Shown here one piece after another: positions 1-64,000 of a stretch of 64,000 nt of DNA. How positions within the stretch are numbered: the stretch's first letter is position 1; the number at the start of each line of letters is the position of its first letter. The notes below the pieces were generated by a model that saw nothing but the letters and a program-made list of their open reading frames with translations, ran no database searches and was not told the DNA's origin. This DNA is from Oscillospiraceae bacterium. GTDB lineage: Bacteria; Bacillota; Clostridia; Oscillospirales; UBA929. The DNA lies in NCBI GenBank assembly GCA_031265355.1, contig JAISCT010000031.1, positions 1 through 64,000 on the forward strand, given 5' to 3'. A program made the translations under genes and the position numbers.

Positions 1-675
1 ATCGATATTTTTGGCGCTGTGATGCCATTGCTCCCCGTGATTTGGGAGACGGCACTGCATCATCCGGAAGACATAGGTGCGCTCCTGCATGAATTTGGAG
101 TGGACAAGATGATTGAAAATTGGCTTTCGGAAAATGCCGGTCTTGTGACCGGGATTGCCATTGGCGTGGGTATAATGGTTGCAATATTCCCTCAAATTGC
201 CATAGTGGCATTGGGCACGGTAGCCGCAGCGGCGGCAATCGTTGGCATCATTGACGCCGTCATTCACATTGCTCAGGGCATTGCCTGGCTTGTAAACAAA
301 GCAAAAGAGGCGGTTGTCCAAGCATTCAATGCCATAAAAAATGCAATAAAGGCATTTGCCAAATGGATCTGCGATTGGTGGGACAGAGCCGGGAGAGCAT
401 ATGCGGCTGCGAATCCGTATTTCAAAGTTGACACAGAAAAACTCCGCAGTTATGCCACGCGTATTCACAATGTAAATAATCGCTTACGGAGACTCGATAA
501 TGAATTGCGAGGTCTGTATTGGCAGGTGGGACTGCTCGACATATGGGACATAGTCAGGGCGAATTTTTTGACGAGTGGAAGTCCAACGTTGAATCAAATC
601 AAGTCGTACTTAAATGATACCGCCAGTCGTTTTGAAACGGCTGAAAGCAAAGCTTACCGCCATATAGGAGGTTAA
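1..675 (+). CDS. WXG100-cluster membrane protein, 5'-truncated by the window
   Basis: The frame is open from base 1. No ribosome site precedes the first GTG/ATG (19/22), so the gene probably starts outside the window. The visible part has a long hydrophobic stretch (about residues 45-100, rich in Ala, Ile and Gly) that could form two membrane segments, then an amphipathic helix. A C-terminal helical region of about 85 residues contains a Tyr-Trp-Gln turn and resembles an ESAT-6-like helical hairpin. Four bases separate it from the next small gene, and two WXG100 proteins follow, which suggests a substrate or accessory factor of an ESX/type VII-like secretion system. No catalytic motif is visible. 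The family assignment is inferred from context and fold character. Confidence 0.55.
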   Translation: MDIFGAVMPLLPVIWETALHHPEDIGALLHEFGVDKMIENWLSENAGLVTGIAIGVGIMVAIFPQIAIVALGTVAAAAAIVGIIDAVIHIAQGIAWLVNKAKEAVVQAFNAIKNAIKAFAKWICDWWDRAGRAYAAANPYFKVDTEKLRSYATRIHNVNNRLRRLDNELRGLYWQVGLLDIWDIVRANFLTSGSPTLNQIKSYLNDTASRFETAESKAYRHIGG

Positions 676-679
676 GAGA

Positions 680-889
680 ATGACACTGAACGAATGCAAA
701 AGTGAACTGCGGTCTATCATGAATGAACTTCGTGACATTGAATGGGGCGTTCGGCACAATTTTGAAGGAATTGGTCAGGACTTGTGCGGCAATTGTATCG
801 AAAAAATTGCTGACAAATATGACGGTGTATTGTCACGAATGAACCACGTGAATTACAATCGACTTGCCGCGTGGATATTAGGCGAATAA
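680..889 (+). CDS. small helical protein of the WXG100 cluster
   Basis: A 69-residue protein starting at an ATG with a GGAGG site about 9 bases upstream; it lies 4 bases after the preceding gene and 15 before the next. It is charged and predominantly helical, with two Cys residues in the middle (Cys-Gly-Asn-Cys) and no signal peptide or membrane segment. Its size and position recall the small helical partners encoded beside WXG100 proteins in Firmicutes, which often act as chaperone or co-secreted partner. I do not recognise a specific family; the role is inferred only from the operon. Confidence 0.6.
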   Translation: MTLNECKSELRSIMNELRDIEWGVRHNFEGIGQDLCGNCIEKIADKYDGVLSRMNHVNYNRLAAWILGE

Positions 890-904
890 GATGGGAGGTA
901 CTGT

Positions 905-1204
905 ATGGCAAAGCAAGTGGTGAATACTGACAGAATTGTCTTTTCGGCGAATCGGCTTCGCATGGCAAATAATAATATCAACACTGCGTTTCAGACCTTG
1001 CAGAACAAGGCGAAGCAGCTTGACAACAACTGGACAGGAGCGGCGGGGGAAGCGGCGCGTACGACAATGTATCAGCTGTTTAAAAACAGCGAGGTACGTT
1101 CGGCTGTCCTTCAAAACTACATCAATCTGCTTGAACGGCAGGTAAGTCCAGGTTACACAAACGCCGAGACGGTGAATACAAAATTGGCGGACAAATTTAA
1201 ATGA
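905..1204 (+). CDS. WXG100 family protein (WTG motif)
   Basis: A 99-residue protein of the ESAT-6/WXG100 type: two helices joined by a turn carrying Trp-Thr-Gly at about residues 43-45, the hallmark of small dimeric substrates of type VII secretion. It has no signal peptide, as expected for that family. The ATG at 905 is preceded by GGGAGG. The next WXG100-like gene begins 11 bases after its stop, so the two may form a heterodimer. Its length is the family's usual one of about 100 residues. The secretion apparatus itself (an EssC-type ATPase) is not in the window. Confidence 0.85.
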   Translation: MAKQVVNTDRIVFSANRLRMANNNINTAFQTLQNKAKQLDNNWTGAAGEAARTTMYQLFKNSEVRSAVLQNYINLLERQVSPGYTNAETVNTKLADKFK

Positions 1205-1215
1205 GGTGAATGCCG

Positions 1216-1539
1216 ATGGCTCTGTTGAAGGTAAATCATAAAACGCTGCGTGACGTTGCTTCTGCGGTTGCCGCCTATTGTGCTGTGCAAGACAGAGAAA
1301 TGCGTTCCGCCGATGCCGATATGAAGTCAGTGCTGACATCCGACTGGCTTGGTCTTGACGCGCAGGAATTCGGGCACAAATGGGAGGACGTAGATGCGAA
1401 CGATTCTACAACAGTGAAGTTCCGCGAATCGCTGAAGAATTTTGGCGAAAATCTCACAGCTTGCGCAAACGAGTACGAAAGCGCACAAGCGGATGCATAC
1501 AACGCGGCGCACAGGCTGCCAAAATATCTCTATTGGTAG
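1216..1539 (+). CDS. second WXG100-like protein (WLG motif)
   Basis: A 107-residue helical hairpin protein with Trp-Leu-Gly at the turn and a conserved-looking Trp a few residues after it. I chose the ATG at 1216 over the in-frame ATG at 1210 because the GAGGTG site at 1204-1209 is correctly spaced for 1216 and too close for 1210. It directly follows the first WXG100 gene and probably pairs with it. The sequence past its stop belongs to an unrelated broken gene read in another frame, so this gene marks the edge of the cluster. Confidence 0.75.
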   Translation: MALLKVNHKTLRDVASAVAAYCAVQDREMRSADADMKSVLTSDWLGLDAQEFGHKWEDVDANDSTTVKFRESLKNFGENLTACANEYESAQADAYNAAHRLPKYLYW

Positions 1540-1715
1540 GAGCGCATATCGGCATTGCCTGCATACATGGGCTTGACTATGTGCTTTCGTACAACTTTCA
1601 GCATATCAATAAAGCAAAAACAAAACTCTTGACCGGGCGCATTAACCAATCAAAAGGCTATGGCACGGTCGTAATCTGTACCGCTAAGGAGGTATTGGCA
1701 GATGAACAGGAATAA
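1536..1715 (+). pseudogene. C-terminal remnant of a PIN-domain toxin
   Basis: In the third frame, 1536-1715 encodes about 59 residues resembling the C-terminal third of a PIN-domain (VapC-like) toxin: an Ala-His-Ile-Gly-Ile-Ala helix, then Leu-Asp-Tyr-Val-Leu-Ser-Tyr-Asn-Phe-x-His-Ile-Asn, and a final Val-Ile-Cys-Thr strand. The N-terminal part with the first acidic residues is missing, and the fragment abuts the end of the WXG100 gene, overlapping its stop by four bases. It has no ribosome site or start. The last 14 bases overlap the next small gene, which preserves the usual toxin-partner coupling. Family recognition is from memory of such sequences. Confidence 0.6.
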
Positions 1716-1908
1716 CGATACATTAGAGCAAGAGCTTAACGCCACCCGCGAGAGGCTCTACGAGCAAACTAAGGATATGACCCCCACGGAGCAAGTCGCT
1801 TTCTTCAACAACAGAGGTATGGAGATATTGAGGCGGCATGGCATTAAAGCCAAAATTGCAGATGTTCCGATTGTGCGGCGGCCAGCCCAACCACAAGCAC
1901 AGCCGTAA
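1702..1908 (+). CDS. small partner (antitoxin-like) of the broken PIN toxin
   Basis: A 68-residue protein. Its ATG at 1702 lies inside the end of the PIN remnant and follows an AAGGAGG site at 1686-1692. The N-terminal half is charged and helical (Glu/Arg-rich, with a Met-Thr-Pro-Thr-Glu segment); the C-terminus is Pro/Gln-rich. Small proteins of this look commonly follow PIN genes of this type with the same short overlap and are presumed antitoxins. With the toxin truncated it would be an orphan. Two hairpins follow within 90 bases. The function is inferred from gene order. Confidence 0.55.
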   Translation: MNRNNDTLEQELNATRERLYEQTKDMTPTEQVAFFNNRGMEILRRHGIKAKIADVPIVRRPAQPQAQP

Positions 1909-1925
1909 AAACAAGCGCATAACAG

Positions 1926-1970
1926 AAAGACCGGGGAGTAACGCAAATACTGCGCCGCTCCCCGGTCTTT
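1926..1970 (+). terminator. hairpin after the antitoxin-like gene
   Basis: A 13-bp perfect inverted repeat (AAAGACCGGGGAG at 1926-1938 and its complement at 1958-1970) with a 19-nt loop, 18 bases after the gene. No clear T-run follows, so it may act with the next hairpin. Confidence 0.5.
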
Positions 1971-1992
1971 ACATTTCCACCATCTCCGGCGA

Positions 1993-2043
1993 AAACACCG
2001 CACCGCCCGGGGCAGGCTAGGCGCCCCGGGCGGTGCGGTGTTT
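1993..2043. terminator. 21-bp perfect hairpin between convergent genes
   Basis: Arms 1993-2013 and 2023-2043 are perfect complements with a 9-nt loop. The minus-strand transcript of the GH115 gene would carry the hairpin followed by TTTTC; the plus side ends in TTTAGG. It lies between convergent genes and probably stops transcription from both sides. Confidence 0.7.
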
Positions 2044-2113
2044 AGGGACAGGGTTCTTCGGAGGGAAGAATTCGGGAGGATTCTTAAGAGAGCTCCCGGA
2101 GATTGGTTGGTTG

Positions 2114-5100
2114 TCAGTTGGCGGTGCTGGAAACTATGTCTTCCAATATTAGGGAATATACATAGTCGCCCATAGCCGCGTACCCCGCCGCGTTCGGATG
2201 AATGCTGTCGTTCCGATAGGCCGCCGACAGCGTGTTTTGGCTGGTCGGGTTTCTCAGCAGTTCGTCAAAATCGGCCAGCCCGTATAGATTGCCCTCCGCG
2301 TACTGTTGCCGGATCCAAGTGTTGACAGTCTGCCGGTTGGCGTCCTGCCCCACGCTTGAGCCGCGGGGAGAGATGGTGCCGCCGTATACTTTGATGCCTT
2401 TTGCCGCCGCCGCCTTAAACAGTTCGTCAAAGGCCGCGATCATGTTGGCCGGGGTCTGGTTGCCACCCGGGAGATCGTTGACGCCGATCAGGAACACCAC
2501 ATAGCCGACCCCCGGTTGGTTGAGTACGTCTCGCTCGAACCGGCTTCTCGCCGCCAGCGGATTTGTCCCGCTGAGCAGCGCGTTGGTCCCGATGCCCATG
2601 TTGACGACGGAGAGATGGCGGGTGTCTGGGTTGGCCTGCAGATCGTTCATCAGGATGTCCACCCAGCGTGTATACAGCTCGTTCGTCACGCCGTACCCGT
2701 CGGTGATCGAGTCGCCAAGCGCCACGATGGATTTGTTTTGCAGCGGCGCCAGAACGTCCGCGCTGCACAGCGTAAACCAGTGGGTGAAGGTGGAACCCGT
2801 CAGGGCCGCGTCCAAAATCGCGTTGGCGTCCCGCTGCAAGTAACTGTTGGCCCTCGCGGCAATGTGCGCGCTCAGCCGCGTCGGCACGTCGCCAAAGTAT
2901 GTGGACACCGCGATTCTCTCCAGCGCGGCCACCGGAAAATCGAGGGGGTCGGACGTCGCGAAGGCCCCGGGCTGAATGGTAACGCCCGCGCTGCCCCCGT
3001 TGAAGGTGACGGCCGTGTTGGTCGAGACGTCGACGTCGGAGGTGTTGTTCGCCCCATTGGCTTTGGCGACGCTCGCCGCCTGAATGGTCAGCGGCGTGGC
3101 CCCGTATTCGTTGGAGAACGTCAGGCGCAGTTGAGGACCGGCTATGGCGGTACGGATGATCTGGCGAAGCGTGGCGCCGGGCAGGGTCAGCGCCGCGTTT
3201 CCGGCGTCGCGCGTGCCTCCGTCGCTGCTGCCGGGGTCGCCGTAATACTGCGCGCTGGCCCATGTGCCGACCCAGTGCGCGCCGGCATCACTTTTTTTTT
3301 CCGTGCAGTACGATTCCGGCGGGCCAAAGTAGGCGGCGTTGCTGGCGCCGGTGCCGTCGCGCTGACCGGTCAGTATGGTCGGCGTCGTGTACGCCGGGTA
3401 GTTAAACCGGACGTTGGTCATTGTATCCAACTGGTTGTTCAAGACGGCCACGGTCGACCTCGCCAGCGTGTTCGTGCCGACGAGGATCTTCTGCAGCGTC
3501 GAGCCGTCATTTACCATGTAGATCCTCAGCGTGTACACACCCGGTTCCGTCACGGTGTGCTGGGAGATGTTGCGGGCGCCATTGTTGCGCAGCGTGATCG
3601 TGCGCGTCGCGCTCTCGGCGCCGTCGGACCACATGATGCTGCCGCCGTTCGTGACCAGGAAGTTGCGCGCCAGCGAATTGACAATCTGCGGCTCCTCGTC
3701 GTCGCCCAGCTGCACGCCGTAGTTGAGCGTCGTGAGCTGTCGCGGATCCATGCCGTTCGTCGGCGCCCATTGCGTGATAATGTCGATATCACCCGGCGTC
3801 TTGATGTAGACGTTGTATTCCAGATACGGTGCGTCCACACCGGGCGTGCGCCCGCCGCCGAATCCGGCGTCCAGCGCGGTCGGCATCACCTTCATCGAGG
3901 ACAGCACGCGGCCGTAATCGGGCAGCTCGGTCCACTGATAGGTCACGCCGTCTTTCTCCGCGGGCACGGAGGAAGCGTAATGCTTGGAGAGAATGGAGAT
4001 GTAGCCGTCGGTCTCGACAAAGGTCTTGTCCGGCAGGCCGGCCGTGTCAAAGACTTCGGCGGTCACCGTGACGGCGACTTCGGCGCCCGCCCCGGCGATG
4101 ACGACACTGCCGCTCGCGCTGCCTCCGGCCGGCACCTTGGTCCAGTCGACGCGGACGTAGATTCTGTCGAGCTTTTCCGCCGTGCCGGCGGTTTTGTCGA
4201 GCACGATCCACGGTTCGCTGGCCGCCGCGGTGTAGTCAAACGGTGTCAGGCTGGTGTTGCCCACGTCGATATAGCGCGTCTCGTCGCCGTAACTTGTGAA
4301 TTTGTGCAGGGCGACGGTACCGGTCTTCGCGTTGGGCAGGGTCGCGCTCAGCCAGGACTGCGGCAGGACGACCATGCTCGGATCCGCCGTCGGGGTGACG
4401 CTGTAGATCCGGCTCCAGGCGGAACCTGTGGTCGTGAAGGCGAACTGGGATGTGCGGTGCGCCCACGACGTCAGCCCAAGGTAGTAGATAGAACTGTCGG
4501 AGACGACGCTGTAGGGAGCCGTTTGATTGCGGCGCGGGTAATAACCGTAATATTTGCCGTCTCCCACGCAGTAATAGGAGTTCTCGTCGGCCGCGATGAT
4601 ATCTTCTCCCAGCACGGCCTTGATCTGCGCGACGTCGCTGGCGTAATTCGGATAGAAGAGACCCGGGGCGCCATAGGTGTTGTACATGGTGAAGTTGTCA
4701 AACAGCAGGCAGGCCCGCGCGATCTCGGCGTAGTCGTTGGCGACGGGCAGCCCCAGGGCCTGGTAAGCCTGGTTTTTCTGAAGGTTGATCATCAGCTTCC
4801 ACGCGTTGCAGGAGATGAGCGTGGGGTGGAGTACCAGATTGTAGTAGGCGTCCATCCTCTCCAGTGGGATCTGCTTCTTGATCTCCAGGGCCTTGTCGGC
4901 GATGGCCTCATACTTCGCCAGCATGGTTTCGGCCTCGCCAAAGTATGTGAGGCTGAACGTGTTGCTGAGCACGATCTCGGGCTTCCTCACGTTGTTCATG
5001 TACGTGTAGTCAAAGATGATCTCCGCAATGTCGTCGGCCAGTTCCTCGCCGAACTCCTTTTCCGCGAACTCCTTGTGAGCCCTGTCCGGTCCGTCCAGCG

Positions 5101-7006
5101 CGCCCCAGGTGTCCACGTCGTAGGCCAGCTTGAACCAGTAATCGATCGGGGCTTCGTTGAACTTGAGATCGCCCACGTTCGTGACCCAGATCCTGTCCAC
5201 ACCGTAGTCATAGGACATCATCATCTGCTCGCGGATCTTCTCCAGCGGGGTGGTGTCTACCCAGCGGTACGAGCGCGGCGCGCCGTTGTAGTCAAAGTGA
5301 TAGTACATGCCGAAGCCGCCGGAGCGGTCGCGGTTCATGTCCATCGGAAGGCCGCGGACGTTGCCGTGGTTGTCGTCGCAGAGGATGACCGTGATGTCGT
5401 CGTCGATCGAGGCTTTCCAGCCCAGATTGGGATCGGACGCGTCGTCGCCGTAGTAGAAAGCTTCGACTTCCTTATAGATGATGACCGACTGCGGGACGTC
5501 GGTGGTCCCGTGGACGTTCTCGATGATCTTGCGCTGCTCCTTGATGACGTCGTTTAGGAGAGCGATGTTCTGCTCCTTTGTCCCCTGCGGGAAGATGGCG
5601 ACGTCGTTGAGGCCGCGCAGACCCATGTTGACGACCGCCTCGTACTCCTTGGTCGCCTCCATGTTTTCCGTCCATACCTCAATCATCTTATCCCTGTTCA
5701 CGTACCGCCAGTTTTCCGGGGCCGGATAACTCGGATTGATCCACTGGAACGGGAGGCTGTTGGTGGACCAGACCCATTCTTTGTCCGGTGTGTTCATGAA
5801 CTCCTGGTGGGTGGTCCCGATGACGATGCCGTAGTCGTTGGCCAGTTGGCCGTTCAGCGGATCGTCCTTCCAGAAGGAGTTGCTCCACATGGCGGGCCAC
5901 AGGTAGTTGCCGTACTGACGGAGGATCATGTCGAACACTTCGACATAGAATTCGTGCGTGAACCGGTAGGCCGGCTTGCCCTGCTCGCGCCAGTAGGGCA
6001 TTGTGAAATTGTGCGCCGCGGCGTACTGTTCCATCCACCTGTCCATGCTGCGCTCGTCGTTGATGAAGATGCCTCTGTACTTGACGGAGGGCTCTTTTGT
6101 AACCTTGGCTTCCTTTTCAAGGAACAGATTGTCCCGGTGGGTGGGGGCGCTGTCCGCAAAGAAGCCCCACGGCGAGACGCCAATGGCTTCGGAGATGTTG
6201 TAGAGACCGTAGACCGCGCCGCGCTTGTCGCTGCCGACGATGACCATGGCGTGTTTCACGCCCGGCACGCCCACAGGGTCGTCGAGGTAAACAGTCGTCC
6301 AGACTTCCCACTTGCCGGCGACGTTTGCGAGGTCGATGTTGTTGTCGTCGATCAGTTGGTCGATGAACGGATTGCCGAGCGCGCCGGCGATGACGGCGGA
6401 TTCGGAGACAAGGCGGTCCTCTTCCCCGATGAGTTCGGACTTGACGCCCGTGACGAGCCTGATGTCGCCGACGACGTTTTCGGCGGCGTGCCGGATGCCC
6501 TCCTCGTCGTCGGCGTCGACAAATACCTTCGCGGCCTTGCCGCTATAAGCGAGATCGAATTGGCCCGTGCCGGAACCGCCCCACAGGACGGCGTCGGTGT
6601 TGTCGGCCAGCGGCACATAGACCATGTCCCAGGCGAAAGCCTTGTATGTGTCGGCGCCGTCGACGGCGTCCGTGGCGACGGAGAGCAGCACGTCGGCGTC
6701 TACGCTGACTTCGGCCGTTTCCGCAGAGAGGAATTTTCCGGCGGCGTCATACGCGGCGATGATGACGAGGCCGCTGACAGCCGCATCGGTCCCATTGTCC
6801 AGCGAGACGGCGACCTTCGGGCCGACCGTCTCGGCGAACAGGACGAGGTCGCCGAGGGGGGAGGATTCGGATGGGGCGCTCTCTTCGACGGCCGCGGCGG
6901 ACACGCCGAAAAGGCCGAACGAGGCAATCACAAGTGTGAGGCATAGCACAAAGGAGAGGAAGCGGGTGGATATTTTCCGGCCTGTACGACCGTGCCTTTT
7001 ACACAT
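2114..7006 (-). CDS. secreted GH115 alpha-glucuronidase fused to an SGNH esterase
   Basis: A 1630-residue exoenzyme. It has a signal peptide (basic start, hydrophobic core, Ala-rich cleavage region near residue 40), then an N-terminal beta-rich domain (about 45-150) also found in the GH28 protein at 22490. The GH115 core begins near residue 155 and contains the family's YRGIFINDE segment. GH115 enzymes remove (4-O-methyl)glucuronic acid from glucuronoxylan. The C-terminal module (about 1246-1625) is an SGNH/GDSL hydrolase with a Gly-Asp-Ser-Ile-Thr block (Ser1433), Gly-Val-Asn-Asp, and Asp1600-x-x-His1603. It is probably a carbohydrate esterase, perhaps a deacetylase. A 9-A run sits at the module boundary near residue 1236. 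No dockerin or surface anchor is visible. The start has GGAG upstream; the gene stands alone behind its own promoter. Confidence 0.88.
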   Translation of the reverse strand: MCKRHGRTGRKISTRFLSFVLCLTLVIASFGLFGVSAAAVEESAPSESSPLGDLVLFAETVGPKVAVSLDNGTDAAVSGLVIIAAYDAAGKFLSAETAEVSVDADVLLSVATDAVDGADTYKAFAWDMVYVPLADNTDAVLWGGSGTGQFDLAYSGKAAKVFVDADDEEGIRHAAENVVGDIRLVTGVKSELIGEEDRLVSESAVIAGALGNPFIDQLIDDNNIDLANVAGKWEVWTTVYLDDPVGVPGVKHAMVIVGSDKRGAVYGLYNISEAIGVSPWGFFADSAPTHRDNLFLEKEAKVTKEPSVKYRGIFINDERSMDRWMEQYAAAHNFTMPYWREQGKPAYRFTHEFYVEVFDMILRQYGNYLWPAMWSNSFWKDDPLNGQLANDYGIVIGTTHQEFMNTPDKEWVWSTNSLPFQWINPSYPAPENWRYVNRDKMIEVWTENMEATKEYEAVVNMGLRGLNDVAIFPQGTKEQNIALLNDVIKEQRKIIENVHGTTDVPQSVIIYKEVEAFYYGDDASDPNLGWKASIDDDITVILCDDNHGNVRGLPMDMNRDRSGGFGMYYHFDYNGAPRSYRWVDTTPLEKIREQMMMSYDYGVDRIWVTNVGDLKFNEAPIDYWFKLAYDVDTWGALDGPDRAHKEFAEKEFGEELADDIAEIIFDYTYMNNVRKPEIVLSNTFSLTYFGEAETMLAKYEAIADKALEIKKQIPLERMDAYYNLVLHPTLISCNAWKLMINLQKNQAYQALGLPVANDYAEIARACLLFDNFTMYNTYGAPGLFYPNYASDVAQIKAVLGEDIIAADENSYYCVGDGKYYGYYPRRNQTAPYSVVSDSSIYYLGLTSWAHRTSQFAFTTTGSAWSRIYSVTPTADPSMVVLPQSWLSATLPNAKTGTVALHKFTSYGDETRYIDVGNTSLTPFDYTAAASEPWIVLDKTAGTAEKLDRIYVRVDWTKVPAGGSASGSVVIAGAGAEVAVTVTAEVFDTAGLPDKTFVETDGYISILSKHYASSVPAEKDGVTYQWTELPDYGRVLSSMKVMPTALDAGFGGGRTPGVDAPYLEYNVYIKTPGDIDIITQWAPTNGMDPRQLTTLNYGVQLGDDEEPQIVNSLARNFLVTNGGSIMWSDGAESATRTITLRNNGARNISQHTVTEPGVYTLRIYMVNDGSTLQKILVGTNTLARSTVAVLNNQLDTMTNVRFNYPAYTTPTILTGQRDGTGASNAAYFGPPESYCTEKKSDAGAHWVGTWASAQYYGDPGSSDGGTRDAGNAALTLPGATLRQIIRTAIAGPQLRLTFSNEYGATPLTIQAASVAKANGANNTSDVDVSTNTAVTFNGGSAGVTIQPGAFATSDPLDFPVAALERIAVSTYFGDVPTRLSAHIAARANSYLQRDANAILDAALTGSTFTHWFTLCSADVLAPLQNKSIVALGDSITDGYGVTNELYTRWVDILMNDLQANPDTRHLSVVNMGIGTNALLSGTNPLAARSRFERDVLNQPGVGYVVFLIGVNDLPGGNQTPANMIAAFDELFKAAAAKGIKVYGGTISPRGSSVGQDANRQTVNTWIRQQYAEGNLYGLADFDELLRNPTSQNTLSAAYRNDSIHPNAAGYAAMGDYVYSLILEDIVSSTAN

Positions 7007-7347
7007 GGGGCAACAACTCCATTCTTAAGGTATAAGCATTGAGCAGACGTTTTTCTTCATAAACCGAATTCTAACTCCGTGAAGGGGATGACCCATGAGC
7101 GCTGAGAAGATAAGTATGCTAGTATACTAGATATGGGACATCCCGCCGATCACATTCCCTATCGCCCCCTTTATATGCACACGAAGTTCTCCTGTATGTT
7201 CTCCCCCGGCGCACCATAAATGCACAGATGCGCCGGAACAATGCCCGCGCGGAACAAACTTTTGGAGTGGCGAAAAACGAATGAAAGTAAAACAGAAATT
7301 CCAAGGGGAAATGTATAAAATATACAAAATTCGACCAATGCACATCC

Positions 7348-7376
7348 ATGATAACACAAGAATACTAGTATGTCAA
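7348..7376 (-). promoter_or_regulatory. sigma-A promoter of the GH115 gene
   Basis: On the minus strand TTGACA (7371-7376) and TATCAT (7348-7353) are separated by exactly 17 bases. This predicts a start near 7341 and an untranslated leader of about 335 bases. The spacer and the first -35 base contain the palindrome ATACTAGTAT (7362-7371), and a related palindrome CTAGTATACTAG lies in the leader at 7119-7130; either could bind a regulator. Confidence 0.75.
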
Positions 7377-7628
7377 TAACTTTCTGCCCATTACATGCCA
7401 AAAAACAAAAGATTATTTTGTTTAAAATATAAAATTTCAAACCGATGTCTCAGCGGAGACGCCGCTGGGGACAGTCGCCGTACGTTTGCCAGATGGCGCC
7501 AGACGACACAAGGGCGGACGCCTTTCGGCACCCACCCTTGCTGTTTTGCCGCACGCCGGCGGCGGCGGGACGATCTTGACAAGCGACCGGCGGTGGCATA
7601 CACTGACAGGGAAGAGGAAGAGATGGTT
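7377..7628. other. intergenic stretch after uxaA
   Basis: About 250 bases between the uxaA stop and the GH115 promoter. Short overlapping open frames here have no ribosome site or recognisable content. A small CAGCGG/CCGCTG hairpin at about 7450-7466 might help end uxaBA transcription but lacks a T-run. I see nothing else. Confidence 0.4.
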
Positions 7629-9107
7629 TTATAGGATGACGCCGTCTTTGAACAGCGCAATCTCCCGGTATCGGCCCGCTTCGTTGCGCGTCTGTGCCCG
7701 GCCCGAAGCCGTGTCGAGCACAAAGGCGTAAAGTTCGCGGGCGATTTCGGAAATATGGCCGCCCGCGACGACCCGCCCGGCATCGAAGTCGATCCACTGC
7801 GGTTTTTCTGTGAACAGCCGGGTATTGGTGGAGATCTTGACGGTGGGCACGGGTGCGCCGAAGGGGGTGCCGCGCCCCGTGGTAAACAGAATCATCTGCG
7901 CGCCGGCGGCCGTCAGCAACGTTGTGGAGACGAGGTCGTTGCCGGGGCCGCCGAGCAGCGTGAGGCCCCGGGTCGTCACCTGCGCTCCGGGTACGACGAC
8001 GTCCGTCACCGGTGCGTGTCCGCCCTTTTGGATGCAGCCCAGCGATTTGTCCTCAAGGGTGGAGAGCCCGCCCTCCTTGTTGCCCGGCGATGGATTTTCG
8101 TAGATCACCTGGCCGTGACGGATGAAATAGGCCTTAAAATCGCGAATCATGGCCACGGTTTTCCGAAACGTCGCCTCGTCGGCACACCGGTTCATCAAGA
8201 TGCTCTCCGCACCGAACATCTCGGGGACCTCGGTCAGCACCGCGCTCCCGCCCTGGGCGATGAGCATATCTGAAAAGGCGCCCACCACGGGATTGGCGGT
8301 GACGCCGGACAGCCCGTCCGAGCCGCCGCATTTTAGGCCGACAGTGAGGGCGGAGACGGGCAGGCGTTCCCGGCGCGCGGTGTAGGCGTTTGCGGAAAGC
8401 GCCTCCAGGAGCGCCCGTCCCGCCCGGTGCTCGTCAGCCACCTCCTGGCAGCACATGAATTTGATCCGGCTCTCGTCGAAGTCTCCCAATTCCGCCTTCA
8501 AACCGTCCAGCGTGTTGTTTTCACACCCGAGAGCCACGAATAAGACCCCCGCCGCGTTGGGATTTTTGGCGAGCGAGGCCAGTGTTTTGCGCGTCAGAGC
8601 GTGGTCGTCTCCCAATTGGCTGCATCCGAAGGGGTGGGGGAAGGCATAGAGCCCCTCCAAACCGTGCCGGACCAGATCTTGATTTTCGTGGGCCAGGCGC
8701 GCCGCCACGCCGTTGACGCAGCCGACGGTGGGCAGGACCCATATCTCGTTTCTGATCCCGGCGCGCCCGTCGCCGCGCCGGTAACCGTCAAAACTGCCGG
8801 GCGGATGCGCGGGCAAGGCGCAGTCCCGCTTTTCATAGGTGTACGCGGTTTTGTCATGCAGATTTGTCTTTAGGTTGTGGACATGCACGTGACGGCCCGC
8901 CTCGATGCTCTCTGCACTGACGTGGCCGATGGGAAATCCGTATTTGATGACATTCTCACCGCGCGCCAAAGTCCGCAGCGCCACTTTATGGCCCTGCGGT
9001 ATTTTTTCTGAGGCGCGCAGCACGCCGGCTCCAATCGGTGCGCCCATCTCGATGTCCGTCACAGCCACGGCGACGTTGTCGGCCGGGTGCAGCACAAGGG
9101 CCTTCAA
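7629..9107 (-). CDS. uxaA: altronate dehydratase
   Basis: A 492-residue cytosolic enzyme that dehydrates D-altronate to 2-keto-3-deoxygluconate in galacturonate breakdown. It has the N-terminal SAF domain (about residues 1-95) and the C-terminal UxaA/GarD catalytic region with GIRNEIWVLPTVGCVN and GCSQLGDDH segments and several conserved Cys. The length is the family's usual. The start is a TTG: uxaB ends in TTTGA, so the TTG overlaps that stop by four bases, and GGGAGG lies six bases before it. This implies translational coupling in a uxaB-uxaA operon. The isomerase UxaC and the sugar-acid kinase needed to complete the pathway are not in the window. Confidence 0.93.
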   Translation of the reverse strand: MKALVLHPADNVAVAVTDIEMGAPIGAGVLRASEKIPQGHKVALRTLARGENVIKYGFPIGHVSAESIEAGRHVHVHNLKTNLHDKTAYTYEKRDCALPAHPPGSFDGYRRGDGRAGIRNEIWVLPTVGCVNGVAARLAHENQDLVRHGLEGLYAFPHPFGCSQLGDDHALTRKTLASLAKNPNAAGVLFVALGCENNTLDGLKAELGDFDESRIKFMCCQEVADEHRAGRALLEALSANAYTARRERLPVSALTVGLKCGGSDGLSGVTANPVVGAFSDMLIAQGGSAVLTEVPEMFGAESILMNRCADEATFRKTVAMIRDFKAYFIRHGQVIYENPSPGNKEGGLSTLEDKSLGCIQKGGHAPVTDVVVPGAQVTTRGLTLLGGPGNDLVSTTLLTAAGAQMILFTTGRGTPFGAPVPTVKISTNTRLFTEKPQWIDFDAGRVVAGGHISEIARELYAFVLDTASGRAQTRNEAGRYREIALFKDGVIL

Positions 9108-10609
9108 AGGGCGCCTCCCGACACGGTTCGGATGGCCTCGTAGAGGCCTTTTTCTTCCATCAGTGTGAAGGCCGCCAATGCGCTTTCCTCAAATCCCGGA
9201 ATCTGGCTCAGGTCTTCATCCCACATCTGGGCGTTGCGGCAGAGAGCCCGGATCAGCGCGCCGGCGCTGTCTTTGGCGTGTTCAAGGAAAAAGGAGAGCA
9301 CAAAGGCGTCGTCAGCGATCGCATATGTCTCATCGCCGCGCCGCCCGACCACGGTGTCGCCGCTTCGTGCGGCGCCGCTGTAAAATTTGGCGTACGCGGC
9401 GAAAGAAAAGAGCAGCAGCGCAGGGATCTTGTGGAACCGGGCCGCATACGCCTTGACGCTGGGGAGCACCCGCGCCTTCCATTTGGCGGTGGAGTTCAGC
9501 GCGATGGCCAGGAGACTGTGGTCGATAAAAGGATTGCGAAAACGTTCGATGACAGAGAGGGCGAAGTCTTTCAGCGCCTGCTCAGGCAGCGTCAGCGTAG
9601 GGATGATCTCCTCGAAGATGAGTGCGTGTATGTAGCGGCAGATCACATCGTCTTCCACGCAGTCGCGCACAAAGTCCTTCCCCGCCAGATAGGCGCCGAG
9701 ACTCATGGACGTGTGGGCGCCGTTTAAGATGCGCACTTTGCGCCTCTTGTAGGGGGTCTGGTCGTCGCAGACGATGACGGGGAGCCCTGCCCGCGCGAAG
9801 GGGAGCTCCTCCGCCAGCCAGGCCGGACCCTCGATCACCCAGAGGCCGAAGGGTTCCGCGGCGTCGAGCAGCTTGTCCGCATATCCGTTTTCTTCGTTTA
9901 GGGCGGCGGCTTCGTCTTTCGGGTACCCGGTGGTGATCCTGTCCACCAGTGTCGAGCAGAACAGGTTGGCGTCGTCCAGCCATGCGATGAACGCCTGTTC
10001 GAGCCCCCACTGCGCGCAGTGCCGCAGTACACACTGTTTCAGTTCTTTGCCGTTGTCGTCGATGAGTTCGCAGGAGAGGATGATGAGGCCCCGGCGCCTG
10101 TCGCCGCCGAAGACGGAAAACCGCTCATATAAAAGACGCGTCAGTTTGCCCGGAAAGTTTTTGGCGGGCGCGTCGTCGAACGAGGCCGTCTCATCAAAGA
10201 CGATGCCGGCTTCGGTGGTATTGCTGACGACGATCCTGAGGTCGGGGTTGTGCGCGCAGTGCAGAAAGTCCTGATACGCAAGATACGGATTGATGCACCG
10301 GCTGATGGAACTGACGATGTGTCTGCTGCCGACGGGACGTCCCGCCTCAAATCCCCTCAGATAGAGAGTGTACAACCCTTCCTGCGCGTTGATTGTGTCG
10401 GCGAGTCCCTGAAGAATGGGCTGAACGACGACGACCTTACCGTTGTACCCGGCTTTCTCATTGGCCACGTCGATGAAATAATCCGCAAAAGCCCGCAGAA
10501 AATTCCCTTCTCCAAATTGCAGTACCCTTTCCGGGGCCGACTCAAGCAGGTAGCCTTCGTACCGGTTCTTTCGCAATGTGTCGTAATGCAGCGGCGGTGC
10601 GTCTTTCAT
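9104..10609 (-). CDS. uxaB: tagaturonate reductase (altronate oxidoreductase)
   Basis: A 501-residue NAD-dependent enzyme of the mannitol dehydrogenase family that reduces D-tagaturonate to D-altronate, the step before UxaA. The N-terminal nucleotide-binding motif (LQFGEGNFLRAF) and the helical C-terminal substrate domain are visible, including a Lys-Val-Arg-Ile-Leu-Asn-Gly-Ala-His-Thr segment typical of the family. The open frame runs 44 codons further upstream, but that part crosses two hairpins and an operator-like palindrome. The ATG at 10609 has a GGGGAGG site at proper spacing and matches the family start. It is probably repressed by the divergently encoded LacI-type protein. Confidence 0.93.
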   Translation of the reverse strand: MKDAPPLHYDTLRKNRYEGYLLESAPERVLQFGEGNFLRAFADYFIDVANEKAGYNGKVVVVQPILQGLADTINAQEGLYTLYLRGFEAGRPVGSRHIVSSISRCINPYLAYQDFLHCAHNPDLRIVVSNTTEAGIVFDETASFDDAPAKNFPGKLTRLLYERFSVFGGDRRRGLIILSCELIDDNGKELKQCVLRHCAQWGLEQAFIAWLDDANLFCSTLVDRITTGYPKDEAAALNEENGYADKLLDAAEPFGLWVIEGPAWLAEELPFARAGLPVIVCDDQTPYKRRKVRILNGAHTSMSLGAYLAGKDFVRDCVEDDVICRYIHALIFEEIIPTLTLPEQALKDFALSVIERFRNPFIDHSLLAIALNSTAKWKARVLPSVKAYAARFHKIPALLLFSFAAYAKFYSGAARSGDTVVGRRGDETYAIADDAFVLSFFLEHAKDSAGALIRALCRNAQMWDEDLSQIPGFEESALAAFTLMEEKGLYEAIRTVSGGAL

Positions 10610-10637
10610 GACATAGAAACCTCCCCATGATAGTACC

Positions 10638-10660
10638 TTGTTGCCGCGAAGCGGCAACAA
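10638..10660 (-). other. hairpin next to the uxaB ribosome site
   Basis: A 10-bp perfect stem (TTGTTGCCGC and complement) with a 3-nt loop, about 12 bases upstream of the uxaB Shine-Dalgarno sequence. No T-run follows on the minus strand, so it is not a standard terminator. It may protect the mRNA or modulate translation. Confidence 0.5.
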
Positions 10661-10676
10661 AAACAAGAATTTGGGT

Positions 10677-10700
10677 TGTGGGTTGCAGGTGCAACCCACA
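10677..10700 (-). other. second leader hairpin upstream of uxaB
   Basis: A 10-bp perfect stem (TGTGGGTTGC and complement) closed by a 4-nt loop, 16 bases upstream of the first leader hairpin. Both fall in the probable 5' leader of uxaBA. Function unknown. Confidence 0.45.
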
Positions 10701-10723
10701 TTAGATATATTTGAAAGGCATAC

Positions 10724-10737
10724 ACAAAACGTTTTGT
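10724..10737. promoter_or_regulatory. LacI-type operator candidate upstream of uxaB
   Basis: ACAAAACGTTTTGT is a perfect 14-bp palindrome with the central CG typical of LacI-family operators. Its AAAACGTTTT core is shared with the larger palindrome at the lacI-type gene's own start site. It lies about 115 bases upstream of the uxaB start, where the uxaBA promoter should be. Confidence 0.65.
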
Positions 10738-10741
10738 TCAT

Positions 10742-11349
10742 CGAAAAAAGAGGTTGCGGAGGGGTAATTTGGTGTTAATCCTGCACATATCAGGAGAAAT
10801 AAGACTGTATAAGGCCAAAAGATATGAAGACGCCGGCGGAATCTAGATGTCGGGTCCCTTTTGGGGCTGCAGTGTCTTCTAGTGAATTTGCCCAATCACA
10901 ACAGGGGGACAAGACGGAACAAGGGAGGCGCGCCGGGGGATTTCAGTGCACAAAAGAACATATGACGGCGGCCGTTCGAACGGCAAGAGGTGAAAAAAGT
11001 GGATGGAAGTGATTATAACCCCGAAGGGCCGCCTCTGTCAAGAGAGGAATGCGGCGAGAGGTGAGAAATTTGCGGCCGCCTGCGGATGAAAGGGAGGATG
11101 CGTAAAATTTACATAAATTTACAAAAAATAGGACTCGATATACCATGTTGTGGAATTTTGAAGGGGTGATCAGGCGACATAACACCGAAATTTTTCGAAT
11201 TTTAAGAAAAATGTAAAATCTATTTTTCGAGACAGGCGGGCAATTTATCAATATGCGGGTGCAAAATCCCGGCTTTCTTGTGAAGTTTGCGCCCGGATTC
11301 TTCCCCCAAAAGTGATTTTTTGTTATGATAGTGACAATCTTTTTCGCTA
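10742..11349. other. long divergent intergenic region
   Basis: About 600 bases between the uxaB-side operator and the promoter of the lacI-type gene. Open frames here (for example 10943-11620 on the minus strand) run antisense into the regulator and lack ribosome sites and family features. The stretch at 11100-11345 is distinctly AT-rich. I see no riboswitch or tRNA. It probably holds the uxaBA promoter and spacer DNA. Confidence 0.4.
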
Positions 11350-11378
11350 TTGACAAATGAACGAGACGGATATATGAT
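11350..11378 (+). promoter_or_regulatory. consensus sigma-A promoter of the lacI-type gene
   Basis: TTGACA (11350-11355), a 17-base spacer and TATGAT (11373-11378). The predicted start (near 11385) falls at the left edge of the 28-bp palindrome, so a bound repressor would block it directly. Confidence 0.85.
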
Positions 11379-11385
11379 GCACATA

Positions 11386-11413
11386 CAGACAACAAAAACG
11401 TTTTTGTTGTCTG
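11386..11413. promoter_or_regulatory. 28-bp perfect palindromic operator at the lacI-type promoter
   Basis: The half-site CAGACAACAAAAAC (11386-11399) is followed immediately by its exact reverse complement (11400-11413), with a central CG. It begins at about +1 of the consensus promoter, and the ribosome site AGGAGG follows three bases later. It fits autorepression by the LacI-type protein and shares the AAAACGTTTT core with the uxaB-side palindrome. Confidence 0.8.
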
Positions 11414-11432
11414 GACAGGAGGACGGAGAGCA

Positions 11433-12512
11433 TTGAGTGTCAACAACAGGAGAGTGACCATCAAAGACATTGCCCAACAGGCCGGTGTGTCGATCGGGTC
11501 GGTACACTGTGCGTTAAATGACAAACCTGGGGTGAGCGACAGCACGCGGCAGAAGATCATCAGCATCGCCAACCAACTGCAATACCAGGCCAACACGGTG
11601 GCGGCCTCCTTGAAGAGCAAGCCAAAGTTAATCGCCCAGGCCTTCCCGGGCCCGACGGAGGAGTTTCGTTACTACTTCTCTCACATGTGGGACGGATGCC
11701 GGGACTATGTGAAAACCATCCGCGATTTCAACGTAGATGTGGTGGAAGTGCCATATTATAACATGGAGAACAACCTGGCGGAGGAACTGAGAGGGGTGAG
11801 GGAGCGCAATGAGGTAGACGGTTTGGTCGCCTTTGGCAATATGGACGCGCAGGCCGTGGAAGAACTCAATGTCTTTCTGCAAAGGGGGATCCCGGTGATC
11901 CTGGTGGGGGCGGACATCCCGCAGTCGGGGCGGCTGCTCAGCGTGATGCCGAACTATTTTACCATCGGCAAAATGCTTGCCGAGATCATCACGAGGCAGA
12001 TCAATCAATCGGCGGAGATCTTGGTCTGTGCGGGCGATGTGGTTCTACCCTCGCACAATCTGGTGTTGCAGGGGCTTGGCGCGTATCTGGAAGAAAACGA
12101 GTTGACGAATCCCGTCTACAAGATACATACCTCTTTCAACAACCGGATGGACTACGGCAGGATCGTCTACGAACTGGAAAAGCATCCCGACATCGAGGCC
12201 TGCACCTGCGTCTATGCGAGAGGGAGCCTGCTCCTTGGGCAGGCACTGAAGGACACGGGGCGCGTGGGGCGCGTGATTGCCATCGGCAGTGACATGTTTG
12301 AAGAAAATGTGGAACTCTTGCGCGAAGGTGTGTTTACCAATCTGCTGAACAAGAACCCCTATCTCCAGGCCTACACGGCCATCCGGTGTATGACGGACTA
12401 TCTGCTGCGCGGCGTGGTTCCGTCCAAGAGTATATTGTACACCGGCAGCGAATTTGTCTTTCAGAGCAACCTTGAGATGTACGACAACGGCTTTTATCGT
12501 TTGCTTCTGTGA
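11433..12512 (+). CDS. LacI-family transcriptional regulator
   Basis: A 359-residue repressor. The N-terminal helix-turn-helix (about residues 6-30, IKDIAQQAGVSIGSV) and hinge helix (around 50-58, AASLKSK) are typical of LacI. The remainder is a periplasmic-binding-protein-like sensor domain. The start is a TTG with AGGAGG ten bases upstream; no other in-frame start fits. It diverges from uxaBA and heads a same-strand series of pectin-degrading exoenzymes. It probably senses galacturonate or a pathway intermediate and represses both sides, since related palindromes lie at its own promoter and upstream of uxaB. The effector is inferred from context. Confidence 0.9.
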   Translation: MSVNNRRVTIKDIAQQAGVSIGSVHCALNDKPGVSDSTRQKIISIANQLQYQANTVAASLKSKPKLIAQAFPGPTEEFRYYFSHMWDGCRDYVKTIRDFNVDVVEVPYYNMENNLAEELRGVRERNEVDGLVAFGNMDAQAVEELNVFLQRGIPVILVGADIPQSGRLLSVMPNYFTIGKMLAEIITRQINQSAEILVCAGDVVLPSHNLVLQGLGAYLEENELTNPVYKIHTSFNNRMDYGRIVYELEKHPDIEACTCVYARGSLLLGQALKDTGRVGRVIAIGSDMFEENVELLREGVFTNLLNKNPYLQAYTAIRCMTDYLLRGVVPSKSILYTGSEFVFQSNLEMYDNGFYRLLL

Positions 12513-12597
12513 CAGAGACAGCCAAACGGGCCCGCGGGAGAGATCCCGGCGGGCTGCGGTCCGGAACAAAATCCCGGTGGATGTGAGTGAAACGGTT

Positions 12598-13509
12598 ATG
12601 AACATGAGAGAAAGAATGGCCTGTGTGCTACTGGCGGCCGCGCTTCTGACGGGGGGCGGCGCCGGTTGCGCGCCGGACGCACCGGATGCACCGGATGCAC
12701 CGGCGAGCGGCGTCGACGGCATCGTTTACCCGCTCACCGTCGGAGAGCGGCCCATACCCATGGCGGAGTACAAGTCGTATTTTCTCAAACAAAAATCCAT
12801 CGAGGAAAAAAACTACGGCGGCGAAGAGATCTGGGAAAAAGAAGGCGCTTTGGAGCGGCTGAAGAGCTATGTGCTCGCCGACATTTTGCACGCCTGCGTC
12901 GTCAAAGAATTGGCCCTGCGCTGCGGATTGGACCCGGATGCGGAGACGGACGCGAAGGCGCTGGCGGGTGAGATCAAGAAGGTCATGGCGGCGGAGGGAA
13001 GCGAGTGGTACATCGACCGGGAGGCGCTGACGGAGCGGCTGAATCGGATCTATGTGAAGGCGACGCACATCTGTCTGCCGATCGGCGAGGGCGACGACCC
13101 CGAGCAGCGCTACGAGACCGCGGCGCAGATCCGGGCCCGCGCCGCCGCCGGCGAGGACTTCGACGTACTGCGGGCGCAGTACCGTCAGGTCATAGCGGGT
13201 CCCGAAGGGGAGGAGAGCGTGCAGGTGCTGAGCCGCGAAGAGGAGGTGTGGCCCCCGTCCTATGAGGACGCGGCGTTCGGGCTGGCCGTGGGAGAGATCA
13301 GCGACGTCGTCTACAGCGGCGGCGGCCTATATGTCATCAAACGCCTGGCGCTCACCGAGGCGGACGTGGAAGAGAGACGCCCCGGCGTGACGTCGTCTTA
13401 TTATGACGAGCTCTACGGGAATCTGTATTACGAGATCAAGTCGTCGCTGGAGGTGCGCTACGATGAGGCGTATGATCGGATCGGCACGGACACTTTGTGC
13501 GGATCTTGA
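12598..13509 (+). CDS. PrsA-like lipoprotein with parvulin-type domain
   Basis: A 303-residue exported protein. The signal peptide ends in a lipobox (Leu-Thr-Gly-Gly-Gly-Ala-Gly-Cys), so it should be lipid-anchored on the outer face of the membrane. A short Ala-Pro-Asp repeat follows the Cys, then a helical SurA/PrsA-like N-terminal region, then a parvulin-type prolyl isomerase-like segment (about 155-255) starting with the Ala-Thr-His-Ile-Cys strand. The frame continues upstream, overlapping the regulator, but the ATG at 12598 begins the signal peptide. It lies 85 bases after lacI and 35 before the first pectinase, suggesting a foldase dedicated to these large secreted enzymes. Whether the isomerase is active cannot be told. 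Confidence 0.8.
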   Translation: MNMRERMACVLLAAALLTGGGAGCAPDAPDAPDAPASGVDGIVYPLTVGERPIPMAEYKSYFLKQKSIEEKNYGGEEIWEKEGALERLKSYVLADILHACVVKELALRCGLDPDAETDAKALAGEIKKVMAAEGSEWYIDREALTERLNRIYVKATHICLPIGEGDDPEQRYETAAQIRARAAAGEDFDVLRAQYRQVIAGPEGEESVQVLSREEEVWPPSYEDAAFGLAVGEISDVVYSGGGLYVIKRLALTEADVEERRPGVTSSYYDELYGNLYYEIKSSLEVRYDEAYDRIGTDTLCGS

Positions 13510-13544
13510 CCCAGTTCCAGATGGCAAAGAGGAGGAGATTTGAC

Positions 13545-16500
13545 GTGATAAAAAAGACCCTGTCCCTGGTGTTGGCAGTGGCGCTCGTTCTCTCGGGCGG
13601 AATCGTTCCGGCGTTTGCGGACGAGGCGGTCCCGAGCTGGCTCGACAACATTTCCTTTGCGGAGAGCTCGATCGTCCTCGACAGAAGCACCTACCCGTTG
13701 GCCGTGGGGACGGTGAGAGCCGCGGGGAACCCGGAGACCTACACGAGCGGCGACAAGATCCGCCTCTTTGCCACGGTGGATCCGGGCTTGGCGGATCAAA
13801 CGATCACTTGGACCTCCGACGACCCGTCCATCGCCTATATCGACGGTGAGCCCGCCACCTCCGCCGTGGTGGGAGCCGCCAGAACAGGCGTTGCCACAAT
13901 CACGGCGACAGCCTCCAACGGCGACACGGCGACGTGCGTCATCGTCGTCATAGACAACTACGACAGGTCCACCGTCCTTTCGGTGGCGCTTAACACGAAT
14001 TCATTGGTCCTGGTGCCCGGCGCGGCGGCCGATCTTCTGGCGGACATCACACCCTGGGACGCGCAGAACAAGGACATGACATGGTCTTCTTCCGACAAAA
14101 CGGTGGCCGAGGTGGACACACAGGGTCATGTGACGGCGGTGGCCGCCGGCACGGCGACCATCACGGTGGAGACCGTCGGTTCGCAGCGCATAGCGTCGTG
14201 CGACGTGACCGTAGCGGCGGCGCCCGCGGTGCCTGTCACCGGCGTGCAGATCGACAAGACAGAGAGCACACTGACAGTGGGTGAGACGGAGTTCCTCGGC
14301 GCGGTGCTTTTGCCCGAGACGTCCGCCAACGCCGGATTGATCTGGTCTTCCACGGCGCCGGCCATTGTCGGCGTGGACCAGACGGGTCTGGTGACGGCCT
14401 ATGCGCCGACGGCCTATGAATTGGCGGACCAAGGGATTCTGGGGGTGGCCGAGGAGGCCGTCGTCCAGGTGACGACGGAGGAGGGCGGATTTGTCGCCTC
14501 GTGCAAATACACGGTGCGCAACGTCGAGGTGCCGTCCCTCTCCGTCAGCCTCAGTGCCTCTGAGGCCAGCGTGCCCCTGGGCGGTTCGGTTACGCTGACG
14601 GGCGTCATCGGGCCGGCCAATGTCACCGACAGGACCATCGCTTGGGAGAGTACGGACGAGACCGTCGTCAAGGTGGCGGCGACCGAGAACACCGCATACG
14701 ATGCGCCGGCGGCGGTTGTGACGGCGGTGGGCGTCGGAAGCGCCCGGGTGGTGGCCAAAAACGGCGGCAGCAGCGCCTCTTGCGAGATTGTGGTGACGGA
14801 AAACGAGGTCCTCGTGGGCGCGATCACCCTGAGCGAGACCGATGTGGCGCTGACTGTCGACGCGATACGCGATCTCGACGCCGCACTCGCCCCGGCCAGC
14901 GCCACGAACAAGCGAGTCAAGTGGGAGAGCAGCAACCCAAGCGTGGTGACGGTCGACCCCAACGACGGAACGCTGATGGCGTTTGCCCCCGGTACCGCCG
15001 TGGTCAGGGTTTACGCCGCCGATGCGGGCACGGCGGAGGCGACGGCCACCGTCAGGGTGACGCACGGCAACAAATACCTGCGCAATCTCACGGCGCCTGC
15101 GGAGGCCGTCACGGACAACTCCGCCCTTCTCCTGTGGAACCGGGACGAGGGCACGCAGATAGCGGACCACACGATGGTGAAGATCTATGTGGACGGCGTC
15201 TACGCGGGGAATTCCTTGCGGAGTCAAAACGACGCCAAGGATGTGCTGGCCATTGCGAAGGACCCCACGCAGACAGGTTCCTACGGGAACAAGATGGGTT
15301 ACCGCGTGAGAGACCTCGCGCCGGACACGGAGTACGCCGTCAGGGCCGACGCGCTGAACACCGCCGGGCAGGTGGTGGCCAGTGAGAGCCTGAAACTGCG
15401 GACAAAGCCGGCGCCGACGGCTGTCGTCGATGTGACACAGGCGCCGTACGGCGCCCGCGGAGATGGAGTGGCTACAGATACCTACGCCATCCAGCGCGCC
15501 ATCAACGACTGCCCGCCCGGGGGCATGGTGGTCCTGCCGAAGGGCTATGTGTTCCTCTCCGGCGCCGTTTTTCTGAAGAGTGACATCATTTTCCGTGTGG
15601 ACGGGATTCTCCTCGGGAGCACAAACCCGAAGGACTACCCGAAGATCAGCACCCGGTGGGAGGGCTGGCGAAAAGTCGACAGGGGATATTTGGAAAATTC
15701 TTCCACAATTCTCAATAAGCGCGCCCACGCCAGCCTGGTGGTGGCGGGCACGTACGACGAGGGGGAGAACACGCTGATTGGGCCCTTCAACGTCAGCCAT
15801 TTCTCCATCGTGGGCGAGGGCCAGATCAATGCCAACGGGTATCGCCTGGGTTACCACGAGGGCATGAACGCCAAGACGCCGCGGCCCGATCCGCTGCCGC
15901 CGCAGAGCGACGCGACCGTGAGAGGGCGCGCCGTCACCTTCCACAACGCGCAGGACGTCTACGTGGCGGACGTCAGCATCGCCTACAGCCCGTCCTGGTC
16001 CATGCATGCCATCTACAGCGACACGATCACCTTTGACGGGCTGGATCTCATCGCCAAGGGGCCGAACAAATCCGCGACCCTCACGGCCAGCCGCACGGCG
16101 GATGGGAATACCATCCTGAATGGGGACGGCATCAACCCGGATTCGAGTTCCAACATCAACGTCTTCGATGTGTATTTTTGCACGGGCGACGACTGCGTCA
16201 CTTTGAAGAGCGGGCGAAACGGCCAGGGGTGGACGCTCAACAAACCGACGAAGTATGTGAGGACGACGGACTGCTCCAGCATCGGTTCCAAGGGCGGGTT
16301 CTGCGCCGGCAGTGAGATCGCCGGCGGCGTCAACAATGTACTGTTCCAAAATATGTACGTTGAGGACATCAGTCTGGATGCGATATGGATCAAAACGCGC
16401 TGGTCGCGGGGCGGTGTGATCGAAAACATCGTGTACCGGGATCTGATGACGACGGGGACAGGATCCACGGCCGTGCTGATCTCCATCACATACAGCAGCT

Positions 16501-17870
16501 CGGACAACAACCCGGCCGGCGAGAAGACCGGCGCCGCGACGGGGGTCGGCGCGCCGCCGCTGATTCGCAATCTGACGTTTGAAAACATCGTGGCCTGGGG
16601 CACCGGTGGGAATAACTCCTTTGCCTTCCAAGGGATCGCGGCCGGCAATGCCACGGTGGACGGCGTCCGGTGGACATACCCGGTATCCCGCATTCAAAAC
16701 GTGGTTATCCGCAACAGTTCCAGTTCGAGGAGCAACAGCTCCCTGAGCTATGTGGACGGCTTTACGTCTTACAACGTCAAGGTGGCCAACACAAACGGCC
16801 TGTTCAGCAGCGCGAACTCCCTGAACGTCACGCAGAACGCGCGGGAGCATGTGGTGTCCTTTGCGGCGGGCGGCGGGTCCGCGGTGCAGACGCAGGTGGT
16901 GCCGGAGGGCGGAAAGATTCCTGAAATTCCGGAGAGCCGCTGGGCGGAGCACTGGGTGACAGGCTGGTACGCCGACGCGGCGCTCACGCAGAGGTGGGAT
17001 TTCGAGACCGATGTGGTCACGGAACCCATCACCCTGTATGCGGCCTGGACGACGGACGCGGACTATCTGGCGGCCGTGAAGGCCCTCGACAGCGCCGCCG
17101 CCCGTGCGCGGTCATACATAAATCCGGCGATCTTCACAGATGTGTCATGGGCGGTCTTTGCCAATGCCCTGCAGGCGGCGGAAGCGGCGCCAAGCGGCGT
17201 TTCTTCGGCGGAACTGTGGGCGCTGGCCGGGGCCCTGGAGCGTGCGATCGAAGGACTCGTGCCCCGGCGGCAACAATTCCAGACGGCGCGGGTGTATTTT
17301 ACAGGGCCCGCGGACGCGACGGTCGATCAGCCGGTCAAGTTTACGGTGTCGCTGGGAGATGTAGAGAACCTTGGGACGGTCAGGGTGAGATTCCGCTACG
17401 ACAGCGATCGCCTCGCCCTGGACAAAGTAGAGGAGCAAAATGGATTTTCGATCCTGAACGTGACCTCCGATACGGTGACGCTCTGTCATCTCGACGGCGT
17501 CACGACAGACGAGGCGAAGCCGGTGCTGGAACTGCATTTCACACCCAAGGCGCCGGGCGCCGCGGCGGTTGAGATCGTCAGTGTGGAGGCGGCCTCTTAC
17601 TACACGGACCAGAGCGGCGCCGCGGATCTCACGGTGGACCTGGCGGCGTCCGACGCCATTGCCGTCACAGTGCGAGATGGCGACAGGTACGATTTCAACA
17701 GAGACGGCCAGCTGTCGCTGGCGGATCTCGCGGCGGCGCAGCTCTGGTACATGGAGGCGATCGGGGGTTCGAACTGGGCCCGGGCCCGGGCGGCGGATAT
17801 CGACGGCAACGGCGTAATCAACGTCGGCGACTTCATCGATATTTTGACATATCTTACACAGCACATGTAA
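13545..17870 (+). CDS. multidomain secreted GH28 pectinase with cohesin-like domain and dockerin
   Basis: A 1441-residue exoenzyme starting at GTG 13545, nine bases after AGGAGG. Order: signal peptide (1-25); about five BIG2 Ig-like repeats (40-507); FN3 domain (510-624); GH28 beta-helix (627-1080); one InlB/Flg_new-type repeat (1103-1170); a FIVAR-like helical segment (1170-1240); a cohesin-like domain (1249-1380); and a type I dockerin (1382-1440) with two Ca-binding loops of the Asp-x-Asn/Asp-x-Asp/Asn-Gly type. GH28 acids are present: Asp861 in NGDG and Asp882/Asp883 in TGDD. The usual Gly-His-Gly reads Gly-Ser-Lys-Gly-Gly, and the Arg-Ile-Lys motif is Trp-Ile-Lys, so the substrate may differ from plain homogalacturonan. 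Confidence 0.88.
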   Translation: MIKKTLSLVLAVALVLSGGIVPAFADEAVPSWLDNISFAESSIVLDRSTYPLAVGTVRAAGNPETYTSGDKIRLFATVDPGLADQTITWTSDDPSIAYIDGEPATSAVVGAARTGVATITATASNGDTATCVIVVIDNYDRSTVLSVALNTNSLVLVPGAAADLLADITPWDAQNKDMTWSSSDKTVAEVDTQGHVTAVAAGTATITVETVGSQRIASCDVTVAAAPAVPVTGVQIDKTESTLTVGETEFLGAVLLPETSANAGLIWSSTAPAIVGVDQTGLVTAYAPTAYELADQGILGVAEEAVVQVTTEEGGFVASCKYTVRNVEVPSLSVSLSASEASVPLGGSVTLTGVIGPANVTDRTIAWESTDETVVKVAATENTAYDAPAAVVTAVGVGSARVVAKNGGSSASCEIVVTENEVLVGAITLSETDVALTVDAIRDLDAALAPASATNKRVKWESSNPSVVTVDPNDGTLMAFAPGTAVVRVYAADAGTAEATATVRVTHGNKYLRNLTAPAEAVTDNSALLLWNRDEGTQIADHTMVKIYVDGVYAGNSLRSQNDAKDVLAIAKDPTQTGSYGNKMGYRVRDLAPDTEYAVRADALNTAGQVVASESLKLRTKPAPTAVVDVTQAPYGARGDGVATDTYAIQRAINDCPPGGMVVLPKGYVFLSGAVFLKSDIIFRVDGILLGSTNPKDYPKISTRWEGWRKVDRGYLENSSTILNKRAHASLVVAGTYDEGENTLIGPFNVSHFSIVGEGQINANGYRLGYHEGMNAKTPRPDPLPPQSDATVRGRAVTFHNAQDVYVADVSIAYSPSWSMHAIYSDTITFDGLDLIAKGPNKSATLTASRTADGNTILNGDGINPDSSSNINVFDVYFCTGDDCVTLKSGRNGQGWTLNKPTKYVRTTDCSSIGSKGGFCAGSEIAGGVNNVLFQNMYVEDISLDAIWIKTRWSRGGVIENIVYRDLMTTGTGSTAVLISITYSSSDNNPAGEKTGAATGVGAPPLIRNLTFENIVAWGTGGNNSFAFQGIAAGNATVDGVRWTYPVSRIQNVVIRNSSSSRSNSSLSYVDGFTSYNVKVANTNGLFSSANSLNVTQNAREHVVSFAAGGGSAVQTQVVPEGGKIPEIPESRWAEHWVTGWYADAALTQRWDFETDVVTEPITLYAAWTTDADYLAAVKALDSAAARARSYINPAIFTDVSWAVFANALQAAEAAPSGVSSAELWALAGALERAIEGLVPRRQQFQTARVYFTGPADATVDQPVKFTVSLGDVENLGTVRVRFRYDSDRLALDKVEEQNGFSILNVTSDTVTLCHLDGVTTDEAKPVLELHFTPKAPGAAAVEIVSVEAASYYTDQSGAADLTVDLAASDAIAVTVRDGDRYDFNRDGQLSLADLAAAQLWYMEAIGGSNWARARAADIDGNGVINVGDFIDILTYLTQHM

Positions 17871-17880
17871 ATTGACTGTT

Positions 17881-17914
17881 CCCCGGGCCCTTTCCGCCAA
17901 GGAGGGGCCCGGGG
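17881..17914 (+). other. intergenic GC hairpin
   Basis: CCCCGGGCCC (17881-17890) pairs perfectly with 17905-17914 across a 14-nt loop, just after the GH28 stop. There is no T-run, so it is more likely an mRNA-stabilising or partial termination element between co-transcribed genes than a full terminator. Confidence 0.45.
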
Positions 17915-17934
17915 GGCGCGAGTCGAGGAGTAAG

Positions 17935-19065
17935 ATGATGAGTATGAAAGGTAAGAAAAGTGCGGCTCTTCTGTGCGCGGTATTGTTTGCGGCGTTTTCC
18001 GCCGTGCAGGTTCTCGCCGTCGAAGTGCCGGCGGACGTGACGGAAGTGAGGATTCCGGTGACGGTGTCCACCGCGACCGCGCTGGCCGGCGCGGAGGTGG
18101 CGGTGGTCTGCACAGAAGGGTTGACGTTTAAGGACGTCGAGGTCTCCGCTACGTATCGGGAGGCCAGGTCTGTAAACACAGTGAAAGACGGCGTGATTTA
18201 CGCGGGGATATTTTTGGGCTCCAACGCGTTCACGCCGGTCGCCGGGGAGGTTCTTTTCGGTTCCCTGGTGTTTCAATATTCGGACACGGCGCCCCAGAGC
18301 GTCACGATCAGGAAGACAACGCGGTATCAATTTGACGCGGCGGGGCAGAATCTGACCGGCACGGACGACGACACGCCGGTCGTCGTGCCCGTCACGCGCC
18401 CGGCGACCCCGGATTCCTTGAGCAATTTCCCCGGCGGGAGCAGCTCATCCGGCCCCGTGTCCGTCGACGTGGAAGAGCTGCCCGCGCCGCTGGCTGCGCC
18501 GGAGACAGTCACCTTCGACGATTTGACGGAGGCCGAATGGGCGCGGGAGGCGGTGGAGTATCTGGCCACCTACAAGGGCATCCTCGGCATGGGGAACGGG
18601 CGCTTCGCGCCGGGCGCCATGGTGACGCGGGCGCAATTTGCCCGCTTTGTGGGTCAGGCCTTTGATCTCGTCGGCGCCGATACGCCCGTGCAGTTTCACG
18701 ACGTGGGCGAGACGGACTGGTACTGGGCCGATGTGACGAAGCTCTCTTCGCTCGGGATCCTCAAGGGGTACCCGGACGGCAGCTTCCGGCCAGACGCCAA
18801 CATCACCCGAGAGCAGATGGCGGTCATTGCCGACAGGACGCTTACGTATCTGGAAGCCACACTGACGCAGAGCGCGGAGGTCACGCTGCCAGACATTGAG
18901 ACGGCCGCCGAGTACGCGAGACCGTCGATTGTCAAACTGTGCCGGGCCGACGTCATCAGGGGTATGGGAGACGGTACCTTCCGGCCCCAAAATCTGTCCA
19001 CACGGGCACAGGCGGCCGTCGTCGTCTATCGCTCGCTCGCGGCCTGTGGCAGACTTTCTCCATAA
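17935..19065 (+). CDS. surface anchor protein: cohesin-like domain plus three SLH domains
   Basis: A 376-residue exported protein starting at ATG 17935 (a second ATG follows directly; GAGGAG lies upstream). The signal peptide ends near residue 28 (Val-Leu-Ala). Residues 29-150 form a beta-rich domain resembling cohesins. A Gly/Ser/Pro linker (about 160-190) follows, then three S-layer homology domains (195-250, 255-315, 320-376) with the TRAQ/TREQ/TRAQ variants of the TRAE wall-binding motif. SLH domains bind pyruvylated wall polysaccharide. The layout matches cellulosome anchoring proteins and sits between two dockerin-bearing enzymes, so it may hold them at the cell surface. The cohesin assignment is by resemblance. 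Confidence 0.8.
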   Translation: MMSMKGKKSAALLCAVLFAAFSAVQVLAVEVPADVTEVRIPVTVSTATALAGAEVAVVCTEGLTFKDVEVSATYREARSVNTVKDGVIYAGIFLGSNAFTPVAGEVLFGSLVFQYSDTAPQSVTIRKTTRYQFDAAGQNLTGTDDDTPVVVPVTRPATPDSLSNFPGGSSSSGPVSVDVEELPAPLAAPETVTFDDLTEAEWAREAVEYLATYKGILGMGNGRFAPGAMVTRAQFARFVGQAFDLVGADTPVQFHDVGETDWYWADVTKLSSLGILKGYPDGSFRPDANITREQMAVIADRTLTYLEATLTQSAEVTLPDIETAAEYARPSIVKLCRADVIRGMGDGTFRPQNLSTRAQAAVVVYRSLAACGRLSP

Positions 19066-19265
19066 TCTGGGTATTTTTGTGCTGTAATTGAACTTTGAGA
19101 CAGAGACGCATCACACGCGCAAAGGATGACGTGTCCCGTGTGCAGGGGGTCCCGTCGTCGAATGCAGAAGCGGCCTTGCATCTCGGGGAGATAGACAGGG
19201 TTGGCTTTTTGTATGTAAAAATTCATTTTGAAGGCTATTTTATGCAATGAAAAGGAGGAAAACAC

Positions 19266-22200
19266 ATGAAGAAGAGGACTCTATCACTGATGCTGGCCGC
19301 AGCGCTCCTCGTGTCCGCGGGGGCGGTGGCGGCCGTGGCGGCGCCTGAAACTGGGGACGACCCGTATTGGGACCAGGCGCGTTATGACAGCATCGAAACG
19401 GCTGTCATGAACAATGTCCCCAAAGTGCTGGACGCGGGCGGAAAGTATATCTACCAGACGGTGGACGGCACATTCGAGTACTCCGTCAGCATCCTCGATC
19501 CCAAGTTTAACAGCTACATCAAGGCGAACAACGAGGAGTACTATGTGGCGCGGCCCGGGTACGCGAGCCAGGCGATCCGCGCGGACCAATCGATCGTGGA
19601 CTACACCGCCGTGTTCGCCGCGGCCATCGCGGATGTGAAAGCCCAGGGCGGCGGCACCGTGGTGGTGCCGAGAGGATCTTTTGCCACCGGCGCGATCCGG
19701 ATCACGGGAGACAACATCCGGCTGCACATGGACGACGGGGCGGAGATCAAATTCGTCAGAACCAAGACCTATGAATTCTATCCGCAGGTGAAGACGCGCT
19801 TTGAGGGCATGGACCTGATGGGGTTCTCTCCGCTGATCTATGCCTACCAAGTGAACAACATCGCCGTCACGGGGTCCGGGAACGGCAATGAGGACACGCG
19901 CTCGGTCCTAAACGGCCAGGCGGACCGTTACAACTGGCTTCCCTGGAAAACGGCGGGCACTTCGTTCTGGGATGGGACGGCAACCAACACGATCCCAATG
20001 CAGCAGGGAAGCACCGCCGCCTACCGGACGGTGCAGTGGTCGGACGGAACGGCGATGACGGCGCGCGACCACCTCATCAAGATGGTGGAGGAGTGGGCGC
20101 CCATTGAGGAGAGAAACTACGCCGACTTGAACCCCGGCACGGCGGACCCGATTCTCAGGCCGGCCAACACGCTGCGACCCAGTTTTATCGAGCCGTACGG
20201 GTGCAAAAATGTGTTGATAGCGGACTTTAACCTGATCAATTCGCCGATGTGGGAGATCCATCCGCTGCTCAGCGAAAACGTCATGATCAGGGGCACGGAC
20301 ATCAACTCTCACCTGGGCAACAACGATGGCTGCAACCCGGAATCCAGCACCAATGTGATCATCGAGGACAACGTGTTTAACACGGGCGATGACTGCATTG
20401 CCATCAAGTCGGGGCGCAACAACGACGGATACACGGAGTGGAACCGGCCGACGACGGGCGTCATCGTCCGCAACAACGAGATGCGGGACGGGCACGGCGC
20501 GGTGACGGCCGGCTCGGAGATGTCCGGCGGCATTCAGTATGTGTTTGCCCACAACAACGTCTTCAATTCGGCCAATCTGGCCCAGGGCCTGCGCATCAAG
20601 ACAAACTCGGTGCGCGGCGGGTACCTGAAAGATGTGTACATGAAGGACTCGGTGATCCGCCAAATCGGCACGGCGCCGATCCACTGCACCTTCTACTACG
20701 AGGAAAATGACGCCGGGACGAGAACGCCCAAAGTGGAGAACATCTATGTCTCCAACTACAACACGGCGCCGGGCGTCGCCAGCATCGCCGCCGCCCAGTT
20801 CCTTTACGCGCGGCAGTACGGGTACTGCCCGGTGGAAAACGTAAACATAAAAGATTGCAATTTTAACGGCTTCAGCAATGCCCCGGCGACCAACAACACG
20901 GCATTGAACGACATCATCTGCGGGCGGGGCATCCGTTTCGAAAACGTCACGATCAACGGAGAACCGTATGTCTCTCCGGAACAGAGCGTCGAGATCGTGG
21001 ACATCATTGTCGACGACACCAGCGTCACAGACGCCGCGCAGCTCGTGGGCATCACAGGCAGCCACGCGGTGTACGCCGTCGTGCGCTCCAAAGCGTCCAA
21101 CATCGCCGGGACCATCGCCGGCACGTCGCGGGCGGCGTATCAGGCGTACCTGAGCGTGGGGTCCGGCCTCGGGTCGGCCGTGAGTCTCAACGGAAACGGT
21201 GTTGTGACAAGCCTGGGCGACGACCTGTACAAGGTCCGGCTGTCCGCCAACGCAAACCTTGGGACGGCGACCCGGCTTGAGGCGGTTGTGCGCAACGCAC
21301 TGTATACGGAGGATCAGGACTTCCGGTATTTCTCGCTCAGGCCTGCGGTGAAGGGGCTCTCTTTCCGCGGCGAGTGGCTGACCATCCAGTTCGACCGTGC
21401 TATGAACACGGCCGGAACCGGACGGGTCACCCTGTCTGGCGGCGCGGCCGCCGTCGATCCGGAGTGGAACGAAGAGGGCACGCAGATCACCTATGCACTT
21501 GAGGGAATTGTGTTCGGCGAGGCCTATGGCATCAGCGTGGGCAATTTTGCGGACGGCGGCAGCAAGGTCATGCGCACCTACGACACGGCGCTGACGGCCG
21601 CGAGCATAGACGACGTCAAAGAGGCCTGGACGGCGCTCGACCGCGCGGTGGCCGCGGCGGCGGCGTACCGCAACTCGGCTCTCTACACCGCGGCGTCGTG
21701 GGCGGCTCTCGCGCAGGCGCAGGCGGCGGCCGGGGCGCTGTCTCCCCACGCGAATCTCAGTGAGATCCTGGCGGTGGCGGCGGCGTTGAACGACGCAATC
21801 GCCGGCCTGACGCTGAAAAACTTCGAGGAATTTCCCACGGCCGTCGCCTCGTTCACAGGGCCGGAGAACGGTGCGGTCGGCCTGGCGTCGGTCTATACGC
21901 TGTCTTTGGCCCATGTGAAAAACTTGGCGACGGTGCGGGTGCGCTTCACGTACAACGAAGAGGTCCTCAGCCTGGACCGCTTGGAGTCACACAGCGGTTT
22001 TGAGATTTTGGAGAGACAGGAGGATACCGTCGTTCTCTACAACACGGAGGGGCTGACGGGAGACGACGCGCAGCCGCTGCTGACATTCCACTTCACGGCA
22101 AAGTCCTCGGGCAGAGCGGATGTGAAGATCACGGGTGTGGAAGCGGCCTCCTACCGTTCGGACAAGTCCGGCGCCGATGATATCGATGTAGACACGGCGG

Positions 22201-22421
22201 GTGCCGGGGAGATCCCCACGGATGTCAAAGAAAAGGACAGGTACGATTTCAACGGAGACGGCCGCGTCACACTCGCGGATCTCTCGACGGCGCAGCTCTG
22301 GTATATGAGCGCCGTGGGCGATGACAATTGGAACGACATCAAAGCGGCGGATCTGGACGGCAGCGGCGTCATCAATACGAAGGATTTCATCGACATCCTG
22401 AGATACATTCAAGCCCTTTGA
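19266..22421 (+). CDS. secreted GH28 polygalacturonase with cohesin-like domain and dockerin
   Basis: A 1051-residue enzyme; the ATG at 19266 follows AAAGGAGGA. The signal peptide ends near residue 26. The GH28 domain (about 28-575) has all four motifs: NNDG with Asp354, TGDD with Asp375/Asp376, GHG with His410, and Leu-Arg-Ile-Lys. It should therefore be a true galacturonan hydrolase, possibly exo-acting given its extended N-terminus. A linking beta domain, a FIVAR-like helical segment (788-852), a cohesin-like domain (858-979) and a dockerin (991-1050) follow. The last three modules closely parallel those of the protein at 13545. It lacks BIG2 and FN3 modules. The 200-base gap upstream is AT-rich near the start and could hold an extra promoter. 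Confidence 0.9.
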   Translation: MKKRTLSLMLAAALLVSAGAVAAVAAPETGDDPYWDQARYDSIETAVMNNVPKVLDAGGKYIYQTVDGTFEYSVSILDPKFNSYIKANNEEYYVARPGYASQAIRADQSIVDYTAVFAAAIADVKAQGGGTVVVPRGSFATGAIRITGDNIRLHMDDGAEIKFVRTKTYEFYPQVKTRFEGMDLMGFSPLIYAYQVNNIAVTGSGNGNEDTRSVLNGQADRYNWLPWKTAGTSFWDGTATNTIPMQQGSTAAYRTVQWSDGTAMTARDHLIKMVEEWAPIEERNYADLNPGTADPILRPANTLRPSFIEPYGCKNVLIADFNLINSPMWEIHPLLSENVMIRGTDINSHLGNNDGCNPESSTNVIIEDNVFNTGDDCIAIKSGRNNDGYTEWNRPTTGVIVRNNEMRDGHGAVTAGSEMSGGIQYVFAHNNVFNSANLAQGLRIKTNSVRGGYLKDVYMKDSVIRQIGTAPIHCTFYYEENDAGTRTPKVENIYVSNYNTAPGVASIAAAQFLYARQYGYCPVENVNIKDCNFNGFSNAPATNNTALNDIICGRGIRFENVTINGEPYVSPEQSVEIVDIIVDDTSVTDAAQLVGITGSHAVYAVVRSKASNIAGTIAGTSRAAYQAYLSVGSGLGSAVSLNGNGVVTSLGDDLYKVRLSANANLGTATRLEAVVRNALYTEDQDFRYFSLRPAVKGLSFRGEWLTIQFDRAMNTAGTGRVTLSGGAAAVDPEWNEEGTQITYALEGIVFGEAYGISVGNFADGGSKVMRTYDTALTAASIDDVKEAWTALDRAVAAAAAYRNSALYTAASWAALAQAQAAAGALSPHANLSEILAVAAALNDAIAGLTLKNFEEFPTAVASFTGPENGAVGLASVYTLSLAHVKNLATVRVRFTYNEEVLSLDRLESHSGFEILERQEDTVVLYNTEGLTGDDAQPLLTFHFTAKSSGRADVKITGVEAASYRSDKSGADDIDVDTAGAGEIPTDVKEKDRYDFNGDGRVTLADLSTAQLWYMSAVGDDNWNDIKAADLDGSGVINTKDFIDILRYIQAL

Positions 22422-22489
22422 TGGCTGCTGATCGCTGTGAACGGTCACATGATTGGAGAACCCCAAATATCGAGGAAAGGATTGAGACT

Positions 22490-25400
22490 GTGTTGAAGCT
22501 TATCAAACAGACCGCGAAACGCGCCGTGACGGCGCTGCTGGTACTGTCGTTGTTGGCAGCGCTGGGCCCGGCGGGGTTGGCTGCTTCTGCGGCCGGGTCC
22601 GTGACAGCCGCCGACGACGCCTTGGCGGCTTACGCCGACGAGGCGCCCGCCGGAAAGGACGTCGTATTTCGATCGACAGTCCAAGACGGCTTGATCGTCT
22701 TGTCGCTGATAAACGGTTCCTTAGAGGAAGTGAGCGGCCTTTTTATACTGGCGATATACAAAGACGGCCGGCTCGCGCACACGGAGATCGGTGACGACTT
22801 TGTCGCGAAAGCGGGGGGAATCGGCACCTACGAGTACACGGTGGACGCCACGGAGTATCCCGACAGTGCGTATGCGTACAAAGCGTTTTGCTGGGAAGCG
22901 GACTGTGTTCCGCTCGCGCCCGCCGTGTCGGTAAACTGGGCGCCCGACGACGTTTCGGCTGTTTCGCTGAACTGGGAAACGTACCCGCTGGTGGTGGGCG
23001 GCCGGACGCCGGCCAGTATGTTGGACAACGGCGATTTCTTCGATCTTGAGGCCACGATAGACGCGTCGCTGGCGCCGGGCGCCAAAGTCGTCTGGGCTTC
23101 CACAGATCCCGAAATCGTCAAAGTGAGTCAAACGGGGCGGATCAAAGCTGTCAGAACCGGTTTCGCAAACGTCGTCGCGGCGCTGGCGAACGGAGACGCC
23201 GCCGTGTGCCAGGTCTCCTGCATTGACAACTACGACCGCGCCACGGTGCGCTATGTGACGCTAAACGCCGATTTTTTGCAGCTCGCGCCCGGCGCCAGCG
23301 CCGATTTGACGCCCACCCTGTATCCGGTCAACGCCTACAATCTCAACGCCGGTTTCAGCGCGGTGCAGAACACCCAAACTTGGACGAGTTCCGATGAAAA
23401 TGTGGCCGCGGTGAACCAGACCGGAACCGTTACCGCCGTGGCGCCCGGCGAAGCCGTGATTACGGTCGTCTCCGACCAGATTGTCGCCCGCACGGCGCAA
23501 TGCCGTGTGATCGTCGGCGAAAGCGGCGCTTCCGGCATTTCCCTCGACCAGTCGAGTCTCGCCCTTCAGTGGGGAGAGGCGGCCCGTCTGACCGCCGAGG
23601 TCGCCGGTGTGTCCGAGCGGAGTGTTTCCTGGTCGACGAGCAACGCGGCCGTCGCCGATGTGGACGATACCGGTAAGGTGACGGCGTATGCCAGCGGCAC
23701 AGCCACGATCACGGCGACCTCGATCGACGGCGGGTTCAAAGCCGACTGCGCGGTGACGGTCACAGGCGTGCCCGTCGAGCCGATCTCGGTGAATCTCAAC
23801 CGGGCGCGTCTCAGCCTGCCCGTCGACAGCACGTCGTCTCTCACGGCCGTGGTGGTGCCCGCCAATACGACCTTTCAAACCATCACTTGGAGTTCCAGCA
23901 ACCCGGATGTGGTCAAGGTGGAAGAGGCCCCGGATACGACCATCTTCAACGCCCCCGTGGGCAATCTGACCGCCGTGGGGCCCGGCACGGCCGTGATCAC
24001 CGCCCGGTGCGGGTCTGTGGCCGCCACGTGCCCAATCACCGTGACCGCCGGTGTGGTGGACGCCGCCCAGGTCGCGCTCGACAAAACCGCGCTTTCCCTG
24101 GAAGTGGACGCCGTTGTGACGCTCTCCGCCACGGTGACGCCCGAAGACACGACCGATCCGTCTCTGTTTTGGGTGAGCACCGATACGCACGTCGCCTCCG
24201 TGAGTCTGGACGGCATTGTAAAGGCCTACGCCCCCGGGACGACCGAGATCATAGCCGTACCGAAGCGCTTTGTGGTCGGCGATCCGCTGACACCCAGTCT
24301 CCTAGATGCGCAGGAAATAGCGGATTCAGACGTATTTTCGGCGAAGCTTGCGGAGATCATCGACCGGTATCCGACGGCGTCCTGCATCGTGACGGTGAGC
24401 GCGCCCGCGGGCTCGGCGTACCTGCGCAACATAGTCGCGCCAGCCGAAGCGACCACGCCCCGCTCGGTGGGTCTGCTCTGGAATCGCTCCTCTCTGCTGT
24501 ACGCCGCCGAGTTTGACGCGTACAGGGTTTATGTGAACGGCGAGCTCCGCGACACGGTGGGGACCCTGGGCTATACCGTGAAGGGGCTTGCGCCCGGCAC
24601 CGCGTACACCTTCACAGTAGAAGCCGTCAAAACAAACGGCGAGGTGGCGCGCGCGCAGAGCATCGACGTGACCACAAAGCCGGATTACACAGCCGTTTTG
24701 GACGTGACCAAGGCGCCGTACAACGCCGTGGGGAACGGAAAGGTCACCGACACCTACGCCATTCAAAGGGCCGTCAACGATTGCCCGAAGGACGGCATGG
24801 TCTACCTGCCGGAGGGGTATGTCTTCTGGTCGGGCGCGCTCTTCTTAAAGAGCGACATGACGTTCAAGGTGGACGGCATTCTCATCGGGTCCATCGAGGG
24901 GAAGGACTACCCGAAGATGAACACCCGCTGGGAAGGCTGGCGCAAAGTGGACAAGGGTTATGTCGTCGACAACACCGCGAACCCCAAACAGCCAAACGAG
25001 AGAGCCCATGCCAGTCTTATCACCGTCGGCGCCTATGATGAAGGCGACAACAGCGCCTATGGTCCGTTCAACGTCTCCAACGTCGTGGTCTGCGGCAAGG
25101 GTCAGATCAACGCCAACGGCCTGCGGCTGAGCTACACGGAGCTCGACAGGAACAACACCCGCACCAACAGCAGCAGAGTGCGCGGCCGAGCGTTCACGTC
25201 GCACAACGTACAGGGTCTGTATGTGGCCGACGTGGGCATTGCCTGGAGCCCCTCGTGGATCACGCATTTGATCTACAGCGACAAAGTCACCTTCGACCAC
25301 TGTCTGGTGATCGGTTCCGGAACCGGTCTTGTCACCTCCGGCAAGTCTCGGCCCTCCCAGCTCGTGCCTGAACTTGTGAGCGAATACGGGACCGCCGGCA

Positions 25401-26374
25401 ACAGCGGGTCACGGTCCTGCATCATCAACGGCGATGGCATCGACCCGGATTCTTCAAGAAACTTCAATGTGTTCCGCTGCCTCTTCTCCGCGGGTGACGA
25501 CGCGATGGCCATGAAGTCCGGCCGCAACGGGCAGGGTTTCGATCTGCACAAACCGCTGGCGTACATCCGCGTGACCGACTGTCATGTGCAAAACTCCGAC
25601 GGCGGCCTGGCCATCGGCAGCGAGAACGCCGGCGGCGCCCACGACATCCTGTTCCAAAACTTGACCATGAAGAATGTTTCGCTGCACGGACTCTGGATCA
25701 AGAGCATGTGGGCCAGAGGCGGGCTGTTCGAGAACATCGACTTCAAGGACGCATGGATGACGGGCATAGACGCCAACGTGATCCTGATGGAATACCGGTA
25801 CAGCAGTTCCACTTCCGTGCCGGCGCGTACGGTCCCGGTTATGCGGCGTTTGCTCTTTGAAAACTGCCATGGCTACGGAACCAACGGCAGAGGTTTTGGC
25901 TTCCGCGGGACGCCGCTGCCGTCGGGGTTCGATGCAACGACCGGGCTGGGTACCGAGACGACCATCCTCCGTGAAGACAGTCGGGTCACCGAAACGGTCG
26001 TCCGTCCGCTGGGATACGTGCAGGACGTCATCATGAAGGGCTGCAGCCTCACAGGGCGGGTCACGAACACCAGCGCCAGCAACCAAGCGTGCATCCATGT
26101 GGCGGACAACTTTGACATTTACGACACGGACGTATCGGCGCTGGCGGGGACAAGCAATACAAACCGTGTGGTGTGGACGTACGGCACGGCGGCTGAGGCC
26201 GCTGTCACGACGCGCATTCGTTTCCACGATGAGTGCCCGGATGAATTCGTGAGACTGCAGGAGAAAGGCAAAACCAGAGAGGAGATGTATCCGTACTATC
26301 TCAGCGAGGACGTACATCCCTATTACAAGAGCTACAACAGTTTCAATACGCTGTACCCGCTTTATCCGTACTAA
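22490..26374 (+). CDS. secreted BIG2-FN3-GH28 protein without a dockerin
   Basis: A 1294-residue protein; I chose the GTG at 22490, nine bases after GGAAAGG, because it begins a clear signal peptide (to about residue 34). An N-terminal domain (56-143) resembles that of the GH115 protein. Then come about five BIG2 repeats (157-637), FN3 (642-730) and GH28 (737-1213). Catalytic acids are Asp982 (NGDG) and Asp1003/Asp1004 (AGDD). The GHG His is replaced (Ser-Asp-Gly-Gly) and the Arg-Ile-Lys motif is Trp-Ile-Lys, as in the protein at 13545. The C-terminus is a Tyr/Pro-rich tail with no anchor or dockerin, so the enzyme may be free or held through its BIG2 repeats. Confidence 0.87.
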   Translation: MLKLIKQTAKRAVTALLVLSLLAALGPAGLAASAAGSVTAADDALAAYADEAPAGKDVVFRSTVQDGLIVLSLINGSLEEVSGLFILAIYKDGRLAHTEIGDDFVAKAGGIGTYEYTVDATEYPDSAYAYKAFCWEADCVPLAPAVSVNWAPDDVSAVSLNWETYPLVVGGRTPASMLDNGDFFDLEATIDASLAPGAKVVWASTDPEIVKVSQTGRIKAVRTGFANVVAALANGDAAVCQVSCIDNYDRATVRYVTLNADFLQLAPGASADLTPTLYPVNAYNLNAGFSAVQNTQTWTSSDENVAAVNQTGTVTAVAPGEAVITVVSDQIVARTAQCRVIVGESGASGISLDQSSLALQWGEAARLTAEVAGVSERSVSWSTSNAAVADVDDTGKVTAYASGTATITATSIDGGFKADCAVTVTGVPVEPISVNLNRARLSLPVDSTSSLTAVVVPANTTFQTITWSSSNPDVVKVEEAPDTTIFNAPVGNLTAVGPGTAVITARCGSVAATCPITVTAGVVDAAQVALDKTALSLEVDAVVTLSATVTPEDTTDPSLFWVSTDTHVASVSLDGIVKAYAPGTTEIIAVPKRFVVGDPLTPSLLDAQEIADSDVFSAKLAEIIDRYPTASCIVTVSAPAGSAYLRNIVAPAEATTPRSVGLLWNRSSLLYAAEFDAYRVYVNGELRDTVGTLGYTVKGLAPGTAYTFTVEAVKTNGEVARAQSIDVTTKPDYTAVLDVTKAPYNAVGNGKVTDTYAIQRAVNDCPKDGMVYLPEGYVFWSGALFLKSDMTFKVDGILIGSIEGKDYPKMNTRWEGWRKVDKGYVVDNTANPKQPNERAHASLITVGAYDEGDNSAYGPFNVSNVVVCGKGQINANGLRLSYTELDRNNTRTNSSRVRGRAFTSHNVQGLYVADVGIAWSPSWITHLIYSDKVTFDHCLVIGSGTGLVTSGKSRPSQLVPELVSEYGTAGNSGSRSCIINGDGIDPDSSRNFNVFRCLFSAGDDAMAMKSGRNGQGFDLHKPLAYIRVTDCHVQNSDGGLAIGSENAGGAHDILFQNLTMKNVSLHGLWIKSMWARGGLFENIDFKDAWMTGIDANVILMEYRYSSSTSVPARTVPVMRRLLFENCHGYGTNGRGFGFRGTPLPSGFDATTGLGTETTILREDSRVTETVVRPLGYVQDVIMKGCSLTGRVTNTSASNQACIHVADNFDIYDTDVSALAGTSNTNRVVWTYGTAAEAAVTTRIRFHDECPDEFVRLQEKGKTREEMYPYYLSEDVHPYYKSYNSFNTLYPLYPY

Positions 26375-26423
26375 ACCCCAAGGCCGTGTCAGCGGTGATG
26401 CCGCTTCACGGCGCCGCAAATTG

Positions 26424-26489
26424 TTTGGGAGGCGGACAGCCGACGTTCACGGCGACGCCGCCGCGGAGCGGTAGCGTCCGCCTCCCAAA
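26424..26489 (+). other. long-looped hairpin before the 2606-residue gene
   Basis: A 14-bp perfect stem (arms 26424-26437 and 26476-26489, TTTGGGAGGCGGAC and complement) around a 38-nt GC-rich loop, 50 bases after the preceding stop. No T-run follows. It may partly end transcription or stabilise the upstream mRNA. Confidence 0.45.
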
Positions 26490-26535
26490 CCGCTTTGGAA
26501 TGTCGGCCATTAAACATTTTTAGGAGTGACAGCTG

Positions 26536-29500
26536 ATGAAAATGATCTACAAGAACGCGAAGCCCGTATTGGCGTTGGCACTTGCCGTGATTATGATGTT
26601 TGCATCGAGCGGGGGACTTGTATTTGCGGCGGGAAGGACGGTCAATACCGGCGCGGCCCCATCCGCGACAAACGTCGGCACCGCCGTCGTTCTTCCGACA
26701 TCCGGCGCGCCCGGCGGTACCGGAAGTATTTCAATCAACACCGCAGGGACCATAGTCAGCGGCACGACTTCTTACGGGCGTATGCCGCTTTCGAACACCG
26801 TGGGCGATGTATTGCATTTTATCGGCACACAAGTCGTCAGGGCTGACGGCCCTTATAAGGTTTCGACGTATGTAAGGATGACCGCCCAAAGCGGCAACGC
26901 CGGCGCTGGCGTTATGGTTCGTGACAACAGCAATTCGGCCAGTGTAGCCTACGCCGCGTCGTACCTTCGGTACTCAACCGACGCCCCTGGCGGGTATAAT
27001 TACCAGACGCACCGGCGTACTTCGAGCGGAGCCGATTCGGGTTCGGCCACGAACCCGTTTACAATGGGAGCGACCAACCCCGGATTAACCCCTGTGTCGG
27101 TGGATGTCGACACGAACGGCGTATCAACGATGACGACGCCGAACGCGTCCGCCGACAAAAACGACGTCGCGATAACGTATACCCCGAACATCTGGATCGG
27201 GCTGTGGGTCGGCAGGATGACGGTTGAATTCACCAGTTCGCGTATCCTGCAAAAACCCGGGACGGCGCAGGAATCCACACTGTGGCAGACCGAATCCCTC
27301 GCGACGCCGACGAACGGCGGATTCAGCTTCAGCGAAAACGACGTAGTGCTGACATGGAACGCGGTAACAGGCGCGAACCGTTACCGCGTCGAAAGCCCGC
27401 TCGGAACCCTGGTAGGCACTTCGGAGACGGCGACATATACGGTCGGCAACTCGGCCGGTGGCGCGACGTATTACATAATCGCCGAGAACTCGACGGAAGG
27501 CACAATCTTCCCTTCGGATGGCAAATATCTGAACAAGCCGCCGCTGGCGGTAGAGGTTGAGTCGGCGACCGGCCCGTATAACCTCATTTACAGCGCCAAC
27601 GGCGGGGTTGGTCCGGTTCCGGCGACGGTGCAGTATGACGAGGACGAAACCGTCAATGTAGCTTTCACACCCGCGCCGACAAAGGCCGGCAACAACTTCT
27701 TGGGCTGGAGTTTTGACCCCGCCACAACCGGCGCGCCTGCGTATGCGCCGGGAGGCACGGCCACGTTCCCGATGCCCAGGGGATCGAGAACGCTCAACGC
27801 CATGTGGGAGCGCAGGGTCGTCTTTGACGCGAACGGCGGCGACGTAACGCCCCCGGAGCGGTATGTCACGGTCGGTACGCAGATAGGCGCGCTCCCAGCT
27901 TCAGCGGGCACGAAAGGCCTCAGCCAGTTTGGGGGCTGGTCGGCGTCGGCGGCTGGCGATACGCCATATACCGAGACGACGACCGTCACAGCCGGCGACG
28001 CGTTGACGCTGTACGCGATCTGGAACGGGCCTTACGCCGTTTCTTACAACGCCAACGGCGGCGCGGGCGTACCGGCCGCCGCCGATTACGCGATCGGATC
28101 GACCGTTGACGTGGCGTTTGCGCCCGCGCCGGCCAAAGCGGGCAACAACTTCCTCGGCTGGAGCCCCGCCCCGGCCGTTAACGGCGCGCCCGCTTACAGT
28201 TCGGGCGGCACGACGTCCTTCACGATGGGCAACGCGGCCGTAACGCTGAACGCAATGTGGGCGAGACAGGTCAACTTCGATGTAAACGGCGGCACGGGGT
28301 CGGCGCCGAGCAGGTTCGTGGCTGTCGGCACGGTGCTGGGCGCGCTTCCGGCGGACCCCGAGCCCGGCGACCCATCCAAGAAATTCGGCGGCTGGGGCAC
28401 GCTGCCGACCGGCGGCACGAGATATTCAGCCGGCACTGTCGTGGCGTCGGGCGACGCCCTGACGCTGTACGCGCTTTGGGCCGAGCCGCCTACCGCCCAA
28501 AAAGAAGTCCTTGTGCGCAAGGACGGCTCGGGCGATTTCACGACAATCAAAGAAGCGTATAATTTCCTCCGCGACAACGATCTCCCGAACCGGACGATCG
28601 ACGTCGGACCCGGTACGTTCACCGAGAAATTGACTATCAGGTTCCCGGTCACGATCAGCGGCGCGGGAAGGGGTACGGGCGACGACGCGACAATCATTAC
28701 ATGGACAGACGGCAACAGGACCCCGTTCCGCCCGGACGATACCGAGACCGAGCGCGACAAGGAGTATCTGTATCCGAGCATTCGTCCAGGCGGCCCGGCC
28801 GGCCCCGAGCCGAACGGCAGTTATGGCACGATGGGTTCGTATTCGGTCGGGTTCTTCCCCGGCTCCGAGGGTTCCGTTATCAAAAATTGCGCAGTCACCA
28901 ACACCGCCGGTACCAATGTGGGGCAGACCGTGGCGCTGTTCTTCAACGCCGACAGGTGTATCGCCGATAACATCAGGCTGGACGCCCCGAGCAGCGATAC
29001 GTTCCTGGTACACGATTGCAGAGCGTATGTCGTCAACTCGGAAATCCATGGCTCAACCGACTTTATATTCGGCAACGGCCAGGCCGTGATCTATAACAGC
29101 ACGATCAATATCAAAACCACCGGCGGTTGCATGGCGGCTCCGTCTACCGACGTCCGGATCCCTTACGGCATACTGATCGAGAAATGCACGATCACCGGCG
29201 GCGGCAGTAGCGCTTCTTTGGGCCGGGCATGGCAGTGGAACCAAAATGCGAAAGAACCGGCGGAAAGGTACACCGTCGGCGGATCGGCGCTGCTTAAAAA
29301 CAACACCGTAACAGCCACCACAACCGCGAACGGCTTTACGAACGGCACCGGAGGCGGGACCCCGCTTAGCCAGCGCCTGCGTGAATACGGGAGCGTAAAC
29401 GCGGCGGGAACTCTTCTCACATTAAACGCCACGCGGCAGGCGCTTCAGCTTACCCAGGCCCAGGCGGACGATTACAACGTGTTTAACGTACTCGGTGTCA

Positions 29501-32500
29501 ATCAATACAGCACCTCAAGCGATACGCTGTACGCCGAGCCGTGGATACCCCGATATGACACCTTCACGACGCCCGTTACCGAGATCAAAAACGTCAGCAT
29601 CACGTCCGAAAACGGGGTGAAGATCGGCAGCGTGACCACCGCGCCTATCGGCGACACCATCAAGCTCAGGTTTGACGTGACAGAGAAGCTGTTCCCGATG
29701 ACGAAGCCGATCGTCAACTTCAGGATCGGCGGCAGGGAAGCTGCCGAGGCAGTCTCGTTCTACGAGGAGATCGCCCCGAACAGATATGAGGCGACCTTCA
29801 AGGTCAACTTCAGCGACCACACCACCGGTTCGGACACCACATACGGCACGGCCGAGCCGGAGCGCAGCGTAAACCACGGCGGCATCGACGGCGCGGTTGA
29901 GTTCACGATTCAGGGCATCGGCCTTGATGGAAATGACATCACTCCCGTGAGTGCAACGAGCGACGGTACGTCGGTCGTCGTTGACAGGACGCTTCGCGCG
30001 ATACCCGACGCTCCCGTCGTCTCACCGACGGCTGACAAGGCCGACCCATACTGGGACGACGAGATGTACGCGTATGTCGAGGATACCGTAATGGACAACG
30101 TACCTCTGTTCCTCGAGGCCTCGGGTATCCCCGAGTTCAAGATCACCGACGCCAAGTACGCGGACCTTATCCGCACCGCGAACGAGGGCGGCACGGACCG
30201 CCAGGATTACACGAACGTGTTCAAGGCGGCCATCGCCGACGCCAACGCGGTCGGCACCGGCGCGAAGGTCATCGTGCCTGGCGGGGACAATGTTGTTTAC
30301 TACACCGGCGCGATTCACCTCTTGAGCAACGTCAACCTTGTCGTTGAGCAAGGCGCGACGGTGAGGTTCCTGAGGATTATCTCGCAGGAATACTATCCGA
30401 TCGTGCTGCAAAGCTTCGAGGGGCAGGAACTCTACAACTATTCCCCGCCTATCTACGCTCTGAAGCAGAAGAACATCGCGGTTACCGGCGAAGGCACGCT
30501 GGACGCTCAGTACTCGGGCGGCTGGAGCACGAGGACAGGCGACAAAATGGCGCTCAACAAGGATTCCGACCGCGCCGTACCGGTCGTCAAGCGCATCTAT
30601 ACCGATTCAGCCGGACCCACCGCCGGTCAGATGCCCGCTACGATCCCGGTTATCGACGGCGATGAAGTGAAATATGTCGCGCTGCCGGCGGGGGCGGTGA
30701 ACAACAGGATCGGTCTGCGTCCGTGTTTCATCCAGCCATACGCTTGTGAGAACATCATTCTCCGCGATGTGGCCTTAAGAGGCACCCCGATGTGGAACGT
30801 CGCCCCGGTGAGCTGCAGCAACGTGCTGGTTGACGGGCTGGACATCAACGCTGTTGGCATCGGCAACGGCGACGGAGTGAATCCGGTATCCACACAGTTT
30901 GTTATCATCCAGAACGTCTCGTTCGCGACCGGCGACGACTGCATCGCCATCAAGAGCTTTAAGAACGGCGACGGCCTGAGAAGAAACGAGCCGAGCCAGT
31001 ACATCATCGTCAGGGACTGTGCGTTCGCGAACGGTCACGGTGGCGTCACGTGCGGGAGCGAGATATCCGGCGGTATCAGGTGGGTCTTCGCCGAGCGGTG
31101 CGCTTTCAGCAGTCCGAGCCTTGGGTATGCCCTCAGGTTCAAGGTGAACTCCTTCCGCGGAGCCACCATCGAAAACATCTATGAGCGCAACAGCACCATA
31201 TCCAGGTCCTCCGACGCGGTGCTGTATATCGAATCGTCCTACACGTCCGGCAACAACCAGGACAGGGTGGGAGATCTCGGAAAGTACACGCCGCGTCTCA
31301 ATAATATCTATATCAGCGACTTCACGACGCCGGCAGGCGCCAGCATCGGCTGCACAAACTTCGTCAGGATGACCGCGTACACCCGCGCGCCGATCAACGG
31401 CGTGCACATCAAGAATTCTACGTTCAGGGGCGTCGGGGCCAGCACCGTTGAGAGCTTATCCGGCTGGGAGCTTATCAACGTAGGTACGACGACCGCCGCA
31501 AATCCGAGCGGCACCCCGACTATCGTGAACTCGATCCCAATGAAGATAGCGAACGTCAAGCTCAGCGGCGGCGGTGTGTCGGCCGACCTCAAGGACACGT
31601 TGACATACGGCAACAACAGCGTCGCCATTATGAAGAGATCCGGCACAGCCTACATGGTGTCGGGCAAGCTTGAGACCGCCTCAAGCACGACCCCGACGAT
31701 CAGGGTGTTCACCGGAAGGAGCAAGACCAGTTACGCAACCGCGACCGTCACCCCGACAGCCAGCGGGTATAACTTCACCGCCAATGTAACCCTCGCGGCA
31801 ACCGAGAATTTTTATTATATCAACATCACTGCCCAGAACGGCACGTGGGCCGCTTCCAACCTCAACCAGACCACAGCGGTTCATAACGTTGTGATGACGG
31901 ACTACGCTTGGCCAAGAGACGAATTGCCGGTTCAGTTCACCACGGAATCGGTCACGGTCGATGCGAACGCCGAGGCGGTTTATGACAACGCGATCCCGGT
32001 CGATGTCTCTAAGAAGCGTAGCGCGGCCGCGACAGCCGACGCCCCCGACTGCACGACGACCGGCGTCGCCAGGGCGGTTTGGGACGGCGCGAATATGTAT
32101 ATCCTCGTTGAGGTCACGGACGCGAGCGTACGTACGGCAGGCACCGGGGTAAATACAGACGGCGTCGAGTTCTATATCGATTTCGACAACGACAAGCTGA
32201 TGAAAGACCCGGCCGGGCGCAAAATGCACGACAACACAGAAAACGGTGTCAGCAGCGCTTGGGCTGAAGATTACCTTATCCGCGTAGCAAGCAACGGCAC
32301 GGTCAGCGGCACCGGGCCCCGGGGCGGCACGTTTAACCAGCGCCTTGTCAGTTCCGCGGCACGCATTACCCCCACGGGTTATAACGTCGAGCTTGCGCTT
32401 GCGCTCGGTGGACTTCCAAAGGTAAACGGCGCCAATTTCGGTTTCGACATCGGCATCAACGACATGACCTCGACCCAGACCGCCCGCCAGCACAGGGTAT

Positions 32501-34356
32501 TCTGGCACAGAACCGACGGCGCAGACCTGGTCGACGTTTCGACATGGGGCAGCGCAGTGTTGGAGGGCTACAACGGAACCGACCCGCGCAAGCCCGATAA
32601 ATACTGGATAAGCGAGTATATAAAGCGCATAGAAACGACAGGAACTGTCCCTGTGAACATGTACCAGTTCCCGCGCGGCAAGTTCCCGCAGGGACAAATC
32701 GAGCTCGACGCGGCAGTCGCCCAGGCCAAAGCCGTCATCGCCGATTCGTCGGCCACATACCTCGATACCGACGCGGCTGCCGAACGCCTTCGCAACGCGA
32801 TACTGAACCTGCCAAACGAGGGCAAGTTCCCGAATCCGAAGGATCTGCCGACCATAGGCTACATGCCAAACCCATTCGAGTTCTTCGACGGCAGCCCTGT
32901 GGAAGCGCCGTCGGATTGGAAAGCACGCAGTGCCGAGCTTAAGGACCTGATGTCCTACTACGAGTTCGGTGATTGGCCGGCCCCGCCGCAGAGCCTGACG
33001 GCGACCGTCGGCACTGCGGTGGTTGGTGAGTCCAACCGCTTTAACATCCCGATCAATATCACCGACAACGGCAGGAACGCGACGCTCGACGCGACGATAA
33101 CGCTGCCGCAGGGCGCGGGGCCGTTCCCGGTCATCGTTTTTCTCGATTTCAGCGGCACGTACTCCGGTTACAATGCGTACCGCGACGCCAGCGTCAGCCA
33201 AGGTTTCGCGCTGATGCGTATCCAATACGACACGATAGCCAGCGACACGCTGAACACGCGCACCGGCCCGTTCTTCACACTGTATCCGTGGGCTGAAGCG
33301 GACGCCGGTTCCGAGCTGACATGGGCGTGGGGAGCCTCGCGCTGCGCGGACGCCCTGGATTATATCATGGCGAACAACGCGGCTTACGCCGGAAGGTTCG
33401 ACATGGATAAGCTGGTTGTCGCGGGATTCTCGCGCACCGGCAAGGCCGCGCTTCTCGCCGGCCTGTACGACGAGCGGTTCAAGGTTGTAAACCCAATAGC
33501 CTCCGGCAGCGGCGGCGCGGGCGTCTACAGGTACGACGCGTTTAACAACAACTACAGCGGGATCTTTACAAACCCGGCGGCGCTAAACGCTGCCGACTGC
33601 GAAATCCTGCCGGAGCACATCAACAACTTCGGCAACAACGCAAACTCGATGCTGTGGCGTTTCCTGGATTTCGATAAGAATTACAAGCGTGACACGCCGT
33701 TCGGTTACGGCGGGCGTCTGCCGTACGACCATCACGAGATCATCGCCGCGATCGCACCGAGGGCCGTCATCATCAGCAGTATCAACGACGACCACCACAA
33801 CCAGCCCGAAGGCGACGCCACCGGATACGAGGGCGCGAAACCCGTGTTCGAATTCTTGGGCGTGCCGCAGAACATCGCGCTGGACGTGCACCGCGCGGGC
33901 GGCGGCCATTCCGTTAAACAGGCTCAGTGCGAAAACGTCGTGGCGTTCGCCAAGATGGTGTTCTTCGGGACGGAAATGTCGGCGACACTGCGAAATCATC
34001 TCTACTTAAACCCATATGTCGCGACATTCGACCGATACTACGGCGGTCTTGACGCGATGATGCCCTGGCGGCATACGTTCGACGGCGCGTCCTTTGAGGA
34101 CTACATGATCCTCGACAGCAGTATCTCGGGCAACGTGATTGCATCGGCGAAGATATCAGCCAAGAAAGACGCCAATCTTGTACTGGCCGCGTTCGGCGAG
34201 CGCAACGAGTTGATCAATGTCAAGGTACTGCCGGTTGCAGAAGGCACAGGCAGCTATGATCTTGCGTTCGACTTCACCAGCGCCGCGGAGGTCAGGGCGT
34301 TCTTCTGGGATATTGACAGCTACGAACCTTTGTGCGAACCTAAAAAACTGCACTAA
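26536..34356 (+). CDS. trifunctional secreted enzyme: CE8 pectinesterase, GH28, CBM9-like, CE15 glucuronoyl esterase
   Basis: A 2606-residue exoenzyme with a signal peptide (to about residue 32). An N-terminal beta-rich region and FN3-like segment are followed by four InlB/Flg_new-type repeats (347-650). CE8 spans 656-998, with Gln797, Asp821 and Asp842; the two Asp are 21 apart as in known pectinesterases, though the residue before Asp821 is Ser instead of Gln. GH28 spans 1169-1645 (NGDG Asp1446, GDD Asp1467/1468, GHG intact, Arg-Phe-Lys for Arg-Ile-Lys). A CBM9-like domain covers 1800-2011. CE15 covers 2098 to the end, with nucleophile Ser2299 in GFSRTGK (usually GCSRxGK) and His2458 in GGGHS. 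It would demethylate and cut pectin and split lignin-glucuronate esters. The ATG follows a GGAG site. Confidence 0.87.
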   Translation: MKMIYKNAKPVLALALAVIMMFASSGGLVFAAGRTVNTGAAPSATNVGTAVVLPTSGAPGGTGSISINTAGTIVSGTTSYGRMPLSNTVGDVLHFIGTQVVRADGPYKVSTYVRMTAQSGNAGAGVMVRDNSNSASVAYAASYLRYSTDAPGGYNYQTHRRTSSGADSGSATNPFTMGATNPGLTPVSVDVDTNGVSTMTTPNASADKNDVAITYTPNIWIGLWVGRMTVEFTSSRILQKPGTAQESTLWQTESLATPTNGGFSFSENDVVLTWNAVTGANRYRVESPLGTLVGTSETATYTVGNSAGGATYYIIAENSTEGTIFPSDGKYLNKPPLAVEVESATGPYNLIYSANGGVGPVPATVQYDEDETVNVAFTPAPTKAGNNFLGWSFDPATTGAPAYAPGGTATFPMPRGSRTLNAMWERRVVFDANGGDVTPPERYVTVGTQIGALPASAGTKGLSQFGGWSASAAGDTPYTETTTVTAGDALTLYAIWNGPYAVSYNANGGAGVPAAADYAIGSTVDVAFAPAPAKAGNNFLGWSPAPAVNGAPAYSSGGTTSFTMGNAAVTLNAMWARQVNFDVNGGTGSAPSRFVAVGTVLGALPADPEPGDPSKKFGGWGTLPTGGTRYSAGTVVASGDALTLYALWAEPPTAQKEVLVRKDGSGDFTTIKEAYNFLRDNDLPNRTIDVGPGTFTEKLTIRFPVTISGAGRGTGDDATIITWTDGNRTPFRPDDTETERDKEYLYPSIRPGGPAGPEPNGSYGTMGSYSVGFFPGSEGSVIKNCAVTNTAGTNVGQTVALFFNADRCIADNIRLDAPSSDTFLVHDCRAYVVNSEIHGSTDFIFGNGQAVIYNSTINIKTTGGCMAAPSTDVRIPYGILIEKCTITGGGSSASLGRAWQWNQNAKEPAERYTVGGSALLKNNTVTATTTANGFTNGTGGGTPLSQRLREYGSVNAAGTLLTLNATRQALQLTQAQADDYNVFNVLGVNQYSTSSDTLYAEPWIPRYDTFTTPVTEIKNVSITSENGVKIGSVTTAPIGDTIKLRFDVTEKLFPMTKPIVNFRIGGREAAEAVSFYEEIAPNRYEATFKVNFSDHTTGSDTTYGTAEPERSVNHGGIDGAVEFTIQGIGLDGNDITPVSATSDGTSVVVDRTLRAIPDAPVVSPTADKADPYWDDEMYAYVEDTVMDNVPLFLEASGIPEFKITDAKYADLIRTANEGGTDRQDYTNVFKAAIADANAVGTGAKVIVPGGDNVVYYTGAIHLLSNVNLVVEQGATVRFLRIISQEYYPIVLQSFEGQELYNYSPPIYALKQKNIAVTGEGTLDAQYSGGWSTRTGDKMALNKDSDRAVPVVKRIYTDSAGPTAGQMPATIPVIDGDEVKYVALPAGAVNNRIGLRPCFIQPYACENIILRDVALRGTPMWNVAPVSCSNVLVDGLDINAVGIGNGDGVNPVSTQFVIIQNVSFATGDDCIAIKSFKNGDGLRRNEPSQYIIVRDCAFANGHGGVTCGSEISGGIRWVFAERCAFSSPSLGYALRFKVNSFRGATIENIYERNSTISRSSDAVLYIESSYTSGNNQDRVGDLGKYTPRLNNIYISDFTTPAGASIGCTNFVRMTAYTRAPINGVHIKNSTFRGVGASTVESLSGWELINVGTTTAANPSGTPTIVNSIPMKIANVKLSGGGVSADLKDTLTYGNNSVAIMKRSGTAYMVSGKLETASSTTPTIRVFTGRSKTSYATATVTPTASGYNFTANVTLAATENFYYINITAQNGTWAASNLNQTTAVHNVVMTDYAWPRDELPVQFTTESVTVDANAEAVYDNAIPVDVSKKRSAAATADAPDCTTTGVARAVWDGANMYILVEVTDASVRTAGTGVNTDGVEFYIDFDNDKLMKDPAGRKMHDNTENGVSSAWAEDYLIRVASNGTVSGTGPRGGTFNQRLVSSAARITPTGYNVELALALGGLPKVNGANFGFDIGINDMTSTQTARQHRVFWHRTDGADLVDVSTWGSAVLEGYNGTDPRKPDKYWISEYIKRIETTGTVPVNMYQFPRGKFPQGQIELDAAVAQAKAVIADSSATYLDTDAAAERLRNAILNLPNEGKFPNPKDLPTIGYMPNPFEFFDGSPVEAPSDWKARSAELKDLMSYYEFGDWPAPPQSLTATVGTAVVGESNRFNIPINITDNGRNATLDATITLPQGAGPFPVIVFLDFSGTYSGYNAYRDASVSQGFALMRIQYDTIASDTLNTRTGPFFTLYPWAEADAGSELTWAWGASRCADALDYIMANNAAYAGRFDMDKLVVAGFSRTGKAALLAGLYDERFKVVNPIASGSGGAGVYRYDAFNNNYSGIFTNPAALNAADCEILPEHINNFGNNANSMLWRFLDFDKNYKRDTPFGYGGRLPYDHHEIIAAIAPRAVIISSINDDHHNQPEGDATGYEGAKPVFEFLGVPQNIALDVHRAGGGHSVKQAQCENVVAFAKMVFFGTEMSATLRNHLYLNPYVATFDRYYGGLDAMMPWRHTFDGASFEDYMILDSSISGNVIASAKISAKKDANLVLAAFGERNELINVKVLPVAEGTGSYDLAFDFTSAAEVRAFFWDIDSYEPLCEPKKLH

Positions 34357-34398
34357 GCGCGTACTGAAAGTTCATGAAATTCATATTGTGTGAAAACA

Positions 34399-34440
34399 GC
34401 AGGGGATCCGGCGCCGCTTTCGCGGCGCCGGATCCCCTGC
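34399..34440. terminator. 19-bp hairpin between convergent genes
   Basis: Perfect arms 34399-34417 and 34422-34440 with a TTTC loop. On the minus strand it is followed by TGTTTTC, 21 bases after the rarA stop, so it best fits rarA termination. It may also stop readthrough from the large plus-strand enzyme gene. Confidence 0.8.
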
Positions 34441-34461
34441 TTGCCGGTTCACTTATCCCAC

Positions 34462-35745
34462 TTATCCCTTTGCGTCTGTTTTGATCTCATCCCAGTAACG
34501 GCGGGCGGTCTGTTCGGTTTTGTTGGGGCCGTACTCGTAGTAGCGCGCGTCCTTTATCTCATCCGGCAGGTACTGCTGGGGGACGTAGTGGTGGGGGAAG
34601 TCGTGCGGATATTGGTAAGTGAGTCCCCGGCCCAGTTTTTGCGCGCCTTTGTAGTGGCTGTCTTTCAGGTGGGGGGGCACGTCGCCGACGCGGCCGGCCT
34701 GTACGTCGGCCATGGCGCGCCCGATGGCCGAGGCGGCGGCGTTCGACTTGGGTGCGGTGGCCAGCAGGATCACCGCCTCGGCCAGCGGCAGCTGTGCCTC
34801 GGGCAGCCCGACCTGAAGCGCCGCGTCCACACAGGACTTGACGACGACAATCGCCTGTGGGTGGGCCAAGCCGATGTCCTCCGCCGCCGTGACGAGCAGT
34901 CGGCGGCAGACGGACGGCAGATCGCCGGCGGCCAGCAGCCGCGCCAAATAGTGCACCGCCGCGTCGGGGTCGGAGCCGCGAATGGATTTTTGAAACGCCG
35001 ACAGGACGTCATAGTGGACATCTCCGTCGCGGTCGTAGCGCATGGCCGAGCGCTGAGCCACCACCTCGGCGTCCGTCAAAGAGAAGACGGCGGCGCCTTC
35101 GGAGAGCGGCGTGGCCTTTGCCAGAAGCTCCACCGCGCCGACGGCCTTGCGCACGTCGCCGCCGCAGGCGGCCGCCAGATACGCCTCCACCTCATCCGGA
35201 CACGCGATCGGGCGCCCCGCCCGCTCTGCCGCCAGCGCCACCGCCCGCCGGAGAGCCAGACGGACGTCCGCGGCGCCGACGGGTTTGAACTCAAAGATCG
35301 TGGAACGGCTTAAAATGGCGTTGTAAACATAAAAATAGGGATTTTCCGTCGTGGAAGCGATGAGTGTGATGAGCCCATTTTCGATGAATTCCAGCAGCGA
35401 CTGCTGCTGTTTTTTGTTGAAATACTGGATCTCGTCCAGGTACAGCAGTACGCCGCCGGGCGCCAGCAGCGTTCCCAGGCTGGCGATGATCTCCTTGATG
35501 TCGGCCGTGCCGGCCGTGGTGGCGTTGAGTTTGTGCAGCGTGCGGTTCGTGCGCGCGGCAATGATGGAGGCCACCGTGGTCTTGCCGGTGCCAGAGGGGC
35601 CGTAAAAGATCATGTTGGGAATCAGACCACTGTCGATGATCCGGCGCAGCAGCCCCTTATTTCCCAATATATGGGACTGCCCCACCACATCGTCCAATGT
35701 GGAGGGGCGTATCTCATCGGCCAGCGGCCGTGCGGGGCTATTCAT
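34462..35745 (-). CDS. rarA: replication-associated recombination protein A (AAA+ ATPase)
   Basis: A 427-residue clamp-loader-like ATPase of the RarA/MgsA/WRNIP1 family, acting at stalled replication forks. The N-terminal RPxxLDDVVGQ-type segment, Walker A (GPSGTGKTT, about residues 49-57), Walker B ([12 protein letters not shown]) and sensor region (LIASTTENP) are visible. The C-terminal helical oligomerisation part ends normally, and the length is the family's usual. The ATG at 35745 lies inside the end of glyA (TATGAATAG), an 8-base overlap implying translational coupling from the glyA transcript. Confidence 0.95.
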
Positions 35746-36985
35746 AGAGGGGGTGCTGGGCGCACAGCGCGCCGACCTCCGCGCGGATCTCGGCGGCGGC
35801 GCCCTCGAAGTCGACGGCCGCCCGGTGGATGAGCCGCGCGACGACGCGCATGTCCGCCTCTGTGAAACCGCGGGTGGTGGCGGCGGGCACGCCCACCCGA
35901 ATGCCGCTCGTCACCAGCGGGCTCTGGGGGTCGCCGGGGATCGCGTTTTTGTTGACTGTGATATAGACCTCGTCCAGCCGGCGCTGCATCTCCTTGCCGG
36001 TGAGATCCACCGGACGCAGATCCACCAACATGAGGTGGTTGTCGGTGCCGCCGGAGACGAGCTGGAAACCGGTCTCAAGAAGGGCCTCCGCCATCGCCTG
36101 TGCGTTTTTGATGATCTGCTGCTGGTGCACCTTAAACGACGGCAGCAGCGCCTCACCCAGCGCCACCGCTTTGGAGGCGATGATGTGCATGAGCGGACCG
36201 CCCTGCGTGCCCGGAAATACGGCCTTGTTGATCTTTTTGGCGATGTCGGGGTCGTTGCACAGGATGAGACCGCCGCGTGGGCCGCGCAGGGTTTTGTGCG
36301 TCGTCGTTGTCACCACGTGGGCATGGGGCATGGGGTCGGGGTGCAGCCCGGCCGCGACCAGCCCGGCGATGTGCGCCATGTCGACGAAGAGATAGGCGCC
36401 CACTTCGCGGGCGATCTCACCGAAAGCGGCGAAGTCAATGGTGCGCGGGTAGGCCGACGCGCCGGCCAGGATCATCTTCGGTTTATGGGCCTGTGCCAGC
36501 GCGCGCAGTTTGTCGTAGTCGATGCGGTGGGTGACGTCGTCCACTCCGTAGGGGACGATGTGGTAATAGGCGCCCGAGATGTTCACAGGGCTTCCGTGCG
36601 TCAGGTGGCCGCCGTGGGCCAGACTCATGGCCAGCACCGTGTCGCCTGGCTGTACCAACGCGAAATAGACGGCGGCGTTGGCCTGGGCGCCCGAGTGCGG
36701 CTGCACGTTGGCAAACTGCGCCCCAAAGAGCTGTTTGGCCCGTTCGATGGCAATGTTTTCGGCAATATCGACACATTCGCAGCCGCCGTAGTACCGCTTG
36801 CCGGGGTACCCCTCCGCGTACTTGTTGGTCAGCGGCGTTCCCATGGCAGCCATGACGGCGGGGCTCACAAAGTTTTCTGAGGCGATGAGCTCGATGTTCC
36901 GGCGCTGACGGTCACACTCCAGGCCGACGGCGCGCCCCACCTCCGGATCGTGCCGGGTGATAAACTCGATGTTTTGTCTGACCAT
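35738..36985 (-). CDS. glyA: serine hydroxymethyltransferase
   Basis: A 415-residue PLP enzyme converting serine and tetrahydrofolate to glycine and methylene-tetrahydrofolate. Visible are [14 protein letters not shown] near the N-terminus, the [16 protein letters not shown] segment and the PLP-lysine motif ([10 protein letters not shown]). I chose the ATG at 36985, preceded by AAAGGAG. The frame runs 37 codons further but crosses the -10 box of a strong promoter, so that extension cannot be translated from it. It is co-transcribed with rarA. Confidence 0.97.
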
Positions 36986-37067
36986 GTGCAGACTCCTTTC
37001 GGTTGGGAATCGCATCCCTTTTGATGTACCGCGCCGCCGGCGAATCCGAGCGGCCAATCTAAGAGGT

Positions 37068-37096
37068 ATTATAGCGGATTTGGCCGCATCTGACAA
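37068..37096 (-). promoter_or_regulatory. sigma-A promoter of glyA-rarA
   Basis: On the minus strand TTGTCA (37091-37096) and TATAAT (37068-37073) are separated by 17 bases. The start is expected near 37061, about 75 bases before the glyA ATG. Confidence 0.85.
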
Positions 37097-37157
37097 CAGG
37101 TTTTGTCAGAAAACCCGCCGCTGCTGTCCGCCGGCCGCGCTTTTCTTTTCGGAAGGA

Positions 37158-37186
37158 TTGCCAAAGGAGGTCGGGTGTGATACAAT
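37158..37186 (+). promoter_or_regulatory. sigma-A promoter of the surface-polymer genes
   Basis: TTGCCA (37158-37163), a 17-base spacer and TACAAT (37181-37186). It overlaps the first possible GTG start of the next gene and so argues for the downstream start at 37234. Confidence 0.65.
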
Positions 37187-37233
37187 ATGTGATGTTTACC
37201 GTGACGACCGCACCGGGGAAGTGGGGAGAGGAC

Positions 37234-37974
37234 GTGCGTTGCGAGATCCTGGGGATCGAGTTCGACAATGTGACCATAGATGAGGCGCGGGCCCGTGCGC
37301 TCTTCTTTCTGGATGATGAGACGCCCGACGGCGGCGCGCGCCTGATCGTGACGCCAAACGCCGAGATCGTGATGATGTGCCGCCGCGACGCGGCGGCGCG
37401 GGAGGCGGTGCGCGCCGCCGATCTCATATTGCCAGACGGCGTAGGCGTCGGAATTGCATCCCGGATTTTGGAGCGGCCGCTGCGCGCGCGCATGGCTGGC
37501 ATCGATTTTGCCGAGGCGCTGCTGCCGGCGCTGGCCGCGCGGGGGCGCCGGTTATTTTTCCTCGGCGCCGCGCCCGGCGTGGCCGAGGAGGCGGCGCGCC
37601 GCGCCGCCGCGCGGCACGCGGGGCTTGTGATCTGCGGCACGCAGGACGGATATTTCACGCGGGACGAGGACGCGGCGGCCGCAGTCCGAGCGGTCGGGGC
37701 GGATGTCGTCTTCGTCTGTCTCGGCGCACCGAAGCAAGAACTGTGGATGCGCGCGCACGCCGCCGCCACCGGGGCGCGGCTGCTGGTGGGGCTCGGCGGC
37801 ACGCTGGATGTGTGGGCGGGCCGCGTGCGGCGTGCGCCGACGCTGTGGATCCGCTTGGGGCTGGAGTGGCTTTATCGGTTGTTGTGTCAGCCGAGGCGGT
37901 TGTGGCGCATGCTGAAGCTGCCCGTCTTTTTGTGGACTGCGTGGCGCGCCCACAGGAGAGAAAAGAGACAATGA
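37234..37974 (+). CDS. WecG/TagA/CpsF-family glycosyltransferase
   Basis: A 246-residue transferase of the family that adds N-acetylmannosamine to lipid-linked GlcNAc in teichoic-acid or capsule assembly, at the inner face of the membrane. Visible are the Ile-Val-Thr-Pro-Asn-Ala-Glu segment, LPDGVGVGIASRILERPLRARMAGID, the FFLGAAPGVAEEAA glycine-rich region and VFVCLGAPKQELWM near the C-terminus. An in-frame GTG at 37177 also has a good AGGAGG, but it overlaps the -10 box of a promoter; GTG 37234 has GGGGAGAGG just before it and matches the family start. MBOAT and DHHW genes follow on the same strand, so it probably belongs to a surface polysaccharide pathway. Confidence 0.9.
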   Translation: MRCEILGIEFDNVTIDEARARALFFLDDETPDGGARLIVTPNAEIVMMCRRDAAAREAVRAADLILPDGVGVGIASRILERPLRARMAGIDFAEALLPALAARGRRLFFLGAAPGVAEEAARRAAARHAGLVICGTQDGYFTRDEDAAAAVRAVGADVVFVCLGAPKQELWMRAHAAATGARLLVGLGGTLDVWAGRVRRAPTLWIRLGLEWLYRLLCQPRRLWRMLKLPVFLWTAWRAHRREKRQ

Positions 37975-38042
37975 ATCCGCGGTCCGGGCAGGGGCCGCCG
38001 CAGAGGCGCCGCTTTGGGCGGCCGGGGAGGGAACCGAGCGAG

Positions 38043-39446
38043 ATGGTCTTTTCGAGTCTCATTTTTTTATATATCTTTTTTCCGCTCTGTGCCCTCATCT
38101 ATTTCACCGTGCCGAAGCAGCGGGGGAGGAACATCGCTCTGTGCCTCAGTTCGATGATATTTTATGCCTGGGGCGAACCGCTTTGGGTCGTCTTGCTTGT
38201 GTTCTCGGCGCTGGTGGATTACGTAAACAGCAAGATCATCGACGCCCACCGCGGTGCATGGCAGGCCAAGGCCGCCCTGGTGGCTTCGATAGTCATCAAT
38301 CTTGGGCTGTTGTTTACCTTTAAATATCTCGATTTCTTCCTCAGCGTGTTCGGTTGGGTCGCCCGCATCGAGGCGCCGGTGGTCGGGCTGACGTTGCCGA
38401 TTGGCATCTCGTTTTACACCTTCCAGACGATGTCTTACACGATCGACGTATACCGGAACAACGTCAAGGTGCAGCACAGTTTCATGAATTTTTTGCTGTT
38501 TGTGTCGCTGTTTCCGCAGCTCATCGCCGGCCCTATCGTGCGGTACAGCGAGATTGCGGAACAGATCGACGAGCGGACCACCACATTGCCGGACATGGCG
38601 GCCGGCCTTACACGGTTCATGACGGGCCTCGGCAAAAAGGTCCTGATTGCAAATTTTGCGGGCGCCACGGCGGAGAGCATCCTCACCGCCGATCTGGCGG
38701 GTCTCTCGTGCGTCGAGGCGTGGATCGGCATCTTATGCTTTACTTTTCAGATCTATTTCGATTTTTCCGGGTATTCCGACATGGCGATCGGCCTCGGCCG
38801 GTTCTTCGGTTTTCGCTATGGGGAGAATTTTCGCCATCCGTACATCGCCCGGTCCATCACGGAGTTCTGGCGGCGGTGGCATATCTCGCTTGGCACCTTC
38901 TTTCGCGATTATCTCTACATCCCGTTGGGCGGCAACCGGCGGCGGCAGATGCGCAACATCTTGATTGTCTGGTTTCTGACCGGCCTGTGGCACGGCGCGA
39001 GTTGGAATTTTGTGCTGTGGGGTCTCTATTTCGGAGCGTTGCTGCTGCTCGAAAAGTATTGCCTGCAGGGTGTCTTGCGGAAGCTGAAGTGGGGCGCCGC
39101 GGCGTATACCTTCCTGTTGGTGGTGCTCGGGTGGGTGCTGTTTTATTTCACCGACTTGTCGCGGGCCTTCGCCTTTGTGAAGGTGCTCTTTGGGGGCGGC
39201 GTCCCGTTTGACGCGCGCGCGCGCATCCTCCTGCTCAACAACCTGCCGCTGCTTGTGCTGTGCGCCGTCGCCTCGACGCCGCTCGGCGTGTGGGCCGTCG
39301 GCAAGGTACGTGTGTACGCACAGACTGCCCTGCCCCGTGCGGCCTGTACGGCCGTGTTCCTCGCCGGTCACGCGGGCATGCTCTTCCTGTGTACGGCCTC
39401 TCTGGTGGGCGCCAGCTACAACCCATTTTTGTATTTCCGCTTTTGA
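38043..39446 (+). CDS. MBOAT-family membrane O-acyltransferase (AlgI/DltB-like)
   Basis: A 467-residue membrane protein with about 10-12 hydrophobic segments. The MBOAT signature lies in the second half: Phe-Trp-Arg-Arg-Trp-His-Ile-Ser-Leu followed by GLWHGASWNF, whose His is the expected catalytic one. Such proteins move acetyl groups across the membrane for polysaccharide or teichoic-acid O-acetylation. The ATG at 38043 has GGGAGGG eleven bases upstream; the frame upstream of it overlaps the previous gene and is not coding. The adjacent DHHW protein is the usual extracytoplasmic partner. Confidence 0.92.
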   Translation: MVFSSLIFLYIFFPLCALIYFTVPKQRGRNIALCLSSMIFYAWGEPLWVVLLVFSALVDYVNSKIIDAHRGAWQAKAALVASIVINLGLLFTFKYLDFFLSVFGWVARIEAPVVGLTLPIGISFYTFQTMSYTIDVYRNNVKVQHSFMNFLLFVSLFPQLIAGPIVRYSEIAEQIDERTTTLPDMAAGLTRFMTGLGKKVLIANFAGATAESILTADLAGLSCVEAWIGILCFTFQIYFDFSGYSDMAIGLGRFFGFRYGENFRHPYIARSITEFWRRWHISLGTFFRDYLYIPLGGNRRRQMRNILIVWFLTGLWHGASWNFVLWGLYFGALLLLEKYCLQGVLRKLKWGAAAYTFLLVVLGWVLFYFTDLSRAFAFVKVLFGGGVPFDARARILLLNNLPLLVLCAVASTPLGVWAVGKVRVYAQTALPRAACTAVFLAGHAGMLFLCTASLVGASYNPFLYFRF

Positions 39447-39503
39447 CGCGGCGCCGCGTCACAGAATGAATGGATAAATATGGAAACCACGGAGGAAAAG
39501 AGC

Positions 39504-40937
39504 ATGAAACGGATCCCGGCGCTGGTCCTTGTTTTCTGCTTGCTGCCCATGTTCGTGCTTGGCGTGGTCAGCGTGCTTGATGCGGGAGAGACGGTGTCTG
39601 AGCTCGAACAAAGGACATTGGGAGAGAAACCGGCTTTTTCGTGGAGCGCCCTCTTTGCCGGGACGTACACGCGCGCGCTGGAAGATTATTACGCCGACAC
39701 CTTCCCGCTTCGGGACGTCTTCCTGCGCGCCAGCACCGCGTTGGGGCATTTTTATTACTTCAACGCCGGAGAGGAGGCTATCCTGGTGGTCCCGCACCAG
39801 GGCGCCGACCCGGACGTCGGGGGTATCGAGTTGAGCGGCGAGGCGGACGCTGTGCCGTCCGTGCCGGAGACGCCGGCGTCCCAGCCGCCCGTGCCGGAGG
39901 CGGCGCCGCCGAAGAGCACGCCGGAGGGTCCGGCCGTGTCTCCCTCCGAGACGCCGGCCCCGACCGCCCCGATCGATTACCCGGAGATGTCCGAGGTCGT
40001 GAACGCGGGCAATATAGTCATCATCGGTGACAGGGCGATGGAGATTCCCTATGTGAACAAGGCGACGGTGACCCGCTACGCCGGCATTATGAACGCCGTG
40101 GTCGGCGCGCTGCCCGGGGTGCAGGTCTATGCGCTGACAACGCCCAACGCAGGCGAATTCTATTCGCCGGTCTCGATGCACTCCGGTACTACGTCCCAGC
40201 GGGATATGATAGCGCTGATGTACGGGCAGCTCGCGTCCGGCGTCCGGTCGGTCGACGCCCACACGGTCCTGAGCCGGCACACCGACGAGTATATTTTCTT
40301 TCGCACCGACCACCACTGGACGGCGCTCGGCGCCTACTACGCCTACACGGCGTTTTGTGAATCAGCCGGCCTGTCCTACTCGGACATCTCCGAGTTTACT
40401 ACGGGCGTCTACGAAAACTTTGTCGGCAGCATGTATGGGTTTACGGCCAAATACCCGCAGAGTCGGGTGCTCCGGGACAACCCGGACAGCCTTACCTACT
40501 ACCTGCCTATTGTACCGAGCACCGCGACTGTCTATTCCTCGGGCCGGCTGGAAGACGGACGTACGGCGTCTGTCGTGTCGGAAAGCATCTCCGCCTCCTA
40601 CGGGAACAAATACATCTGTTTCATCGACGGGGACAACCCGCTGTCGGTCGTCCGGAGTGAAAACGGGAGCGGCCGCTCGATCGTCGTAGTCAAAGAGTCC
40701 TACGGCAACGCCTTTGTTCCCTTCCTGACATCCCACTACGAGACCATCTACGTCGTCGATCCGCGCCACGTGAACGGCAAGGGGCAGCCGAGCCTTAACC
40801 TGTTGGAACTGATCCGGACACAGAACATCGATGATGCATTGTTTATCAATTACCCGTTCTCTATCAACAGCGCCGGCTATTGCTCCATGCTCGAACGGCT
40901 GACGGAGGGCGCACAAAACGGCGGTTCCGCGGAATGA
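39504..40937 (+). CDS. DHHW-family (AlgJ/AlgX-like) secreted protein
   Basis: A 477-residue protein with one N-terminal hydrophobic segment (signal anchor or signal peptide), a Pro-rich linker (about residues 110-160), and an SGNH-like domain containing Thr-Asp-His-His-Trp-Thr, the hallmark of the DHHW/AlgX family. It probably completes O-acetylation of an exported polysaccharide with the MBOAT protein just upstream. The ATG at 39504 has GGAGG eight bases before it; an earlier in-frame ATG at 39480 lacks a ribosome site. The Pro-rich linker is longer than I expect for the family and may span the wall. Confidence 0.87.
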   Translation: MKRIPALVLVFCLLPMFVLGVVSVLDAGETVSELEQRTLGEKPAFSWSALFAGTYTRALEDYYADTFPLRDVFLRASTALGHFYYFNAGEEAILVVPHQGADPDVGGIELSGEADAVPSVPETPASQPPVPEAAPPKSTPEGPAVSPSETPAPTAPIDYPEMSEVVNAGNIVIIGDRAMEIPYVNKATVTRYAGIMNAVVGALPGVQVYALTTPNAGEFYSPVSMHSGTTSQRDMIALMYGQLASGVRSVDAHTVLSRHTDEYIFFRTDHHWTALGAYYAYTAFCESAGLSYSDISEFTTGVYENFVGSMYGFTAKYPQSRVLRDNPDSLTYYLPIVPSTATVYSSGRLEDGRTASVVSESISASYGNKYICFIDGDNPLSVVRSENGSGRSIVVVKESYGNAFVPFLTSHYETIYVVDPRHVNGKGQPSLNLLELIRTQNIDDALFINYPFSINSAGYCSMLERLTEGAQNGGSAE

Positions 40938-40982
40938 AATCCGCCGCAAAACCGCGAGATGATTTGAGGAAATGAGGACTAT

Positions 40983-41879
40983 ATGTTAGATTTCGCACCG
41001 ATCGCGCTGGAACACAAACCGGAATTTGACGCCTTCAGCAGCCGTGCCGAGGGCCGTATCACCGAGCATTCCTTTGCGTCACTCTATGCCTGGGCTCCGC
41101 GTTTCAAGACGGAACTGTGCAGGAAGGGAGCGTTTCTCTATCTGCGGACCCAGGCGCCCCAACCGGTATTCCTGATGCCGATGGGAGAGGGGGACCTGTC
41201 CGAGGCATTGTATGAGATGGAGACGGACGCGAAGCGGATGTCGATCCCGTTTCAGATGCGGGGTCTGACACGAGAGACAGTACGCCGCGTGGAGGCGGCC
41301 CGGCCGGACCGCTATGTCTTTGCGGAGCGGCGGGACCAGGCGGACTACCTGTACGCGGTGAACGATCTGCGCGACCTGCCGGGGCGGGGGTACCACGCCA
41401 AGCGAAACTTTATCACCCGGTTTGAGAACCAATACGCCGGGCGTTGGCAGTATGAGGACATCACGAAGGACAATTTAAATGACGTCTGGGCGTTTCAGGA
41501 TAAATGGTGCCGCAAAAACGACTGTGCCTCCAGCATCACGCTTCAGGAGGAATCCACCGCCATCGCCATGCTGCTCTACAACCTGGACGCGCTGGGCGCG
41601 TTCGGCGGACTGCTGCGGGTGGACGGCGCCGTGACCGCCTTCACCGTCGGCTCTCTGATCGGGCGGGATACACTGGACGTCAATGTGGAAAAGGCCGATT
41701 ACGATGTGGTGGGGTCCTATCCGATGATCAACCGGGCCTTCGTCCGCCGCCGCTGCGAGGAGCTCTCCTACATCAACCGGGAGGAAGACATCGGGATCGA
41801 GGGACTCCGGCGCGCCAAACTCTCCTACCGTCCGGTGGAGCTCATCCTCAAGTACGACGCGGCGTTGCGGGAGGCGTGA
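40983..41879 (+). CDS. DUF2156 (GNAT-fold) protein
   Basis: A 298-residue cytosolic protein matching DUF2156, a double-GNAT fold related to the catalytic part of lysyl-phosphatidylglycerol synthases and FemX-type transferases. The C-terminal segment Asn-Arg-Glu-Glu-Asp-x-Gly-Ile-Glu-Gly-Leu-Arg-x-Ala-Lys-x-Ser-Tyr is diagnostic. It may transfer an aminoacyl or acyl group, but the substrate is unknown. A GNAT gene follows at once: its GTG start is three bases after this stop, so the two are probably translated together. Confidence 0.85.
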   Translation: MLDFAPIALEHKPEFDAFSSRAEGRITEHSFASLYAWAPRFKTELCRKGAFLYLRTQAPQPVFLMPMGEGDLSEALYEMETDAKRMSIPFQMRGLTRETVRRVEAARPDRYVFAERRDQADYLYAVNDLRDLPGRGYHAKRNFITRFENQYAGRWQYEDITKDNLNDVWAFQDKWCRKNDCASSITLQEESTAIAMLLYNLDALGAFGGLLRVDGAVTAFTVGSLIGRDTLDVNVEKADYDVVGSYPMINRAFVRRRCEELSYINREEDIGIEGLRRAKLSYRPVELILKYDAALREA

Positions 41880-41881
41880 CG

Positions 41882-42772
41882 GTGGACGGATTTGACATCC
41901 GCTATGCGCGGGGCGGAGATGCGGCGTCCGTGCGCGCGCTGTGGGCGCTTTGCTTTCCCGGTGAGGCCGCGTTTGCAGAGTATTTCTTTGCCCGGCTCTA
42001 CCGGCCGGAGCGGGCGCTGCTGGCTGTAGGGCCGGACGGTCCCGCCGCCATGCTCCACATCATGCCTTTCGAGATGGCGTGGCTGGGGCAGACGGTCCCG
42101 GTTGGTTATGTGTACGGCGTGGGTACGCACCCGGCCTTTCGGCGGCGCGGTCTGGCGGCGGGGCTGCTTGACCAGGCGCTGTTTGAGATGCATCTGCGCG
42201 GATGCACGTTTGCCGCGCTGATCCCGCAGGAGGCGTGGCTGTTTGATTTCTACCGGCCCTTTGGATTCGCGGCCGTCTTCCGGCGGCCGACAGTCGGCTA
42301 TGCGGCCCCGGGCGGCGTTCACACGGCCCGGGCGGCGGACATAGAGGCGCTGAACCGGCGGTATGAGATCCATCTGGCGCGCCGGCCGCACCTGCTTCGT
42401 ACGCAGGCCCACTGGGAGAACATCTTGGAGGAGTGTGCGCTGGCCGGCGGACGGGTGTTGATGGACGATGCGGATGGGTACGCCGTGTATGCGGACGGCT
42501 CGGACGTGCCTGTGGAATGCTTTGGGGCCGGCGCCGCCGAAACCGGCCCGGCGTGTCCGTTTGGGTGCCTGCGGGTGGTGCAGGCCGGTCGGGCGCTGGC
42601 CATGGCGGCGCAGGCCGGGCGCCGGGTGCCGGACGCGGAGCTGCGGGACGCCTGCGCACCTTGGAACAACGGGCGCCTGACGGCCGTCGGCGGTTGTCAG
42701 ATGGATCCGTCCGACTTGGCGGTGTGGCTCTTTGACGGCACGGCGCCGTACATGCAGCTCATGCACAACTGA
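41882..42772 (+). CDS. GNAT-family N-acetyltransferase
   Basis: A 296-residue protein with an N-terminal GNAT domain (about 1-130). The acetyl-CoA loop is visible as Val-Gly-Thr-His-Pro-Ala-Phe-Arg-Arg-Arg-Gly-Leu-Ala (about 81-93). The second half resembles the degenerate second GNAT domain of Eis-like proteins. The substrate is unknown. I chose the GTG at 41882, seven bases after GGGAGG; a GTG at 41876 overlapping the upstream stop is too close to that site. Confidence 0.82.
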   Translation: MDGFDIRYARGGDAASVRALWALCFPGEAAFAEYFFARLYRPERALLAVGPDGPAAMLHIMPFEMAWLGQTVPVGYVYGVGTHPAFRRRGLAAGLLDQALFEMHLRGCTFAALIPQEAWLFDFYRPFGFAAVFRRPTVGYAAPGGVHTARAADIEALNRRYEIHLARRPHLLRTQAHWENILEECALAGGRVLMDDADGYAVYADGSDVPVECFGAGAAETGPACPFGCLRVVQAGRALAMAAQAGRRVPDAELRDACAPWNNGRLTAVGGCQMDPSDLAVWLFDGTAPYMQLMHN

Positions 42773-42856
42773 GAGTCCGCCGAAACGTAATCTTGTCAGT
42801 TGGCTTGCCTTTTTCGGCGCGTTTGGCGCCAAGAGACGTATAGGGGGTGTGTTTTT

Positions 42857-43411
42857 GTGGTATATGTGATTTTGACGGACGGATTCGAAGACATGGAAGC
42901 GATGGCGCCTATCGATGTGCTGCGCCGCGCCGGTCTTTCGGTGACCACCGTGGGGACGCCGGCGCAGACCGTCGTCTCGTCCCACGGCGTGCGCCTCACG
43001 GCGGACAGGGCGCTCGGCGGCCTCGACGCCTCCGACCTTGAGATGCTGGTTCTGCCCGGCGGCCCCGGCGTGGAGTCTCTGAAGCGCACGCCGGAGGTAT
43101 TGGCCCTGCTGCGGGATGCTGTCCTGCGGGATAAACCCGTCGGCGCCATCTGTGCCGCGCCCAGCATTTTGGCGGAGCAGGGTTTCCTGGCCGGGCGCCG
43201 CGCCACCTGCTTCCCCGGCTATGAGGATGTGTTGATCCGCCACGGGGCGCACGTGGAGGAGGGCCGGGCGGTGGTACAGGACGGATCTTTTGTCACAGCC
43301 CGGGCGGCCGGCAGCGCCATCGCGTTTGCCCTGCATCTGACGGCCGTGCTGCGGGGTTGGAGCGAGGCTGAAAAAGTGCGCGCGGCCATCTGTTACGAAA
43401 CGGCCGACTGA
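42857..43411 (+). CDS. DJ-1/PfpI-family protein
   Basis: A 184-residue protein of the DJ-1/YajL type. Visible are a Glu in the first helix (Phe-Glu-Asp-Met-Glu), the Leu-Pro-Gly-Gly-Pro-Gly strand end and the nucleophile elbow Ala-Ile-Cys-Ala-Ala-Pro with the reactive Cys near residue 101. Members act as glyoxalase- or deglycase-like stress proteins. The GTG at 42857 follows GGGGGTG. It stands between the GNAT gene and mltG, with an 84-base gap upstream. Confidence 0.9.
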   Translation: MVYVILTDGFEDMEAMAPIDVLRRAGLSVTTVGTPAQTVVSSHGVRLTADRALGGLDASDLEMLVLPGGPGVESLKRTPEVLALLRDAVLRDKPVGAICAAPSILAEQGFLAGRRATCFPGYEDVLIRHGAHVEEGRAVVQDGSFVTARAAGSAIAFALHLTAVLRGWSEAEKVRAAICYETAD

Positions 43412-43477
43412 AGGACGATCCGGTAGGCGCCCTGCGCGGGCGCCGAGGAGTCCGGAAAGAAGGAGACGAAAACGAGC

Positions 43478-44617
43478 ATGTCCCAATCGCAAAAGGAGAA
43501 TCGGCCGGCGCGCAAGCCCTCTTCACCGGAGAGGCGGCCGGCCTCAAGAAAACCGATGTCCAAGCGACCGCGGGCCAACACGGGCTGCCTGTCCGGCTTG
43601 CTGTATTTTCTGTTTGTCGTGGGGATCTCCGCGCTGCTGACAGGCTTTGGTTGGCTGTCCGCCAACGAGGTGCTCGGCCTCTCCAAGCCGGAGGGGGTGG
43701 TGACAATCGAGGTGAAGGCGCCGGTCACAATCGGCGAGATTGCCGACGATCTCCAAGAGAAGGGCGTTATCCAATACAAGTGGCTCTTCACGCTGTACGC
43801 CGGCGTCACCGACGCCGAAGCGGACATCGAGCCGGGCACCTACGAGATCCGGACCAATTTTGATTATATGGCCATTGTGCATGCGATGGACGGGCGTTCC
43901 GACGACCGCGTCGTCGTCAAGGTGGTCATCCCCGAAGGGTATACGATGCAGGAGATCTTCGCCGCGCTGGAGGAGAACAAAGTGTCTACGGTGGCGAAAC
44001 TGTGGGAAACGGCCCGCAGCCACGCCTTCCCATTTGACTTCTTAGAGGGGCTGCCCGAGACGGACAACCGCTTGGAGGGTTATCTTTTCCCGGACACCTA
44101 CGAGTTCTATGTGAATGAAAACCCGGTCGACGTGCTGAGCAAGATGCTGATGAATTTTGACCGGAAGTTCACCGACGACATGCGCGAGTACCTGAACGGG
44201 ATCGATTATACGATGCACGAGGTCGTGATCATCGCCTCGATGATCGAGAAGGAGGCCGCCGGCGCCGACGACGCGCCGCTCGTTTCCTCCGTCATCATGA
44301 ACCGCCTGCGCAGCGATCGTTTCCCCTGTCTGCAAATCGACGCGACCATCCTCTATGCGCTGCCGGAGTACAAAGCGCAGCTCACGCAGGAAGATTTGCG
44401 CGTCGACAGTCCATACAACACATATCTCTACCCGGGCCTGCCGCCCGGCCCCATCGCATCCCCCGGCAAGTCGTCACTGATGGCGGCGCTTGAGCCGGAG
44501 GACACCGACTATTATTACTATGCCGTCAACAAGGACGGCGTGCATCAATTCTCTCGGACCAAGGCCGAACACGACCAGATCGTGGAGGAGGCCAAACAGG
44601 CGGAGCGGCAGGGATAG
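43478..44617 (+). CDS. mltG: endolytic peptidoglycan transglycosylase
   Basis: A 379-residue membrane protein of the MltG/YceG family, which cuts nascent glycan strands. It has a Lys/Arg/Pro-rich cytosolic tail (1-35), one transmembrane segment (about 37-60), a LysM-like region, then the catalytic domain with LEGYLFPDTYEF and the Ala-Ser-Met-Ile-Glu-Lys-Glu-Ala helix carrying the catalytic Glu. The C-terminal GLPPGPIASPG and YYYYAVNKDG segments are typical. The ATG at 43478 has AAGAAGGAGACG upstream. Length is normal. Confidence 0.95.
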   Translation: MSQSQKENRPARKPSSPERRPASRKPMSKRPRANTGCLSGLLYFLFVVGISALLTGFGWLSANEVLGLSKPEGVVTIEVKAPVTIGEIADDLQEKGVIQYKWLFTLYAGVTDAEADIEPGTYEIRTNFDYMAIVHAMDGRSDDRVVVKVVIPEGYTMQEIFAALEENKVSTVAKLWETARSHAFPFDFLEGLPETDNRLEGYLFPDTYEFYVNENPVDVLSKMLMNFDRKFTDDMREYLNGIDYTMHEVVIIASMIEKEAAGADDAPLVSSVIMNRLRSDRFPCLQIDATILYALPEYKAQLTQEDLRVDSPYNTYLYPGLPPGPIASPGKSSLMAALEPEDTDYYYYAVNKDGVHQFSRTKAEHDQIVEEAKQAERQG

Positions 44618-44724
44618 CCGCCCGCGCCGGCGCCGGCGGAACTGATGGACGAGAGGCGCCCCAAAGAAAAAACACCGCGGTTTCGCCGGTGGGACCGGGT
44701 GATACAGGAGGAGGACACCCCGAC

Positions 44725-47364
44725 ATGCAGCCGCTTGGACTCAATGAGATCCGTGAAAAGTTTTTGTCCTTTTTTGAGGGGCACGGCCATCTGCGTCTGC
44801 CCAGTTTTCCGCTGATCCCGCAGGGGGACGCGTCGCTGTTGCTGATCAATTCCGGCATGGCGCCGCTCAAACCCTATTTTTCCGGGGAGGCCGCGCCGCC
44901 GCGCCGGCGGGTGGCCACCTGTCAGAAGTGCATCCGCACGCCGGATATCGAGCGGGTGGGGAAGACGAGCCGCCACGGCACTTTCTTTGAGATGCTGGGC
45001 AACTTCTCCTTCGGCGACTATTTCAAGCGGGAGGCGGCGGCCTGGGCCTGGGCGTTCTGCACGCGGGAGATGGATATCCCCGCAGAGCGCCTGCATGTGT
45101 CCGTCTACCTGGACGACGACGAGGCGTACGACATCTGGACGAAGGAGATCGGCGTAGATCCCTCCCACATGAAGCGCCTCGGCAAGGCGGACAACTTCTG
45201 GGAGATCGGGTCCGGCCCCTGCGGTCCCTGTTCCGAGATCTATTTCGACCGGGGGGAGAAATACAGCTGCGGTGCGCCCGACTGCGCCGTCGGCTGCGAT
45301 TGCGACCGCTATGTGGAGTTTTGGAACCTTGTCTTCACGCAGTTTAACAACGACGGCCAGGGGCAGTACACGCCGCTGGAGAACAAAAACATCGACACCG
45401 GCATGGGGCTGGAACGTCTGGCCTGCATCATGCAGGGCGTCGACAACCTCTTTGAGGTGGACACGATCAAAAACATCTGCCTGCATGTGTCCAAGATCGC
45501 CGGCGTGTCTTACGGGCACGCCGAGAAGCAGGATGTGTCCCTGCGCGTCATCACCGACCACATCCGCTCGACCGTGATGATGGTCTGCGACGGTGTGCTG
45601 CCGTCCAACGAGGGGCGCGGCTATGTATTGCGGCGCCTGCTGCGCCGCGCCGCGCGGCACGGCAAACTCCTCGGCATCGGCCGTCCGTTCCTCTTCGAGG
45701 TGTGCGACACCGTCATCCGGGAGAGCGGCGGCGCCTACCCGGCGCTGCATGAGAAAGCCGGGCACATCCGGCGCGTCATCCGCATGGAGGAGGAGCGCTT
45801 CGACAAGACGATAGACGCCGGCCTGGGGCTGCTGCGCGAGGACATCGGGGTGCTGCGCGCCGCCGGCGGCACGGTGCTGCCCGGCGAACAGGCATTTAAG
45901 TTGTACGACACCTTCGGGTTCCCGATTGATCTCACGGAGGAGATCTTGCAAGAGGCCGGCATGACATTTGACCGCGCGGCGTTTGATGAGCAGATGGCTC
46001 GGCAGCGCACGCGCGCCCGTTCGGCGCGGGCGTCGCTTGGGGACCTGGGGTGGGCCGGACTGGACTTGGGGCTGGACCGCGGTCTGCAGACCGAATTCAT
46101 CGGCTACGACGTTCTGGAGGGCGAGGCCCGCGTGCTGGCCATGGCGGAGGACCGGGCACTGACGGACACGGCGGGGGAGGGCGCGCGCGTGAGCGTCGTG
46201 CTGGACAGGACGCCCTTTTACGCCGAGAGCGGCGGCCAGGTGGCGGACATCGGGCTTCTGACGTCCGAGGGCGCCGTGCTGCGCGTGGATGACGTCAAAA
46301 AGACCCAGGACGGGAAATACCTGCATGTGGGTGAAGTGGTTTCCGGGGAACTCACGAAGGGGGAGGTCTTGCGTGCGGCCGTCGACGAGGACCGCCGCCG
46401 GGCCGTGATGCGGGCACATTCGGCCACCCATCTGCTGCACCGCGCCCTGCGGGACGTGCTGGGCGACCATGTCGAACAGGCCGGTTCGCTGGTGGAGGCC
46501 GACCGCCTGCGGTTTGACTTCACACATTACGCCGCCGTGACGCCGGAGGAGATGGAGCGGATCACGCGGCGTGTCAATGAGATGGCGCTGGCGGCCCATG
46601 AGATCGCGATCCGGGAGATGCCGATCGCCGAGGCCAAGGCCCTCGGCGCGATGGCGTTATTTGGGGAGAAATATGGGGACGTCGTCCGCGTGGTGCGTAT
46701 GGGCGATGTATCCGTCGAGCTGTGCGGTGGCACCCACCTGCGCAACACGGCCGCTGTGGGCGCGTTTTTGCCGCGTGGTGAGTCTTCGGTGGCCGCCGGG
46801 GTGCGGCGCGTAGAGGCTCACGTCGGACTGCAAGCCCTGGACGACGCGCGCGCGATGACCCGGCTCACCGGTGAGGCGGCCGGCCTGCTGAAGTCCGCAC
46901 CGGCCGAGCTGCCCCGCCGCATCGAACAGACGGTAGCGGAGCTGCGCGCGTTGCACCGGGAGATCGAGCGGATGCGCGCAAAGGAACTCCGCGAGGAGGC
47001 CGGACAGTTCTTGCTGGCCGCCAAGGATGTGAAAGGGCTGAAAGTCGTCACGGGCGCGCGCCGGGGCGCATCGCCCGAGGCTGTCCGCGCGATGGGCGAC
47101 TTCTTGCGGGACAAAGACCAGGACATTGTGGCCGTGCTGGCTTCTGTCTGGGAGGAGAAGCTGACCTTTTTGGCTGTCTGCGGCGCCCGCGCCGTGGCGC
47201 GCGGGGTGCGCGCCGGCGATATCATCAAGGCGGTCACCAAAGTCGCCGGCGGGTCCGGCGGCGGCCGCCCAGACAGTGCCATGGGCGGCGGGCGCGATCT
47301 CTTGAAGATGGACGACGCCCTCGCCGTCGTGGACGACTTCGTCTTCGGCGCGGCGCGGGACTGA
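44725..47364 (+). CDS. alaS: alanyl-tRNA synthetase
   Basis: An 879-residue enzyme charging tRNA-Ala. The class II core starts with the family's IREKFLSFFEGHGH segment; the editing domain has His-Ser-Ala-Thr-His-Leu-Leu-His and Cys-Gly-Gly-Thr-His; a DHHA1 domain ends the protein with a Gly-rich stretch. Length is the family's usual. The ATG at 44725 follows AGGAGGAGG by about eleven bases, and the protein begins exactly where the family begins. It converges with the ABC-F gene, with only 8 bases between their ends. Confidence 0.97.
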   Translation: MQPLGLNEIREKFLSFFEGHGHLRLPSFPLIPQGDASLLLINSGMAPLKPYFSGEAAPPRRRVATCQKCIRTPDIERVGKTSRHGTFFEMLGNFSFGDYFKREAAAWAWAFCTREMDIPAERLHVSVYLDDDEAYDIWTKEIGVDPSHMKRLGKADNFWEIGSGPCGPCSEIYFDRGEKYSCGAPDCAVGCDCDRYVEFWNLVFTQFNNDGQGQYTPLENKNIDTGMGLERLACIMQGVDNLFEVDTIKNICLHVSKIAGVSYGHAEKQDVSLRVITDHIRSTVMMVCDGVLPSNEGRGYVLRRLLRRAARHGKLLGIGRPFLFEVCDTVIRESGGAYPALHEKAGHIRRVIRMEEERFDKTIDAGLGLLREDIGVLRAAGGTVLPGEQAFKLYDTFGFPIDLTEEILQEAGMTFDRAAFDEQMARQRTRARSARASLGDLGWAGLDLGLDRGLQTEFIGYDVLEGEARVLAMAEDRALTDTAGEGARVSVVLDRTPFYAESGGQVADIGLLTSEGAVLRVDDVKKTQDGKYLHVGEVVSGELTKGEVLRAAVDEDRRRAVMRAHSATHLLHRALRDVLGDHVEQAGSLVEADRLRFDFTHYAAVTPEEMERITRRVNEMALAAHEIAIREMPIAEAKALGAMALFGEKYGDVVRVVRMGDVSVELCGGTHLRNTAAVGAFLPRGESSVAAGVRRVEAHVGLQALDDARAMTRLTGEAAGLLKSAPAELPRRIEQTVAELRALHREIERMRAKELREEAGQFLLAAKDVKGLKVVTGARRGASPEAVRAMGDFLRDKDQDIVAVLASVWEEKLTFLAVCGARAVARGVRAGDIIKAVTKVAGGSGGGRPDSAMGGGRDLLKMDDALAVVDDFVFGAARD

Positions 47365-47372
47365 GGATGCCG

Positions 47373-48839
47373 TCACAATGGTAATACGTCGGTGGCGACG
47401 GCGTCGATGAAGCGGCGGTCGTGCTCGACGAAAAGCATCGTCGGCGTGTGCGCCAGGATCAGCGTCTCCAGTTGGATGCGAGAGATCACGTCCACATAGT
47501 TCAGCGGCTCGTCCCAGACATAGAGGTGTGCCTGTTCGCACAGACTGCGGGCGAGGAGAACCTTCTTCTTTTGCCCCTCGCTGTAGTGTTGCATCTCCTC
47601 GTCAAACTGCGCGCGGGCGAAATCCAGCTTGCGCAGCAGCGTCAAAAACAGTGTTCCGTCGAGGCCGTTGTCCCGCGCCCAGGTCCGAAGGCTGCCCCGG
47701 AGAGACGAGGTGTCCTGCGGTACGTAGGAGAGCCGCAGCCCGCTTGCCCGTGTGAACTGCCCCGTGTGGGGGATTTCTTCGCCCATGACCAGCCTCAGGA
47801 GACTGGATTTTCCGCTGCCATTGCCCCCAATGACCGCCAGACGCTGGCCCGGCCGCAGTGTGAAGCGGATGTCTTCGCAGATGACGTTGTCCCCGTAACA
47901 GATGCGGAGCGCGTCGGCGTCCAGGAGGCGCGGCGCGTGGTGGGTGAGAGGGTGCAGGGCCAGCGGCGCCGACGATTCCAGGTTGCGCAGCAGTTTGGCC
48001 TTCTCTGCAGCCGCGGTCTCTCGGCGGTGCTGCGTGGCCTTGGCGCGCTTCATCATCTTGGCGGACTGGTGTCCGATGTATCCGCGGTCCGCCGCGTGGT
48101 CGCCGATTTTGCTTGCCTCCACCCGGTCGGCCCACCCGGCCGTCCGGCGAGACGCCTCGGTGAGGTGCTTCATCTCTTTTTTCAGGCGGTCGTTTTCGGC
48201 GCGTTCAAAGGCGTCACGCCGCGCTCGGTTTTGCTGCCAGGTGGAGAAATTGCCCTGCTGCACCTCAATATCGGCCCGGTTGAAGGCGAGGATGTGGTCG
48301 ACGCAGGTATCCAGAAACGCGCGGTCGTGTGAAACGAGGACAAATCCCTCCTTTTGCCGCAGATAGCGGCCGACCAGGGCGCGCGCGTGCAGGTCCAGAT
48401 GGTTGGTGGGTTCGTCGATCAGCGGGAAGTGTCCCTCGCGCAGGAACAGCGCGGCCAGCAGAAGCTTGACCTGTTCGCCCGGGGAGAGAGTATCAAACGG
48501 CCGGTCGAGCACCGCCTCATCCAGTGCGAGCAGAGAGAGCTCGCGAGACAGCCTCCAGGCCTCGTTCGAGGGGATGAGGCGCGCCGCGATGTCGCGCGCC
48601 GGCCGGCGTCGGTCGTCCGTATCGGGCGGGAAGTAGTCGAAGCGCACGGGCGCCAGGATCTGTCCGCGGTATGCGTACTGCCCCATGAGCAGGCGCAGGA
48701 AGGTCGTCTTCCCGCGTCCGTTGCGCCCGATCAGGCCCAGACGCCAGGTCGTGTCAAAGCGGAAACTGACGTCTTCAAAGACTGTCTGCGCGCTGCCGTC
48801 GTAAGAAAAGGTCAAACCTGAGACTTGGATGATCGACAT
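47373..48839 (-). CDS. Lsa-type ABC-F ribosomal protection ATPase
   Basis: A 488-residue soluble protein with two ABC domains and no membrane segment. The first Walker A is GLIGRNGRGKTT (about 33-44) and the second VIGGNGSGKSS; signature segments are Leu-Ser-Pro-Gly-Glu-Gln and Tyr-Ser-Glu-Gly-Gln, with LIDEPTNHLDL and WDEPLNYVDV as Walker B regions. The start and interior resemble Lsa-type proteins, which free ribosomes of lincosamides, pleuromutilins and streptogramin A. The second Walker B Asn-Tyr-Val in place of Asn-His-Leu is also seen in that group. The ATG at 48839 follows AAAGGAGGG. The leader carries a uORF and a terminator hairpin, suggesting drug-induced attenuation. Confidence 0.88.
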   Translation of the reverse strand: MSIIQVSGLTFSYDGSAQTVFEDVSFRFDTTWRLGLIGRNGRGKTTFLRLLMGQYAYRGQILAPVRFDYFPPDTDDRRRPARDIAARLIPSNEAWRLSRELSLLALDEAVLDRPFDTLSPGEQVKLLLAALFLREGHFPLIDEPTNHLDLHARALVGRYLRQKEGFVLVSHDRAFLDTCVDHILAFNRADIEVQQGNFSTWQQNRARRDAFERAENDRLKKEMKHLTEASRRTAGWADRVEASKIGDHAADRGYIGHQSAKMMKRAKATQHRRETAAAEKAKLLRNLESSAPLALHPLTHHAPRLLDADALRICYGDNVICEDIRFTLRPGQRLAVIGGNGSGKSSLLRLVMGEEIPHTGQFTRASGLRLSYVPQDTSSLRGSLRTWARDNGLDGTLFLTLLRKLDFARAQFDEEMQHYSEGQKKKVLLARSLCEQAHLYVWDEPLNYVDVISRIQLETLILAHTPTMLFVEHDRRFIDAVATDVLPL

Positions 48840-48883
48840 GCGAGAGCCCTCCTTTGCGAGCGGGTTTTTGGTGTGAAACGGAC

Positions 48884-48911
48884 AAAAAAGATGCGGGCGA
48901 ACGCCCGCATC
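48884..48911 (-). terminator. attenuator-type terminator in the ABC-F leader
   Basis: On the minus strand GATGCGGG, CGTTCG and CCCGCATC form an 8-bp stem that can extend inward, followed directly by six T. It lies between the promoter and the ABC-F gene, about 45 bases before the start codon, so it must be read through for expression. Confidence 0.8.
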
Positions 48912-49042
48912 CCGAAAAAGCCCGTCACGCCCCCAACCGTCGGCGGATGGAGGGCACAGAAAAGCCGGAAGCAGAGGCGCACGCTCTCTTGCCGGGACGC
49001 CGCAAGCCGGGGCGGAGCTGTCCGCCCGACGGGTGTCCGCAA

Positions 49043-49063
49043 TCAGCAAGAGGTGTGGCGCAT
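49043..49063 (-). CDS. putative leader peptide of the ABC-F gene
   Basis: A very short frame in the leader, starting ATG at 49063 and ending TGA at 49043-49045, encodes Met-Arg-His-Thr-Ser-Cys. GGGAG lies eight bases upstream. An in-frame ATG five codons earlier could give an 11-residue form. It begins about 25 bases after the predicted transcription start and is followed by a GGGCGGA/TCCGCCC hairpin. Ribosome stalling here could alter leader folding and prevent termination, as known for other ABC-F genes. The coding status is inferred. Confidence 0.5.
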   Translation of the reverse strand: MRHTSC

Positions 49064-49094
49064 CCTTCCAGCTCCCATCGTAAATGATAGTGAC

Positions 49095-49123
49095 AGTTTA
49101 CCAGAAAGATTCGATCCTGTCAA
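49095..49123 (-). promoter_or_regulatory. sigma-A promoter of the ABC-F gene
   Basis: On the minus strand TTGACA (49118-49123) and TAAACT (49095-49100) are separated by exactly 17 bases. The predicted start near 49088 leaves a leader of about 250 bases, unusually long and consistent with attenuation. Confidence 0.85.
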
Positions 49124-49176
49124 GCCCGCAGCAGGCATGTCGGCTGGGAATCATCAATGGAAATGAGGGTAAAACG

Positions 49177-49884
49177 ATGTACATAAAGAGCCGGGTGGTT
49201 TCTTTGGCCTACAAAATAACAGCCATGGCGGTCTGTTTGGCAGGTGTGCTGCTGATATTTGGCTTTCCAAATGCATTGAATCTGAGTACGATAAAATATT
49301 ACACGGTACAGAGCAATCTCCTGTGTCTTGTATTCTTAACTGTATCCGTAATCCAAGCAATCGTTCAGATGAAAAGAGGCGGCTTGTACGGGGCTGTTAC
49401 GTATATGCCGCGTTGCAAAGGAGCGGTGGTCATTGCCATTACTCTGACATTGCTTGTATACCAATTCATGCTTACGGACACGCCATTTTCCATGACGGAG
49501 GGCGGCGCCGGTAATTTTTTTGTCCACTTTCTTACGCCCGTCCTTATGATTTTAGATTGGCTGCTTTTTGATGAGAAAGGACATTACCGTGTTTCAGATC
49601 CGCTTTGGTGGACTGTCATTCCGCTGTGCTATTTGGCCTATGCCTTGGTTGCGGCTCCGATCGGAGTGACTTACATAGGAGGCAGCCGTTACCCATATTT
49701 CTTTCTGGATATTGACGTAATCGGTGTAACCGGTGTGGTGCGCTATGTTCTCATGATAACGGTTGTTTTTCTGGTATTGGGTTACCTGATATTTGGCCTC
49801 GATAAATGGATGGGTCGCCAGGCCAAAACAGCAGATGAACAAAAAACTACGCAGGAGATTCAGAGAATGGAGAGAACATTATGA
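49177..49884 (+). CDS. Pr6Pr-family integral membrane protein
   Basis: A 235-residue protein with six hydrophobic segments, matching the Pr6Pr/FAR-17a-AIG1-like group: Lys-Tyr-Tyr-Thr-Val-Gln-Ser-Asn-Leu-Leu after the first segment, a central Asp-Thr-Pro-Phe loop and a conserved His in Phe-Phe-Val-His-Phe-Leu-Thr-Pro. The biochemical function is not established. The ATG at 49177 has GAGGGT upstream; the frame begins earlier but overlaps the promoter of the opposite gene. Codon use is visibly less GC-rich than in the surrounding core genes, suggesting acquisition. It starts a small accessory islet. Confidence 0.75.
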   Translation: MYIKSRVVSLAYKITAMAVCLAGVLLIFGFPNALNLSTIKYYTVQSNLLCLVFLTVSVIQAIVQMKRGGLYGAVTYMPRCKGAVVIAITLTLLVYQFMLTDTPFSMTEGGAGNFFVHFLTPVLMILDWLLFDEKGHYRVSDPLWWTVIPLCYLAYALVAAPIGVTYIGGSRYPYFFLDIDVIGVTGVVRYVLMITVVFLVLGYLIFGLDKWMGRQAKTADEQKTTQEIQRMERTL

Positions 49885-49977
49885 TGCGCAACCCTGAACA
49901 AACGCAAAGGCGAAGATTTTGACATGTAAGCAAATGCGAACGGATGTGGGCATATTTGGAGCCGGAGGTGCAATCAT

Positions 49978-51294
49978 ATGACGTCTGAACACATAAAGAA
50001 ATTGCTTGCCGACGGCGAAGGCTTGACGGTCGAATTCAAGGAATGTGTGAACGAACTAAGCAAGACTGTCTTTGAGACAGTCTGCTCGTTCTCCAACCGC
50101 TACGGCGGTCACTTACTGCTGGGCGTCAGGGATGACGGCGTGCTCATCGGCGTGAATCCTAAGACAGCGCCGCAGATGAAGAAAAACTTCGCAAATATGC
50201 TGAACAACGCGCAAAAGACATCGCCGTTGCTTTTTTTGAACCTGGAGGATGCGGAATTGGACGGCAAGCTGCTGCTCCACGCATATATTCCTGTAAGCTC
50301 GCAGATACAGTCTTGCTCGGGCAGGATATACGACCGCAATGAAGATGGGGACTTCGATATCACGAACTCCACTGATTTGGTTGCGCATTTATCGGTGCGC
50401 AAGTCGAACCGGTTCACTGAGCGCGAAGTGTTTCCCTATGCAAAAGAAGAACATCTGCTCTTGGACAAGTTGATTCCTATGGTGAGGAATATGGCTGTGG
50501 GAAGAATGCCCAATCACCCGTGGAAAACGATGTCGGATATGGAGATAATGAGGAGCGCCGGATTGTATGACGAAGATGTCCGAACCGGGAAACGTGGCTT
50601 CAACAGAGCGGCGATACTGCTGTTCGGACGTGAGGAAATCATCCAGCAGGTCGCGCCGGGATACGTTACCGATTGCTTGCTCAGAGTCAAGAACACCGAT
50701 CGCTACGACGACAGGCTGCGTGTGGAGGTCAACCTTATCGAGAGCTTCGACATAATCATGGGATTCATCGCAAAGCATACGAACGACCCGTTTTTCTTGA
50801 TAGACAATCGCAACATCAGCGTAAGAGACAACATCTCAAAGGAAATCGTCTCAAATATCCTTGTCCACCGCGAATTTTCAGGGACATTCCCGGCGCGTGT
50901 CATCATCGAGCAGGACCGCCTTGTGGCAGAGAACTGGAATCGTGCGCTCCGTCACGGGCGAATAGACCCCGACAACTTCGAACCGTACCCAAAGAACCCC
51001 ATTCTTGCCCGCTTCTTCGTGAACATCGGGAATGCGGACACTCTCGGCTCCGGAGTTCGGAATCTCGTGAAGTACACGAAACTCTACTCAGGCGGCGAGC
51101 CGGAGCTTATTGAAGGCGATATCTTCAAGACCATCATTCCGCTTGCTGTAGCAAGCGAAAAACGAGCGAAAAACGAGCGAAAAATAAGCGGGCGTATGGG
51201 AATAGCACAAGCGAAAAGAAGCGAACAATCATGGCCCATCTCGAAGAGCACGAGCAAGCTACCGTTGCCGATTTTACCAAAATATTCAAACTGA
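49978..51294 (+). CDS. AlbA_2/Schlafen-type ATP-binding regulator-like protein, frameshifted near its end
   Basis: A 438-residue protein. Residues 1-130 form the AlbA_2/Schlafen-AlbA_2 domain (Thr-Val-Glu-Phe-Lys-Glu near residue 20; Phe-Ser-Asn-Arg-Tyr-Gly-Gly-His-Leu-Leu-Leu-Gly-Val). Residues about 260-370 resemble the HATPase-like C-terminal domain (Glu-Ile-Val-Ser-Asn-Ile-Leu-Val-His-Arg). Such proteins are predicted regulators, often in accessory regions. After residue 395 the frame reads a low-complexity tail, while the expected winged-helix tail continues in another frame (to 51398). The shift lies at a tandem GCGAAAAACGA repeat (51155-51184). The GGAGG before ATG 49978 is well placed. 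Confidence 0.8.
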   Translation: MTSEHIKKLLADGEGLTVEFKECVNELSKTVFETVCSFSNRYGGHLLLGVRDDGVLIGVNPKTAPQMKKNFANMLNNAQKTSPLLFLNLEDAELDGKLLLHAYIPVSSQIQSCSGRIYDRNEDGDFDITNSTDLVAHLSVRKSNRFTEREVFPYAKEEHLLLDKLIPMVRNMAVGRMPNHPWKTMSDMEIMRSAGLYDEDVRTGKRGFNRAAILLFGREEIIQQVAPGYVTDCLLRVKNTDRYDDRLRVEVNLIESFDIIMGFIAKHTNDPFFLIDNRNISVRDNISKEIVSNILVHREFSGTFPARVIIEQDRLVAENWNRALRHGRIDPDNFEPYPKNPILARFFVNIGNADTLGSGVRNLVKYTKLYSGGEPELIEGDIFKTIIPLAVASEKRAKNERKISGRMGIAQAKRSEQSWPISKSTSKLPLPILPKYSN

Positions 51295-51398
51295 GCAAAG
51301 GGCGCGTCCGTGCCATCCTGCTCGAAATGACGAGAGAGAACTTGATTGCGAAGATGGGAAAAACAAAATCGGCTCACTACGTGTTGAGACAAAAATGA
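51183..51398 (+). pseudogene. displaced winged-helix tail of the AlbA_2 protein
   Basis: In the frame one base back from the main frame, 51183-51398 encodes about 71 residues ending in a helix-turn-helix-like segment from Met at 51231 (Ala-Asp-Phe-Thr-Lys-Ile-Phe-Lys-Leu-Ser-Lys-Gly-Arg-Val), then a wing and a TGA at 51396. It has no ribosome site. It is the C-terminal domain these proteins normally carry and was presumably joined to the upstream frame. Confidence 0.65.
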
Positions 51399-51480
51399 GC
51401 TTTCCGACTGTCTCATGCGCTGGTAAATTTTGGAATCTTAACACATCAAGGGCGGTTTGAGATGGGAGTATAAGACCATC

Positions 51481-51966
51481 ATGGTCAAATGGTTAAAACT
51501 GACACAGCATCAATATATCGGTTTTTTCGCGTTGGGCCTGGCGTTTTTTGTTCTGCAAGAGATGCCGTATGTTATCATGCCGCTGATACCGCTTGCAGCC
51601 AATCCGCTCATGGAGATGGCGGATAAGTCGATGATTTTGAACGCGGCGGAAAAAACGCTCGGGATATCGTGCATTGTTGTATTGCTTTTTCTTGTGCGGA
51701 GTGACAGCAAATGGTTCTCGCTGGACGGCACAAAAGAGATTGTATTTTTTTGTTTGGCTATGCTCGCGATTGTCGGTTATTTTACAGGTTGGGCGTTTTA
51801 CTTCAACGGTCATCAAAGTCTGCCGCTCATGCTCTGCACATTGGTTGCATTGCCGCCAATTTACTATTTGTTTATCGGATTGTGGCGAGGCAATGGTGTT
51901 CTTGCGGTGATTGGCGGGCTATTTTTTGTCGCGCACATATCCAATGTATGGTACAACTTGCATTGA
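51481..51966 (+). CDS. small integral membrane protein of unknown function
   Basis: A 161-residue protein with about five hydrophobic segments and few charges. There is no motif I recognise. I chose the ATG at 51481, twelve bases after GGGAG; a TTG at 51457 is possible but unsupported. Codon use is similar to the two preceding accessory genes and less GC-rich than the core genes that follow, so it likely belongs to the same islet. Confidence 0.6.
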   Translation: MVKWLKLTQHQYIGFFALGLAFFVLQEMPYVIMPLIPLAANPLMEMADKSMILNAAEKTLGISCIVVLLFLVRSDSKWFSLDGTKEIVFFCLAMLAIVGYFTGWAFYFNGHQSLPLMLCTLVALPPIYYLFIGLWRGNGVLAVIGGLFFVAHISNVWYNLH

Positions 51967-51994
51967 AATTGAAATGCCGAGAACAAACGCGGGG

Positions 51995-52024
51995 GTGACA
52001 ACGGCCCGCAGGGTATGATATACT
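51995..52024 (+). promoter_or_regulatory. probable promoter of the hit-comEC-holA run
   Basis: GTGACA (51995-52000) and TATACT (52019-52024) with an 18-base spacer. The -35 lies in GTGACAAC, whose exact reverse complement GTTGTCAC occurs at 52033-52040; this inverted repeat brackets the -10 and could be an operator. Confidence 0.45.
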
Positions 52025-52092
52025 AGTGCGAGGTTGTCACGCGCGCGAAGCCGTGAGACCCGTAAGCGAAACACAGGAAGGGAGCGTGCGAA

Positions 52093-52431
52093 ATGGATTG
52101 CCTGTTTTGCAGCATTGCGGCCGGAGAGATCCCCGCCAAGACGGTCTATGAGGACGAACTGGTGATGGCATTTTATGACATCACGCCGGCGGCGCCGGTA
52201 CACATTTTGTTGATCCCCAAGCCCCATATCCCTTCGGCGGCGGCGCTCACCGAGAAGGACGCGGCCTTGGTGGGGCATATTTTTGCCATTATCGCGCGGC
52301 TGGCCAAGGAGTACGGGCTTGAAGAGGGGTTCCGCATCGTATCCAACGTGGGGACGCTGGCCGGGCAGTCGGTGCCGCATCTCCATTTCCATCTGCTGTC
52401 CGGTCGGGCACTGGCCTGGCCGCCGGGCTGA
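52093..52431 (+). CDS. HIT-family (HinT-like) hydrolase
   Basis: A 112-residue protein with the N-terminal Cys-Leu-Phe-Cys-Ser-Ile segment, His-Ile-Leu-Leu-Ile-Pro-Lys-Pro-His, and the C-terminal histidine triad His-Leu-His-Phe-His-Leu. HinT-type members hydrolyse nucleoside phosphoramidates such as AMP-lysine. The length is the family's usual. The ATG at 52093 follows GGAAGGGAG. It is the first gene of a same-strand run, and comEC starts three bases after its stop. Confidence 0.95.
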   Translation: MDCLFCSIAAGEIPAKTVYEDELVMAFYDITPAAPVHILLIPKPHIPSAAALTEKDAALVGHIFAIIARLAKEYGLEEGFRIVSNVGTLAGQSVPHLHFHLLSGRALAWPPG

Positions 52432-52434
52432 TCT

Positions 52435-54756
52435 GTGTCGTCTCTGCGGGAAAAATTCCTCGCCCGACCGTTTTTGGCCGGGGTTCTTGCCATGAGCGGC
52501 GCGATGGTGCTCGCGTACTACTGGCTGCCGTTCGGCAGCGCCTCTACGGCCGCTCTGGCGGCGTTGGCCGTGGGGGCGCCGGCCTTGGCGCTGACGCTGC
52601 TCTGGCGCCGGCACGGGTGGCTGACGCTGGCGGCGGCTGTGGTGTGCCTGTCGGCCGCGGTAGGTTTCGCCTGGCGCTGGGGGTATGACGCGTTTTTTGT
52701 CGAGCCTGCGCTGCCGCTCGACGGCGCGCAGGAAACGGTCGTCGTCGAGGCGCTCTCCTATCCGGAGGAAACGGCGTACGGGAGCCGATTGACCGCCCGG
52801 GTCCTGCGCCCGGCCGGGCGGCGCTGGAAAGCGCTGCTCTACCTCGACGATGTGCCGGCGGACATGAAACCGGGCGATCGGTTCGTGATGGAGGCGCAGA
52901 TCAGAGCCCCGGCGCCGGGGAGCGTGGAGGACAGACTGGCCAGCGCGCGCCCGCGCGGCGTGATGCTCTCGATCACGCAGCGGGGCGCGTATACACAGCA
53001 GCGCCCGGAAGCGGTGCCCTGGTTACTCTGGCCCGTCGTGTGGGCGCGGGCGCTGGGCGATGGATTGAAACAGGCGCTGCCGCCGGAGGCGGCGGCGTTG
53101 GCGCGCGCGCTTTTCACCGGGGACAAGAGCGGGCTCGGGGAGGACGTGATGGCGGCGTTTTCCGACACGGGGCTGTCCCATGTGGTTGCCGTGTCCGGTC
53201 TCCATATCTCGTTTCTCATGGGGTTTATGCTGCTGCTCGTCGGCCACAAGCGGCGGTATGCGTTCTTTGTCGCGGTGCCGGTGATTGTTCTGTTCGTCGC
53301 GGTGGCCGGGTTCCCCGCGTCGGCGATGCGCGCGGCCATCATGCAGGGGTTCTTTTTGTTCTTCTGGCGCAAGGGAGAGGAGCGGGATTCTCTCTCGGCG
53401 TTGTCCCTGTCGCTGGCCGTGCTGCTGATGGCCAATCCATACGCCGTGGCCGACGTGGGGCTGCAGCTCTCTTACACCTCGGTGCTGGGGATCATTCTGT
53501 TCGCCCGGCGCTGGCAGCAGTCTTGGGAGGAGAGCGTCCGGTGGCTGTCCGGGTTTTGGAAGGCGATCTTTCACTACATCTTCACGAGCGTCGCCGTCTC
53601 GCTGGCCGCCCTCGTGTTCACGCTGCCGCTCATGATGGTGTATTTCGGCACGTTCTCGCTCATCGCCCCGCTGGCGAATTTGCTGCTGCTGTGGGTGGTG
53701 ACGCTGTGTTTCCTCGTCGGGGTGCTGACGGCACTGATCGCGCAAGTCTGGATGCCGCTGGCGGTGGGGCTCGGCTATGTGGCCGCGCCGTTTTTCGACT
53801 TCTTCCTCATGATGGTGCGGCTGCTGGCGCGGGTGCCTTTTGCCGCCCTTAAGGAGGCCAGCCCCTACATGGTTCTCTGGGCGATGTTCGCCTATACGCT
53901 GTTCTGGCTGTATACCTTCTGGCCCAAAGAAGGCGGCCGGGCGCGTCGGGCCTTGGCGCCGACGCTCGGGGCCGCTTTTATGCTGCTGCTCGCGCTGGTG
54001 TTCTCCGCCATTCCGCTTGACCCGCTGCAGATCGAGGCGCTGGACGTGGGGCAGGGGCAGAGCATCCTGCTGCTTACCCCCGACGTTACGATGGTGGTGG
54101 ACTGCGGCGGCAGTGTGTCCCATGTGGCGCGTCGGGTGTCCGACCGACTGAAGAGCATGGGCCGGCGCCGGATCGATCTGTTGGCGCTGACGCACACCCA
54201 CGCCGACCACGCGGGCGCGGCGGTCGATCTGATGCGGCAGATGGATGTCGCCTGTGTGGCGCTGCCCGCCATAGAGGGAGAGGGGTCCAATCTGCGCGGG
54301 GAGGTGCTGCGGGCGGCGTCTGAGCTCGGTGTGGCGGTGGCGGAGATTGGTCAGACGACGCGTTACGCGTTGGGGCAGGGGAGCCTGCTCGTATATCCGC
54401 CGCTCGTCGGGGGCGGCGAGAACGAGTTGGGGCTCACCTTCCTCGCTTGCCTGGGCGAATTTGAATTTCTCATCACCGGAGATCTGAATACGACGTCGGA
54501 ACGGGCGCTGCTCCGGACCGTGTCGCTGCCATCCGTCGAGGTGCTGGTGGCCGGGCATCACGGCTCGAAATACGCCACTTGTGATGAACTCTTGACGGAA
54601 ACGGCCCCGCAGGCGGCCATCATCTCCGTGGGGCGCAACTATTACGGGCACCCGACGCCCGAGACGCTCGGACGGCTCGCGGTGCACGGCGTGGAGGTCT
54701 ACCGCACGGACGAATGGGGGTCCGTACGCGTCTGTGTCGGCCCTCCGGACGGCTGA
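52435..54756 (+). CDS. comEC: ComEC/Rec2 DNA-uptake channel protein
   Basis: A 773-residue membrane protein forming the channel for single-stranded DNA in natural transformation. The order is an N-terminal hydrophobic region and soluble OB-like domain (DUF4131), the competence domain with many membrane segments (His-Val-Val-Ala-Val-Ser-Gly-Leu-His), then a metallo-beta-lactamase-like domain with Asp-Val-Gly-Gln-Gly-Gln and Thr-His-Thr-His-Ala-Asp-His. All domains are intact. The GTG at 52435 has no clear ribosome site and may rely on coupling to the hit stop; an ATG at 52492 is an alternative. Confidence 0.93.
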   Translation: MSSLREKFLARPFLAGVLAMSGAMVLAYYWLPFGSASTAALAALAVGAPALALTLLWRRHGWLTLAAAVVCLSAAVGFAWRWGYDAFFVEPALPLDGAQETVVVEALSYPEETAYGSRLTARVLRPAGRRWKALLYLDDVPADMKPGDRFVMEAQIRAPAPGSVEDRLASARPRGVMLSITQRGAYTQQRPEAVPWLLWPVVWARALGDGLKQALPPEAAALARALFTGDKSGLGEDVMAAFSDTGLSHVVAVSGLHISFLMGFMLLLVGHKRRYAFFVAVPVIVLFVAVAGFPASAMRAAIMQGFFLFFWRKGEERDSLSALSLSLAVLLMANPYAVADVGLQLSYTSVLGIILFARRWQQSWEESVRWLSGFWKAIFHYIFTSVAVSLAALVFTLPLMMVYFGTFSLIAPLANLLLLWVVTLCFLVGVLTALIAQVWMPLAVGLGYVAAPFFDFFLMMVRLLARVPFAALKEASPYMVLWAMFAYTLFWLYTFWPKEGGRARRALAPTLGAAFMLLLALVFSAIPLDPLQIEALDVGQGQSILLLTPDVTMVVDCGGSVSHVARRVSDRLKSMGRRRIDLLALTHTHADHAGAAVDLMRQMDVACVALPAIEGEGSNLRGEVLRAASELGVAVAEIGQTTRYALGQGSLLVYPPLVGGGENELGLTFLACLGEFEFLITGDLNTTSERALLRTVSLPSVEVLVAGHHGSKYATCDELLTETAPQAAIISVGRNYYGHPTPETLGRLAVHGVEVYRTDEWGSVRVCVGPPDG

Positions 54757-54781
54757 GTGCAAATAAGAGGGGAGGACACTT

Positions 54782-55834
54782 GTGAAGGCGGCGAAGACAG
54801 ACAAGCTGGCACAGTTCAAACAGGACCTGCGGGCGGGGACGCCGGCCCGCCTGTATGTATTTTACGGCGAGGAGAGCTACCTGCGGCAGCACTACCTGGC
54901 CGAACTGAAGAAGCAGCTGGTGACGCCGGGGTTTGAGAGCTTCAATTACGAGCTGTTCGAAGGGCGCGGACTCGCGGCGGAGCGTCTGCAGGAGGCGGTG
55001 GAAGGGCTGCCTGCCTTTGCGCCGCGCAAATTGATCGTTGTGCGGGACATGGATCTCTACCGGCTGGAGGAAGCGTTTCGGTCCCTGTTGGAGCGGCTGC
55101 TGAAGGATCTGCCGGACACGGTGTGTCTCGTTTTTGTCTACGACGCCCTTACGCTGAAGACGGACGCCCGCACCCGCATACACGCGCTGCTGAAAGCGGC
55201 GGGGCATTTTGTGGAGTTTGCGCCGCAGGCGTCGCACGATCTGATTCCGTGGATTACGCGGCACTTCCGGGCGTATGGCAAGCAGATTGACCGCGCGCTG
55301 TGTGAATATCTCATCTTCCGATGCGGAGAGCTGATGGCTGGCCTCAAGTCGGAGATCGACAAGATCGCGGCGTTTGCCCCGACGGACACCGTGCGTAAGG
55401 CCGACATCGACGAGGTGTCCGTGCCGGCGCTCGACGCCGTGGTGTACCAGATGACGGACGCCCTCGCCGCCCGGCAATGGACGCGCGCGATGGAGATCCT
55501 TCTGACATTGGGTCAGATGCGGGAGGAGCCCATTGCGATTCTCGCCGCGCTGGGGCGGCAGATCCGGGGGCTGTACGCGGCCCGGCTGGCGCTGACCCGG
55601 GGGCTCGGCACGGAAGAGGTCATGCGTGTGATGGGCTATCGCTCGGACTACCCGGCCCGGCGTCTCCTCCAAAGCGCGCGGGGGCGGTCACTGTCGTGGT
55701 GCCGCCGGGCGGTGATCCTGTGCGCCCGGGTCGATTTGGAGTTCAAATCCGGCGCGGGGCGTGACCGCGCGCGTGCGCTTGAGTGGGTGGTGGCCGCGCT
55801 GTCTGAAGAGGAGGCCGGCGCATATCCGGCATGA
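54782..55834 (+). CDS. holA: DNA polymerase III delta subunit
   Basis: A 350-residue clamp-loader subunit. The N-terminal Arg-Leu-Tyr-Val-Phe-Tyr-Gly-Glu-Glu-Ser-Tyr-Leu segment, a degenerate AAA+ fold and the helical C-terminal collar domain are visible, and the length is normal. The GTG at 54782 follows GGGGAGGA. In Firmicutes holA commonly follows comEC, as here. Its stop overlaps the next ATG by four bases (ATGA). Confidence 0.95.
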   Translation: MKAAKTDKLAQFKQDLRAGTPARLYVFYGEESYLRQHYLAELKKQLVTPGFESFNYELFEGRGLAAERLQEAVEGLPAFAPRKLIVVRDMDLYRLEEAFRSLLERLLKDLPDTVCLVFVYDALTLKTDARTRIHALLKAAGHFVEFAPQASHDLIPWITRHFRAYGKQIDRALCEYLIFRCGELMAGLKSEIDKIAAFAPTDTVRKADIDEVSVPALDAVVYQMTDALAARQWTRAMEILLTLGQMREEPIAILAALGRQIRGLYAARLALTRGLGTEEVMRVMGYRSDYPARRLLQSARGRSLSWCRRAVILCARVDLEFKSGAGRDRARALEWVVAALSEEEAGAYPA

Positions 55835-56499
55835 ATGAGGGGATGGATTGCTTCGTGGAGCGCATACGGGAAGTGATCGTCGTGGAGGGGAAGTACGACA
55901 AAAACGTGCTGCGGCAGGTGGTGGACGCCACCGTCCTCACGACGGACGGGTTCTCCATTTTTAAGGACCATGAGAAGAAAAAGCTGCTGATGAGGCTGGC
56001 GGAGGAGCGCGGCCTCATCATTCTGACGGATGGGGACGGCGCCGGCTTTGTCATCCGCAATCATTTGAAGGGCCTGCTGCCGAAAGGCCGGGTCAAACAC
56101 GCTTACATCCCCGATGTGAGAGGCCGGGAGCGCCGCAAGAAAACCGGAGGCCGGGCGGGTCTGCTCGGTGTGGAGGGCATGCGCCCGGAGGTGCTGCTCG
56201 ACGCGTTGCGGCGGGCCGGGGCCACGGTGGAGACCGGGAGCCAGGCGCCCCGCGGCGACCTTATCAAGGCGGATCTCATGGAGGACGGCCTCTCCGGCCG
56301 GCCCGACAGCGCAGCGCGGCGGGCCGCGCTGCTCAGCGCGCTGGGTCTGCCCGCGCAGATGACGGCCAACGCTCTGTTGGAGGTTCTCAATCTGCTCTGT
56401 GACCGGACGGCTTACAAGGCGCTGGTCGCCGCACTGCCGCGGCCGGAGGAAGGCGAACGCGGGGCAGATCCGGCAGGGGGGGTTTGGAGCTTGCCATAA
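55831..56499 (+). CDS. TOPRIM-domain RNase M5-like protein (DUF4093)
   Basis: A 222-residue protein with an N-terminal TOPRIM domain: Val-Val-Glu-Gly-Lys-Tyr-Asp near residues 16-22 and Asp-Gly-Asp-Gly-Ala-Gly near 70-75, giving the metal-binding Glu and Asp-x-Asp. The C-terminal part matches DUF4093. RNase M5 (RnmV) trims 5S rRNA precursors and has the same architecture, but this group may be a paralogue, so I give no gene symbol. It overlaps holA by ATGA and is translated with it. Confidence 0.82.
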   Translation: MNEGMDCFVERIREVIVVEGKYDKNVLRQVVDATVLTTDGFSIFKDHEKKKLLMRLAEERGLIILTDGDGAGFVIRNHLKGLLPKGRVKHAYIPDVRGRERRKKTGGRAGLLGVEGMRPEVLLDALRRAGATVETGSQAPRGDLIKADLMEDGLSGRPDSAARRAALLSALGLPAQMTANALLEVLNLLCDRTAYKALVAALPRPEEGERGADPAGGVWSLP

Positions 56500-56646
56500 A
56501 AATAAAAATGGAAAAATTTTGAATACAAAGGGTATGATTTGTCCACACTGTGAATAGAACTGATGTGACGAGACCTTTCCGACCTGCGCGGCACTGTCCG
56601 GCGCGGGCCGGGGCCGGATACCGGGCGGATGCCCGGGAGAGAGGGG

Positions 56647-56952
56647 ATGACGGCTGTGGGGGTGCGGTTGACGGGTTCTCTTCTAAAACTGAAGCGGGAC
56701 AAATCAACGCGCGAGCAGGAAAAACAAGAGCAGCAGGAAGTGCTGGAGGCCATGCGCCGGACCAGGCAGGAACTGTGCCTGGCGCGGCTGAATTTCAACG
56801 ACGCACGGGCGCCGGAACTGGTGGAGGCCAGTGTGTACGAGATCAACGCCCTGCAGGCTCGGTACGCCTACTATTTGCGGTTGGCGCGGGAGATGCGGTG
56901 CGAGGAGCCGCAGGGGCTTGCCTTTCGGCCTGCGCGCCGTCCGGTTTCCTAA
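56647..56952 (+). CDS. YaaL-type DUF2508 protein
   Basis: A 101-residue, highly charged helical protein matching DUF2508/YaaL, with the Gln-Glu-Val-Leu-Glu-Ala-Met helix and Ala-Arg-Leu-Asn-Phe-Asn-Asp segment near the middle. The function is unknown. The ATG at 56647 follows GGGAGAGAGGGG; an earlier in-frame ATG at 56629 lacks a site. In Bacillus yaaL also precedes bofA, and this order supports both calls. Confidence 0.82.
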   Translation: MTAVGVRLTGSLLKLKRDKSTREQEKQEQQEVLEAMRRTRQELCLARLNFNDARAPELVEASVYEINALQARYAYYLRLAREMRCEEPQGLAFRPARRPVS

Positions 56953-56999
56953 AATTCCCACAATCTGGAAGTCAATACATTCCAAATTGTGGGAATTTT
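56951..56999 (+). terminator. long hairpin between yaaL and bofA
   Basis: Arms 56951-56964 and 56986-56999 (AAAATTCCCACAAT and complement) are perfect over 14 bp, and TGGAA/TTCCA pairs inside the 21-nt loop. The 3' arm ends in TTTT. It may be a terminator or a processing site between the two genes. Confidence 0.5.
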
Positions 57000-57037
57000 G
57001 AGACGCCAAACAGAAAGACGCGGAGAGGGGGGAGACG

Positions 57038-57307
57038 ATGACCGTGCTGCAGCAGGTGCTGTTGGTGCTGTTTGGCGCCGTGGTGCTGGTCGCGGCGCTC
57101 AAACTGTTTACGGCCCCGCTCCGACTGCTTCTCAAATTGCTGCTAAACACGGTGCTGGGCTTTGTCGGGCTGCTGGCGTTCAATCTCATCGGCGGCGCGC
57201 TCGGCCTGTCACTGCGGTTTAGCCTCGTTAACGCCGTTGTTATCGCCGTGTTGGGGCTGCCTGGGTTTGCGCTGCTGCTTTTGCTCCAGTGGCTGTTTGG
57301 GCTCTGA
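57038..57307 (+). CDS. bofA: pro-sigma-K processing inhibitor BofA
   Basis: An 89-residue, very hydrophobic protein with two to three membrane segments and the BofA-type segment Leu-Asn-Thr-Val-Leu-Gly-Phe-Val-Gly-Leu-Leu-Ala-Phe-Asn-Leu. In Bacillus BofA sits in the outer forespore membrane and holds the SpoIVFB protease inactive until a forespore signal arrives. The ATG at 57038 follows GGAGAGGGGGGAG. The presence of the gene supports an endospore former. A hairpin with a T-rich tail follows. Confidence 0.88.
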   Translation: MTVLQQVLLVLFGAVVLVAALKLFTAPLRLLLKLLLNTVLGFVGLLAFNLIGGALGLSLRFSLVNAVVIAVLGLPGFALLLLLQWLFGL

Positions 57308-57320
57308 GATACACTTTTCC

Positions 57321-57351
57321 CGGGGCCGCCCTGTGCGGTCCCGTTCGTTTT
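57321..57351 (+). terminator. terminator after bofA
   Basis: CGGGGCCGC (57321-57329) pairs with GCGGTCCCG (57335-57343; one G-U pair) across a 5-nt loop, then TTCGTTTT. It lies 13 bases after the bofA stop and before the convergent HbpS-like gene. Confidence 0.7.
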
Positions 57352-57370
57352 GTGCTATGGAGAGAGGTCC

Positions 57371-57793
57371 TCATCCGGCCGCGAGGGTTTCGAAGGTGCG
57401 CAGAACCGCGTGGGCCACGGTCTCGTCCTCCTGCACACTGCCGCCGCTGACGCCGATGCCGCCCACAGTCCGGCCGCCGGTCTGCAGCGGAAAACCGCCG
57501 CCAAAGATGACAAGGCGGCTGTTGGTCACGTTGATGCCGAACGCGCTGGCGCCCACTTGAGCAATCTGGCCAAACTCGGCCGTCGGCTGACGCAGCACCG
57601 CGGCGGTGTAGGCTTTGTTCTGTGAAATCTCGATGCTGGGTAAAATGGCGTCGCCGAAGCGCTGCAGCAGGCGGAGGTTGCCGTTTTCGTCGGCTACGGA
57701 GAAGGTGACGCCCACGCCAAGCGAACGGGACGCCTCCTTGGCGGCCTGCGCCAGCGCCTCGCAGATCTCCTCCGTCAAGACAAATGTGCTCAT
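57371..57793 (-). CDS. GlcG/HbpS-family protein
   Basis: A 140-residue protein of the HbpS/GlcG/PduO-C fold, with the typical Asn-Lys-Ala-Tyr-Thr-Ala-Ala strand-helix and Gly-Gly-x-Pro-Leu and Gly-Gly-Ile-Gly-Val-Ser-Gly-Gly turns near the C-terminus. Some members bind haem or cobalamin, others have no known ligand. No signal peptide is present. The ATG at 57793 follows AAAAGGAGGG. It is monocistronic and converges with bofA. Confidence 0.88.
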   Translation of the reverse strand: MSTFVLTEEICEALAQAAKEASRSLGVGVTFSVADENGNLRLLQRFGDAILPSIEISQNKAYTAAVLRQPTAEFGQIAQVGASAFGINVTNSRLVIFGGGFPLQTGGRTVGGIGVSGGSVQEDETVAHAVLRTFETLAAG

Positions 57794-57961
57794 AGAGTCC
57801 CTCCTTTTATTTTTGACAACATCTTATCGCAAACGTCCGGAGAAGACAAGAAAAATTTTGCATGCCAGTCCGCTCGGCGCCATATACTCGTAACGAAACA
57901 GGCCCGCAGGGCGCCGAAAATTTCATAGGCCTTGTGCCGGGGAAAGGGATGGACCGCCGCC

Positions 57962-59512
57962 ATGGAGCTGAAGATACGCACCATTCATTTTTTTGAACCG
58001 ATTTTGGAGAGTGACGCGTTTAGGGAGGAGTCGGCCGAGATCATTGTGCCGGACATGTTTCCGGACATCTCGCGCGTGTTGGACACCTCGGGGCTCGCTG
58101 TTGTGAAAGAGAAGAGCCTCAAAGAGGGGCAGGCCGAGATCTTTGGTGTGGTGAAGGCCAGTGTGCTCTATGTGCCGGAGGGGGAGCAGGGACTGAAAAA
58201 AGTCGACGTCGCCCTGCCGTTTTCCCACCTGTTTGAGGAGCGGGACATAGGCCCGGGGGACAGCGCCGTCGCGCACGCGGTGGTGCTGTCGGCCGAAACA
58301 TACCCGATAAACCCCCGCAAGGTGCAGGTGAGGGTGGGTGTCCGGCTCGACGTCACCGTCTATCACGCGGGGTGCTGGGAGATTTGCCAGGATGTGGAAG
58401 AAGCGGCGCTGTATGGCATTCACACGCGCCGGGAGATCGGGAGCGCCTACCTGCCGGTGGCCGTGAACGGCAGGACCTTCACGGTGACGGACGAGTGGGA
58501 GGTGCCGGGCAGCCGCCCGCCGGTGTATGAAATTCTGAGGACCGACGTGCGGCTGCACACCCAAGAGGCCAAACCCGTCGGGAACAAGCTGGTATTTAAA
58601 GGCGCCGCCTTTTTGCGCGTTCTCTACGCGGGTCCGCCCAGCGGCGCGGATCTCGCCGACGACATCGTCCTGCTGGAACAGGAGGTGCCGTTTTCCCAGA
58701 TCATCGAGTGGGGGGGCGGCGAGGAGACATGCGACTGTACGGTGGACCTGCAGCTGGCCGGGTTGGAGCTCGATCTGCGCGCCGGCCTTGCCGGTGAGAG
58801 CCGGCTCCTCGGGGTGACGCTGCAGATAGACGCCCAAGCCGTCGGCATGTCCCCGCGCGACGTGGAGGCCGTGGTGGACCTGTACTCGACCGATTACGGT
58901 CTGCTGCCGGAGTTTCGCGTCTACCGGGCGGTACGGCTGCTGGACCGGTCGGTGCGCCGGCAGGCCGTGCGCGAAAGCAATGAGACGGGCCGCCCGGTCA
59001 GTGCGGTGACGGACGCCCAGGTGACGCTCGGCCCCGTGACGCAGCAGCGGACGGAGAACCAGTTGACACTCACCGCGCAGGCTGCCGTGAACGTCGTCTA
59101 CCTGGCGGACGACAAACGGTTCTATGCGCTCTCGTGGCAGTTTCCCGTGTCCTGCGTATTGGAGGCGCCCGCCGACGCCGGGTGTACGGCGACGGCCCGC
59201 GTGGAGGGAGATGTGCTGGCCACCGGCACGCACGACGGCGTGGAGGTTCGGTTCCCGGTGGATTTTGCCGCCACGGTGTCGGCCGTCGAGCCGCTGACAG
59301 TCCTGGCCGCCGTGGATATCGACCAGGAGGCGGCCAAAGACCGTGCCGGCCGGCCCTCGGTGGTGCTGCGGCGCGCCGGCGGGGGCGAGACCCTGTGGCA
59401 GATTGCGAAGGCCCACGACACGACGATGGAGGACATCGCGCAGGCCAACTGTTTGGAGGGGGAGGCGCCCCTTCCGGCCGGGCAGATGCTGTTGATCCCG
59501 CGGCACCGGTGA
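57962..59512 (+). CDS. SPOCS (DUF3794) and LysM spore-coat-type protein
   Basis: A 516-residue protein with repeated SPOCS/DUF3794 domains (about 20-120, 165-280 and 310-420) and a C-terminal LysM (about 465-512: Gly-Glu-Thr-Leu-Trp-Gln-Ile-Ala-Lys-Ala). It resembles SpoVID/SafA-like morphogenetic proteins that bind the spore surface and cortex peptidoglycan. No signal peptide is present, as expected for mother-cell proteins. The ATG at 57962 matches the family start; its ribosome site (GGGGAAAGG) is a little far. A long terminator follows. Confidence 0.88.
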   Translation: MELKIRTIHFFEPILESDAFREESAEIIVPDMFPDISRVLDTSGLAVVKEKSLKEGQAEIFGVVKASVLYVPEGEQGLKKVDVALPFSHLFEERDIGPGDSAVAHAVVLSAETYPINPRKVQVRVGVRLDVTVYHAGCWEICQDVEEAALYGIHTRREIGSAYLPVAVNGRTFTVTDEWEVPGSRPPVYEILRTDVRLHTQEAKPVGNKLVFKGAAFLRVLYAGPPSGADLADDIVLLEQEVPFSQIIEWGGGEETCDCTVDLQLAGLELDLRAGLAGESRLLGVTLQIDAQAVGMSPRDVEAVVDLYSTDYGLLPEFRVYRAVRLLDRSVRRQAVRESNETGRPVSAVTDAQVTLGPVTQQRTENQLTLTAQAAVNVVYLADDKRFYALSWQFPVSCVLEAPADAGCTATARVEGDVLATGTHDGVEVRFPVDFAATVSAVEPLTVLAAVDIDQEAAKDRAGRPSVVLRRAGGGETLWQIAKAHDTTMEDIAQANCLEGEAPLPAGQMLLIPRHR

Positions 59513-59543
59513 GGCGCCGCCGCGGGATCAAAACAGAAAGACG

Positions 59544-59588
59544 ACCAACAACAAGCGAGGTCCCAAAGGGGCCTCGCTTGTTGTTGGT
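59544..59588. terminator. bidirectional terminator between SPOCS and AKR genes
   Basis: A 17-bp perfect stem (59544-59560 with 59572-59588) that extends inward through TCCC/GGGG around an AAA loop. It sits 31 bases after the SPOCS stop and 4 after the AKR stop on the other strand. The arm ends are ACCAACAACAAG and its complement. Confidence 0.8.
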
Positions 59589-59592
59589 GCAT

Positions 59593-60609
59593 CTATGCGT
59601 GCTTGGCCAGGTAGACCCGGTACAGCGCATGTTCCCGGCGGAGCAGGGCGGGGGTGTCCAATCCGTAGGGGCAGTGCGCCTTGCAGAGGCCGCAGTCGGT
59701 GCAGTGGGTGATGTCCTCCATGAGCGCCTGCATCTCCGGTGTGGTGAAACGGGCGGGGTTCATCCGGCGCAGCAACAGACTCATGCGGGCGGCCGTGCTG
59801 ACCTGAATGCCGGCCGGACAGGTGGGCATGCAGTAGCCGCAAGCGCGGCAGAACGCGCCGGCCAGCTCCTGTTTGTCCCGCTCGATCGTCGCGCGCAGCG
59901 CCGGGGTGAGCGCGGGTGGGTTTGCCTCCAACGCCAGAAACTGTTCGAGTTCCCACAGGTGCTGCAGACCCCAGATGGGCACCATGTCGCCCAGACTGCG
60001 CAGCAGCGCGAAGGTGGCGGTGGGGTCTGTGATCAACCCGCCCGACATGGCTTTCATGACAATGAGACCCACGTCGTGCGCCCGGCAGAGTGCGACGAGG
60101 TCCAGGTCCTCCGTGCTGGAGAGCGCGGAAAGCGGGAACTGCATCGTGTCAAACAGCCCGGAACGCACCATCCGGGCGGCCAGGTCCAGGCGGTGGCTTG
60201 TGATGGAGATGAAGCGGATCTTACCCTCGCGGCGCGCCTGCAGGGCGGCCCGGTAGAGCGGATGATCCGCGTTTGGCAGGAAGGTGGGGTTGTGGAACTG
60301 GTAGATGTCGATGTAGTCGGTCTTCAGGTTGCGCAGGCTGGTCTCCAGGTCGGCCCCAAAGCCCTCGGACGTATCGGCCATGGTCTTGGAGGCCAGAATG
60401 ATGTGGGCGCGCACGTCGGAGAGCGCGTAGGCGATTTTCTCCTCGCTGTCCCCATAGGCGCGCGCCGTGTCGAAGAAATTGATGCCTCCCCCGTAGGCGC
60501 GGCGCAGCAAAGCGGCTGCGTCGTCCAAAGAGAGACGCTGGATGGGGATAGCGCCAAACCCGCTGCGGCTGACCTGAAGGTCTGTGCGGCCCAGCCGAAA
60601 AGTGTCCAT
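59593..60609 (-). CDS. aldo/keto reductase with C-terminal ferredoxin-like domain
   Basis: A 338-residue protein. The AKR barrel (about 1-265) shows Phe-Asp-Thr-Ala-Arg-Ala-Tyr-Gly (catalytic Tyr near residue 52), a Lys in Ala-Ser-Lys-Thr and the Gln-Phe-His-Asn segment with its His. The tail holds two Cys-x-x-Cys-x-x-x-Cys-Pro clusters (Cys-Arg-Ala-Cys-Gly-Tyr-Cys and Cys-Thr-Asp-Cys-Gly-Leu-Cys) that should bind two [4Fe-4S] centres. This fused family is common in anaerobes; the substrate is unknown. The ATG at 60609 follows GAGGAGGAAGG. The recombinase gene lies 23 bases upstream, so the two probably share its promoter. Confidence 0.9.
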   Translation of the reverse strand: MDTFRLGRTDLQVSRSGFGAIPIQRLSLDDAAALLRRAYGGGINFFDTARAYGDSEEKIAYALSDVRAHIILASKTMADTSEGFGADLETSLRNLKTDYIDIYQFHNPTFLPNADHPLYRAALQARREGKIRFISITSHRLDLAARMVRSGLFDTMQFPLSALSSTEDLDLVALCRAHDVGLIVMKAMSGGLITDPTATFALLRSLGDMVPIWGLQHLWELEQFLALEANPPALTPALRATIERDKQELAGAFCRACGYCMPTCPAGIQVSTAARMSLLLRRMNPARFTTPEMQALMEDITHCTDCGLCKAHCPYGLDTPALLRREHALYRVYLAKHA

Positions 60610-60632
60610 GAGGCCTTCCTCCTCTACCCGTC

Positions 60633-61646
60633 TCAGGGCGCGTCGTCCTGCCGCCGCCGGCTGAGTGGGTGAGCCCGGGCGGCCGCGCGCAGTTCCGCGC
60701 CCTCGACGTGCGTATAAATCTGCGTGGTGTTGAGATGTTCGTGCCCCAGCAGTTCCTGCAGGGTGCGGACGTCCACGCCGTTTTGCAGCATGAGCGTGGC
60801 CGCCGTGTGCCGAAGCTTGTGCGAGGAGTAGAGCGTGTTGTCGAGGCCGGCGGCGGTCAGATGCTTCTTGACCGTGATATGAATGGTTTTCACACTGAGG
60901 CGGCGGCGGTTGCGCGAGACGAAGAGCGCGTTTTTGTCGAGAGAGGGCCAATTCTCCCGCACGGTCCGCCACCGGGCCAAAGCGTCCAGGCAGGCGTCGT
61001 TTAAGTACAAAAGGCGCTCCTTGTCGCCCTTGCCCACGACGCGCAGTGTGTCGTCGCGCACGTCGGAGAGATTCAGCCCGGCCAGTTCCGAGAGCCGCAG
61101 GCCGCAGTGCAGAAAGAGGACGAGCATACAGTAGTCCCGCTCGCGGTACGGGCCCTTGACAGCGGCCAGCAGCGCCTCGCACTCCTCGAGGGAGAGGTAG
61201 CGCGGCAGGCTTTTGCGCAGTTTGGGGGCGTCCAGATCCTGCACCGGGTTTTCGGCCAGCAGATGTGCCTTGACGGTGAGGTATTTGTAAAAGGAGCGGA
61301 TGGCGGCCGCCTTGCGGGCCCGGGCCGGCGCCCCCAAGCCGTAGCCGGTATGCGGACTGTTTGGCTGCACCGCCCTGTCGCGCGCCAGGTAGGACATATA
61401 CGCGTAGACGTCGCCGAGTGTGACGGAGGCCGCGAGGGTCACGTCCACGTCGTCGATGGGGATGCTGTCGAAGTCGGTTTCCGGCGGTACGAGACCGCGC
61501 AGCGTCTTGAGAAAACGAAAAAAAGACCGAAGGTCGAGGAAGTACTCGTCGGTCGTTCGGCGGGCGTGGCCCCGTATGGTCTCGTGATAAGTCAAAAACT
61601 CGCGCAGCAGCGGCGAGGTCTCCAAGCGGTAGTCCAAGGGTATCAC
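60633..61646 (-). CDS. XerC/D-type tyrosine recombinase
   Basis: A 337-residue recombinase with an N-terminal SAM-like DNA-binding domain and a catalytic domain containing Gly-Leu-Arg-Leu-Ser-Glu-Leu (Arg), Ser-His-Lys-Leu-Arg-His-Thr-Ala-Ala-Thr (His, Arg), Leu-Gly-His-Glu and the nucleophile Tyr in Thr-Gln-Ile-Tyr-Thr-His. All key residues are intact. I chose the GTG at 61646, next to GGAAGG, because the 25-codon extension to 61721 overlaps a promoter. It resembles XerC of Firmicutes, with no mobile-element genes nearby, so it is probably a chromosomal dimer-resolution enzyme, though an assignment to XerC or XerD would be a guess. Confidence 0.9.
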   Translation of the reverse strand: MIPLDYRLETSPLLREFLTYHETIRGHARRTTDEYFLDLRSFFRFLKTLRGLVPPETDFDSIPIDDVDVTLAASVTLGDVYAYMSYLARDRAVQPNSPHTGYGLGAPARARKAAAIRSFYKYLTVKAHLLAENPVQDLDAPKLRKSLPRYLSLEECEALLAAVKGPYRERDYCMLVLFLHCGLRLSELAGLNLSDVRDDTLRVVGKGDKERLLYLNDACLDALARWRTVRENWPSLDKNALFVSRNRRRLSVKTIHITVKKHLTAAGLDNTLYSSHKLRHTAATLMLQNGVDVRTLQELLGHEHLNTTQIYTHVEGAELRAAARAHPLSRRRQDDAP

Positions 61647-61691
61647 CCGGCCTTCCAAGGGCGGCGCGGCGCCCCGGGGGATTTTGCCGCC

Positions 61692-61721
61692 ATTATACCA
61701 TGTCGGCGGCGCGTCTGGCAA
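61692..61721 (-). promoter_or_regulatory. sigma-A promoter of the recombinase-AKR pair
   Basis: On the minus strand TTGCCA (61716-61721) and a perfect TATAAT (61692-61697) are separated by 18 bases. The start is near 61685, about 40 bases before the GTG. Confidence 0.75.
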
Positions 61722-61735
61722 GGGTGGGGCGGGGG

Positions 61736-61775
61736 AAAAAAGTCAGAGGGAAGCGGCCCAGCCGCTCCCCTCTGA
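61736..61775 (-). terminator. terminator of the secreted Ig-like protein gene
   Basis: On the minus strand a 15-bp stem (61743-61757 with 61761-61775, one G-U pair) with a 3-nt loop is followed one base later by six T. It lies 21 bases after the gene's stop and ends transcription just before the recombinase promoter. Confidence 0.88.
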
Positions 61776-61796
61776 AGAGAATACGTAAAAGATAAA

Positions 61797-62384
61797 TTAC
61801 GAAACGCTGACAGTGACGATATGAGTAGCGCCGCCGAAATCATCCTTCACTCTGATCGTGATGATCGCTGTGCCAGCTCTGAGGCCCTGCACAGTAAATT
61901 TGCCGTCGGCTTCCGTCACAACCGCGATGGCCGGATTGCTGGAGATGATATCATAGGCGCTCCGAACGCCGTCAGCTGAGACAAGCAGAGGGGCTTTCGC
62001 TTTGATGCGCACGGAAACGCGCGCGGACGAATGCACCCGAACACTCTCCAGAGGCACACCAACCTTGAACTGCTGTCCGCCGAGAGTCACATGATAATAC
62101 TCGCCGCCGACCAGATCGGCCTTAGCGGGAATATCAAGCTCCACAACGCCCTCATCATCCGCGGCGTACTGGTTAATGTAATCGAGGTTCTCAAAGGTAG
62201 GGACTGCGTCGTAGGCAGCCAAAAGCGAAAGACGCGCGTTCGGCGCGAAGCCCTCGGCTTCCACACTGACGATACCTTCTGATTTGTCCACTGTGAGCAC
62301 CGCGTCGGCAGCCAGAGCGCCTACGAGGCAAAACTGCAGGACGAGGGCCGCTGCCAAAAGAAATGCGATAGGCCTTCTTTTCAT
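61797..62384 (-). CDS. small secreted protein with a BIG2-like domain
   Basis: A 195-residue exported protein. The signal peptide ends near residue 26 (Ala-Leu-Ala-Ala). The first half is a beta-rich domain I do not recognise; the last 80 residues resemble a BIG2 Ig-like fold (Ser-Asn-Pro-Ala-Ile-Ala-Val-Val, then Gly-Thr-Ala-Ile-Ile-Thr-Ile). It is much smaller than the BIG2-bearing enzymes elsewhere in the window and has no catalytic or anchoring module, so it may be an adhesin or wall-associated protein. The ATG at 62384 has AAAGGAAA upstream at a somewhat long distance. A clear terminator follows. Confidence 0.75.
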   Translation of the reverse strand: MKRRPIAFLLAAALVLQFCLVGALAADAVLTVDKSEGIVSVEAEGFAPNARLSLLAAYDAVPTFENLDYINQYAADDEGVVELDIPAKADLVGGEYYHVTLGGQQFKVGVPLESVRVHSSARVSVRIKAKAPLLVSADGVRSAYDIISSNPAIAVVTEADGKFTVQGLRAGTAIITIRVKDDFGGATHIVTVSVS

Positions 62385-62441
62385 GCGTATTCATTTCCTT
62401 TCTCTACTTAAATAGCGATAAACGGGATTGCGTCCGCCCCA

Positions 62442-62489
62442 CGATGTGCAGTCGCGAAGCGAGGTTCCACGGCGTATGTGCAGTACGCC
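62442..62489 (-). other. leader with two hairpins sharing the same loop
   Basis: In the presumed leader of the secreted Ig-like gene, the minus strand contains the 7-nt loop CTGCACA twice: closed by a 6-bp GGCGTA/TACGCC stem at 62471-62489, and by a 3-bp stem at 62442-62454. The repeat of an identical apical loop could be a protein-binding motif or chance. Confidence 0.35.
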
Positions 62490-62579
62490 ACAGAAACAGG
62501 GGAGACGGAGAACAACAGCGCACAATACTTACATGAATACTTTACCTGATTCTCTGTCAAATGTCAACAGTTTATTTTT

Positions 62580-63011
62580 AAGTTTTTAAAGGGAATTTTG
62601 CAAAAGAACATCGCAAGGGGCAAACAGACGCTGATACAGGCCCGAGGTGAACCTGATTTCCTTACGGCCACAACGGCTTTCGACGCTGGTGGCGCCTTGG
62701 CGAGACGGCTGTGCGGGCGAGCCGGACGGCCGCGACGGACCGCCCGCAGACCCTTTTTTTGGAAATTTCGGACGGCCAGGCCGTCTGTGGAAAAGGAGAG
62801 CGGCAAACCGGGAGATTTGCCCAGTGCGTCCGGCCCCGCGGAGGCGGAGAAGACGGCGCAAGAAGAGGCGCTCCCCTTGTGCGGTGTCCGCCGTTTTCAT
62901 AATGGCCTCCTTTGAAATACCATGTACTTTTTATAAACACAGAGGCGGAACTTGTAGATATAAGTTTGAAAATATTTCTCAATTTATATCGAAAACACTT
63001 GATTTACCCGC
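62580..63011. other. intergenic stretch with no clear gene
   Basis: About 430 bases upstream of the promoter at 63012. Overlapping open frames on both strands (about 60-120 codons) lack ribosome sites and are Arg/Pro-rich, typical of noncoding GC-rich DNA. The last 120 bases are AT-rich. I see nothing else I can support. Confidence 0.4.
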
Positions 63012-63040
63012 TTGACTTGTACGTATAAGTGTATTACAAT
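63012..63040 (+). promoter_or_regulatory. sigma-A promoter upstream of the last gene
   Basis: TTGACT (63012-63017), 17 bases, TACAAT (63035-63040). A start near 63047 would give an untranslated leader of about 500 bases for the gene at 63546, containing the palindromes and hairpin listed below. Confidence 0.7.
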
Positions 63041-63182
63041 TTTCTTGACAGGCTGCGGGCCGGATTGTCCCGCGCCACTCGAAGACGCGCAAAGGGCCCG
63101 GTGGGCAGCAATATGGAGATCCCGCCCTCCGTGGCCCCAAAATCAAAGGCGCTGTTTTTGTGAAGAAAAACAGTGTTTTTGC

Positions 63183-63214
63183 TGTTTTCGAAAAGGTATA
63201 CCTTTTCGAAAACA
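63183..63214. promoter_or_regulatory. 32-bp perfect palindrome in the long leader
   Basis: The half TGTTTTCGAAAAGGTA (63183-63198) is followed by its exact reverse complement. With no loop it is more likely a protein-binding site than an RNA hairpin. Its centre AAGGTATACCTT recurs at 63341-63352. Confidence 0.65.
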
Positions 63215-63240
63215 TGCTATGAGTGCCAACATTGTTATTG

Positions 63241-63287
63241 TAGCACACATAATTCGCAAAATCAAGAGGCGGAGTGTGCTATTTTTT
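63241..63287 (+). terminator. attenuator-like hairpin in the long leader
   Basis: TAGCACAC (63241-63248) pairs with GTGTGCTA (63274-63281) across a 25-nt loop and is followed by TTTTTT (63282-63287). It lies between the promoter and the coding region. The long loop makes it uncertain. Confidence 0.45.
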
Positions 63288-63340
63288 ATGCACTTTAACC
63301 GAATAAAACAGGGTAAACTTCAAAAAATGGAAGTTTCAGA

Positions 63341-63352
63341 AAGGTATACCTT
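63341..63352. promoter_or_regulatory. second AAGGTATACCTT site
   Basis: The 12-bp palindrome core of the 63183-63214 site recurs here with weaker flanking symmetry. The centres are 148 bp apart, close to 14 helical turns, so a looping repressor is conceivable. Confidence 0.5.
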
Positions 63353-63545
63353 CTTGGCATCCGCGTTCGATGATCTGCAGTGCCGGGCAGGTGCAAAGAG
63401 TGACCGGCGCGTGTGCCGCGCGGCGCGCCTGCCAGCGAAATAAGGGGGTGATGCAAATGGGCGCGTTCGGACAGGACAGCCGCTGCCAAACAGCTGCCTG
63501 AACAATAGGATGGTGAATAAAAGTATGAAGAATGGAGGAATTTTG

Positions 63546-64000
63546 ATGAAAAAAATGTTGTCTTTATGTCTGGCAATGGTCATGGCGCTCACGCTCGTCC
63601 CGGCCGCGCCGCCGCGTGTGGCGGCGGGGGATATCGTCTTTGACGAGGCCACCTTCCTGGCCCGGTATCCGCTGGCGGGCGACGCCAATGACACACAGCG
63701 CAACCAGCGCCACGCGGCCCTGTCCGGCACGGGCGCGACATTTGTGACCGACACCAGCAGCAACAGTTTCGGCTCGGTTCTCCAGCTTTCCGGCGGCTCG
63801 AAGGGCACAAGCGCGGCGGTGCTGCCGGGCGACGCCGTCTTCGACTTCGAATCCGGCGCCCCGGTGAACAACATCACAGTGGCCACTTGGGTTTATCCGA
63901 GAGCCAATACGAATTATGCCAGAATCTTTGATTTCGGCACGAGCACAACGCGCAATTTCTATCTGGAGCAGCGGCGCAGCGGTACGTCGGGCGTCACCGC
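63546..64000 (+). CDS. secreted LamG-like protein, 3'-truncated by the window
   Basis: The frame opens at ATG 63546, eight bases after GGAGG, and stays open to the window end (151 codons). The signal peptide ends near residue 27 (Arg-Val-Ala-Ala-Gly). The rest resembles the start of a LamG/concanavalin-like domain: a Phe-x-x-x-Tyr-Pro-Leu strand, Val-Leu-Gln-Leu-Ser-Gly-Gly, Ile-Thr-Val-Ala-Thr-Trp-Val-Tyr and Arg-Ile-Phe-Asp-Phe-Gly. Such domains often precede glycoside hydrolase or lyase modules, so this is probably another polysaccharide-active exoenzyme, but the catalytic part is not visible. A long regulated leader precedes it. Confidence 0.8.
   Translation, partial: MKKMLSLCLAMVMALTLVPAAPPRVAAGDIVFDEATFLARYPLAGDANDTQRNQRHAALSGTGATFVTDTSSNSFGSVLQLSGGSKGTSAAVLPGDAVFDFESGAPVNNITVATWVYPRANTNYARIFDFGTSTTRNFYLEQRRSGTSGVT

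What the first reader, a model, noticed from the sequence alone, without database searches (positions are those of the whole stretch)
2114..7006. GH115 alpha-glucuronidase fused to an SGNH esterase
Combining a glucuronic-acid-removing enzyme with a GDSL/SGNH esterase in one secreted protein suggests coordinated removal of side-chain glucuronate and acetyl (or another ester) from glucuronoxylan. With the CE15 module 20 kb away, the locus would cover the lignin ester, the glucuronate and an acyl ester.
Basis: partly seen in the sequence, partly recalled or inferred. Interest (0 to 1): 0.58.

Follow-up and report, generated by a model that had tools for sequence, protein, structure and literature searches.

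The report
Xylan glucuronidase fused to sugar esterase
A gut bacterium, probably from a termite, makes one secreted protein that joins two enzymes usually encoded as separate genes, apparently so that it can take an acyl group and a neighbouring glucuronic acid off the plant polymer xylan; the pairing is known biology, but the fusion and the esterase variant look new.

Summary
ORF 2114-7006 (minus, 1630 aa) carries GH115 (Pfam, E 2e-105), GH115_C and a complete two-domain SGNH esterase; other MAGs of the genus carry the same junction, so it is no assembly artefact. All GH115 positions checked are intact and the module groups with the four solved xylan alpha-glucuronidases, not with BtGH115A. 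The SGNH part is closest to the FjoAcXE group of acetyl xylan esterases, which remove the acetyl that blocks GH115. Its Ser-Asp-His triad, oxyanion residues and the Arg that clamps the glucuronate carboxylate are kept, but the GNSI motif, Arg193, GGLGP and loop 1 are not, and it falls in a sister clade; its exact ester is open. New here: a 28-base promoter identical to that of the GH67-uxuAB glucuronate cluster on another contig (three sites in the genome), tying the gene to glucuronoxylan use rather than to its pectin-gene neighbours. The claimed link to CE15 is not supported: CE15 sits in an opposite-strand pectinase-type gene. Fusion was found only in this genus; elsewhere the two are often adjacent genes. 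Verdict: real, a new variant of a known pairing; moderate interest.

The parts
2114..7006 (-). Fused gene: signal peptide - N-terminal domain - GH115 - GH115_C - CBM-like + SGNH esterase (1630 aa)
6893..7006 (-). Probable signal peptide (residues 1-38)
   Evidence: seen by eye in the translation; no predictor run
6572..6886 (-). N-terminal domain (residues 41-145), weakly similar to stretches of other long ORFs of the genome
   Evidence: 11 further matches within query residues 3-143
4976..6097 (-). GH115 catalytic Pfam region (residues 304-677); D317 and D468 match BoAgu115A Asp206 and Asp332
3452..4024 (-). GH115_C domain (residues 995-1185)
2735..3289 (-). CBM-like half of the esterase unit (residues 1240-1424), with Arg1385 = Arg139 of PbeAcXE
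2159..2734 (-). SGNH catalytic half (residues 1425-1616): Ser1433, Gly1473, Asn1510, Asp1600, His1603
7348..7376 (-). Promoter TTGACA-17-TATCAT whose spacer carries the palindrome ATACTAGTAT; shared with the GH67-uxu cluster
7116..7125 (-). Second, one-mismatch copy of the palindrome in the leader
7629..9107 (-). UxaA-like altronate dehydratase, upstream neighbour
   Evidence: Pfam; NCBIfam (TIGR03248 below its cut-off)
9104..10741 (-). UxaB-like tagaturonate reductase
   Evidence: NF002969, 609 bits, above cut-off

Best explanation
A secreted two-step debranching enzyme for glucuronoxylan. The C-terminal SGNH unit, a sister lineage of the FjoAcXE esterases, removes an acyl group (most likely acetyl) from or next to a xylose that bears (4-O-methyl)glucuronate, holding the uronate carboxylate with Arg1385. 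The GH115 part then hydrolyses the alpha-1,2 bond to the unblocked glucuronate. Joining both in one chain with a linker of about 10 residues keeps the two steps on the same substrate. The gene is switched on with the GH67-uxuAB-ABC-KDG kinase cluster by a shared promoter/operator, so released glucuronate is taken up and catabolised. Shown: the architecture, intact catalytic residues, clade placement, the shared promoter sequence and adjacency in other bacteria. Inferred: the acyl identity, the order of steps, substrate channelling and the regulator.
For: GH115: all 13 conserved positions checked are kept, and the module lies in a 28-row clade (SH-aLRT 97) with the xylan enzymes 4ZMH, 6NPS, 7PUG and 4C90 and without BtGH115A. 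Esterase: best solved matches are PbeAcXE (E 6e-65) and CspAcXE (1e-56), and such esterases raise GH115 output about nine- to tenfold (PMC5863359 abstract; PMC9105624). Triad, oxyanion residues and Arg139 equivalent kept. Promoter: the 22-mer occurs 3 times in 3.08 Mb of own genome: this gene, GH67-uxu, and a GH2-type gene (2 mismatches); reversed control 0; one site in G004 before uxuA. In G004 the GH67-uxu cluster, ending in a GntR/FCD gene, ends about 280 bases from the SGNH end of the fusion. Unfused esterase and GH115 genes are neighbours in G557, G527, G807 (two loci), Catenovulum and Sphingomonas. Phylum sample: 4 of 5 genomes with the esterase above 400 bits (own left out) carry GH115, against 14 of 397 overall (not corrected for kinship).
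Against: Substrate-site features of FjoAcXE are largely lost: GNSI is GDSI, Arg193 is Tyr1438, GGLGP is GTNPL, and loop 1 has an 8-residue insertion with no clear Asn26. The module is outside the AcXE clade. In G658 and G495 the esterase is beside GH95; in G015, G016 and G723 it is near housekeeping-type or unannotated genes. The own genome gave one GH10 hit, partial; other xylanase families were not searched. Immediate neighbours of the gene are galacturonate and pectin genes. No activity data.
Confidence: 0.6

Rival explanations
1. The esterase is a general xylan deacetylase with no preference for glucuronate-bearing xylose, merely tethered to GH115.
For: Arg193 is not kept, Asn26 cannot be placed, and loops 1 and 4 are rebuilt.
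Against: The carboxylate clamp Arg139 is kept in 5 of 5 members of its own-family clade, while 9KR0 and five of ten g134 paralogues have lost it; the fused partner is a glucuronidase in all three genomes.
Confidence: 0.2
2. The fused protein acts on another uronate polymer (pectin, rhamnogalacturonan or arabinogalactan protein), in keeping with the adjacent GH28, pectinesterase and uxaAB genes.
For: Neighbours at 7.6-34 kb are UxaA, UxaB, GH28 and pectinesterase proteins.
Against: GH115 is in the xylan clade, not with BtGH115A; its promoter matches that of GH67-uxu, and no further copy with up to 3 mismatches lies elsewhere in the window.
Confidence: 0.1
3. The SGNH unit is catalytically dead and serves as a carbohydrate-binding tail.
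For: Loops around the active site have diverged strongly.
Against: Ser1433, Asp1600, His1603, Gly1473 and Asn1510 are kept in all three fused copies and the closest free ones.
Confidence: 0.04
4. One reading: the fusion works with the CE15 module as one lignin-ester, glucuronate and acyl-ester system.
For: A CE15-type domain (PF22244, E 3e-37) is in the same window.
Against: Opposite strand, 26 kb away, fused to pectinesterase, GH28 and CBM9, no shared promoter site.
Confidence: 0.06

Closest known systems
FjoAcXE / PbeAcXE / CspAcXE acetyl xylan esterases (PMC5863359, PMC9105624; PDB 7TOG, 7TOJ, 7TOK)
   Same: Two-domain CBM-like + SGNH build, triad, oxyanion hole, carboxylate-clamping Arg139, partnership with GH115
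   Different: Separate proteins; GNSI, Arg193, GIGG and GGLGP features absent here; this module is in a sister clade
GH115 xylan alpha-1,2-glucuronidases (SdeAgu115A, AxyAgu115A, BoAgu115A, wtsAgu115A)
   Same: Catalytic domain, catalytic Asp pair, xylan clade
   Different: No esterase module is fused to the solved chains; this GH115 is a long branch (1.02 changes per column)
Same-family GH115 of G013 and G008 (L064, L065)
   Same: Closest GH115 modules, sister in the tree at 96
   Different: Tail of about 550 aa without SGNH and with a C-terminal hydrophobic stretch after a Pro-rich linker
Adjacent unfused SGNH and GH115 genes: G557, G527, G807, Catenovulum adriaticum, Sphingomonas parapaucimobilis
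   Same: Same two families side by side
   Different: Two genes, not one; orientation and order vary
Multicatalytic xylan esterase fusions (acetyl-feruloyl esterases, PMC7110780; CE15-GH8, PMC8417218)
   Same: Principle of fused debranching activities
   Different: Other families; both papers known from search listings only

Membership tests
GH115 alpha-glucuronidase | Glyco_hydro_115 and GH115_C domains above cut-off | tested here: met
   353 and 105 bits against 27 and 24.1
GH115 alpha-glucuronidase | Asp pair (BoAgu115A Asp206, Asp332) and active-site Tyr residues | tested here: met
   D317, D468, Y568, Y573
GH115 alpha-glucuronidase | Xylan (not arabinogalactan) clade | tested here: met
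   quick tree, SH-aLRT 97
GH115 alpha-glucuronidase | Release of (Me)GlcA from xylan | not testable with these tools
   no assay
SGNH hydrolase superfamily | Ser, Gly, Asn, His blocks plus catalytic Asp | tested here: met
   Ser1433, Gly1473, Asn1510, Asp1600, His1603
FjoAcXE-type acetyl xylan esterase | CBM-like + SGNH two-domain unit | tested here: met
   379 query residues aligned with 7TOG 3-378
FjoAcXE-type acetyl xylan esterase | GNSI motif (GNSIXDGRGS) | tested here: not met
   GDSITDGYGV; but G557, G527, G658, G495 and G723, which group with the AcXEs, also have GDSI
FjoAcXE-type acetyl xylan esterase | Arg139 binding the MeGlcA carboxylate | tested here: met
   Arg1385
FjoAcXE-type acetyl xylan esterase | Arg193 contact | tested here: not met
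   Tyr1438
FjoAcXE-type acetyl xylan esterase | Asn26 in loop 1 | tested here: inconclusive
   loop 1 has an insertion; two alignments put Ser or Ala there
FjoAcXE-type acetyl xylan esterase | GIGG and GGLGP in loop 4 | tested here: not met
   GIGT and GTNPL
FjoAcXE-type acetyl xylan esterase | Same clade as characterised members | tested here: not met
   sister clade of 15 rows (95) beside the 7-row AcXE clade (98), quick tree
FjoAcXE-type acetyl xylan esterase | Deacetylation of MeGlcA-(1->2)-3-O-acetyl-Xyl | not testable with these tools
   no assay
CE20 carbohydrate esterase | CE20 membership (ancillary domain inserted in the SGNH fold) | not tested
   only the search listing and one passage of PMC12313940 were seen

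The most novel reading that the evidence does not exclude
The SGNH unit founds a distinct esterase lineage that anchors on the uronate carboxylate (Arg1385) but has a rebuilt pocket, and so takes an ester that FjoAcXE cannot (for example an acyl group on or near a further-decorated glucuronate). It is obligately coupled to GH115 so that one protein removes a blocked side chain in a fixed order, as part of a three-promoter regulon (GH115-SGNH, GH67-uxu, a GH2-type enzyme) of gut Oscillospiraceae.
Probability: 0.22. Interest if true: 0.6.

Novelty: new variant of a known kind. Interest (0 to 1): 0.45.

Why it matters
Acetyl on the glucuronate-bearing xylose blocks GH115, and the FjoAcXE group removes that block. 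A natural fusion of the two would be a ready-made reagent and would test whether physical coupling sets the order of xylan debranching. The mix of kept clamp and lost contacts makes the esterase a sharp test of what sets specificity in an unclassified esterase group. The shared 28-base promoter gives a genomic handle on the glucuronoxylan regulon of an uncultured lineage.

Tried and rejected
AlphaFold2 model of the SGNH module from three close sequences gave mean pLDDT 43.7; not used, no fold search made. First GH115 tree read 17 minus-strand loci on the wrong strand; discarded and rebuilt. Relatives in viral contigs: 24 pattern hits, none a relative. Fusions on plasmids: 89 records matched, 0 with one place covering 80% of the query. 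PDB 9KR0: no paper on it found. Rejected: assembly chimera (other MAGs share the junction), dead esterase (triad kept), CE15 partnership (see rivals). No paper naming a GH115-SGNH fusion appeared in the listings; this covers open-licence PMC papers only, mostly as titles and abstracts, and CAZy and InterPro architecture tables could not be queried. Surveys outside the phylum could not be made with the genome search.

Full report
1. What is there. The minus-strand ORF 2114-7006 codes for 1630 aa. Pfam finds GH115 (304-677), GH115_C (995-1185) and Lipase_GDSL_2 (1429-1611). A signal peptide is visible at the N-terminus. No dockerin, SLH or other anchor matched at E up to 0.01. The N-terminal domain (41-145) has weak matches in other long ORFs of the genome. 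The GH115 part ends at the 'GPPES' motif that also lies near the end of the GH115_C region in G013, G008, G557 and G658. The esterase starts about 10 residues later.

2. Not an artefact. The junction recurs in two other MAGs of the genus. G002 (contig JAIRML010000251.1, Cd354_bin102) has a 1121-aa partial ORF with GH115, GH115_C and SGNH. G004 (JAIRTA010000126.1, Ct408_bin61) has the GPPES tail and SGNH cut by the contig end. The record titles say Oscillospiraceae; that these bins come from termite guts is my recollection of the naming scheme, not a tool result.

3. How widespread. PF15979 was found in 22 of 394 genomes of the order sample and 15 of 398 of the phylum sample, the window's genome in both. 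The esterase alignment was run over the same two samples at E up to 1e-20: 25 of 394 and 7 of 398. Only G000 (1636 aa) and G002 (1121 aa) had it in an open frame long enough to hold GH115; the next longest was 615 aa. In some genomes only 4 of the first-look candidates were scored. A class sample around G557 gave 3 of 72 genomes with the esterase at E up to 1e-40, none fused. On plasmids none of 89 matching records covered 80% of the query in one place. So the fusion was seen only in this genus, among the phylum's genomes sampled and the plasmids. Other phyla could not be sampled.

4. Neighbours instead of fusions. Same-strand adjacent genes occur in G557, G527 and G807 contig 40; in G807 contig 193 the order is GH115 then, after 730 bases, the esterase. 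These three genomes are of one family. On plasmids, Catenovulum adriaticum has GH115, DUF1593 and GDSL genes in a row, and Sphingomonas parapaucimobilis has GH115 and SGNH divergent, 115 bases apart. Against this: in G658 and G495 the esterase is beside GH95, in G015 near CofD, in G016 near sensor and regulator genes, and in G723 near a SipL-domain gene. In the phylum sample 4 of 5 genomes (own excluded) with the esterase above 400 bits carry GH115, against 14 of 397 overall; Fisher p = 5e-6, uncorrected for kinship, as the four are two pairs from two genera.

5. The GH115 part. All 13 positions checked are kept; D317 and D468 correspond to Asp206 and Asp332 of BoAgu115A, whose roles are discussed in PMC9063842 (passages). 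In a quick maximum-likelihood tree of 51 rows it lies with all four solved xylan enzymes (SH-aLRT 97), apart from BtGH115A. Its sister rows are the same-family G013 and G008 enzymes, which lack the esterase.

6. The esterase part. Best solved matches are PbeAcXE and CspAcXE. These remove acetyl from xylose that carries MeGlcA and boost GH115 about tenfold (PMC9105624, parts 1-2 of the text; PMC5863359, abstract and passages). Mapped on PbeAcXE, the window keeps Ser188, Gly228, Asn265, Asp363, His366 and Arg139, and lacks GNSI, Arg193 (Tyr1438), GIGG and GGLGP; loop 1 is longer, so Asn26 cannot be placed. A 40-row quick tree puts it with G004, G002, G015 and G016 (100), sister to a set of ten g134 sequences (95), beside the AcXE clade (98). 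I therefore do not file it as a FjoAcXE-type enzyme; it works most probably like one.

7. Regulation and pathway. A promoter with 11 of 12 consensus matches ends at 7348, about 340 bases before the ATG. Its 28 bases TATTGACATACTAGTATTCTTGTGTTAT are identical before the GH67 gene on contig 3 of the same genome. The 22-base core with up to 3 mismatches has 3 sites in the 3.08 Mb genome (this gene, GH67, and with 2 mismatches a GH2-type 1784-aa frame), 1 in G004 and none in 16 other genomes of the family; the reversed control gives 0. The GH67 gene is followed by uxuA and a fructuronate reductase-like gene, then, after two plus-strand frames, by ABC transporter and KDG kinase-like genes, orthologous (84-92% identity) to the G004 cluster. 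In G004 that cluster is followed by a GntR/FCD gene, which ends about 280 bases from the SGNH end of the fusion and faces it. [quoted passage not shown] This is the strongest evidence for a glucuronoxylan substrate. That the GntR/FCD protein binds the palindrome is inference.

8. The window neighbourhood. Upstream on the same strand are UxaA- and UxaB-like genes, then on the plus strand GH28 genes and a 2606-aa protein with pectinesterase, GH28, CBM9 and CE15-type modules. This is a pectin and galacturonate setting.

9. Gaps. One weak, partial GH10 and several GH43 modules were found in the genome; GH11, GH30, GH5 and GH8 were not searched. Trees were quick searches with SH-aLRT only. No activity can be tested here.

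10. Verdict. Real fusion, catalytic sites intact, known pairing of activities in a new architecture, with a diverged esterase whose exact ester is open. Interest 0.45.

Noticed in passing
26536-34356 +: 2606-aa protein combining pectinesterase, GH28, CBM9 and a CE15-type glucuronoyl esterase domain: a glucuronoyl esterase inside a pectinase-type protein is unusual.
   Followed up: no
window 7355-7376; G000 contig 3 27793-27814 and 33265-33286; L134 508-529: Three-site promoter/operator family shared by GH115-SGNH, GH67-uxu and a GH2-type gene; a small glucuronoxylan regulon.
   Followed up: partly
L132 (G000 contig 17, 73000-86000): Very long frame (3345 aa) with GH97, Big_2 repeats and two SGNH modules: another glycosidase-SGNH fusion in the same genome.
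   Followed up: partly
L148, L149, L151: Tandem pairs and triplets of SGNH esterases of the sister clade in g134 genomes that also carry GH115; five of ten sequences in the tree lack the Arg139 equivalent.
   Followed up: partly
37377-40937 +: MBOAT acyltransferase next to a DHHW/AlgX-like protein: probable polysaccharide O-acetylation pair.
   Followed up: no
1-675 +: Open-ended hydrophobic protein at the contig start, not annotated.
   Followed up: no

Follow-up and report, generated by a model that had tools for sequence, protein, structure and literature searches.

The CE15 esterase family is normally tied to xylan-lignin bonds. The question of whether these enzymes have a natural role on pectin dates from 2024 and was based chiefly on gene neighbourhoods and results with model substrates (PMC10807430). 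CE15 enzymes of pectin-type loci accept esters of both galacturonate (GalA) and glucuronate (GlcA) but do not act on methyl esters of the backbone (PMC10807430). Their targets are probably side chains or pectin-lignin esters and not xylan; the determinants of GlcA versus GalA preference are unclear and not readable from sequence (Seveso et al. 2024, PMC10807430). In the pectin-type PULs of PvCE15, PdCE15 and PiCE15A, the CE15 gene is accompanied by genes for GH28 and further pectin enzymes, as in the locus described here, but these are separate proteins of Bacteroidota, and PvCE15 keeps Trp355 (PMC10807430).

The window, which is the whole 64,000-nucleotide stretch of DNA that was analysed, contains an uninterrupted plus-strand frame of 2606 codons, with no stop and no N, in agreement with the first-pass annotation, which had read it as a single 2606-residue polypeptide. 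The features of the gene, with the module order obtained from profile and fold searches (four List_Bact repeats, CE8, GH28, CBM9-like and CE15), are the following:

26423-26490, plus strand: 68-nt stretch directly ahead of the gene with a 17-bp stem, resembling a terminator or leader (folding)
26522-26526, plus strand: AGGAG, probable ribosome-binding site, 9 nt ahead of the ATG at 26536 (sequence)
26536-34356, plus strand: secreted multi-enzyme of 2606 aa, whole frame (translation)
26536-26634, plus strand: Sec-type signal peptide, about residues 1-33 (by eye: begins with basic residues, has a hydrophobic core and ends in small residues)
26635-27567, plus strand: N-terminal region, residues 34-344, with no Pfam match
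27568-28485, plus strand: four List_Bact (Flg_new) repeats, about residues 345-650 (Pfam, four stretches, E 1e-29)
28498-29565, plus strand: CE8 pectinesterase module, residues 655-1010 (Pfam, AlphaFold model)
28993-28998, plus strand: Ser820 and Asp821 of CE8 (alignment with CE8 relatives)
30118-31485, plus strand: GH28 module, residues 1195-1650 (Pfam, structure and family-model matches)
31957-32568, plus strand: CBM9-like module, residues 1808-2011 (Pfam, fold match to 1i82, TM 0.81)
32818-33990, plus strand: CE15 module, residues 2095-2485 (Pfam, alignment, fold match)
33991-34353, plus strand: C-terminal segment, residues 2486-2606, the first part common to Acidobacteria relatives

The upstream hairpin has a folding z of -4.19 and is not followed by a T-run; as the genome holds one copy of it, a repeated mobile element was rejected. 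A convergent gene about 100 nt past the end of the frame appears by eye to encode a RarA-like ATPase.

All modules score above the curated Pfam cut-offs, and CE8 (PF01095, 5e-21), GH28 (PF00295, 5e-14), CBM9_1 (PF06452, a broad CBM9-like family, 1e-21) and CE15 (PF22244, 3e-37) are all present in one translation. AlphaFold models match the PME, CBM9 and CE15 folds. Because Pfam scores and fold matches agree, no module is assigned to another family, and the four assignments made in the first-pass annotation hold, with the List_Bact repeats as an extra that it had not mentioned.

The CE8 module combines its profile with a right-handed beta-helix of CE8 type, whose model (pLDDT 81) gives a VIA Z of 36.9 to PemA (1qjv; 2.8 Å over 301 residues), where unrelated beta-helices reach a Z near 18. 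The alignment shows that Q797, both catalytic Asp (D821 and D842), R897 and W899 are retained. The second anion-hole Gln expected of an active pectin methylesterase (Q135 in the carrot enzyme, Q177 in PemA) is absent, being replaced by Ser820 together with a one-residue insertion. This Gln is found in 31/31 sampled CE8 relatives, which leaves Ser820 alone among 32, and it is kept in solved PMEs, PmeC5 included; in addition, the LGRPW motif reads LGRAW. Since Ser820 takes the place of the anion-hole Gln, the methylesterase activity predicted for this module appears uncertain, with about even chances. Judged from these departures, the possibility that CE8 is a pectin-binding or dead module with no methylesterase activity, which would make the protein effectively a GH28-CE15 enzyme, comes close to an even chance but falls a little short of it, as the other Gln, both Asp, the Arg and the Trp are kept and the fold score is on par with true PMEs, and as PmeC5, a reported PME, itself lacks the other Gln (Arg206 at the Gln153 position; PMC12109409). 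This alternative fits either view of CE15 considered below. The residue numbers given earlier (D821, D842, D1446, D1467/D1468, S2299 and H2458) are correct, and the accompanying description of all catalytic sites as intact stands for GH28 and CE15, which are complete; it is too strong for CE8, because Ser820 has no counterpart among the relatives, so that three working catalytic sites are unsupported.

In the GH28 module the three catalytic Asp, the His and the Arg-x-Lys accompany the PF00295 profile, with D1446, D1467 and D1468 found in 37/37 aligned members and H1501, R1534 and K1536 in most. The module is closest to exo-polygalacturonases and alpha-galacturonidases (3jur match, E 1e-53), and its score of 187 bits (5e-55) against NF049892, the BT4155 alpha-galacturonidase model, lies below the NCBIfam cut-off of 800 and indicates kinship, not membership. 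The nearest sampled GH28 is that of the adjacent gene 19266-22421, a weakly supported grouping (86/73, long branches).

The CBM9-CE15 part was modelled with a pLDDT of 75, and both Pfam and fold comparison show a CBM9 fold in its first portion, matching 1i82. The CE15 module has the alpha/beta-hydrolase fold and profile of its family (7nn3, E 2e-27), with the GxSRxGK motif present as GFSRTGK and a triad of S2299, D2419 and H2458. Among 50 aligned CE15 sequences, S2299 and K2303 are conserved in 50/50, R2300 in 49/50, H2458 in 48/50, and an acid (D/E) at the D2419 position in 48/50. D2419 is added here to the residues noted before; its counterparts in the alignment are Asp353 in PvCE15 and Asp311 in CkGE15A. 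Two residues past it, His2421 occupies the position of Trp358 of OtCE15A, a Trp present in 39/50 of the sequences and absent in every member of the small clade to which this CE15 belongs. The Trp is reported to contact glucuronoxylo-oligosaccharides and to matter for TtCE15A activity, and CkGE15A carries Gly at this position (PMC8280721); therefore His2421 alone leaves glucuronoyl esterase activity possible, and the Trp does not define the CE15 family.

The closest CE15 relatives are CBM9-CE15 proteins of Acidobacteria, with 44-51% identity; two of them, L076 and L077, align with residues 1796-2514 at 44-45% identity. In the CE15 tree the module and Acidobacteria sequences group together (97/87) within a clade of seven rows (100/100), and the CE15s from its own family (L089 and L098) are placed separately. 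The clade lacking the Trp (L076, L077, L078-L081 and L086) consists mostly of CBM9-CE15 proteins of Acidobacteria and rumen Clostridia. The L076 gene adjoins a GH10 xylanase and a GH3, and the Acidobacteria MAG of L077 has two CE15 genes (8273-11320 and 16250-17815) within 6 kb, on opposite strands. Because the nearest CE15s are CBM9-CE15 proteins, a CE8-GH28 enzyme seems, from the sequence comparison, to have gained a ready-made enzyme of this kind, and the simplest history would be a local pectinase that acquired a CBM9-CE15 cassette.

The genes preceding the fusion are the following:

2114-7006, minus strand: 1630-aa fusion of a GH115 alpha-glucuronidase with a GDSL esterase
7629-9107, minus strand: altronate/galactarate dehydratase (UxaA type)
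9104-10741, minus strand: tagaturonate reductase (UxaB; NF002969, 609 bits, cut-off 359)
11433-12512, plus strand: LacI-type regulator
13497-17870, plus strand: Big_2 repeats, GH28 and a dockerin-like end
17872-19065, plus strand: SLH-anchored protein
19266-22421, plus strand: GH28 with a dockerin-like end
22328-26374, plus strand: Big_2 repeats, fn3 and GH28

The surroundings are a galacturonate and pectin island: the same 25 kb contains three further GH28 genes besides UxaB, the UxaA-type dehydratase and the LacI regulator, and four of the five GH28 of the genome lie in it. A search of the genome for GH11 found none, and its one GH10 match is partial and weak.

The SLH-anchored secreted protein (17872-19065) sits between two GH28 genes with dockerin-like ends (13497-17870 and 19266-22421), and its N-terminal half looks cohesin-like by eye. 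Another SLH protein, encoded elsewhere in the same genome (L142:540-4738), has a Pfam cohesin (1.5e-9) and adjoins a dockerin-bearing GH3. The bacterium may have a small cellulosome-like system for pectin that is bound to the wall. The genome also encodes a second giant GH28 protein (L140:2390-9145; 2252 aa), which carries F5/8 type C, CBM35 and CBM6 modules and adjoins a GH92, and, behind its sole GH10 match, which is partial, a 1575-aa GH3-CBM9 protein (L141:4264-8988). In the window, 37377-40937 holds an MBOAT and DHHW/AlgX-like pair, probably for polysaccharide O-acetylation.

Our slight preference is for a secreted multicatalytic CAZyme that is directed at pectin, with a CE15 that cleaves the uronate esters linking pectin to other wall polymers. 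The substrates and the module cooperation that we infer would be as follows. The List_Bact repeats may serve as a spacer or surface-contact region, CE8 would bind pectin and perhaps demethylate it, and GH28, exo-type by kinship, would remove galacturonate from demethylated homogalacturonan. The CBM9-CE15 half, brought in as a two-module enzyme, would use its CE15 to break the ester bonds through which uronic acids (GlcA or GalA) in side chains or at chain ends join pectin to lignin, to glucuronoxylan or to the side chains of rhamnogalacturonan. This would make the wall accessible to GH28, and the freed galacturonate could enter the UxaB/UxaA pathway encoded next door.

A pectin role is the leading view for this CE15 because of the pectin-locus enzymes and the CE15-GH106 fusion named in PMC10807430, and CE15 may still serve glucuronoxylan because GH115 is in the island and L076 lies beside GH10 and GH3. 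It is rather doubtful that CE15 simply keeps its classical role, cleaving lignin esters of 4-O-methyl-GlcA on glucuronoxylan at a pectin-xylan-lignin junction, with GH115 removing the freed GlcA. Besides GH115 and the neighbours of L076, such a role agrees with the binding of cellulose, xylan and xyloglucan by the CBM9s of a known CE15 fusion (PMC8280721) and with the closest solved structure, CkGE15A, being from a xylanase fusion, but it fits poorly with a gene placed in a galacturonate island of a genome poor in GH10/GH11, and with the loss of the xylan-contact Trp across the clade, although CkGE15A has Gly there. The role at pectin-glucuronoxylan junctions suggested by the first-pass annotation is thus possible on the evidence of GH115 and L076, but it is not the sole reading in view of the island, the missing GH11, the weak GH10 and the pectin-locus enzymes (PMC10807430). 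The preferred pectin-directed reading has a more specific form, which we consider unlikely: a dedicated pectin-lignin (or pectin-glucuronoxylan) decoupling enzyme, in which a CE15 of the Trp-less clade and pectinases would perform both cleavages on one chain. Such an enzyme, if real, would connect the pectin role proposed for CE15 with homogalacturonan enzymes through a physical fusion.

To place the architecture, whole-protein searches covered 18 family, 394 order and 391 class genomes (in the latter two sets scoring was limited to the top two candidates of each genome, which suffices to catch an orthologue), and a CE8-module search covered 398 phylum genomes; in these combined searches of about 1,200 phylum genomes no second copy was found. 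A lineage-wide fusion was accordingly rejected for the family, order and class genomes. In none of 58 CE15 loci, drawn from a collection of one genome per species for 84,980 species, does the CE15 frame also encode CE8 or GH28 (blastp with modules), and CBM9 ahead of CE15 is common among them. Single-protein scans of genome contigs and viral contigs gave no match, and a plasmid collection gave GH28 or CE8 matches only separately. Other Bacillota have large CE8 proteins (2473, 1731 and 1583 aa), and these were rejected as counterparts, having SLH, fn3 or Big domains and no CE15 or GH28. Literature searches yielded no CE8-CE15 protein, in line with the first-pass annotation, which knew of none. 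The architecture is confirmed and is unique in the material searched. What is new is the combination, as the modules themselves and the kind of system are known. An assembly artefact, with two neighbouring or unrelated genes fused in frame, is very improbable, even though the architecture has no second example and the host is a MAG of 81 contigs (3.08 Mb, 95.8% complete), as the frame is continuous, third-position GC is 0.65-0.84 in all modules and similar to that of neighbouring genes, contamination is 1.36%, and the GH28 module groups, if weakly, with the adjacent GH28; the gene is present in one copy.

Among known systems, CkXyn10C-GE15A of Caldicellulosiruptor kristjansonii (PMC8280721) is likewise a secreted bacterial multicatalytic enzyme with CBM9 directly before CE15, and its CE15 is 32% identical in the fold alignment, with a Ser-His-Asp triad and no Trp at the Trp358 position. 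However, there the other catalytic module is a GH10 xylanase, accompanied by CBM22 and SLH, and the protein has three CBM9 and no CE8 or GH28. PmeC5 of Butyrivibrio fibrisolvens (2089 aa; PMC12109409) is, like the present protein, large, secreted and multi-domain, and it pairs CE8 with another pectinase, but this is a PL9; CE15, GH28 and CBM9 are not reported, and Gln230-Asp231 is kept. In OtCE15C, named in PMC10807430, CE15 is fused to a rhamnogalacturonan-type pectin enzyme, in this case GH106, with no mention of CE8, GH28 or CBM9. The Acidobacteria proteins L076 and L077 share CBM9-CE15 and part of the C-terminal segment, but have 885 and 1016 aa and no CE8 or GH28. The present protein shows a module swap: an Oscillospiraceae-type MAG encodes a pectinase combined with a CBM9-CE15 unit whose closest sampled kin are in Acidobacteria. 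A covalent CE15-GH28-CE8 fusion in a galacturonate island is stronger evidence of linkage than the gene neighbourhoods known from other CE15s, and it allows GalA and GlcA ester cleavage to be compared in a single protein.
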